33,057 bases of DNA, taken from the NCBI GenBank assembly GCA_027311025.1, contig DAICZS010000018.1, positions 1 through 33,057 of the forward strand. The letters run 5' to 3'. This stretch comes from Ferrovaceae bacterium. Lineage in GTDB: Bacteria; Pseudomonadota; Gammaproteobacteria; Burkholderiales; Ferrovaceae. A program made the translations under genes and the position numbers. The notes under the pieces were generated by a model that was not told where the DNA came from, made no database searches, and was given only the letters and a program-made list of their open reading frames with translations. How positions within the stretch are numbered: position 1 is the stretch's first letter; each line of letters starts with the position of its first letter. This document shows positions 1 through 33,057 of this stretch, one piece after another.

Positions 1-52
1 CCTTTTCATCTGTGTAGTGCTTGTTAATTCAACGTTTATGAAGCATAGCGCG

Positions 53-81
53 TTGACTTTGAAAATTGTCACGAGTAAAAA
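53..81 (+). promoter_or_regulatory. Candidate sigma70 promoter for the DUF1348 gene
   Basis: TTGACT at 53-58, a 17-nt spacer, then TAAAAA at 76-81. The -35 box is good and the -10 box is moderate. Transcription would start near 88, which favours the start codon at 135 over the upstream ATG at 66. Prediction by eye only. Confidence 0.4.
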
Positions 82-134
82 TGGTACGCCATATCTGTGA
101 AGTATTCACGCCACCAACGAAGGACATGACTGTC

Positions 135-602
135 ATGGACGCCAAACCACCACTTCCGCCTTTCACACACGAAACAGCCACACAGAAAGTTCGCATGGCT
201 GAAGATGCCTGGAACACGCGCGACCCCGATCGCGTAGTTCAGGTTTACACCGAGAATACGCGCTGGCGTAACCGCTCTGAATTTCCGGTGGGCCGCGAAG
301 CGGTGCGATTGTTTCTGCAGCGTAAGTGGGCCCGCGAGCTGGACTACCGCCTGATTAAGGAACTGTGGGTAACTGCGGGGCATCGCATCGCCGTGCGATT
401 TGCTTATGAATGGCATGATGACTCCGGACATTGGTACCGCAGTTATGGCAACGAAAACTGGGAATTCAACGAATACGGTCTGATGCAAAGACGTTTTGCC
501 AGCATCAATGACCTCCCCATTAAAACTGAGGACCGCTTGTTTCACTGGCCTCTGGGCCGGCGTCCAGATGACCATCCAGGATTGTCAGAACTCGGCTTGT
601 AA
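135..602 (+). CDS. DUF1348 / NTF2-like (SnoaL-fold) protein
   Basis: A 155-aa cytosolic protein of the DUF1348 family, which has the cone-shaped NTF2-like fold. The characteristic blocks are visible: [13 protein letters not shown] near the N-terminus, [43 protein letters not shown], and the C-terminal [20 protein letters not shown]. The family has no established biochemical function; a small-molecule binding or isomerase-like role is only suggested by the fold. The frame is open from an ATG at 66, but I prefer the ATG at 135. It is preceded by AAGGAC at 120-125, gives the usual family length, and lies downstream of a candidate promoter. An ATG at 126 is also possible. The gene stands alone and converges on the Thr-rich gene, with a GGGGACAG hairpin between them. 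Confidence 0.88.
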
Positions 603-639
603 TTTTTGATTTCAGGAAACCGGGAAGTTGGTGGAATCT

Positions 640-670
640 GGGGACAGACCCCAAATCTGGGCCTGTCCCC
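640..670. repeat. GGGGACAG dispersed hairpin, copy 1
   Basis: An inverted repeat with GGGGACAG at 640-647 and CTGTCCCC at 663-670; inner CCC/GGG pairs extend the stem. It lies between two converging genes (stops at 602 and 680) and is followed by a short T-run on the plus strand. Nearly the same sequence recurs at 3385-3415 and a shorter relative at 6648-6669. It resembles REP-type intergenic palindromes and may act as a bidirectional terminator. The REP assignment is inference. Confidence 0.7.
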
Positions 671-679
671 TTTTCTTCA

Positions 680-1438
680 TCAGAATGTGACCGTCGCCGC
701 GCCATTAGCCATTGGATGAACGCCAATTGCTCCAATGGTGTGATCAAGGTTGATGTGAATGAGCGTCTGTCCGGTCGCCGCATTGTCAACCTCTATCGAC
801 GTCGAAGTCACGGCAACGCTAAGTTGACCAGACTCGATACCGTGCATGACGTCAGCACTGACGGTGACCATATCATGGTGACTAAAGTTGGACACAGTGG
901 TGTTGGAGGTTTGTGCCGTCAGCTCTACATCGGTAGAAACAGTTCCATCGAGAATGACATCAGAATGCGCCGCTGCCGAACCCGTGTTCAAGAGTACGAC
1001 AGCCTTATCCATAGAGGGGGTTGGACTCGAAGTCGTCGTGGTCGTACTGGTAGTACCGGTGGTGCTGGTAGTTCCTGTGGTACCAGTTGTTCCGGTAGTA
1101 CTGGTAGTTCCTGTCGAAGTCGTTCCGGCGGTGATCGTGCCAGTACCCGCTGCGATAGCATCATCACCGGTCGCTAAATTCTCCACGTCTGTGCTCGTGC
1201 CGATGCCCGTGGTCGTAGTCCCGGTAGTCGATCCGGTGATCGGAGCGCCAGAGCCATACCCAGCCGAGTCTGGAGTTTCAGCATCAGCATGAACTGGCGC
1301 GATGGTCACGCTGGAACCGCTGGAAGTCGTCGTAGTGCCTGTGGTTGTCGTAGTACCCGTTGTGGTGGATCCCGCCGTGATGGTTCCGGTGCCGGCGACC
1401 TGGGCGGCGTCGTCATAACCTTCGCTGATATCGCTCAT
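680..1438 (-). CDS. Thr/Gly/Ser-repeat protein, probably surface or secreted; function unknown
   Basis: I do not recognise a family for this 252-aa protein. It has no classical N-terminal signal peptide; it begins MSDISEGYDDAAQVAG. Two related low-complexity blocks (about residues 14-43 and 97-142) each start with AGTGTITAG and continue into runs of TTG/TTS units, so the protein contains an internal duplication expanded by short repeats. Between and after them are acidic or mixed segments. The last 110 residues look like a folded beta-rich domain ending in GAATVTF, which could be a type I secretion C-terminus, but that is a guess. The start is well supported by GAGGAG at about 1449-1454 on the minus strand, ten bases before the ATG. 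The promoter region carries a perfect TATAAT and a 17-bp dyad. The repeats are prone to replication slippage, so length may differ between strains. Confidence 0.7.
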   Translation of the reverse strand: MSDISEGYDDAAQVAGTGTITAGSTTTGTTTTTGTTTTSSGSSVTIAPVHADAETPDSAGYGSGAPITGSTTGTTTTGIGTSTDVENLATGDDAIAAGTGTITAGTTSTGTTSTTGTTGTTGTTSTTGTTSTTTTTSSPTPSMDKAVVLLNTGSAAAHSDVILDGTVSTDVELTAQTSNTTVSNFSHHDMVTVSADVMHGIESGQLSVAVTSTSIEVDNAATGQTLIHINLDHTIGAIGVHPMANGAATVTF

Positions 1439-1509
1439 ATTCCAAAACTCCTCAAAAAGGTGATTTTGTCGAAAGGGGACAAATTCCCATGTACGTTCCG
1501 GAATTTGTT

Positions 1510-1530
1510 ATGGGAAATTTTCCCATTATA
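1510..1530 (-). promoter_or_regulatory. Promoter -10 box with overlapping 17-bp dyad (candidate operator)
   Basis: On the minus strand a perfect TATAAT (plus-strand 1525-1530) is followed at once by a dyad at 1510-1526. Its arms are ATGGGAAA and TTTCCCAT around one central base. A further half-site TTCCCAT lies at about 1486-1492. The dyad covers the expected transcription start of the Thr-rich gene, the position of a repressor operator. No good -35 box is visible at 17 nt, which would fit activator dependence. Inference from sequence only. Confidence 0.45.
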
Positions 1531-1586
1531 GCGATACCAATGCAAGTACTATTTTTTTGACCTTGAAAAGGCTTTTTTTCAATGTG

Positions 1587-2417
1587 TTAAGTTATAGTCC
1601 GCTCCTTTAACCGGTACAGATACAAACGTGTGTTCCGACGATCTTCCACCTGAATGATCCGCTCAGGGGGGACGTCTGGGATAACAAAACTGTTGCTTAC
1701 AAGGAGTGATCCCGGGCGCATTTCGGCACAGGCCTTCTCCCATATTCTGGGCATCGGTACAGGTGATAGAAACACATAGACCAGATCCTGCCCTGCGAAG
1801 GACCAAGACCAGAAGCTGCTTCTGTGCACCTGTGCGTTGGACAGTTGCCGCATCCTGACCCTCGCTATCAGCCAGGGAAGTGGCGCAATCTCCACTCCCT
1901 CAAACCGGCTTGCGGGCCGGGCCCGCGCAAGCCTCACCAGTAGGCTTCCCGTACCACAGCCTGCATCCGCCACAGTCCACGTGGCATCGACAGGAATCAG
2001 TTCCAGTATTGCCTGTGCAGTGGCTGCATTTGACAAATATAGTGGCACGCGGCTCTGGAAAGTACTCCAGTAGGTCAGTGCCAGTATCAAAAATGCCGCG
2101 AGATACCAGCCTGAGTCCACATGCAGTCCACTGACCAGGACCACCGCCGGTAGAAAAACCAAATGGATGGGAAGCCACCACCGCGCGCCCCGCATCGCAA
2201 TGCTAAACGCCGCAGCGCACAAGCCTTGTAGCAGGGCAAAGGTCAGCAGGGAGTGAATGGTCAGCAACTGGAACGACACCAGTACTGCCATTAAGCCCGC
2301 TCCCAATACTTGCGCCACAAAAAACCAAAGTATCATCAGGGTCCGTTTTCCAAGGCTAAATTCACGCAGCGTAGCGCGACGCTGACAGGGTCGCAATAAC
2401 TTCTGGCACAGCGCCAT
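1587..2417 (-). CDS. Membrane-anchored class I SAM-dependent methyltransferase
   Basis: A 276-aa protein. The N-terminal half (about residues 28-120) contains several hydrophobic stretches that should form about four membrane helices. The C-terminal half is a Rossmann methyltransferase: motif I VADAGCGTGSLLVRLAR (about 147-163) is followed by an acidic motif II, FEGVEIAP, at the end of beta-2. There is no downstream NPPY-type motif, so the substrate (lipid, quinone, small molecule or protein) cannot be told. Membrane anchoring suggests a lipid-like or membrane-associated substrate. The start at 2417 has only a weak GAGTGGG upstream; a second Met at residue 28, just before the first helix, is a possible alternative. 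It is divergent from the sulfotransferase gene, with about 150 bp between the starts. Confidence 0.75.
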   Translation of the reverse strand: MALCQKLLRPCQRRATLREFSLGKRTLMILWFFVAQVLGAGLMAVLVSFQLLTIHSLLTFALLQGLCAAAFSIAMRGARWWLPIHLVFLPAVVLVSGLHVDSGWYLAAFLILALTYWSTFQSRVPLYLSNAATAQAILELIPVDATWTVADAGCGTGSLLVRLARARPASRFEGVEIAPLPWLIARVRMRQLSNAQVHRSSFWSWSFAGQDLVYVFLSPVPMPRIWEKACAEMRPGSLLVSNSFVIPDVPPERIIQVEDRRNTRLYLYRLKERTIT

Positions 2418-2566
2418 GCGCCCACTCGCAAAACGGCGGCAAGTATCACTTTCGCAGGAGAGACCGGTCTACTACACTACCGATGTTCGTGGCGATGGAT
2501 GTTGCAGCGCTGGATAATACCCAGCACGCAACGTGCGTTATGCATTTTATAGAAAGAGGTCCGAGA

Positions 2567-3385
2567 ATGGTTTCAACTGGTTTCATTGGCGTTTCCGGCT
2601 TGCCCCGCTCCGGGTCAACCCTGCTTTGCCAACTCCTGGCAGAACATCCGGACATTCATTGCGAGGGCCATAGTTCACCACTATGCAATGCACTGCTCAA
2701 CACTCGGCGTTCCATCAGCGACGACGCCTTCTTTTTGTCCCAGCTCGACGTTCAGTTCGACCGCACCTATCAGCACCTGCAGGCCGCCATGTCAGGCTTT
2801 CTGAAGCATTGGTATCATGACTGTCAGAAACCCTGGGTTGCGGACAAGAATCGCGCTTGGCTGCACTGCATTGAAATGCTGCTGCAACTCGATCCCAACG
2901 CTCGCCTCTTGGTCAACATCCGCGAACTAGGGCAGGTGTATGGTTCCATCGAAGCACAACATCAGCGCACGATACTGGTGGACTTCGTAGACCACTTGGC
3001 CGATTATGATCGCTATAATCGCGCCATCCAGCTGTTTTCGCCTGGAAAAACCGTCGGGACCCCGCTAGCGTCCATCCGTGCCGTGCAGAACCTGCCTGTG
3101 ACGATTCGAGATCGTTTATATTTCGTGAAATTCGAGCATCTGGTCAGCGACCCTGTGACTTGCATGAACCATGTCTTCGAATGGTTAGGGCTCGCCCCGC
3201 ACACCATCGATCCTCAACGCCTCACGATGACACCGCAGGAAAGCGACAGCCACTACCGCTACAAGTTTTCGCATCGACGCAATCCACAGATGGTGCCGCC
3301 CGTACCCCATGCCATCCCGCCTGCCATCCAGCAGCAGATCGAGTCCACTCACGCATGGTATTACCAGGCGTTCTATCCCAAATAG
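2567..3385 (+). CDS. Sulfotransferase family protein (PAPS-dependent)
   Basis: A 272-aa protein predicted to move a sulfuryl group from PAPS to an unknown acceptor. The 5'-phosphosulfate-binding loop is clear at the N-terminus: GVSGLPRSGSTLLCQLLAEHP (from about residue 8), followed by a conserved HCEGHSS segment. The 3'-phosphate-binding element is probably LLVNIRELGQVYGSIE (about 131-146), with Arg and Ser in the expected spacing. The open frame begins at 2483, but I chose the ATG at 2567: AAGAGG sits 7 nt upstream and the conserved P-loop starts immediately after it. The stop codon is fused to a GGGGACAG hairpin that separates it from the convergent S-layer-like gene. No glycan or lipid biosynthesis genes adjoin it, so the acceptor is open. 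Confidence 0.85.
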   Translation: MVSTGFIGVSGLPRSGSTLLCQLLAEHPDIHCEGHSSPLCNALLNTRRSISDDAFFLSQLDVQFDRTYQHLQAAMSGFLKHWYHDCQKPWVADKNRAWLHCIEMLLQLDPNARLLVNIRELGQVYGSIEAQHQRTILVDFVDHLADYDRYNRAIQLFSPGKTVGTPLASIRAVQNLPVTIRDRLYFVKFEHLVSDPVTCMNHVFEWLGLAPHTIDPQRLTMTPQESDSHYRYKFSHRRNPQMVPPVPHAIPPAIQQQIESTHAWYYQAFYPK

Positions 3386-3415
3386 GGGACAGACCCCAAA
3401 TTGGGTTCTGTCCCC
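3385..3415. repeat. GGGGACAG dispersed hairpin, copy 2
   Basis: GGGGACAGA at 3385-3393 pairs with TCTGTCCCC at 3407-3415, with inner CCC/GGG pairs. The first G is the last base of the sulfotransferase TAG stop, and the element ends 5 nt before the stop of the opposing S-layer-like gene. It fills the whole 34-bp gap between converging genes, as copy 1 does, which supports a bidirectional terminator role. Confidence 0.7.
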
Positions 3416-3419
3416 ATAA

Positions 3420-6400
3420 TCAAAGCTGCGTTGGTGTCGCGAGACCCGTCAGCCCTATCAAAGTGTCGCCCGAGCCAAAGGCCGTTCCAGCAGTTGCCGC
3501 CTGCTCGACGAGATAGGTATTGCCCTGAAACTGGAACGACGCCGTGGCGTGAGTGGCGAGGTCCAGCCCCCCGCTGGCGAGAGCATAATTTACCCAGGTG
3601 GCGAGCTGGCCAATGTCCAGTCCGTTTGATGTGGCATAAGTGCCAACGGACGAGGCGGCAATCGTTGTCACCGCAGCCGCCGCATGCGGGTCGGCAGCCA
3701 GCACCAGTTGGTCCGCTGCATTGGGATTAAAGCCCGCAATCATCAGGTTGGCCGCATTGCCCGTATAGCCCGTAGCGCCTACCGTGATGGTATCCACAGT
3801 ATTACCCGCATGTGCACCCAAAGTGATGGTGCCCGACACCCCGGCCCCTGTCAGCACAATTTGGTTGGCGCCTGTGCCCACGACAATATTGACCTGGCCT
3901 TGCACGCTGTCATCGGTAATGTGGTTGGCGCCATTGCCCAGGGTAATCGAATCGGTATGTCCCGCTGATGCACCCGCAAGCAGCACCAGCGACACAGCCT
4001 GATTGTCGTTTGAACCATTCACTGTCACACCGCTGGTTACCATGTCTGCTGACATGGCAAAGGCCACGCTGCCATTCAGATTGAGATTGGCCAATTGGGT
4101 GCCTGCGTCCTTTGCATCGCCCACCGTAAGGAGGCCAGCGCCCGATTGCGCGAAAGTGGCAGCGGTCAAATTGGGCGCGGTGAGTGTGTGAATGGCGCTA
4201 TTGCCATCAACATTGTCCGTGACCGACAAACTACTCGCATCATCAACCAAGGTGTTCAGTACCAGAGACTGCGTTCCTGCAAGGGACAATTGCGTCAGCC
4301 CCACGTCATTGAACTGCCCTACGGTCTGGCTATATCCTGCCTGCCCCAGTGACTCCATGGTGACGGAGCCGATGCCGTTGAGGCCACTGTCCTGCAAGGA
4401 CAACGCCTGGGTTACTGCCCCGCCATTGGCACCGGCAGTACCGAGGCTTACCGTCATGCTATCCGTAGCGCCCGAAGCATCGCCAAGCTGATAGGTGATG
4501 GCGCCTGCGTCTCCGGCATCCACTTGCAGCACCGTTCCCGCTGCGACCTGGGTGAAAGCAAGCGAAGCTGAGGCCACCCCGCCCTGCACATCAAGCGTGC
4601 TCAGGTTATCTTTTGTAAAGTAAGACAGGTCAATGGTTTGGGACCCCGCGCCCAGAGCGCCCGTCACTCCCAGTGTTTCAAAACCGGAGATCAGTGATGC
4701 CGTCTGGGCCGATAGGGCCCCGCTAAATGCGTAGTTGAGAACAACCTCATCGCTGTGACCACTACCCCCTGTAATTGCCTCATTGGCACTGCCATTGAGG
4801 GTGATGATGTCCGTGCCCGTTCCACCCATGAAAACCTGCTGCTGTGTGCCGTCCAGCCAAAGCGTAATGGCCCCGGAAGACTGCGATGCATCGACGGTCG
4901 TAGTCCCGCTACCCGCATTGGAAAGATCCGCATTCAGCCCGGCCGTCCCCGTCACGGTGACCTGCGCCAAATAGACGGGGTCCTGCAGCGGTTGTACCAG
5001 GCTTAGCATGCCCGATCCGGACACGTTCAGGGCGTGCAGGCTGCTATACGGCACGGAAGGATCGTTTACAAAGCTCAATGCAGCATCGCCAGTGGTGGAG
5101 ACGTTCAGGGTCTTGTAGATGCCGACCTGGTCATAAATGCTGATGACGCCGCTCACGGCATTCAAGGTGAGATTGAGCGCGGTCGCCTGGCCGTTGATAT
5201 CATACAGATCGACCGTTGCCCCTCCTGTCACGTTTTCCAGGGTCAAGTCCGTGAGGGAAGAGACGCCTTGGAGTTGGGCGTAAGCCCCGTTTGCCATATT
5301 GTCGATGATCAGATGCTTCAGGGCACCTGCATTCTTGATTTTAAGATCGCCCCCATAGAATTGCCTCACCGACGAGCCGTAGCCGTAACCATAGCCGTAG
5401 CCCGAACCGGAACCGAGTCCGTAGTACACGACGGCGTTCCAGGTGACGGCATCCAACCCGTTGATGGAGACGGATTGTATGGTGCCGTTGTTGTCATCAA
5501 TGACCACGCCCTGCATATGGCCCGAAGATGTCTCGGTCTGGGTGACCGAGACCTGAGTGGTTCCCGAGCCACCACTGACCAGAATGGAATGCTGGCTGTT
5601 GCCATACCCGTTGCCGTTGGCCTCGGTGATGGCCACGGTGGACCCTCCCGAGATGATCATGCTATAGGCGCCGTAGGGGGTACTGCCCAACCCGGCCTGG
5701 GACTGGTCGTTGACGACGACGGCAGTGCTGGGGCCCACCATGATGTCGTCGAAGAACCCGTTAGAAACACTGGTGACATTCACGCCCGCCAACCCGGAAA
5801 ATCCCATGGAGCTGGCCAATGGCGCAAATACCACAGCCTCCCCAGAAACCAGATTGAGGTTCTGGATGCCGGAAACCGTCGCATTCGCTATGGCGCTGGG
5901 ATTCCAGTATCCCCCACTGGCGAGGTCGGTGAGGTTGAGGGTATCGCCTGTGGTCCCTCCCCCCGAAATGGTATCGCCCGCGTTGAAGGTGGGCTGTACA
6001 CCCGATGGGGCCTGGCTGTTTCCGGAAAAGCTTGTGCCGTCGATCACGGCATTATTGCTGGATACGACGATATGGTCGGTTCCCGTCGTTAGCGTATAGG
6101 TCGCTGTGGCAGGAAGCCCGGCCAACTGCTGCAATGAAATGTTGCCCGAGGATGAAGCGCTTTCGCTATAACTCACCGACTGAGCCACCAGCGCAGACCA
6201 CGCTGTGGCGGCAGCACCGAAAACGGCATCCCCGGTGAGCGCGTCAAACAGGTTCAGGATGCCTTCCACCGCTGCTCCCCGCGCGTTGGGCGCGGTCGCA
6301 TCCAGCACGGAAGTCACATAGGTCTCGGCTTCGGCAAGCGCCGTCCCCGTCAGCCCCAGATTCGTGGCAATGGTTTGCGCAACGGAGGCGGTACTAAGGC

Positions 6401-6560
6401 TTCCAAACTGGTAGGCGTATGTTGCGTTCAGAAATGCGTCCATGCCCTGTGCATTGACATCAGACAGGATGGTCTGCAGGGTCGCGTCGTCGATCGACAG
6501 GTCATAGAGCGCGCCGGCAAACTGGGCGATGATGGTACTGTTGTTTGAAGGTATGGTCAC
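3420..6560 (-). CDS. S-layer / RsaA-like beta-repeat protein, probable type I secretion substrate
   Basis: A 1046-aa, Cys-poor, Gly/Ala/Thr/Ser-rich protein without an N-terminal signal peptide. Residues 1-130 form an alpha-helical leader of the kind found in S-layer-like type I substrates (FAGALYDLSIDDATL, then helices around YVTSVLDATAPNARG). The bulk is beta-strand repeat, with calls such as GDTLNLTDLASGG and isolated RTX-like turns (GGTGTDIITL). The last about 175 residues contain ITLGNGANHI, GTGANQIVL, then FQFQGNTYLVE and DTLIGLTG, which resemble the C-terminus of the second giant protein at the right edge; this is probably the secretion signal. A GYGYGYGYG tract is encoded near 5385-5402. 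The start is a GTG at 6560; an in-frame TAG lies four codons upstream and no clear Shine-Dalgarno is visible. Likely role: surface layer or adhesin. Confidence 0.85.
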   Translation of the reverse strand: MTIPSNNSTIIAQFAGALYDLSIDDATLQTILSDVNAQGMDAFLNATYAYQFGSLSTASVAQTIATNLGLTGTALAEAETYVTSVLDATAPNARGAAVEGILNLFDALTGDAVFGAAATAWSALVAQSVSYSESASSSGNISLQQLAGLPATATYTLTTGTDHIVVSSNNAVIDGTSFSGNSQAPSGVQPTFNAGDTISGGGTTGDTLNLTDLASGGYWNPSAIANATVSGIQNLNLVSGEAVVFAPLASSMGFSGLAGVNVTSVSNGFFDDIMVGPSTAVVVNDQSQAGLGSTPYGAYSMIISGGSTVAITEANGNGYGNSQHSILVSGGSGTTQVSVTQTETSSGHMQGVVIDDNNGTIQSVSINGLDAVTWNAVVYYGLGSGSGYGYGYGYGSSVRQFYGGDLKIKNAGALKHLIIDNMANGAYAQLQGVSSLTDLTLENVTGGATVDLYDINGQATALNLTLNAVSGVISIYDQVGIYKTLNVSTTGDAALSFVNDPSVPYSSLHALNVSGSGMLSLVQPLQDPVYLAQVTVTGTAGLNADLSNAGSGTTTVDASQSSGAITLWLDGTQQQVFMGGTGTDIITLNGSANEAITGGSGHSDEVVLNYAFSGALSAQTASLISGFETLGVTGALGAGSQTIDLSYFTKDNLSTLDVQGGVASASLAFTQVAAGTVLQVDAGDAGAITYQLGDASGATDSMTVSLGTAGANGGAVTQALSLQDSGLNGIGSVTMESLGQAGYSQTVGQFNDVGLTQLSLAGTQSLVLNTLVDDASSLSVTDNVDGNSAIHTLTAPNLTAATFAQSGAGLLTVGDAKDAGTQLANLNLNGSVAFAMSADMVTSGVTVNGSNDNQAVSLVLLAGASAGHTDSITLGNGANHITDDSVQGQVNIVVGTGANQIVLTGAGVSGTITLGAHAGNTVDTITVGATGYTGNAANLMIAGFNPNAADQLVLAADPHAAAAVTTIAASSVGTYATSNGLDIGQLATWVNYALASGGLDLATHATASFQFQGNTYLVEQAATAGTAFGSGDTLIGLTGLATPTQL

Positions 6561-6646
6561 ATTGACAGTCTAAAAGTTATATCTTCACATAGGTGTAACA
6601 AAAGTCTTCAGTGGAAACTGCCCTATGTGACAAAATGATGACAAAA

Positions 6647-6669
6647 CGGGGGCTGTCCCCAAGCCCCCG
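6647..6669. repeat. GGGGACAG-related hairpin, copy 3 (shorter variant)
   Basis: CGGGGGCT at 6647-6654 pairs with AGCCCCCG at 6662-6669 around the loop GTCCCCA. Read on the minus strand it contains GGGGACAGCCCCC, the same core as the other two copies. It lies between divergent genes here, upstream of dgkA, so it cannot simply be a terminator for both neighbours. Confidence 0.55.
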
Positions 6670-6700
6670 GATTTCCACGCTCAGCTCACTTCGGATCAAC

Positions 6701-7078
6701 ATGGTCAACGAATGCCCTCACAAAGGCAAAACCGGGTTGCGGCGCATCTGGAATGCGCTGGGCCATTCCTTTGACGGCTTCGCGGACGCCCTTTGTCATG
6801 AGAGCGCATTTCGCCAGGAAGTGGTCCTTGCGGCGATCCTGATTCCATTGTCCGTGTATGTACCCACTTCGGGCGTAGGCCATGCCCTACTGGTGGGAAG
6901 CTTGCTGGTGGTCCTGCTGGTTGAATTGCTCAACTCGGCCATCGAGGCGACTGTGGACAGGATTTCCCTGGAAAACCACCATCTGGCCAAACGCGCCAAG
7001 GATTTTGGAAGTGCCGCCGTACTGGTCAGCTTGATCAACGCTGCCCTGACATGGGCACTGATTTTGATCTTTCATTAA
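6701..7078 (+). CDS. dgkA: Diacylglycerol kinase (prokaryotic DgkA type)
   Basis: A 125-aa integral membrane kinase that phosphorylates diacylglycerol to phosphatidic acid, recycling the DAG left by membrane-derived glucan or lipid-headgroup transfer. The family signature ELLNSAIEATVDRIS is complete, including the catalytic Glu and the NSAIE element, followed by HHLAKRAKDFGSAAVL. Three membrane helices are visible. The frame is open from 6611, but the ATG at 6701 gives the length typical of the family; its ribosome-binding site is weak (CGGAT). The location just before the cellulose operon is suggestive. BcsG and related enzymes that transfer phosphoethanolamine from phosphatidylethanolamine release DAG, which DgkA would recycle. 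That functional link is inference; the genes are separated by 74 bp and a promoter. Confidence 0.93.
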   Translation: MVNECPHKGKTGLRRIWNALGHSFDGFADALCHESAFRQEVVLAAILIPLSVYVPTSGVGHALLVGSLLVVLLVELLNSAIEATVDRISLENHHLAKRAKDFGSAAVLVSLINAALTWALILIFH

Positions 7079-7116
7079 TGGCAGTTGCACAATTTATCTA
7101 GAAGAACTCTTAGGAC

Positions 7117-7146
7117 TTGTGTTTAATATACTGATTTATATATAAT
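7117..7146 (+). promoter_or_regulatory. Promoter of the cellulose operon
   Basis: TTGTGT at 7117-7122, an 18-nt spacer, and a perfect TATAAT at 7141-7146 within an AT-rich stretch. The first ATG of bcsR is at 7153, just where transcription would begin, so the mRNA would be leaderless if that ATG is used. Confidence 0.55.
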
Positions 7147-7152
7147 AGATTC

Positions 7153-7356
7153 ATGGATGGACACGATCTCAAGGACAGCAAGGACAGCCGGGTCCCCGAT
7201 GACGTGGGGCACCTGATGGCACATATCAGGGGCCATCACTTACCCTATCAGGAAATCGTCCAAAATCAGAAAACCCTCTCAGCAGCATCCCGCTGGTCAT
7301 TGATGCAGGAAGCCCTGGAATCTGGCGGCCCTGAAGGCCATTCCACACCCGAGTGA
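7153..7356 (+). CDS. bcsR: BcsR-like cellulose biosynthesis protein
   Basis: A 67-aa cytosolic protein that opens the cellulose operon. Its second half, LPYQEIVQNQKTLSAASRW followed by SLMQEA, aligns with E. coli BcsR (IDYADISQREQLAAALKRW then PLLAEF). The shared pattern is Y-x-x-I-x-Q then a spaced RW and a Leu-rich end. In E. coli BcsR binds BcsQ and the pair associates with the inner-membrane synthase complex. Position immediately before bcsQ with a TGATG stop/start overlap supports the call. The start is uncertain. ATG 7153 has no leader beyond the predicted promoter, while an in-frame ATG at 7216 has GTGGGG 6 nt upstream and would give a 46-aa protein that keeps the conserved part. Confidence 0.75.
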   Translation: MDGHDLKDSKDSRVPDDVGHLMAHIRGHHLPYQEIVQNQKTLSAASRWSLMQEALESGGPEGHSTPE

Positions 7357-8114
7357 TGAAGGTTCTGTGCGTCACAGGCATCGGGGGTGGCACGGGCGTG
7401 ACGACCGTGGCCGCTCAGCTTGCTACTGCCTTGAAAGCCCAGGGCCACCCCGTGGTGGCTTTTGATTTTTCTCCCGACAATACGCTGCGGCTGCACTTTG
7501 GCATGGCCCTGGGCGATGACAGCGGGCTTGCCCCTCAGGTTGTGTCGGGGCAAGCCTGGAACGAAGTCGCCTATCGCAGTGCCAATGGCGTGGATTTTGT
7601 CCCCTTCGGGAACATCGATGCTTCAGGCCTCAACCATTTTGACGAGCTCCTTACTCAGCAGCCCGACTGGCTTTCAAGGCGCCTGGATGAACTCGACCTT
7701 CCCGCCGACGCCCTCGTCGTGCTCGATTGCCCCCGCACCTTCGGCCCGCTATGGCTGCAAGCCCTGGCTGCTGCCACGCTGGTGCTGATTGTCCTGGCAC
7801 CCGATGCGCTCTCTTTTGCAAGGGCTAGGGCCAACGAGCGCGCAATGCGCCTGCCGGGCAACGCCCGGATCAAATACCTGTTCAACGGCTTTGATGCCTC
7901 GCGGGCTCTTGACCGGGATGTAGTAGCGGTATTCCGCTACGAATTGCGGGAGAAGCTCGTACCCGTCCTGCTGCATCGGGACGAACATCTGAGAGAAGCA
8001 CTGGCGAGCAAGCGGGACATCTACGAATACGCACCATCCAGTCAGGCTGCCCAGGATTTTTCTTCTCTCGCCCAGTGGCTTGCCACGCCCCCGGAAGTCA
8101 CCCCTCGTCCATGA
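7356..8114 (+). CDS. bcsQ: Cellulose biosynthesis protein BcsQ (MinD/ParA-like ATPase)
   Basis: A 252-aa SIMIBI-class NTPase of the BcsQ (YhjQ) family, required for assembly or polar positioning of the cellulose secretion machine with BcsR and BcsE. The P-loop is GIGGGTGVTTVAAQLA near residue 8. The usual ParA Lys is missing (GGxGVTT); E. coli BcsQ has GGVGTTT, so this is a family trait and not damage. A switch-like FDFSPDNTLRLHF block (about 36-48) and LVVLDCPRTFGP (Walker B region) follow. The conserved C-terminal LLHRDEHLREALASKRDIYEY also matches E. coli BcsQ. The ATG at 7356 overlaps the bcsR stop by one base; a GTG at 7353 is an alternative. The stop overlaps the bcsA start (ATGA). Confidence 0.92.
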   Translation: MKVLCVTGIGGGTGVTTVAAQLATALKAQGHPVVAFDFSPDNTLRLHFGMALGDDSGLAPQVVSGQAWNEVAYRSANGVDFVPFGNIDASGLNHFDELLTQQPDWLSRRLDELDLPADALVVLDCPRTFGPLWLQALAAATLVLIVLAPDALSFARARANERAMRLPGNARIKYLFNGFDASRALDRDVVAVFRYELREKLVPVLLHRDEHLREALASKRDIYEYAPSSQAAQDFSSLAQWLATPPEVTPRP

Positions 8115-10669
8115 ACCAGCGGGCAATTGATACCTTTCTGCGCGCTTGCGGGGTGACACCGCAACCATCCTGGCCCAGGATGTTGCTGTCGTTGATTTTT
8201 GTGAACCCACCACAAAAACCTGCCGCCCTCTTTCCGCACATTGATTTCACCCACCCCCATCTGGCAGACGTGGTGCGTATTCCGTTGCAGTTGCTTTGGC
8301 TCATTCTCGTCCGACCCCGTCGCGCGCCGCCCGCTCACGCGCGCCCCTCCGTTGCACATCGATATCGTGTCCGCGCGGTCCGCCTGGCCCATCAGCTCTG
8401 GCAGCGCGCCGCGCCCATACGATTGCGCATGGCGCGGCTGCTCACTCCCAACTTGCGGCATGCGCAGAAAACGCTCACGAAGATGGCCACCTCACACGAG
8501 TTCTGGGACCGCAGCTTCATCCGGTACAGCGCCTACGGAGCCTCGGTGTTGATGGCTTTTCTTTGTGTCACCACGCCGTTTGGCACGCTCTCCCAACTGG
8601 TCTTCGTCTTACTCCTGCTGGCCACGGCCCTGCTGATCCGGCGCATCCCAGGCAGCACCGTCACCCTGTTGCTAACCGTGCTTTCAGTCACGGCCTCCTC
8701 ACGCTATCTGTGGTGGCGCATCAGCGCCACCCTCAACTGGGATGAGACCTTCGACCTGATGTGGGGCGCCCTGTTGCTGACCGCAGAAATCTACACCTAC
8801 TTCTTCCTCGTAATGAGTTACATCCAGACATCCTGGCCGCTTTATCGCAAACCTCTGGCCATGCCGGCCAACACCACGCTATGGCCAATGGTGGACGTAT
8901 TCATTCCGACCTACAACGAACCCCTCAAGGTGGTCCGTTCCACTGTGTTTGCTGCCATGGGCATGGACTGGCCACAGGACAAGTTGCGCATCCACCTGCT
9001 GGATGACGGGCGTCGCGAGGAATTCCGCTACTTTGCAGAGAACCTTGGCGTGAACTACATCACGCGCCTCAACAACGACTTTGCTAAAGCCGGCAATCTC
9101 AACCATGCGCTGGCTCACACCGCCGGGGAGTACATTGCAATATTCGACTGCGACCACATCCCTACCCGATCCTTCCTGCAAGTCAATATGGGGTGGTTTC
9201 TTGAAGACCCCAAACTCGCTCTGGTCCAGACGCCCCATCATTTTTATTCCGCCGACCCCTTCGAGCGCAATCTCGACACGTTCAAAAAAATCCCCAATGA
9301 GGGCGAACTGTTCTATGGCCTGATCCAGGACGGCAACGATTTGTGGAATGCTGCTTTCTTCTGCGGCTCTTGTGCCATTTTGCGGCGTACGGCCCTGGAG
9401 GCCGTTGGCGGCATTGGCGTTGAAACCGTCACGGAAGATTCCCACACGGCCCTGAAGCTGCACCGGAAAGGCTACAACTCTGCCTACATCAACATTCCCC
9501 AGGCCGCAGGGCTCGCCACGGAAAGCCTATCGGCCCACATAGGACAACGCATTCGCTGGGCCCGCGGCATGGCACAGATTTTTCGTCTGGATAACCCGTT
9601 TTTTGGAAAAGGGCTGAATTGGGCACAACGCGTCTGCTACAGCAATGCCATGCTGAGTTTTTTCAGCGGCATCCCCCGTCTGATGTTTCTCACCTCGCCG
9701 CTGGCATTTCTGCTGTTTCACGCTTACGTGATTTATGCCCCCGCAATTTCAGTGGTGCTCTACGTGCTACCCCACATGGTCCATGCCACGATCGTCAACT
9801 CGCGCACCCAGGGCAAATACCGCCATTCATTCTGGGCGGAGGTCTACGAAACCGTTCTGTCCTGGTATATTGCCCGACCTACTCTGGTGGCCCTGATCAA
9901 TCCCCGCAAGGGAAAATTCAATGTCACCGCCAAAGGCGGGCTGATTGAAAAGGATTTTTTCGACTGGACCATCGCAACGCCTTTCATCATCCTGATCCTG
10001 CTCAACGCCACCGGTCTCGTGGCCGCAGCCATACGCCTGTTCTGGGGCCCGCAGGACGAGGTGCCCACCGTCATCATCAATCTGGTGTGGACGCTGTATA
10101 ACTGTCTGATCCTGGGAGGCACCCTGTTTCTGGCCTCCGAAGTCAAACAGATCCGCTTGTCGCATCGCGTGCGCATCAAACTGCGCGCCATCCTGCATCT
10201 GCCAGATGGCAAGCTTATCCCCTGCGAGACCGAAGACATCTCGGAGGGGGGCGTTGCCCTCCGGACCAGCGTCAGCACCTTGCCCGCCATTGAACCCAAC
10301 CAACACCTGCAGGTGTCCCTGTGGCGCGGCAATGAAGAACTGATATTCTCGGGGCTTGCGGTTTTTTCATCGACCTCGCAACTGCGCCTGCGCTGGCAGT
10401 TTGAAAACGAAACGGACGCCATGAACCTGATACAATGCACCTTTGGACGGGCGGATGCCTGGGTTTCATGGGCCGAAAACACCCAACATGACAAGCCTCT
10501 GGAAAGCCTGAAAGAAGTGGTCAGCATGGGCATCACCGGCTATCGCCGCGTCATCGAACAATTCTTCCCAAAATTCACCCCCGTCTTCAGGCAACTCGCG
10601 CGGCTGCGCGAGGGCATTGTCTGGTACCTGCCCCGAACGCCCACTCAATCACTGGAACATCGCGCATGA
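8111..10669 (+). CDS. bcsA: Cellulose synthase catalytic subunit BcsA (UDP-forming, GT2 + PilZ)
   Basis: An 852-aa inner-membrane glycosyltransferase that polymerises UDP-glucose into beta-1,4-glucan and threads the chain through its own membrane channel, activated by c-di-GMP. GT2 motifs appear in order: VDVFIPTYNEP, LLDDGRREEF, the UDP/metal-binding FDCDH (about 345-349), the catalytic-base motif TED (441-443) and QRIRW (479-483). Membrane helices flank the GT domain. The C-terminal PilZ domain has both c-di-GMP motifs, RLSHR (RxxxR, about 682-686) and DISEGG (DxSxxG, from 709). The length matches the E. coli protein (872 aa). The frame is open 36 nt upstream, but the ATG at 8111 overlapping the bcsQ stop is the natural start. 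Its stop overlaps bcsB in the same ATGA fashion. Confidence 0.97.
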   Translation: MNQRAIDTFLRACGVTPQPSWPRMLLSLIFVNPPQKPAALFPHIDFTHPHLADVVRIPLQLLWLILVRPRRAPPAHARPSVAHRYRVRAVRLAHQLWQRAAPIRLRMARLLTPNLRHAQKTLTKMATSHEFWDRSFIRYSAYGASVLMAFLCVTTPFGTLSQLVFVLLLLATALLIRRIPGSTVTLLLTVLSVTASSRYLWWRISATLNWDETFDLMWGALLLTAEIYTYFFLVMSYIQTSWPLYRKPLAMPANTTLWPMVDVFIPTYNEPLKVVRSTVFAAMGMDWPQDKLRIHLLDDGRREEFRYFAENLGVNYITRLNNDFAKAGNLNHALAHTAGEYIAIFDCDHIPTRSFLQVNMGWFLEDPKLALVQTPHHFYSADPFERNLDTFKKIPNEGELFYGLIQDGNDLWNAAFFCGSCAILRRTALEAVGGIGVETVTEDSHTALKLHRKGYNSAYINIPQAAGLATESLSAHIGQRIRWARGMAQIFRLDNPFFGKGLNWAQRVCYSNAMLSFFSGIPRLMFLTSPLAFLLFHAYVIYAPAISVVLYVLPHMVHATIVNSRTQGKYRHSFWAEVYETVLSWYIARPTLVALINPRKGKFNVTAKGGLIEKDFFDWTIATPFIILILLNATGLVAAAIRLFWGPQDEVPTVIINLVWTLYNCLILGGTLFLASEVKQIRLSHRVRIKLRAILHLPDGKLIPCETEDISEGGVALRTSVSTLPAIEPNQHLQVSLWRGNEELIFSGLAVFSSTSQLRLRWQFENETDAMNLIQCTFGRADAWVSWAENTQHDKPLESLKEVVSMGITGYRRVIEQFFPKFTPVFRQLARLREGIVWYLPRTPTQSLEHRA

Positions 10670-12897
10670 AACGCAGCCTCGCCGTTCTGCTCGCGCTGTG
10701 CAGCCTTGCTGCCGCTGCCGCCCCCGTCCCGATAACCGCGAGTGGATCACGTGGTGAAACCCGCCACCTGACCCTGCAGCAACTGGGCAACAAGGAAGTG
10801 TTCAAGCTGCGCAATACAGATGGGCAAACCACGGTCAACTTTGGATTTCGCGCAGATGAACTGGCCACCCGCGCAGTGCTTCACCTTCACTATACCTATT
10901 CGCCCGCGCTGATTCCGCTGCAGTCCCATATCCGCGTGCTGCTCAACGAGCAGGTGGTGGGGGTTCTGCCCATTACACGCGAAAGCGGCGGGCAACCCCT
11001 GGTGCGCGACATTCCAGTGGATCCCCGACTCATTTCCGATTTCAACCGGCTCACGCTGCAGTTCATCGCCCACTATACCAACGACAGTTGCGAAGACCCT
11101 CTCAATTCCACCCTGTGGGCAGACATCAACGGCGACAGCAGCCTTGACATCACTCTCGAACATCTTGCCCTGAAAAATGACCTGGCCCTGCTGCCAGAAC
11201 CCTTCTTCGACCATCGCGACCTGAACCGGGTCACCCTGCCTCTTGTCTTTGCAGCCACACCCTCGCGCCAGACGCTGAGCGCTGCAGGGATCGTGGCCTC
11301 CTGGTTTGGAAAACTTGCCGATTGGCGTGGTTCGCGCTTTCCGGCCCATCTCGATGAGGTTCCTGCCGGGCACAGCATCGTTTTTGCCACCAACGACGCC
11401 CGCCCCACCTTCCTGCGTGACCATCCTTCCGTCACTGGTCCCTCGCTTGAAATCATGACCAACCCCACCGACGGCTACTCCAAGCTGCTGGTACTCTGGG
11501 GCCGCAATGATGCCGACCTCAAGACAGTCGCCCTGGCATTGGTGCTGGGCCATACGGCGGCCTCGGGAGCGCGTGTGGCAGTAACGGACGTCAAGGAAGA
11601 AATTCCGCGCACACCCTACGATGCGCCGCGCTGGGTCAGAATCGACCGGCCCATGAAATTTGGCGAGTTGGTGAACTCGCCACAAGACCTGCAGGTGTTT
11701 GGTCATGTACCCAACCCTATCGTCCTCAACCTGCGCATTCCCCCGGACCTGTTTGCCTGGCGCAGTCGCGGCATTCCCGTGGACCTCAAGTTCCGTTACA
11801 CGCCGCCGATTCGATCCAGCGAATCGCGGCTCGTCATGAGCATCAATGATGAAATGGTGCAGGCCTTCAACCTGATGACCACGGGCCAGGGTGGCGAACA
11901 TCGGATTCGCCTGCCCCTCATCGACAGCGCCCTGTTCGGCGCCGGAGACGAGGTTTTCATTCCTGCCTACAAACTTGGCGCGCGCGATCAGTTGCGCTTT
12001 GACTTTACGTTTGCCTACCAGAAAGAAGGCTTTTGCAAGGACACCCAGGTGGAGAATGTCCGTGCCATGGTGGATGACGACTCGACCATCGACATGACCG
12101 GTTTTCCGCATTATGCGGAAATGCCCAACCTGGCCCATTTTTCGACATTGGGATTTCCGTTCACCCGATACGCCGACCTGTCACAGACCGTGATCGTGCT
12201 CCCTGAAAAACCAACGGTCTACGACCTCGAAACCATGTTCACCCTGCTGGGGCGCATGGGCGAAGCTACGGGCTATCCGGCCACGCGTTTTACCCTCGCC
12301 TCCCCCACGGACGAACGCCTGTTCGCCAACGCCGATCTGCTGGTCATCGGCGAGGCCTTGCAACAGGGCACTTTCAAAGGCTGGCATGAGCGGATGCCGG
12401 CTGATGTTTCGGCCAGCTCGCGACGCATCAACCAACCCCAACGTGGCGTCAATCTGTTTTACGACTGGCTGGGATTTGGCACGAAACCCGACACGACCAC
12501 TGCCAGCGAGGAACGCCTGACGGGAAGCGGCCCACTTGCCGCCATGATCGGGTTTGAATCACCGCTGACTTCCGAGCGCAACATCGTTGCCGTCACCGCC
12601 ACCGGCCCAGAACAGCTCCGGCTGGTTCTCGATGCCCTGGAAAAACCTGCATTGATCCGGGATTTTCGCGGTAGCGTGGCCTTTGTTCACCCCGGCCGGG
12701 TGGACAGCCTGCTGGTGGGCAACACCTATTTCATCGGCCATCTCCCCCTCTGGACGGCCATCTGGTTTCCGCTCTCCGGTCACCCCATCCTGCTTGCCAT
12801 CATGGGCAGCCTTGCCGTGCTGGTATTTGCCTTTGCCCTGCTGCGATCCCTCAGGGTCATTGCAGCTCGACGGCTGAAAACAAAAGGCAAGGTGTGA
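10666..12897 (+). CDS. bcsB: Cellulose synthase periplasmic subunit BcsB
   Basis: A 743-aa periplasmic protein anchored by one C-terminal membrane helix, which packs against BcsA and guides the nascent glucan across the periplasm. A signal peptide is evident (MKRSLAVLLALCSLAAAAAP, residues 1-20). The family blocks include FGFRADELATRAVLHLHYTY, NDSCEDPLNSTLWADINGDS, FFDHRDLNRVTLPLVF, VPNPIVLNLRIPPDLFAWRS and KDTQVENVRAMVDDDSTID. The C-terminal anchor is the hydrophobic HPILLAIMGSLAVLVFAFAL followed by basic residues. The length is typical of the family (E. coli 779 aa). It overlaps bcsA by 4 nt and bcsZ by 1 nt. Nothing looks broken. Confidence 0.96.
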   Translation: MKRSLAVLLALCSLAAAAAPVPITASGSRGETRHLTLQQLGNKEVFKLRNTDGQTTVNFGFRADELATRAVLHLHYTYSPALIPLQSHIRVLLNEQVVGVLPITRESGGQPLVRDIPVDPRLISDFNRLTLQFIAHYTNDSCEDPLNSTLWADINGDSSLDITLEHLALKNDLALLPEPFFDHRDLNRVTLPLVFAATPSRQTLSAAGIVASWFGKLADWRGSRFPAHLDEVPAGHSIVFATNDARPTFLRDHPSVTGPSLEIMTNPTDGYSKLLVLWGRNDADLKTVALALVLGHTAASGARVAVTDVKEEIPRTPYDAPRWVRIDRPMKFGELVNSPQDLQVFGHVPNPIVLNLRIPPDLFAWRSRGIPVDLKFRYTPPIRSSESRLVMSINDEMVQAFNLMTTGQGGEHRIRLPLIDSALFGAGDEVFIPAYKLGARDQLRFDFTFAYQKEGFCKDTQVENVRAMVDDDSTIDMTGFPHYAEMPNLAHFSTLGFPFTRYADLSQTVIVLPEKPTVYDLETMFTLLGRMGEATGYPATRFTLASPTDERLFANADLLVIGEALQQGTFKGWHERMPADVSASSRRINQPQRGVNLFYDWLGFGTKPDTTTASEERLTGSGPLAAMIGFESPLTSERNIVAVTATGPEQLRLVLDALEKPALIRDFRGSVAFVHPGRVDSLLVGNTYFIGHLPLWTAIWFPLSGHPILLAIMGSLAVLVFAFALLRSLRVIAARRLKTKGKV

Positions 12898-14054
12898 TGC
12901 GCTGTTCACGCATCCTGTGCTGTTGCATGGCAATTTTATTCATGCTCCCGGCCGCACGGCCAGTTCACGCGGAGAGCTGCAATAAGCCTTGGCCCGCCTG
13001 GAAGGAGTTTCGCGAGCATTTCATCAACGAGGGCGGTCGCGTGATCGACCCCTCGTCCAAAACGCATTACACCACTTCGGAAGGACAAGCCTATGCCCTG
13101 TTCTTTGCGTTGGTGGACAACGACCCGCAAACATTCTCGCGCCTCCTGGAATGGACTGAGGCCAACCTCGCAGGCGGTGACCTCACCAGCCGACTGCCTG
13201 CCTGGGAATGGGGTCAACGTCCTGATGGCTCCTGGGGAGTTCTGGACGAAAATGCGGCTGCCGATGCCGACTTGTGGCTAGCGTACACCCTGTCAGAGGC
13301 GGGCCTTCTGTGGAAGAACCCAAAGTATGCGGCGCTGGGCGAGCTGCTTGCGGATCGCATCCTGCGCGAGGAAAGCGCCGACATTCCCGGACTGGGCCGC
13401 ACCATCCTGCCGGGCCCTCAGGGATTTCATCCCGACAATGACCGCTGGCGCCTCAACCCCAGTTATGTGCCGTTGCAGCTGGTGCGTCGCCTAGCCACGC
13501 TCTATCCCGAATCGGGCTGGTCCCAGCTTGCCGCCCCAGCGCGCCAGATGTTGCTGGGGTCGGCCTTCCACGGTTTTGCGCCCGATTGGGTTATTTATGG
13601 CACTGGACACGGATTTGAACCCGACCCAGCCAGTGGCGACCTGGGCAGCTTTAACGCCATCCGGGTATATCTGTGGGCGGGAATGCTGTCATCCGCCGAC
13701 CCCGATCAGGCGGCGCTGCTCAAGACGCTGGCGCCTATGGGCCGCTATGTGGCAAGCCACGGCACTCCCCCGCTCCAGACGCACCCCATGGCTGGGGCTG
13801 CCGACGGCAACGGCTCCGTGGGGTTTTCAGCGGCCCTGCTGCCGCTCCTGGTTGCCCTGCACCAGCCGGACAGTGTAAGACAGCAGCGCCTGCGACTAGA
13901 GGCCAACCCTCCACAGGGACATCTGGACAACTACTATGACCAGGCCCTGGCCCTGTTTGGATTGGGGTGGCTGGATGGTCATTACAAATTTGCCCGCGAT
14001 GGAAAACTCGTTCCCCACTGGACATGCAAAACGGAATCGCGCGCCTCGCATTGA
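12897..14054 (+). CDS. bcsZ: Periplasmic endo-1,4-beta-glucanase BcsZ (GH8) with altered catalytic base
   Basis: A 385-aa exported GH8 endoglucanase that trims cellulose in the periplasm. The signal peptide ends near PVHA-ES. The catalytic acid is E62 in TTSEGQAYALFF, equivalent to E55 of E. coli BcsZ, and the conserved ADADLWLAY (about 122-130) is present. At the position of the presumed base, where E. coli has SSYDAIRVYMW (D243), this protein has GSFNAIRVYLW: Asn253 instead of Asp, read directly from AAC at 13653-13655. The length around this site is unchanged, so no inserted loop offers a substitute base. Other GH8 blocks (NPSYVPLQL, APDWVIYG, GSVGFSAALLPLL) are intact, so the fold should be kept. 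The ATG at 12897 overlaps the bcsB stop by one base; a GTG at 12894 is possible. Confidence 0.94.
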   Translation: MRCSRILCCCMAILFMLPAARPVHAESCNKPWPAWKEFREHFINEGGRVIDPSSKTHYTTSEGQAYALFFALVDNDPQTFSRLLEWTEANLAGGDLTSRLPAWEWGQRPDGSWGVLDENAAADADLWLAYTLSEAGLLWKNPKYAALGELLADRILREESADIPGLGRTILPGPQGFHPDNDRWRLNPSYVPLQLVRRLATLYPESGWSQLAAPARQMLLGSAFHGFAPDWVIYGTGHGFEPDPASGDLGSFNAIRVYLWAGMLSSADPDQAALLKTLAPMGRYVASHGTPPLQTHPMAGAADGNGSVGFSAALLPLLVALHQPDSVRQQRLRLEANPPQGHLDNYYDQALALFGLGWLDGHYKFARDGKLVPHWTCKTESRASH

Positions 14055-17000
14055 GTCTGCTGCTGGGCAGCGTTCTGGTTCAGGCCGCTGCCCAGGCGCC
14101 TTCCGGACCGGATGCCGCCGTGACCGCGCTGCTGGGACAGGCGCGTTACTGGCAGGGACGCAACCGTCCCGATCTTGCCCAAGAGGCCCTGGACAAGCTT
14201 TTCAGAATCAGCCCCGACATGCCGGACGGGCTGGCAGCCCAGGGCCTGCTTGAATTGCAGAATGGCCAGCCCGATAAGGCGCGCAGCACCCTGGAACACC
14301 TGCGCCACGTACGCCCCAATCATCCAGCCATTTCACAGATCGAACGCCTGCTGCAGATCAGCGGTCCGGACAAAGCCCAGTTACGGCAGGCCCGACAAAT
14401 GGCCAAGAATGGCCAGGTGGACGAGGCGCTGCGCATTTTCCGGAAAATCTTTCCGTCAGGGCCACCCGAAGGCAGCTATGCGGTGGAATACTGGCAGCTC
14501 ATGGCACGAACGGCCCGCGGCCGCGGACCCGCGTTGCGGGCCTTGGAAAAACTGGCTCATGACAATCCGGACAACCTGTCCTATCGCCTTGCACTGGCCC
14601 GGCAACGCACGTCACGCCCGCCCTGGTCGCACCAGGACCTGCAAACCCTCATTGACCTGACCCGCCTGCCAGAATTTTCGCAGGAAGCCCGGAACGCCTG
14701 GCGCGATGCGGTGATGGGACTTGACCTGCTCACGCCGTCGAGCGTACCTCTGCTGTCAGAATATCTGGCCCAGAACCCTGGCGATCTGGGGGTCAAGGAG
14801 CGCCTCAACAACACCTCACAAGCCCTGAAACACCAGCAGGCGTTATTGGCGGACCCCTACTACCAGGCCAAATTGCAGGGACTGGCGCTCCTTCAGCAGG
14901 GTCACTTCGAACGTGCCCGGAAGCTGCTGTTGCAATCCCTCAACAAATTCCCGCAGGATGTGGATGCCGTGGGTGGCGTGGGCCTGACCTTCATGCGGCA
15001 GAGTCGCTACCGCGAAGCCTTGCCCTGGTTCCGCCAGGCCCTGCAGATGCAGCCTGCCGAACGCAGCAAATGGAACGCGCTCCTGCAGTCCTCACGCTTT
15101 TGGGGACTAATGCAGGAGGCCCGGGCCCTGCGCGATGCGCACCAGTACGATGCCGCCGAAACCAAAATCCAACAGGCTCTGGCGCTAGAACCCCTGCAGG
15201 TGGACGCACTGGCGGCCCTGGCGCGCGTGCAGTCAGACCGGATGAAAGCCGAAAATCATCCGGAGGAGGCGATACGCATCCTGGCGGCTGCGCTGCCGCT
15301 GGACCCCGACGACCCGTGGATACGCTACGACCTGGCAGGCCTGTATGCCGAAGCCGGCAACAGGGCTCAGGGGGAAGCCCTGTTTGAAGAACTGTTGCAC
15401 CGCCACCCCCAGGATGCCAGCGATCTGTATGCCTATGCGCTCTACCAGTCGCAACAGGGCGAGCCTGCGAAAGCGCTCGCGACCCTGGAGCATGTGCCCA
15501 AGGCGCAACGCCCTGGCAAGATTGCCGCGTTACAACGGCGGCTGTGGGTCGAAGTCCAGGTGCAGCAGGCACGCCAACTCGCTACCGAACATCATCTCGA
15601 CGCTGCGCGGCAGATGCTCTCCAAAATCGAGAAGGCCGTGGGCCATGACAGCAGTCTCGCCACCGACGTGGCCTTCGCCTGGGCGGCCCAGGATGATGTG
15701 GCCCGTGCTCAGTCCCTGTTCGACAGCATCCTGGCGACCCACCCCGACGAGTCCGCGGCCTGGCATCTGCGTTATGCGAATTTCCTTGCGGACTCGGGCC
15801 CCTCTGACAAACTGCAAAAGGAACTGGCCCTGCTCGATGCCTCGAAACTCACCGGCGAAGAGGCCCGTGATCTCGCGCACCTGCACGAACGCGTGACCCT
15901 CAAAACAGTGGAACAGCGTATCGATGCCGGCGATGCGAAAACGGCCCGTCGCCTGCTTGATCCCTTGCTGGCAGGCTCGCCGGATTCCTCTCAGATGCTT
16001 GAGTTGTCCAGCCAGATTGACAGAATGAACGGTCAGCTCGACCAGGCCATCGACACCCTGCAACGCGCTCTGGGGGAGAACGGCAGCACCTATCAGTACA
16101 AGCGGCTCGCACAGATGCTAGACCAGCGCAACGACTGGCTGTCCTCAGCCTATGACCGGCTGACGCGTGGCGGCACTCCAGGCCAATCCCAGTTTGATTC
16201 CAGTGAAATACCGGTGGAGTGGAAAACCCCCTGGGGTCCGGGTGGCCAGTTGATGTTGCGTTCAGACCAGGTGGCCGTCAGCGCGGGAACACTCAACCTG
16301 CAAGACAGTTATGCCACGCGCACCTTCGGCAGCATGCTGCTGTGTCAGCCTAACTGCTCTGCGGCCCTGACCCAGCAAACCGCCCTGGGTCGCTCCTACA
16401 CCGCGGGTTATTCGGAGGGAGATCTGCGCATGGACCTGGGCACAACGCCCCAGGGATTTGCCGTAACCCACTGGGTTGGCGGCGTCCGGGAAAAGGGTGA
16501 CTTGGGGCCCATCTCCTGGTCCATCGATGCCTCGCGCCGCCCCATTACCAGCACCCTGCTGTCCTATGCCGGCACAAGAGACCCGCGAACCGGGGCCGTT
16601 TGGGGCGGCGTGGTGGCCACGGGCACCACTCTGGGCATGAGCCTGGACAAAGGGGGAACCCTGGGGTTTTGGGCTAACCTCGGCGCTCACCAACTGACGG
16701 GCGACAATGTGGAAAGCAACAACCGCATCCAGTTCATGTCCGGCCTCAACTGGCGGGTCATCAATGAAGACGACCGGCTGTTCTCCACCGGTCTTGGCAC
16801 CATGGTGTGGCATTTCAAGGAAGATGCCGGCGAATTCACTTTCGGTCACGGGGGCTACTACAGCCCGCAACAATACGCCTCGCTGTCGTTGCCCCTCACC
16901 TATGCCCAGCGTTACACGCGCTTTTCTTATGTGGTGCGCGGATCCGTCTTCACTTCCTGGTCGCAGACCAACGCAGCCCCTTACTTTCCCACCAGCAGCG

Positions 17001-17251
17001 CATTGCAGGCCGCAGCGGGCAACCCCACCTATCAGGCAAGCTCGGGGCCTGGCAGCGGTTATTCCGCCATTGCTGCCTGGGAGTATCAGGTCACCCCGCA
17101 CCTGTTTGTCGGCAACCGCCTGGAAATCGAGCGCTCGCCCTACTATGCCCCCAACAGCATGATTTTCTATCTACGCTACGCGCTTGACCGCGCCGCGGCA
17201 CAGCCGGTATTCCTGCAGCCCGAACCCGTAATCCCCACTTCCCAATTCTGA
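14024..17251 (+). CDS. bcsC: Cellulose synthase outer-membrane export subunit BcsC
   Basis: A 1075-aa exporter: a periplasmic TPR superhelix followed by an outer-membrane beta-barrel through which cellulose leaves the cell. The signal peptide is MQNGIARLALSLLLGSVLVQ then AAAQ. TPR units run from about residue 28 to 700, with many repeats such as ALPWFRQALQMQPAERSKWN and AETKIQQALALEPLQVDALA. The C-terminal 350 residues match the BCSC_C barrel domain, with alternating aromatic strands and a terminal strand including MIFYLRYAL before the last residues. The frame is open from 13967, but the ATG at 14024 directly precedes the signal peptide. It overlaps bcsZ by 31 nt, the largest overlap in the operon. 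The length is close to E. coli BcsC (1157 aa). Confidence 0.95.
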   Translation: MQNGIARLALSLLLGSVLVQAAAQAPSGPDAAVTALLGQARYWQGRNRPDLAQEALDKLFRISPDMPDGLAAQGLLELQNGQPDKARSTLEHLRHVRPNHPAISQIERLLQISGPDKAQLRQARQMAKNGQVDEALRIFRKIFPSGPPEGSYAVEYWQLMARTARGRGPALRALEKLAHDNPDNLSYRLALARQRTSRPPWSHQDLQTLIDLTRLPEFSQEARNAWRDAVMGLDLLTPSSVPLLSEYLAQNPGDLGVKERLNNTSQALKHQQALLADPYYQAKLQGLALLQQGHFERARKLLLQSLNKFPQDVDAVGGVGLTFMRQSRYREALPWFRQALQMQPAERSKWNALLQSSRFWGLMQEARALRDAHQYDAAETKIQQALALEPLQVDALAALARVQSDRMKAENHPEEAIRILAAALPLDPDDPWIRYDLAGLYAEAGNRAQGEALFEELLHRHPQDASDLYAYALYQSQQGEPAKALATLEHVPKAQRPGKIAALQRRLWVEVQVQQARQLATEHHLDAARQMLSKIEKAVGHDSSLATDVAFAWAAQDDVARAQSLFDSILATHPDESAAWHLRYANFLADSGPSDKLQKELALLDASKLTGEEARDLAHLHERVTLKTVEQRIDAGDAKTARRLLDPLLAGSPDSSQMLELSSQIDRMNGQLDQAIDTLQRALGENGSTYQYKRLAQMLDQRNDWLSSAYDRLTRGGTPGQSQFDSSEIPVEWKTPWGPGGQLMLRSDQVAVSAGTLNLQDSYATRTFGSMLLCQPNCSAALTQQTALGRSYTAGYSEGDLRMDLGTTPQGFAVTHWVGGVREKGDLGPISWSIDASRRPITSTLLSYAGTRDPRTGAVWGGVVATGTTLGMSLDKGGTLGFWANLGAHQLTGDNVESNNRIQFMSGLNWRVINEDDRLFSTGLGTMVWHFKEDAGEFTFGHGGYYSPQQYASLSLPLTYAQRYTRFSYVVRGSVFTSWSQTNAAPYFPTSSALQAAAGNPTYQASSGPGSGYSAIAAWEYQVTPHLFVGNRLEIERSPYYAPNSMIFYLRYALDRAAAQPVFLQPEPVIPTSQF

Positions 17252-17258
17252 GACCCTC

Positions 17259-17546
17259 ATGCGCCCCGCCATTCTGCTGCTGATAGTCACTGTTCCCGCT
17301 GGCGCCGCAGCGCTGCCACCCTATGATCATTACCAGCCGGAGGTATTGCGGGAGTATGCAAAATACTGGCAGGAAGCACGTGACCCCGGCACGGCCCGCA
17401 TCCTGGAAGAGCGCGCAAGTTTGCTGAACCCGCACCCGCCTGCAATCCGCAAGGGCAAGGAAGCGCCGCCACTCGCAAAACCCGCGCTACCCATGGAGCA
17501 GGTCCCCGCGCTGTGGGATCTGCCTCAGGGCCCTCCCGGGTCGTAG
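17259..17546 (+). CDS. Small exported protein at the end of the bcs operon, function unknown
   Basis: A 95-aa protein I do not recognise. A signal peptide is evident (MRPAILLLIVTVPAGAAA), cleaved before LPPYDHYQPE. The mature part has one helical segment, LREYAKYWQEARDPGTARIL, with a pattern like a single TPR or SEL1 hairpin. A Pro-rich, apparently unstructured tail follows. It starts 8 nt after bcsC and is thus almost certainly co-transcribed, so a periplasmic role next to BcsC or BcsZ is a fair guess. Its last 22 bases overlap the 3' end of the opposing bcsG. Not BcsD, BcsH or BcsO by appearance. Confidence 0.7.
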   Translation: MRPAILLLIVTVPAGAAALPPYDHYQPEVLREYAKYWQEARDPGTARILEERASLLNPHPPAIRKGKEAPPLAKPALPMEQVPALWDLPQGPPGS

Positions 17547-19123
17547 GGTGTCCAGGGCCCATTGCTCTCTTGGCGCAGGTAGTACTGGTTGTTGTAACGC
17601 ATCATGGTCACATCGCCATTTTGCGAAAGCAGGGGCGTGACGGGTAGATCGGCCAGATAATCGCCGGCATTGAAACTGTCGCCGCTGAAGGGTGACTTTT
17701 TCAGGAGGTTGGCCACGATCTGGGAGAGCGCCAGATAACTTGTGGACTCTGCCACCACGACGGGTTCTCCCACACGCCGTGCATTGCCTCCCACCACCTT
17801 GATGCCCACGGGCACCAGGGTGATGGCCGGACTGGGTATTTCGCGCAGGCCCGCAATCTGCATCTTGTCGCCCCGATAGGCTGCGCCATGCTCAGGAACC
17901 AGCACTACGACGGCCTTCGTCCCCGAGGTTTCCAGCACACCCATGAAATGGTCGAGGTCGTCGAGCAAGCGTTCAAGACGCGCCTTGTAGGTGTCATGGC
18001 TATTGCGCCCCATCCCGGAGCCATTGGTCTTGTTGCCATCATGCAGGCTGATGGTGTTATAAAACAGCGCAGCACGGGCGGTATGGTCCTTTTTTCTGTC
18101 CTGCAACCAGCGCGAGAGCACCGCAAAGTCGTCAAATATGGGCGAATCGTCAAACGCGTGCTGGGTCACTGGCATGTTGTCCAGTGACAGGGGGGCCTGG
18201 TTGATGCGTTGCTGCTGCACCAGTTTCAAAAAATCCTCAAAGTGACCATCGTGATTGAGCGCGAGATTGGACTCAAAACCCGCCTGCCTCAAATCCTCCA
18301 TCAGGTAGCAACCCTCAGGTGCCGGAGCGTAAAGCGCTTCATGACGAGGCTGGCCGCAGGGTGCCCGCAGCATGCGTATGACGGCGGGCCCGCTGTAAGA
18401 AGCTGCCGAATTAAAATGCGTGAGGGTGATGTCGAGATGTTTCCAGAGCGGATGCGTGTCAAGCCCCACGGCCCGAAGGTCGTCCCAGGACAGCGAACAG
18501 ATATGCACGAAAATAATATCGAAGGGGGTTGCGTTCGCTGCAGGTGGCATAAAAGTCACCCGGCGTTTAGCTTCGCTTGCAAAGAAATCGCGGTCCACAT
18601 CGTCCAGGCTTTGGGGTTTTGCCGCAGCCTGCGGCGGTGCATTCACATTACCCGCCACTGCTATGCCCTGCAGCGGGTTGACGCTGGCCTGCGGATGCGT
18701 GAACAGAAGCGCGACCATGACCCCCAGCACCAGCACACCCACCCGGACCCATTGGGAAACCAACCGGTAAAACACCGCAATGATGATCAGCAGGGCCACC
18801 ACCTGCACATTGATGAAACGACCGATGAGTTCCACGAGGTAGGAAAGATCGAACTGTGCCAGTAACGAAGCCTGGGAAAACACCCGGCTGACCGGTGGCA
18901 GCCAGGAATCGTGATAGAGCAGTCCTATCGCTATTGGAACAGCGGCAATGCTGCGCACGCGACGCCACCGCTGCGATTGCAGGGGCAGCAGCAACAGCGC
19001 TGCAAACGCCAGATTTTCCAGGGGTTGAAAGCCGATATAGCCCATCCAGTACAGGGCAAGCTTTCCCAGAAAATAAACATTCCATCCCCCCAAGGAGATT
19101 CGTGCCGCCGATGCGTGGTTCAT
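17525..19123 (-). CDS. bcsG: Cellulose phosphoethanolamine transferase BcsG
   Basis: A 532-aa inner-membrane enzyme of the alkaline-phosphatase superfamily that transfers phosphoethanolamine from phosphatidylethanolamine to the glucose O6 of cellulose. About four or five membrane helices occupy residues 14-145, followed by the periplasmic catalytic domain. Key residues align with E. coli BcsG: nucleophile S244 in AASYSGPAVIR (S278), the Cys pair C256/C272 with the same 16-residue spacing (C290/C306), H361 in ISLHDGN (H396), and E411-H412 in VPEHGAAY (E442-H443). All appear intact, so an active enzyme is predicted. The ATG overlaps the bcsF stop (ATGA). The 3' end overlaps the convergent plus-strand small gene by 22 nt. 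Confidence 0.95.
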   Translation of the reverse strand: MNHASAARISLGGWNVYFLGKLALYWMGYIGFQPLENLAFAALLLLPLQSQRWRRVRSIAAVPIAIGLLYHDSWLPPVSRVFSQASLLAQFDLSYLVELIGRFINVQVVALLIIIAVFYRLVSQWVRVGVLVLGVMVALLFTHPQASVNPLQGIAVAGNVNAPPQAAAKPQSLDDVDRDFFASEAKRRVTFMPPAANATPFDIIFVHICSLSWDDLRAVGLDTHPLWKHLDITLTHFNSAASYSGPAVIRMLRAPCGQPRHEALYAPAPEGCYLMEDLRQAGFESNLALNHDGHFEDFLKLVQQQRINQAPLSLDNMPVTQHAFDDSPIFDDFAVLSRWLQDRKKDHTARAALFYNTISLHDGNKTNGSGMGRNSHDTYKARLERLLDDLDHFMGVLETSGTKAVVVLVPEHGAAYRGDKMQIAGLREIPSPAITLVPVGIKVVGGNARRVGEPVVVAESTSYLALSQIVANLLKKSPFSGDSFNAGDYLADLPVTPLLSQNGDVTMMRYNNQYYLRQESNGPWTPYDPGGP

Positions 19124-19266
19124 GAGACGCGAGAACGCCGATAGGGCCGCAATACCCGCGGTTCGAATTTTTTTTCCTGCCGTTGCTCAAGCCAACGTGG
19201 CAGCCGCAGGCCCACGACCAAGCCAATAGCCATGCCTAAGCCCAGCAAGACAAGAATTTCGGTCAC
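19120..19266 (-). CDS. bcsF: Cellulose biosynthesis protein BcsF (short membrane protein)
   Basis: A 48-aa ORF with a GTG start. The translation begins (f)MTEILVLLGLGMAIGLVVGL: one membrane helix over about residues 4-20, then RLPRWLEQRQEKKFEPRVLR and a basic end, PYRRSRVS. This is the layout of E. coli BcsF (63 aa): an N-terminal helix with a basic cytoplasmic tail containing KPRYVKP, here FEPRVLRPY. In E. coli BcsF recruits BcsE to the membrane and works with BcsG. The gene fits exactly between bcsE and bcsG: its GTG overlaps the bcsE TGA by 4 nt (GTGA) and its TGA overlaps the bcsG ATG. Assignment rests on position, topology and weak similarity. Confidence 0.82.
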   Translation of the reverse strand: MTEILVLLGLGMAIGLVVGLRLPRWLEQRQEKKFEPRVLRPYRRSRVS

Positions 19267-20846
19267 GGCAACGGCTCCTTACGGGCAGCGCGCAACGGCA
19301 ACGGGCGTCTTCGGGCGGGAACAGGCGGACGCTGGGGTGCAGCGCTCATTCTGTTGGTGGAAGTTATTTGCACGGGCGCCGAAACTTTTTCCGTGGCCCG
19401 TTCGTGCTCACCCTGCCGCCGGGATAATGCATCGATGGCCTGAGCAATGGTTTCCAGCGACAGAAAGCGCACTTCCCCTTCGGAGAGTTCGCTTACTGGA
19501 ATTCGGAACAGGCGGTCCATGGCCATATCCACATACTCCTCGCGACAGGAATAAAAGAAAACATAAATGCTTTCATCATCTGCGGTATATAAATCGCCCA
19601 TCCGTTGCGTTTCCAGTCTCGTCAGCACCTCCAGCGGTTTCAGGCCGGGTGGAGGCAACAGGCGCACCAGCGCATGCGCGACCGACAGCTGGTTCCCATG
19701 CCCGATGGCCTGGCGCACCATGGCCACAAACTCTGGCAATGGCTGAAATCCGTGGGTCCTGGGCTGCCTTACCTCACCCAGGAACGCGTCGATATCGGCG
19801 GGCAGGACGCGCGCATACACTTGTCCCATCAGGGCATCGAGCAAACCGCGTACGCGATTAAAGTTCACTTCGGCAGGAATCACCAGATTGGCCCCCACTT
19901 GGAATAATAGGAGTTCCTGATTGTAGCGCAGGTGAGCATTCACTTCGCGTACCACGATCTTGACGCGCGCGCCAAACATCTGGCGCAGGGTGAATACCGT
20001 CTGCGCCAACGATTCCAGCGACATGGTCGAATCAAAATGCAGCAGCAGGGTTGCGGCCACCAGCCCGGAAAGTCTGGCGCTGAATAGATCGTTGGATTCC
20101 AGCACCTCCCAGCCTACGGGAGCAGTAGGCCCCGTCAGCGCCGCACGCGAGACCACCACACGCCCCTCATCCAGAATCCCCGATTGCTCGCCCACCCCCA
20201 CCAGGGACAGCGCCTCCTCCTTGCACAACCACCCATCCTTGCGAATGCCAAGACGGTAGGCCTGATGCGCTACCACTGCTGCGTCTGCAAACCAGTAGTC
20301 CACAGTCCAGTGCGGTGACTGCGACTGCATCTCCAATCGGGCAACCCCTGACAGCAAGGGTACGACAGCGGGCTGCCCACTGCCTGCTGGCACCAGCAGC
20401 AATACGGAACAGCGGTGCTGCCTTGCCCATTGGCACAACTGCCGCAACGCCACATCAATGCCTGGAGACTGCGGAGCAAAGAGAAAACGGTCGGCCTGCT
20501 CGATCAGGATGAGCTGGTCGTCCATACCCGTAAAATAATCGAGTTCCTCCTGCACCCTGGAGATGCCTTCGGGTGTGCCGGCCATGAACGTGCGGATATT
20601 GCCAAGGTCCATAGCCGCCGCCAACTGCTGCAGCAACGGTCCGCCTGCGACCAGAAGAGGTTCGGGATCGGTCGCGGTAATCCAGACCGTCCTTCCCATC
20701 GCCTCACTAGCCCTGACGAGCGTTGCCCAGACGAGGTTGTCCAGGGGCGCATCGTCCGCATACGATACCCAGTACACGCCCCCGGGCGAAACCCGCAAGA
20801 CGGCCTCGGGAATCTGCGCAATGGCTATGAGGGGGACGGACCACAT
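19263..20846 (-). CDS. bcsE: Cellulose biosynthesis c-di-GMP-binding protein BcsE (GIL domain)
   Basis: A 527-aa cytosolic regulator that boosts cellulose synthesis by binding c-di-GMP and docking on BcsR/BcsQ and BcsF. The N-terminal half resembles an inactive NTPase/REC-like scaffold (DDQLILIEQADRFLF, then HRCSVLLLVPAGSG). The GIL region includes LRYNQELLLFQVGANLVIP and then the RxGD ligand motif, RMGD at residues 415-418, the numbering reported for E. coli BcsE. The C-terminal 50 residues are Pro/Arg-rich and probably unstructured. The frame is open from a TTG at 20858, but I chose the ATG at 20846, which has GGGG about 8 nt upstream. It overlaps the 3' end of the diguanylate cyclase gene by 22 nt, so the two are probably translationally coupled. 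Confidence 0.92.
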   Translation of the reverse strand: MWSVPLIAIAQIPEAVLRVSPGGVYWVSYADDAPLDNLVWATLVRASEAMGRTVWITATDPEPLLVAGGPLLQQLAAAMDLGNIRTFMAGTPEGISRVQEELDYFTGMDDQLILIEQADRFLFAPQSPGIDVALRQLCQWARQHRCSVLLLVPAGSGQPAVVPLLSGVARLEMQSQSPHWTVDYWFADAAVVAHQAYRLGIRKDGWLCKEEALSLVGVGEQSGILDEGRVVVSRAALTGPTAPVGWEVLESNDLFSARLSGLVAATLLLHFDSTMSLESLAQTVFTLRQMFGARVKIVVREVNAHLRYNQELLLFQVGANLVIPAEVNFNRVRGLLDALMGQVYARVLPADIDAFLGEVRQPRTHGFQPLPEFVAMVRQAIGHGNQLSVAHALVRLLPPPGLKPLEVLTRLETQRMGDLYTADDESIYVFFYSCREEYVDMAMDRLFRIPVSELSEGEVRFLSLETIAQAIDALSRRQGEHERATEKVSAPVQITSTNRMSAAPQRPPVPARRRPLPLRAARKEPLP

Positions 20847-22747
20847 GACGGGCCCCAAGCCACTACCTGATTGCGGCCCTGCCTTTTGGCGGTCAAGAGT
20901 GCCTGATCGGCCGCATCGAGAAGTTCTTCGTAGCCTGGCAAATCAAGCGTTTTTTCGGCCACGCCAAAGCTGGCCGTAATTGAGATGGTTGCGCCACCTA
21001 TCTCCATACAGATCGACTCGCAAGCCTTGCGGATGCGATCCGCATGTTGTCGCGCACCATCCAGTGTGGTGTCCGGCAGTATCAGCAGAAATTCTTCGCC
21101 CCCTATCCTGCAAACCAGGTCAGGCAAGCGGGAATGATTACGCAGGATTTGCGCAAAATGTTTAAGTACCCCATCGCCCGTGGCATGGCCGTAACGGTCG
21201 TTGACCTGCTTGAAATGATCGATGTCCATCACGATCACACTCAGATGTCTGCCCACGCGATTGGACTGCGACCATAACTCGGTAAGGCGACGGATGGCAT
21301 GGCGCCGATTATAGAGACCAGTCAACTGGTCAGTAAGCGCCGCCTCTAGCGCTTCGAGATGGAAGGCTGACAACTGTTCGATATCACTGCGCAAACGGTC
21401 GCGTTCTGCGGTAAGGTTGCAGCGGGTCAACAACGTATGCTTGCCGGATGAAAGCCGTGCCTGCAGGGTGGCGCTTTCAACAGGTTTGATCAGGAAATCA
21501 TCTGCCCCCGCTTCAACTGCCTTGAGTGACTGGTCCTTGTCTTTTGGGTGGGTGAGCATAACGATGTACATGCACTCACAGGCTTGGGTATTGCGCAATG
21601 TGGCGACCAGCGTCAGCCCATCAGCGGCGGACATCGTGGCATCCACGATGAGCATGTCTGGGGCGCTTTCCTGGATCACGCGAACGCACTCAGGACCATT
21701 CACGGCAAACAGTACGGTGTAGCCCGATGCCAGAAGCTGTTCTTCCAGAAACTCCCGCTCCCCTCCCTCATCGGCCACAACCAGCACCGACATCACCTTG
21801 GCTGTCACAGTGGCCGCATTGGCGAGATCGGATGACGTGATGACATTGAACGGACGCACGGCCAGCTCGAAAGTCTTGCTCCATGTGGCCCAATCTTCAT
21901 GCATATCCTGGCTCAACGCTACCAGTTTTTCGTTGTCCAACCCCAACGCACTAGCCACAGGCAACAGGGCAGCCAACCCATCAGTGACGGCATTCTTGTC
22001 GGTACTACCCAGCAGGGTGGCAGCCAAACCTTCCGCCAGTTCAAGGCTGTCCCTGATGCGTACGGCACGGGGGTTGGCCGTGACCGGGCCCGGTTCACGG
22101 GGCAACAACACACTCGTGAACAGGGCAGGCATGCCCCAATCCGCCAACATGGCCGCAGACAGCATGGGGCTGGTGAAACCAAATGTCTTTTGTTCCAGAT
22201 CGATTCGTCCCGGCAGGTCTGCCCGGACCTTCAGCACTTCGCTGTATTCAAGAGAAAATAGGGAAGCCAGGCCCAATTCTCCTATACGAGCCAGCAAACC
22301 AAAGGTAAACAGTTCAGCCGCAGGAATGACGTTGATCTGGGAAGCCAGACGCTGACAGACCAGGGCACGCACCAGAGAATGCGCCCAAAATCCTTCATAA
22401 TCGAATTCGCGGCAATTACCCTGACGGTGATTGGCCAACAGCGAAAAGGCCAGAACCACCTGACGCAGTGCCCGGATGCCAATGGAGAGCAGCACATCGG
22501 GAGTGACAGCAACGGCGGGGCGGGGACGCCCGTAGACTGCGGAATTGGCCATCTTGAGCAGGCGCCCGATGCTTGCAGGATCGGTATTGAGCAGAGCGAT
22601 AATTTCAGATACGGGGGCATCTGCGTCTGAGGTCAGCTCCATCAGCCTTAGCGCAACGCCACTGGGGGAAGGTAAATTGTCGCTTGATTTCAGCGCGTCG
22701 AAGCGGTCCCTGCCCAGGCCCCACATGGCACTTCCAGTTACATCCAT
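20825..22747 (-). CDS. HDOD-REC-GGDEF diguanylate cyclase heading the bcsEFG operon
   Basis: A 640-aa cytosolic signalling enzyme predicted to make c-di-GMP from two GTP. An HDOD domain occupies about residues 20-290 (DPASIGRLLKMANSAVYG). A receiver domain follows at about 318-432, with acidic D326/E327, phospho-acceptor D369 (MLIVDATM) and K421 (FLIKPV). A coiled linker leads to the GGDEF domain (about 463-632): DQLTGLYNRR, MDIDHFKQVND and the active-site GGEEF at 549-553. An inhibitory I-site RLPD (540-543) lies exactly five residues before it. All catalytic residues look intact, so this is a feedback-inhibited, phosphorylation-regulated cyclase. It has a strong AGGGGG ribosome-binding site and overlaps bcsE by 22 nt. 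The location implies a dedicated c-di-GMP supply for BcsA and BcsE. No cognate histidine kinase is in the window. Confidence 0.93.
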   Translation of the reverse strand: MDVTGSAMWGLGRDRFDALKSSDNLPSPSGVALRLMELTSDADAPVSEIIALLNTDPASIGRLLKMANSAVYGRPRPAVAVTPDVLLSIGIRALRQVVLAFSLLANHRQGNCREFDYEGFWAHSLVRALVCQRLASQINVIPAAELFTFGLLARIGELGLASLFSLEYSEVLKVRADLPGRIDLEQKTFGFTSPMLSAAMLADWGMPALFTSVLLPREPGPVTANPRAVRIRDSLELAEGLAATLLGSTDKNAVTDGLAALLPVASALGLDNEKLVALSQDMHEDWATWSKTFELAVRPFNVITSSDLANAATVTAKVMSVLVVADEGGEREFLEEQLLASGYTVLFAVNGPECVRVIQESAPDMLIVDATMSAADGLTLVATLRNTQACECMYIVMLTHPKDKDQSLKAVEAGADDFLIKPVESATLQARLSSGKHTLLTRCNLTAERDRLRSDIEQLSAFHLEALEAALTDQLTGLYNRRHAIRRLTELWSQSNRVGRHLSVIVMDIDHFKQVNDRYGHATGDGVLKHFAQILRNHSRLPDLVCRIGGEEFLLILPDTTLDGARQHADRIRKACESICMEIGGATISITASFGVAEKTLDLPGYEELLDAADQALLTAKRQGRNQVVAWGPSCGPSPS

Positions 22748-22817
22748 CCCAACCCCCTGAAGACCCGCTCCATCATACAGGACAACGCCATTTTATTGGG
22801 ATTGGCCACTTTCCTGA

Positions 22818-24161
22818 TCATCGAGGCTGGTTTACCAAAGGGGTTATCGTCGGGGCAGCCACCCCAAGTAACTCAATGACCGCATTGGCGTCCATGTCGG
22901 CCACCCACAGATTGCCACTTCTATCAATTGCAACTCTGGTGGGGTGGGAAAAATAGGGGTTGGTTAAAACCGTACACCCCAAGGAGCAATCACTGGTGGC
23001 GTTCGGCGCAATCTTGATAATATTGGCGCCAACCCCTCCTGCCACCCAGACATTATTGGCACCATCAACGGCCAGACCTTCAGCGCTATTTAGCGCAGCA
23101 CTGGAAAAATTCAGACATCTGCTGGCACAGTTGGCGGGGGCACCATTCTGAATTTCCGTCACGGTGGCAACACCGGTGCCATACACGCTGTTTTCATTGA
23201 CCACCCATACGTTGCCATTGCCATCAGCAGCCATGTCTCCTGGAGAGAGAATGCCAGCACCGGAATAAGTAACCATATTCGAGGTGCCGCCCACATATTC
23301 CAGCACTGAGCCGATATTTGAGGAGTTCGTTCCAGAAACCCAAACATTGTTGCCTGCATCTATCGCGATGCCTGATGAATATCCGAAAGGAAAGGGGTAA
23401 CTGGATAATAGTGTCCCGTCTGTGCCGAACTTCTCCAGGGCAGACTTCAATGAAGCAACCGTCCACAGCGCCCCGTTGCCGTCCACAGCAACGTTGCTTC
23501 CCACAACATGATTATCATTGTAGTTGGTTGGGACAATTTCCTGGACCACACCTGCGTTCGTGATCTGCATCAGAATGGTGCTGTTCGGGACCCAGACCGT
23601 ATTATTGGGATCTACAGCAAGCCCTACAAGATTCCCCGTGAGGCCACCATAACCTCCTGGGTTCGTTGGGTAGGTATACGCTGTACATCCCACTGTGCAA
23701 CCAGAGTTGGCTGTCGCTGGGTGTATTCGGGTTACTCCAGAAAGATTCCCGTTGGCCACCCAAACGTCGCTGTTGCCATCAAGGGCGATGGCGTCCGGCA
23801 TGCTCAGGTTTCCGCCGCCATACACGATCACGTCTGTACTGCTCCCACCGACTTCTTTGACTTGGCCAAGGGTTACCGTCATGACCACGTTGTAGTAGGT
23901 GTTGCCAAGAGCCGAAGCCGCCGGAATAAAAAGCAGCCCGGAGGCTGCGTCATAAATGTCGTACGTCCCTGCAGCAGGTGCCGCCCCAAAAGATTTGATG
24001 GGCCCTAACGTCACAGCCACATTGGTATAGGTTTTACCACCTACAACCACAAAAGGTATAGATAGAAGTTGGCTTGAGGAACTGTAAGAATCCTCCGCAT
24101 GCGCACTCATGTAGATTGGCAAAAGACACAACGAAGTGAGGCAATAAATATAACTTCTCAT
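22818..24161 (-). CDS. Exported NHL/Vgb-like seven-repeat beta-propeller protein
   Basis: A 447-aa exported protein. The signal peptide is MRSYIYCLTSLCLLPIYMSA then HA. An N-terminal beta domain (about 25-110) is followed by seven propeller repeats, each with the core [AV]-x-D-x-x-x-x-[VL]-W-V (for example ALDGNSDVWVANG, AVDPNNTVWVPNS, AIDAGNNVWVSGT, AIDRSGNLWVADM). This is the NHL / virginiamycin B lyase-like pattern, and seven repeats would close one propeller. Three repeats carry a CxxxC pair (CTVGC, CASRC, CSLGC), likely disulfides. There is no evidence of catalysis; ligand or glycan binding is possible. The frame is open from 24203 (TTG), but the ATG at 24161 gives a proper signal peptide. 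It follows the 147-aa gene by 50 nt. Confidence 0.8.
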   Translation of the reverse strand: MRSYIYCLTSLCLLPIYMSAHAEDSYSSSSQLLSIPFVVVGGKTYTNVAVTLGPIKSFGAAPAAGTYDIYDAASGLLFIPAASALGNTYYNVVMTVTLGQVKEVGGSSTDVIVYGGGNLSMPDAIALDGNSDVWVANGNLSGVTRIHPATANSGCTVGCTAYTYPTNPGGYGGLTGNLVGLAVDPNNTVWVPNSTILMQITNAGVVQEIVPTNYNDNHVVGSNVAVDGNGALWTVASLKSALEKFGTDGTLLSSYPFPFGYSSGIAIDAGNNVWVSGTNSSNIGSVLEYVGGTSNMVTYSGAGILSPGDMAADGNGNVWVVNENSVYGTGVATVTEIQNGAPANCASRCLNFSSAALNSAEGLAVDGANNVWVAGGVGANIIKIAPNATSDCSLGCTVLTNPYFSHPTRVAIDRSGNLWVADMDANAVIELLGVAAPTITPLVNQPR

Positions 24162-24211
24162 TGAAGTTACCGTATCAGTTAGGACACGACATTGCGGGTG
24201 CAATTTTTATA

Positions 24212-24655
24212 CTATGGGCAGTTTGTTGGCGTTACCGTGGTCGTCTGGTAGTCCACGTAGACGCCCCCAGGGATGCTCGCTGTCCCACTCGGAAAATTAT
24301 AAGTTTGCCGAATCCCCGTGACGGAACCCACTAGGTTAGATGAAAAATTAACTTCCCACGTGCCTGTCCTGAAGTACGTGGAGGTGGTTTTTGAACCACT
24401 GAAAGTGCCTTCCAACGTGGCGCCAACCAACTCGACCTCACCTACCAGAGCATAGGAGATGCCGTCGCCATCATCAAACAACCCGGTATAAGTGTAATGA
24501 TTCATACCGCTCTGGGTAATAGAAAATCGCAGCAGGCTTCCCTTGGCGGTCAGCCAGCACAGGTCTCCTAGCTCGGTCGCCGTTGCACTCGTCGCAGCCA
24601 GGCAAAGGCCGCTCAATGTAGCAATGCACAACAAAATACGCCGGTACACTTTCAT
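24212..24655 (-). CDS. Small exported protein, function unknown
   Basis: A 147-aa protein. The signal peptide is MKVYRRILLCIATLSGLCLA then ATSATA, cleaved near TATA-TELG. The mature part is beta-rich (LRFSITQSGMNHYTYTGLF, then VGEVELVGATLEGTFSGSKT) and has two Cys, one near each end (DLCWL and the terminal NCP), which could form a disulfide. The shape suggests a small beta-barrel or beta-sandwich. I do not recognise the family. AAAGGG lies 7 nt before the ATG. It is the upstream gene of a probable two-gene unit with the propeller protein; both are exported and may act together. Confidence 0.72.
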   Translation of the reverse strand: MKVYRRILLCIATLSGLCLAATSATATELGDLCWLTAKGSLLRFSITQSGMNHYTYTGLFDDGDGISYALVGEVELVGATLEGTFSGSKTTSTYFRTGTWEVNFSSNLVGSVTGIRQTYNFPSGTASIPGGVYVDYQTTTVTPTNCP

Positions 24656-24929
24656 GATTCACCCTTTGGTTAGAAGATGAGCGGCCAGTGCTGCAATACG
24701 TTGGCAAGTATGGATTTGACTGCTTCTAAATCCCAATAAACCTCCTGTGTCTTAGTATGCTCTTCGACCTGAACCGCATTAAAGTTGTTTGAGGGCAAAT
24801 CTGACCCACATCCTGTACTCAAGGCGTTGACTGGCCTTATTTCCAGAAATCGGGGCCATTTCTATACAATGGCACTGAGTTGACCGCTCCCCGACGTACC
24901 GGAAGATCCTTAACGGACATACCCACCCT
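24656..24929. other. Divergent intergenic region
   Basis: 274 bp separate the divergent 147-aa exported protein gene (minus) and the PAS-GAF-GGDEF-EAL gene (plus). It should hold both promoters, but I see no strong sigma70 boxes, palindromes or RNA structure. Confidence 0.4.
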
Positions 24930-27458
24930 ATGTCAGAACACAGGTTTCTTGATGCCATTCCAATGCCGCTGGCCTTGAACGACGGGCAAGGGCGCATCAC
25001 TCATCTCAACAAGGCGTTTAGCCTGATCATCGGATACACTCTCGACGAAATTCCCGATCTGGACCGCTGGTGGAGCCTGGCTTACCCTGATCCGGAATAT
25101 CGTCGTCAAGTCACTGACACCTGGTTAACGGCCCTGGAAAAGATGAAACAGGGGAGTGACCCTATCTCCCCCATGGAAGTGCGCATTGTCTGCAAGGATG
25201 GGACAACCCGGATTTTCCAGGCAAGCCCAGCCCTTCTTCCGGGTGAAGACCAGTCCCTGCATCTGGTCATCCTGTCCGATGTCACCGCCCGCAAGAATGA
25301 CGAGTTGCGTATCGAAAACCTAATCAAAATTTACCGTGCGCTAAGCGAAGTCAACCAGGCCATTGTGCGTATGGAGTCCGAAGCTTCCCTATTCCCGCTG
25401 GTATGCCGCATGTCTGTGGATTTTGGCGGCATGGCGTTGGCGTGGATTGGAAAACTGAACGAAGCCACCGGTTTCGTGACGCCTGAAATTACCTATGGCT
25501 GCGGTGCCGATTACCTCAATGGGATCATCCTGTCTGCCGACGAATCGCTGCCTCAGGGCCGCGGCCCGGTGGGCCTGGCAATCCGTGGGAAATGCAACAT
25601 TATTGTCAACGATTACCTAGGCGACCCCATCACCAAACCCTGGCAAGATCAGGCCCGGCGATTTGGCTGGGGCAGCAGCGGCACTTTCCCAATCCTGCGG
25701 AACGGAAATATTTTCGCCGTGATGGGGGTCTACCATCCCCAACCGGGCGCGTTCGACGAGGAAACTTTGGCGCTGCTGGATGAAATGGTTCGGGATGTCT
25801 CCTTTGCGCTGGAAAGCTTCGACCGCAACTTTGCCATTCAAAAGGCACAGGTGGAACTGGCCGCCAGCGAACGGCGTTTCAGGGCTTATTTCGAACGTTC
25901 CATGGTGGGCATGGCCACTACCAGCCCCACCAAGGACTGGCTGGAAGTCAACGACGCCCTGTGCAACATGCTGGGTTACTCGCAAGAAGAACTGCTATCC
26001 CTCACATGGGAAGACATCACGCATCCCGACGACTTGGGCGAAGGTAACGACGTCTTCCAGAAAATCTTGGCCGGCCTGATTGATGAATACGAACTGGACA
26101 AGCGATATATCAGAAAGGACGGTGAAATCCTCTATGCCCACATCGCCGTGCGTGCCGTGCGTCAGGTCGACGGCACCATCGATTACTTCGTGCTGCTGGT
26201 GAACAACATCACTGAATCCAAAATCCAGCAACACCAGCTCGAACTGCTGGTGCATCACGATCCGCTCACCGGCTTGCCCAACCGCACCCTGCTGGGCGAC
26301 CGCCTGGAAATGGGCATCGCGCAGGCCAACCGCTCAGGCATGAGCATGGCTGTCTGTTTCATGGACCTGGATGGGTTCAAGGTTGTCAACGACACGTTCG
26401 GCCACAGCGCCGGCGACCTGCTGCTGGTGGAAGTTTCCAAACGGCTGATGAAAATATTACGCGCCACCGACACCGTGGGAAGGGTTGGCGGAGATGAATT
26501 CGTTCTGATTTTTTCCGAAATCGTCAACCCAGAAGAATGCAACCAGTTGCTCAAGCGCATCACGGAAACCCTCAACGAGCCTTTCCTGATCAACGCCAAC
26601 CCCGTCAAGATTTCTGCCAGCCTTGGTGTGGCCCTCTATCCCGACCATGTCAATGATGGCACGCTGCTGATGCGTCACGCAGACCAGGCAATGTACATTG
26701 CCAAGCAGTCCGGGCGAAACCGTATCCATTTTTACGACGCCTCTCAGGATCACCTCGTCCAGGCCCGCTCGGAAGTGTTGTCACGCATTGAAACTGCCCT
26801 GGAAAACCGTGAGCTGACGCTGCATTACCAGCCCAAGGTGAACATGCGCAGCGGACAAGTGATCGGCCTGGAGGCCCTGCTCCGATGGCATCATCCTGAG
26901 CGTGGAATGCTCTACCCTGGAGAATTCCTGCCGCTCATCGAAAACAGCAATTTCGAAACTCGCCTTTCCGAATGGGTCATTTCAGAAGCTGTACACCAGA
27001 TCAACACCTGGCAAAAATCAGGCCTTAACCTGACGGTGAGCGTCAATGTTCCAGCAAGCCATCTGAATTCACCAGGTTTCATTGATTTCATGGGCGGTAT
27101 CATGAACGCTCACCCCAGGCTGGCCAACCATTCGCTGGAGCTGGAAATTCTGGAAACAGCCGCTTTGGGAGACATGGCTGCCGCCATTCGCAAAATGGAA
27201 GCCTGCTTCAGGCTCGGCATCCGATTTTCCATCGACGACTTCGGCACCGGTTATGCGTCGCTCGCCTATCTACGAAGACTGCCCGCGGATATCGTCAAAA
27301 TCGATCAGGTATTTGTGCGCGACATGCTGACTGACCCTAACGACCTGTCCATCGTCAAAGGGGTCATCGGCCTGGCGGGATGCGTTCCAGAAGGTAGTGA
27401 TCGCGGAAGGCGTGGAGACCGAGGAAATCGCAACCATGCTGCTGCAACTGGGCTGTGA
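24930..27458 (+). CDS. PAS-GAF-PAS-GGDEF-EAL c-di-GMP turnover protein, EAL domain frameshifted
   Basis: An 842-aa cytosolic sensor enzyme as read. It has PAS (about 8-120; IPMPLALNDGQGRITHLNKA), GAF (about 130-300), a second PAS (about 310-430; RRFRAYFERSMVGMA), GGDEF (about 445-605) and EAL (from about 620). The cyclase site GGDEF is intact at 520-524, with an I-site RATD five residues before it. The EAL signature is E648-A-L-L-R-W, with DDFGTGYASL and VKIDQVF present. After G817 the frame is lost: the sequence reads into GCVPEGSDRGRRGD and stops at 27458, whereas one base over it continues as AFQKVVIAEGVETEEIA. The product therefore lacks the catalytic Glu of AEGVE and the final QGY strand. 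If the shift is real, phosphodiesterase activity should be lost while the cyclase may remain. The ribosome-binding site is weak. Confidence 0.88.
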   Translation: MSEHRFLDAIPMPLALNDGQGRITHLNKAFSLIIGYTLDEIPDLDRWWSLAYPDPEYRRQVTDTWLTALEKMKQGSDPISPMEVRIVCKDGTTRIFQASPALLPGEDQSLHLVILSDVTARKNDELRIENLIKIYRALSEVNQAIVRMESEASLFPLVCRMSVDFGGMALAWIGKLNEATGFVTPEITYGCGADYLNGIILSADESLPQGRGPVGLAIRGKCNIIVNDYLGDPITKPWQDQARRFGWGSSGTFPILRNGNIFAVMGVYHPQPGAFDEETLALLDEMVRDVSFALESFDRNFAIQKAQVELAASERRFRAYFERSMVGMATTSPTKDWLEVNDALCNMLGYSQEELLSLTWEDITHPDDLGEGNDVFQKILAGLIDEYELDKRYIRKDGEILYAHIAVRAVRQVDGTIDYFVLLVNNITESKIQQHQLELLVHHDPLTGLPNRTLLGDRLEMGIAQANRSGMSMAVCFMDLDGFKVVNDTFGHSAGDLLLVEVSKRLMKILRATDTVGRVGGDEFVLIFSEIVNPEECNQLLKRITETLNEPFLINANPVKISASLGVALYPDHVNDGTLLMRHADQAMYIAKQSGRNRIHFYDASQDHLVQARSEVLSRIETALENRELTLHYQPKVNMRSGQVIGLEALLRWHHPERGMLYPGEFLPLIENSNFETRLSEWVISEAVHQINTWQKSGLNLTVSVNVPASHLNSPGFIDFMGGIMNAHPRLANHSLELEILETAALGDMAAAIRKMEACFRLGIRFSIDDFGTGYASLAYLRRLPADIVKIDQVFVRDMLTDPNDLSIVKGVIGLAGCVPEGSDRGRRGDRGNRNHAAATGL

Positions 27459-27549
27459 AATCTGCCAGGGCTACTTCATCGCCCGCCCCATGGATGCCCA
27501 GCAGGTGCCTGACTGGGTCCGCAATTTCCAGATCGCGAAAGCATTATGA
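27382..27549 (+). pseudogene. Out-of-frame C-terminal remainder of the EAL domain
   Basis: From 27382 the frame shifted by one base encodes AFQKVVIAEGVETEEIATML, then LQLGCEICQGYFIARPM and about 20 more residues, ending in TGA at 27547-27549. This is the exact missing end of the EAL domain, with the catalytic Glu of AEGVE and the QGY motif. Removing one base near T27381 restores GLAGAFQKVVIAEGVET. It is either a sequencing or assembly error or a recent frameshift; the downstream sequence shows no further decay. Confidence 0.85.
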
Positions 27550-27661
27550 AATGACAACCATATCCATTAGCTCCGGTAGGGACAGCACAGGTTCCGGCCG
27601 ATTCGCGTCCTGCAATACCAGAATTCCTTAAACTCGAGAGAATTGAGCGGCAGGGTGTTCA

Positions 27662-29581
27662 TTACGCTGGTGTATAAGCAAGACCGTGTTGCGCAATCCC
27701 GACCAAATTCACTTGCGATTGATTTGGGCTTGTTCCGGCAGCGATAGAGAGCAACTGGGTCTCGGTATAAGTTCCGCTGTTGAGATAACCCGTAAATGTG
27801 GCCAGGTCTGCAGCATCGATTGGCGCCCCCATCACGTTCTGCCAAACGGTTTGAACAAATGATGCGTTGTTCGCAAATGACAGCGCACCCGAAGTCATCG
27901 CAGCTTGCGCGAGGACTGACAAGGAAGATGCTCCCTGATCTGCCAATGCCAGGATATGACCGACAAGCACCCTGTTACTCAAGCCATATGAACCGTCTGC
28001 TGCATTCACCAGTAGCGCTGTTTCGCCGGCGTTCTGGGTTGGCCCAAGATCAAAGGCCACCCCTGCATCGGAAAACTTTACACGGTTAATACCTACCAGC
28101 GTATCTGTTACCCCAGATCCGGATACCGTGATTGTTCCAACATTTTGGTTGTTGGTCACGGAATAATCATAGGAAGGGTTGGAATACGTCACAGCGCTGA
28201 CATCACCTATGGTGGTCACGGGGGAAAAACTCAGTCCGTTCTGGGACAGTCCGGTCAGATTGATGCGGGTTTGGTTTTGGGTCACTCCGGCAGCCAAGTC
28301 TAGAAGCGATGCTTGGGTAAAAACGCCATTGGCCAGATCATTTGTGAAGGTCGTGAGGTTGCCAGAATCAATGGGGGTCCCTACGACGTTTTGCCATATG
28401 GTTTTTACAAATGAAGCATTGTCTGCAGCGCTAACATTGCCACTAGCCACTAAATCATGAGCGGCTTGCTGCATGTTGCCCCCATTGTCAAAAAACCTGA
28501 TCCAGTCACCCATCAGGGCTTTGTCGGTAACGGCTTGGGGCCCAAAGGCGGCACCCAGTAATTCGGCAGCCTGCCCCGTGGACTGGCCCGTACCCAGATC
28601 AAAAGCGATGGACTGATCCGTGAACTGCAGCCGGGCGACGTTTGAAAACGCTGCAGCGCCATCCCGCATGGCCACTGTGTCCTGGACCGTGATAGTGCCT
28701 GGGGTCAAAGTCGTGTTGATGTGATATTGGCTTTCTGAGCCTGAAAACGCCACGGTGTCGCCCCCGTCACCAGTGAAAGTTGTGCTAGCTGCAGTGTGGG
28801 TCATGGTGTTCGGTGCCAGCGTGATGGCGTTTGTGGCCACGGCGAAACCGAGAGCCTGAAGAATCTGCTTATCCAGAAGCGTCAAACTAGTAGCACTAGA
28901 ATCTGTCATCTCCGAGAATGGATCGCCTGATCCGGTCGAGGATGAAAAATCCCCTGCGTCTGCTAAAGAAAAATTGCCGAGGTTCGTGACTCCTCCATCC
29001 AGCGAAAAATATCCTGGTACCGTAGCGTTGGGGGCCCACAATTGCCCGGGTGCAGAATAGGTATACATATCCAGAGTCGTCAGCCAAGTGCCGCCACTCA
29101 CCCATCCATTCACACGACCCAATGCGTGAGTGAGCTCGTGAATGGCGCCGGCCAGAAAAACTGAGGATGGAAATGAAGTCGCAAAACCTATTGCCCCATC
29201 ATAAGAACTCGAAGCGGTATAGGGAATGCCCAAGATCTGTGCCTGGGCTGTTGAAAGGACCAGGGTTCCAGAAGGCAGGTTCGAAGATGTTGCTAGTGCG
29301 ATGTCGTTTTTGGCTAATTGACCCGACAGGCTGGCCGTGATTTGACTGTTGTTCTGCTGTATTTGGCCTAAATAGTAGTCGGCCATGACGCTTTGCGAAA
29401 AGCCACCTAGTGCACCTGATGTCATGGGGCTGCCGGCATCTTCTCCCCAGCCCACCTGAATGCTGACGGTGATTGGGTTCAATATGGATTGGCCAAGAAG
29501 GGTTGCCGCCTGCTGAACTGCTGCCTGGAAACCTGCTGGGGCACCGCTGACGCTGGAGTCCCAGGAAAGATTAATCTGCAT
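27662..29581 (-). CDS. NF038122-type zinc metalloprotease with two DUF4214-like modules, probable type I secretion substrate
   Basis: A 639-aa protein with no signal peptide and no Cys in its catalytic part. The N-terminal domain (MQINLSWDSSVSGAPAGFQA, then PITVSIQVGWGE) matches the NF038122 metalloprotease family. The zinc site is HELTH at residues 148-152, continuing into ALGRVNGW, with H148 and H152 as ligands and E149 as catalytic base. After residue 285 two homologous modules follow (about 285-455 and 470-639). Each has a beta-part (GTITV then FSD/FTD-x-x-[IV]-AFDLG) and a helical DUF4214-type part (NASFV-x-T-[IV]-WQNV-[VM]-G-x-PID). DUF4214 modules are common at the C-termini of secreted surface proteins. 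AAGGG lies 8 nt before the ATG. The likely role is processing of extracellular or surface-layer protein; the substrate is unknown. Confidence 0.88.
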   Translation of the reverse strand: MQINLSWDSSVSGAPAGFQAAVQQAATLLGQSILNPITVSIQVGWGEDAGSPMTSGALGGFSQSVMADYYLGQIQQNNSQITASLSGQLAKNDIALATSSNLPSGTLVLSTAQAQILGIPYTASSSYDGAIGFATSFPSSVFLAGAIHELTHALGRVNGWVSGGTWLTTLDMYTYSAPGQLWAPNATVPGYFSLDGGVTNLGNFSLADAGDFSSSTGSGDPFSEMTDSSATSLTLLDKQILQALGFAVATNAITLAPNTMTHTAASTTFTGDGGDTVAFSGSESQYHINTTLTPGTITVQDTVAMRDGAAAFSNVARLQFTDQSIAFDLGTGQSTGQAAELLGAAFGPQAVTDKALMGDWIRFFDNGGNMQQAAHDLVASGNVSAADNASFVKTIWQNVVGTPIDSGNLTTFTNDLANGVFTQASLLDLAAGVTQNQTRINLTGLSQNGLSFSPVTTIGDVSAVTYSNPSYDYSVTNNQNVGTITVSGSGVTDTLVGINRVKFSDAGVAFDLGPTQNAGETALLVNAADGSYGLSNRVLVGHILALADQGASSLSVLAQAAMTSGALSFANNASFVQTVWQNVMGAPIDAADLATFTGYLNSGTYTETQLLSIAAGTSPNQSQVNLVGIAQHGLAYTPA

Positions 29582-29669
29582 GACAAGCCCTTCGCGGAAA
29601 TCGTCTGTTAAAAGCGAATTTTTCCCTGAATTAAGTCAGGTTCGAATAAAAAAAATGAGAGTGCTGCGC

Positions 29670-29870
29670 TCAGTGCGATGTATGCCCCACTGCCAGGGCA
29701 TCATTCAACGCCTTGCTATAAGCGTTGCGGGCGGTCTGCAGAACAGCCATCTGGGCTTCCAGTCGCTGGATCTCGTTATCCACAAACTGCAGGCTTGCCA
29801 ACTGGTTCTTAGCGACCTGAGACAGTAAGTCGTAGTCGTATTCCTTCTCGTCAATCATGATCGTCGGCAT
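29670..29870 (-). CDS. DUF6447 family small protein
   Basis: A 66-aa protein of DUF6447 appearance: MPTIMIDEKEYDYDLLSQVA at the N-terminus, then LQFVDNEIQRLEAQMAVLQT, an amphipathic helix with coiled-coil character, and ARNAYSKALNDAL. Family function is not established to my knowledge. It lies between the S-layer-like gene and the metalloprotease on the same strand, so a chaperone or accessory role in secretion of those large proteins is conceivable, but that is inference. The frame is open from 29939, but AAGGA lies 9 nt before the ATG at 29870 and the family sequence starts there. The longer version would also run through the terminator hairpin. Confidence 0.8.
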   Translation of the reverse strand: MPTIMIDEKEYDYDLLSQVAKNQLASLQFVDNEIQRLEAQMAVLQTARNAYSKALNDALAVGHTSH

Positions 29871-29887
29871 TTCTGGATTCCTTGAAT

Positions 29888-29922
29888 TAAAAAACCCCAC
29901 CGCCTTTTGAGCAGTGGGGTTT
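29888..29922 (-). terminator. Rho-independent terminator of the S-layer-like gene
   Basis: On the minus strand AAACCCCAC and GTGGGGTTT form a 9-bp stem around a 13-nt loop (plus-strand arms 29892-29900 and 29914-29922), followed by an uninterrupted run of T. It lies 47 nt past the stop of the S-layer-like gene and upstream of the DUF6447 start, so that gene needs readthrough or its own promoter. Confidence 0.85.
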
Positions 29923-29968
29923 GATTTGATACAACCCACGATGGTCTGTGGGCATCTCCGGTTGGAGA

Positions 29969-32900
29969 TTAGGAGGCGAGGGTAATCACATGGCTGGTAA
30001 CTGTTGTTCCCAGCGTATGTGTACCAACCAATTCAATCAACGTGTTACCTGCCGCCATTGTTCCTGCATTCGCAGCTCCACCAGCAACCGTTTCCAAAAC
30101 GTAAGTATTGGCGCCATAAGTAAAGGCGGTTGCAGCGTGTGCGCCCAATGCAACTAGAGCGCCATCGACATAAGCAACAGCATTTCCAAGGCTGGTTTCA
30201 GCAGATACGGTGGTTTGCTGAGCGGACGTCAATGCCACAACAGAAGTTGCATCTGCTATGCGAATCATGTCACCTGCAACAGCTCCGGTAATCACCGTGT
30301 TGGCTGTTGTTGCACTCGCAGCCACAACGCCCACCATGATCTTATCAGGGCCACCGGAATTGTGCGTGCCCAAGGTGACCGTTGCAGTGTAGGTTCCTGC
30401 TGAACCCGTATGCAGGTCGATCACATTGGAGCCCGTACCAACAGTCACGTTAACCGTTCCGAGTGTGGAACCATCAGCAATGTAGTTATTACCATTACCA
30501 AGCGTGATGGTGTCCGCATTTGCCGAGCCTGCAGTGCCAGTCCCTGCCAAGTTAATCTGGTTGTGAGCGTTATCAGTGGAACCAGCAATCGTAACCCCAG
30601 TGGTTACGGTGTCTGTCAAACCACCGTAGTACGCAGCGATGGCTGCTGCATCAGCAGAGGCTGAACCTGTTTCATTAAACGTATGTGCAACACCATTCAG
30701 TGTAACGGTAAGAGTAGCAGTATTCACATCTGTTCCAAGTGTCACAGAATTGGAAGTTGATGTAACACCACCACCAGTCCCGCCAACCGCCGCAGTGAAG
30801 CTGCTATCTCCAGTAAAGGTGACAGTCGACACACCATCGGAAGTCACATAACCGTTTGTTCCCAACTGAACATTGCCTTTCAAATTAAGCGTGGCAAGTG
30901 CTGCAGAAGAGAAGGTCTGGATTGAATCAGTTGCCGAACCAGTATTATTGAACGTAATGGTTGTAGGAGTAGCGTCAGACAACGTTGTGATATTTACGGC
31001 ACTTGTGCCGGTAAATCCCAAAGTTGTAAGCGAACTATCTGTCAACGTTGTAATGCTTGCCGCATCACTGCCAGTGTTTCCAATCGTGAGGTTTGCAGAC
31101 CCGAGGGAACCGGTGCCTACAAAGTCACCAATAGTAGTGGAGTTCGAACCGGCAAAATTCAGGGTGCCCAGGTTGGAGTCGCTCAAGTGAGTGATGGTAA
31201 GCCCAGTCGAACCGGCTTCGTTGTTATTGATTGTCACTGAAGTGGCTGCCGTATGTGAACCCCCGGGGTTTTCTTCGAGGGTTGTTATCGTCAAACCAGC
31301 TGTACCAGTGACATTTAGTGTTGCGACGCCACTGTCAGTTAGGGAGGCAATAACGTTTGTATCACCTGAGGTTGTATCATTAGAAACTACATTAACAGTG
31401 CCAACACCCACTCCGTTTGCGTCTGTCAGAGTAAGTGCGCCTCCCGTAATGGGTGCCGTGTTACTTGCTGTACCATAAGTAACAGTTACTGTATTACTCG
31501 GGCCACCAGAACCGGTTGTCTTATACGTGACTGAAGCAGACGAGGCATCCACAGCCAAAGAAGCACCCGGATTAACATTAATAAAGGATTGAGTTACGCC
31601 AGTTACAACATCAAGCCCGGTGTAAGTGCCGGTCAGCTGACTCATGTCAATTACGCCTGCATTCGCGCCGATTTGGACCGCACCGCCAGTGACGCCTAAG
31701 GTGCTAAAGCCTGTCACATTCGTGCCAGTATTCGCTTGGGTGTAAGTACCTGATGAGAGAATAATCTCGTTATTGGTAGCAGACCCACCGTTAATGGCTT
31801 TGAGTGCGTCAGTCGTAATGGTGATGATGTCCTGACCAGCGCCACCCGTAAAGCTTTGTGTTCCTGCGTTCAGTGTTGCGGTTGTTGCTCCGGTGGACGT
31901 GGGTGCGAAGGCTGTAACAGCTGTACTCGAAATATTCCCGGTAAAGCCAGCACCGCCAGTAACGGTAAGGGTAGCCAAAGAAGCCGGGATGGCGCTCAGT
32001 GTCAGAGTATTGGTACCGCTTACATTCAAGGTGGTCAGGGCAGAATCCACAATCCCTGACAGCGTTGAATTAGCCGTTGACGTGGTAACGTTAATGGTCT
32101 TGATCTTGTTGCTGCTATCCGTGATGGTGTTGTTTGCTGCAGTTGGTGCCACGGACAGTCCATTAAGATTCAAGGCCAGGGTTGTGCTTGCAGCTGTTGC
32201 ATCGGTAATGCCCAAGGAGCCACCCGTACCCGTTAGCGACAGCGTGGTCAGCGCATTTCCAGAGAAGGTCGAAACATCGCCGTAGTTGTTCAGAGTGACG
32301 CTTGTCACTGATGCATTCGCATCGGTGATCGAAACAGCACCATCCACAACACCCAGTGTGCCAGGAACCAGCGCAGTTGCAGCGGTCGCAGCGCCAGCAG
32401 CTACGGCATTAATACCGGGGGCTGCAACAACAGCAGCCGAACCAGAAGATGCAGGTGCTGCTGGCGTACCAGCGGCGGCTGAAACAGCAGCGGTTTGGGT
32501 TACTGAAACGGACGTCGTTGCTGCGCCACCCGTAACAGTAACAGCGCCTCCAGTAAGGGTTGGACCAGCCAAGGCGCTACCAGCAATAGTCGTCGCTTCG
32601 GTTGCGGAAACGCCCAGGGTCTCTGTAACAGCAACAGTCGAACCACCTGTTACGGCTACTGAACTTGCAGTGCCACTACCGCCAAACGAACTCGAAAGAT
32701 TGACAGCTACAGCGCCAGTAGGGGCTGCTGTATTTCCGACTTCGACGGTGGATGCATTACCAGCAAGTCCAGTCGCGGTCACAGTCACCGCAGTTCCACC
32801 GTTTACAGAGATAGCATTCTGGTTAGCACCACCTTGCGCATTAGCCACAGTGATCGCACCAGCAGCGCCGGAAGTCGTCACTGCGCCCGCATTGGTGATG

Positions 32901-33057
32901 GACACAGCATTACCACCTGTGGTGGTTACAGCACCAGCTGCAGCTCTGGAAACTTCAGTAATGTTGGTGGTGCCAGCAGCGTTAATGAAGTCGCCGGCCG
33001 ACCCTGCAGAAGTTACGCTAACTGAGGTGACTCCCGTAATTCCAGAAACATCGAAGT
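29969..33057 (-). CDS. S-layer / RsaA-like giant beta-repeat protein (5' end outside window)
   Basis: At least 1029 residues. The frame stays open to the right edge (the first visible residues are FDVSGITGVTSVSVTSAG), so the GTG at 32905 is not a real start. Composition is extreme: Thr, Ser, Ala, Gly and Val dominate, with no Cys and few charged residues. The part nearest the N-terminus has irregular repeats of the form GGxAVTVTxxGxAG and TGGSTVAVTET. The middle has a ladder of repeats like DSSLTTLGFTGTSAVNITTL and DSNLGTLNFAGSNSTTIGDF, i.e. a beta-helix. The C-terminus has ITLGNGNNYI, VGTGSNVIDL, FTYGANTYVLE and NTLIELVG, paralleling the protein at 3420-6560, and likely holds the type I secretion signal. 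The probable role is the S-layer or a major adhesin. A terminator follows. Codon use seems less GC-rich than in the bcs genes. Confidence 0.85.
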   Translation of the reverse strand, partial: FDVSGITGVTSVSVTSAGSAGDFINAAGTTNITEVSRAAAGAVTTTGGNAVSITNAGAVTTSGAAGAITVANAQGGANQNAISVNGGTAVTVTATGLAGNASTVEVGNTAAPTGAVAVNLSSSFGGSGTASSVAVTGGSTVAVTETLGVSATEATTIAGSALAGPTLTGGAVTVTGGAATTSVSVTQTAAVSAAAGTPAAPASSGSAAVVAAPGINAVAAGAATAATALVPGTLGVVDGAVSITDANASVTSVTLNNYGDVSTFSGNALTTLSLTGTGGSLGITDATAASTTLALNLNGLSVAPTAANNTITDSSNKIKTINVTTSTANSTLSGIVDSALTTLNVSGTNTLTLSAIPASLATLTVTGGAGFTGNISSTAVTAFAPTSTGATTATLNAGTQSFTGGAGQDIITITTDALKAINGGSATNNEIILSSGTYTQANTGTNVTGFSTLGVTGGAVQIGANAGVIDMSQLTGTYTGLDVVTGVTQSFINVNPGASLAVDASSASVTYKTTGSGGPSNTVTVTYGTASNTAPITGGALTLTDANGVGVGTVNVVSNDTTSGDTNVIASLTDSGVATLNVTGTAGLTITTLEENPGGSHTAATSVTINNNEAGSTGLTITHLSDSNLGTLNFAGSNSTTIGDFVGTGSLGSANLTIGNTGSDAASITTLTDSSLTTLGFTGTSAVNITTLSDATPTTITFNNTGSATDSIQTFSSAALATLNLKGNVQLGTNGYVTSDGVSTVTFTGDSSFTAAVGGTGGGVTSTSNSVTLGTDVNTATLTVTLNGVAHTFNETGSASADAAAIAAYYGGLTDTVTTGVTIAGSTDNAHNQINLAGTGTAGSANADTITLGNGNNYIADGSTLGTVNVTVGTGSNVIDLHTGSAGTYTATVTLGTHNSGGPDKIMVGVVAASATTANTVITGAVAGDMIRIADATSVVALTSAQQTTVSAETSLGNAVAYVDGALVALGAHAATAFTYGANTYVLETVAGGAANAGTMAAGNTLIELVGTHTLGTTVTSHVITLAS

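Follow-up and report, generated by a model that had tools for sequence, protein, structure and literature searches.

Organization of the bcs locus

The window, the whole 33,057-nucleotide stretch of Ferrovaceae DNA that we analysed, harbors two convergent groups of cellulose genes, and the minus-strand group, bcsE, bcsF and bcsG, is directly preceded by a gene for a predicted diguanylate cyclase, an enzyme type that produces the biofilm messenger c-di-GMP (Table 1). A first-pass annotation of the sequence had described a cyclase with intact motifs that overlaps bcsE, and the coordinates, Pfam domains and motif positions confirm this; the short overlaps it noted between bcsE, bcsF and bcsG are also present. 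A TTG at 20858 provides an alternative bcsE start that would lengthen the cyclase overlap to 34 nt; the ATG is favored because it matches the starts of homologues. A plasmid megablast search with positions 17525-24700 returned zero matches.

Table 1 Features of the bcs locus and of the cyclase protein (positions in the window).
Feature	Position	Strand	Details
bcsR-bcsQ-bcsA-bcsB-bcsZ-bcsC	7153..17251	plus	convergent with the bcsGFE-cyclase group
bcsG, cellulose phosphoethanolamine transferase	19123..17525	minus	532 aa; ATG start; ATGA overlap with bcsF
bcsF candidate	19266..19120	minus	48 aa; GTG start; GTGA overlap with bcsE
bcsE, c-di-GMP-binding regulator	20846..19263	minus	527 aa; ATG start
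Cyclase/bcsE overlap	20825..20846	minus	22 nt; cyclase 3' end over bcsE start
Predicted HDOD-REC-GGDEF diguanylate cyclase gene, MmoQ-like response regulator	22747..20825	minus	640 aa
HDOD domain	22112..22675	minus	residues 25-212; Pfam HDOD 1.2e-36
Receiver (REC) domain	21452..21787	minus	residues 321-432; Pfam Response_reg 2.2e-19
GGDEF domain	20867..21340	minus	residues 470-627; Pfam GGDEF 2.1e-45, profile 1-161 of 161
I-site RxxD	21130..21119	minus	residues 540-543; five residues before GGEEF
GGEEF	21103..21089	minus	residues 549-553; cyclase signature
Beta-propeller-like (NHL/SGL) ORF	22818..24203	minus	70-nt gap before cyclase
Small ORF, no family match	24212..24655	minus	precedes propeller-like ORF

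BcsE was matched by the Pfam model CBP_BcsE (2.4e-103, 346.9 bits against a cut-off of 25) and by TIGR03369 (265 bits against 244.65), whereas it fell below the cut-off of the enterobacterial model PRK15045 (131 against 929). It keeps the c-di-GMP motif RMGD at residues 415-418, which aligns with R415TGD418 of E. coli, and together with the PilZ domain of BcsA this places c-di-GMP receptors within the same locus. BcsG was matched by CBP_BcsG at 1.5e-200. The BcsF family models gave no match to the bcsF candidate at E 0.001 or E 1, and its designation is based on place, length and 27% aligned identity to E. coli BcsF.

The gene set is that of E. coli, where bcsEFG likewise occupies its own strand, but the two groups are divergent in E. 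coli and convergent here. The c-di-GMP gene at the E. coli bcs locus is pdeK, located beside bcsC; E. coli K-12 has no cyclase before bcsE, in agreement with the earlier statement that its cellulose cyclase is encoded elsewhere.

Gene order and overlaps favor similar expression of the cyclase and bcsE, and a transcript common to the cyclase and bcsEFG is very probable. The overlaps also fit the proposal that the cyclase is the first gene of a bcsEFG operon, but two co-directional genes lie upstream of it and we found no terminator-like site in the gap to the nearer one, the propeller-like ORF, which could belong to this transcript or to another. A scan for promoters and terminators yielded sites no more numerous than in shuffled sequences. 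By eye, the propeller-like ORF and the small ORF both start with signal-peptide-like stretches, and the product of the small ORF is probably secreted.

Domains and motifs of the cyclase

The protein consists of three domains, an HDOD domain, a receiver and a full GGDEF domain that carries the GG(D/E)EF signature and the I-site. The DxLT and NRR motifs are also intact, and the enzyme is predicted from these motifs to be catalytically active. The genome contains 22 GGDEF matches, so a different cyclase could supply cellulose synthesis.

The phospho-receiver set D369, T399 and K421 is complete, in contrast to a paralogue on contig C41 of the same genome, which is without all three. The acidic residues after the first strand of the receiver read A325-D326-E327; the usual first acidic residue is thus missing: among 17 aligned homologues, 13 have D or E at position 325, and 11 have DD or ED at positions 325-326. 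No histidine kinase was found among the 22 window ORFs scanned, and kinases accounted for 3 of the 10 nearby ORFs scanned at homologue loci. A cognate histidine kinase near a response regulator is common but not required. The first-pass description of the enzyme as phospho-regulated is weakened by the atypical acidic residues and by the lack of a kinase among the window ORFs scanned; phospho-regulation is likely.

Structural models and nearest known proteins

A single-sequence model of the cyclase was discarded (mean pLDDT 39). A model from six sequences reached a mean pLDDT of 75 and a pTM of 0.45, a value at which we do not trust the domain packing; in this model a continuous helix (residues 425-470) is predicted to join REC to GGDEF. 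The best PDB matches by fold were WspR-type proteins and PleD, and by sequence PleD, then MmoQ and WspR-type proteins. The cyclase stayed below the cut-off of the NCBIfam PleD model (243 bits, with 474 required). WspR and PleD share the REC-helix-GGDEF order and the I-site with the cyclase. PleD has two REC domains, and to our knowledge neither it nor WspR has an N-terminal HDOD domain, nor do the celR-type cyclases of Rhizobium and Agrobacterium have HDOD.

The match to MmoQ of Methylococcus capsulatus (PDB 3ljx, 3p3q) spans the HDOD domain and linker, cyclase residues 22-295 (E 9e-44 to 3ljx); the MmoQ chains in the PDB cover the HDOD part only, and the likeness rests on that part. According to the available portion of PMC7994243, MmoQ and the sensor MmoS are proposed to form a two-component system in which MmoQ is the regulator. 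MmoQ sits in the methane monooxygenase region, whereas the cyclase described here is at a bcs locus and no sensor gene occurs among the window ORFs scanned.

Distribution of the protein type and of its linkage to bcsE

Searching 150 relatives, the genome under study included, we found 23 matches that cover both HDOD and REC, with identities of 30-38%, in 19 genomes; those under 30%, which form a paralogue group, are outside this count. None of the 20 homologue neighbourhoods taken from these matches (three homologues from one genome, G112, were left out) has a bcs gene nearby. A scan of genome contigs with the cyclase as query gave 404 stretches that encode a relative; among the best 80 of the 404, which were examined, five (L001-L005) contain ORFs with HDOD, REC and GGDEF, and none has a Bcs-like ORF at E 1e-6. 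The protein type is widespread in relatives, few of which have bcsE, and the architecture is common, not distinctive. Background on HDOD domains is given in the available parts of PMC4114195 and PMC9040570.

Among 46 bcsE loci outside the window, none has a GGDEF gene upstream of bcsE on the same strand and none has an HDOD-GGDEF gene near it, several of the contigs being short (smallest upstream stretch 3.09 kb, L085). Of 25 BcsE records in the plasmid collection, 5 were examined; a weak match in G083, which is below cut-off and has an internal stop, was left aside. Some GGDEF gene is found within the examined flanks of three loci, 7.8 kb downstream of bcsE in L086, as GGDEF-EAL 1.8 kb downstream on the opposite strand in L118, and as REC-GGDEF 3.7 kb upstream on the opposite strand in L139; two more (L090, L122) encode an EAL protein that has no GGDEF domain. 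A single further bcsE-bearing genome of this family was found, G029, which has the same convergent bcsC/bcsG layout and, before bcsE, a divergent dgkA and no cyclase. Its BcsE adjoins the window sequence in the BcsE tree (support 99/79), although it is a flagged long branch of unsure placement.

The cyclase-bcsE arrangement is real, but no other genome that we surveyed shows it. The first-pass annotation had suggested a survey for such genes beside bcsE and a distinct signalling design; the survey found the adjacency in neither the 46 other bcsE loci nor the 20 homologue loci, and with an ordinary architecture the idea of a distinct design is not supported. Linkage by common ancestry was rejected, as the sampled bcsE-bearing relatives are without it; recruitment is indicated by these loci, by G029, and by the absence of bcs genes at the homologue loci. 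Descent of BcsE from the adjoining cyclase was also rejected, since a profile comparison showed no detectable similarity (probability 0.3%). Remote homology is still compatible with that result, since crystals of E. coli BcsE identify it as a REC*-GGDEF* protein (PMC7439463, in the sections available).

In the literature accessible to us we found no report of an HDOD-REC-GGDEF gene adjoining bcsE. The available text of an Acidithiobacillus paper (PMC6416229) and of papers on B. glumae, Zymomonas, Enterobacter FY-07 and Siccibacter describes no cyclase before bcsE; in Siccibacter, yhjK (GGDEF-EAL) lies beside bcsC. Cyclases linked to cellulose genes are, as far as the accessible sources go, already described. 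Loss of the phospho-receiver cyclase of celR1-celR2 (Rhizobium; celR2) or divK-celR (Agrobacterium) lowers or abolishes cellulose (PMC4646962, available sections), but these alphaproteobacterial, PleD-type enzymes belong to a small operon of their own, paired with a response regulator and not with bcsEFG. The available part of an operon survey that did not include bcsE among its queries (PMC7112194) ties a PAS_9-GGDEF gene to cellulose operon clades B2/B3 in Proteus and Enterobacter, where accessory D and GalU genes accompany it.

Discussion

The reading we favor, at slightly better than an even chance, is that an MmoQ-type response-regulator cyclase was recruited before bcsE, is co-expressed with it, and supplies c-di-GMP when BcsEFG is made. 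A common HDOD-REC-GGDEF gene would have come to sit directly upstream of bcsE in this lineage and would be translated from one message with bcsE, bcsF and bcsG. A kinase from another place in the genome would probably phosphorylate D369, upon which the receiver would dimerize and the REC-GGDEF linker helix would align two catalytic halves; c-di-GMP would be produced until the I-site halts the enzyme, and would reach BcsE and the BcsA PilZ domain by diffusion. A cyclase made alongside BcsE and BcsG would mean that c-di-GMP is at hand when the export and phosphoethanolamine machinery is assembled, and cellulose may be affected accordingly.

The absent conservation lowers the prior for a functional adjacency, and the gene could instead hold its place before bcsE by chance, feeding the general c-di-GMP pool or motility, with the overlap reflecting compact packing. 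Such an account, which we consider rather unlikely, draws on the lack of linkage at both bcsE and homologue loci, on the many GGDEF proteins of the genome and on the wide occurrence of the type in relatives that seldom have bcsE, but it sits less well with the shared strand, the 22-nt overlap, the intact motifs and an adjoining machinery that should bind the product. That the protein is a degenerate receptor or scaffold without cyclase activity appears highly improbable given its intact GGEEF, I-site, DxLT and NRR, even with the atypical acidic residues of its receiver and a paralogue devoid of the phospho-receiver set.

Closer coupling than diffusion, in line with the first-pass proposal, is conceivable, with the cyclase binding BcsE or the Bcs complex and delivering c-di-GMP on site. 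Similar expression, as favored by gene order and overlap, would suit this, as would the E. coli cellulose branch, where signalling is seemingly local and needs DgcC specifically (PMC6510439, available sections), and the degenerate REC*-GGDEF* of E. coli BcsE; with a linkage that is not conserved and profiles of BcsE and cyclase that share no detectable similarity, we regard it as distinctly unlikely. A more speculative version, to which we give little credence, places the cyclase within the cellulose complex as a subunit gated by a kinase: the active REC-GGDEF of the cyclase would pair with the degenerate REC*-GGDEF* of BcsE, translational coupling would set equal amounts of the two, and c-di-GMP would be handed to BcsE and BcsA. 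If that were true, polymerisation and phosphoethanolamine addition would obey one phosphorylation signal.

The recruited, co-expressed cyclase that we favor touches on a wider question, how a cell with many cyclases steers c-di-GMP to one target. Within our sample, the cyclase-bcsE adjacency is one lineage-private instance, a curiosity rather than a general design.

Gene organization at the bcs locus

The first-pass annotation had described four overlapping genes on the minus strand, running from 22747 to 17525, and this reading of the DNA proved accurate. A GTGA overlap joins bcsE to bcsF and an ATGA overlap joins bcsF to bcsG. The naming of bcsF calls for caution, as no BcsF model is matched by its 48-aa product. 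By eye, just a short G run lies upstream of the bcsE ATG, at best a weak ribosome-binding sequence, which would suit translational coupling with the cyclase. The cyclase had also been called the first gene of the operon; it may not be, because same-strand genes stand upstream, a propeller-like gene ending 70 nt before the cyclase and another small gene before that. The 70-nt gap contains no terminator-like site, and the promoter and terminator scan performed no better than chance.

Features of the bcs region and its surroundings in the window
Feature	Position	Strand	Remarks
Large protein gene	3420-6560	minus	~1000 aa; no Pfam match
dgkA (diacylglycerol kinase)	6611-7078	plus	
bcsRQABZC	7153-17251	plus	converges on bcsG
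bcsE	ATG at 20846	minus	start 22 nt before cyclase end
Cyclase gene	22747 (start)	minus	640 aa; HDOD, REC, GGDEF by Pfam
Beta-propeller (NHL/SGL) protein gene	22818-24203	minus	before cyclase; probably secreted
Small ORF	24212-24655	minus	before cyclase; probably secreted
PAS-GAF-PAS-GGDEF-EAL gene	24930-27458	plus	opposite strand, ~2.2 kb from cyclase; possible counter-enzyme
Large protein gene	29969-33055	minus	~1000 aa; no Pfam match; may extend past window edge

The two large proteins that flank the bcs region are similar to each other.

The cyclase and BcsE

The cyclase carries GGEEF at residues 549–553 and an I-site RxxD at 540–543, and its receiver has D369, T399 and K421. The acidic pair of the receiver is A325-D326, followed by E327; DD or ED occupies the pair in 11 of the 17 homologues aligned. 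In a model built from six sequences, a predicted helix from 425 to 470 connects REC and GGDEF; in the PDB the model is matched best by WspR-type proteins and PleD. The HDOD module and linker match MmoQ of Methylococcus capsulatus, described as the regulatory partner of MmoS in a proposed two-component pair (PMC7994243). Among the 25 NCBIfam models listed of 102 families matched, only the general GGDEF cut-off was passed, and the protein is therefore none of the named cyclases among those 25.

The window BcsE scores above the cut-offs of the Pfam model and TIGR03369 and below that of the enterobacterial model PRK15045. Its RMGD at 415–418 aligns with E. coli R415TGD418, and by sequence it matches the E. 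coli BcsE structures. Judged from sequence, it should bind c-di-GMP.

Conservation of the cyclase-bcsE adjacency

BcsE searches gave 5 matches in the relatives set of 150 genomes, 15 in 399 genomes of the order, 2 in 369 of the class and 7 in 299 of the phylum, samples that overlap and all count the window's own genome. Further searches, likewise of overlapping samples, gave 1 match in 1 genome (order of G484), 17 in 150 (family of G386), 1 in 4 (family of G151) and 10 in 148 (order of G1029); one match, in genome G083, was below cut-off. We compared 46 other bcsE loci, comprising 40 fetched outside the window, E. coli K-12 and five plasmid-collection records, by scanning their ORFs with a GGDEF model derived from 113 domains, with at least 3.09 kb of DNA upstream of bcsE examined at every locus. 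A GGDEF gene adjoined bcsE on its upstream side at none of the 46. Thus the adjacency, whose retention in relatives had been set as a test of the original proposal, is unconserved in this sample. GGDEF genes elsewhere in the flanks occur at three loci (L086, L118 and L139), none with HDOD; that of L139, from another family of the same order, is a REC-GGDEF gene (13874-14842) on the opposite strand, 3.7 kb upstream of bcsE. EAL proteins lacking GGDEF are present at two further loci (L090 and L122).

A tree built from 47 BcsE proteins pairs the window with G029, a genome of the same family, at 99/79 support; G029 is flagged as a long branch. The two belong to a group of five with strong support (100/99). 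In G029, as in the window, bcsC and bcsG converge, but a divergent dgkA precedes bcsE. Most simply, the cyclase was gained on the window's branch; it may instead have been lost in G029. None of the four same-genus genomes, which are only 57–88% complete, has bcsE.

None of the 46 loci yielded a homologue of the propeller protein. dgkA lies within the flanks of 14 of them (L082, L087, L092, L112, L126-L130 and L132-L136), and in 11, all of one genus, it immediately precedes bcsE in the same orientation. BcsG takes phosphoethanolamine from phospholipid and so should leave diacylglycerol, which DgkA may recycle; our literature search found no paper joining bcsG with a diacylglycerol kinase.

Homologues of the cyclase

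Residues 1–460 were searched against 150 genomes (the window's own and 149 relatives), giving 23 matches in 19 genomes that cover HDOD and REC at 30–38% identity. GGDEF is also present in 19 of 20 fetched homologues, the remaining one running off its contig, and the HDOD-REC-GGDEF architecture is therefore common. No Bcs-like ORF occurs at any of these 20 loci (4.4 to 19.9 kb each). A second member in the window's own genome, on contig C41, is 30% identical and lacks D369, T399 and K421. This HDOD-x-GGDEF paralogue with a degenerate receiver (locus L081, 9364-11238) is encoded just upstream of the gene for the RuBisCO large subunit, and several genomes of the family encode proteins with comparable match scores. 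Histidine kinases account for three and REC-GGDEF-EAL proteins for two of ten ORFs scanned near homologues, these being the longest within 2.5 kb at 9 of the 20 loci and not always adjacent. Among 22 window ORFs scanned there was no histidine kinase.

Discussion

Plain co-expression is the likeliest working of this arrangement: the cyclase would be produced whenever BcsEFG is produced, an unlinked kinase would turn it on, and the active enzyme would raise c-di-GMP for BcsA and BcsE. Local channelling of c-di-GMP from the cyclase to BcsE, closer to the hard-wired design first suggested, is a minor reading. For E. coli, it is proposed that BcsE may hold a c-di-GMP pool near BcsA (PMC7439463), and the cellulose branch, requiring DgcC, is described as seemingly local signalling (PMC6510439).

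Receiver cyclases driving cellulose are already on record for celR2 and divK-celR (PMC4646962), and some cellulose operon clades carry a GGDEF locus (PMC7112194). What is new here is the HDOD-bearing type of cyclase and its overlap with bcsE, in one lineage.
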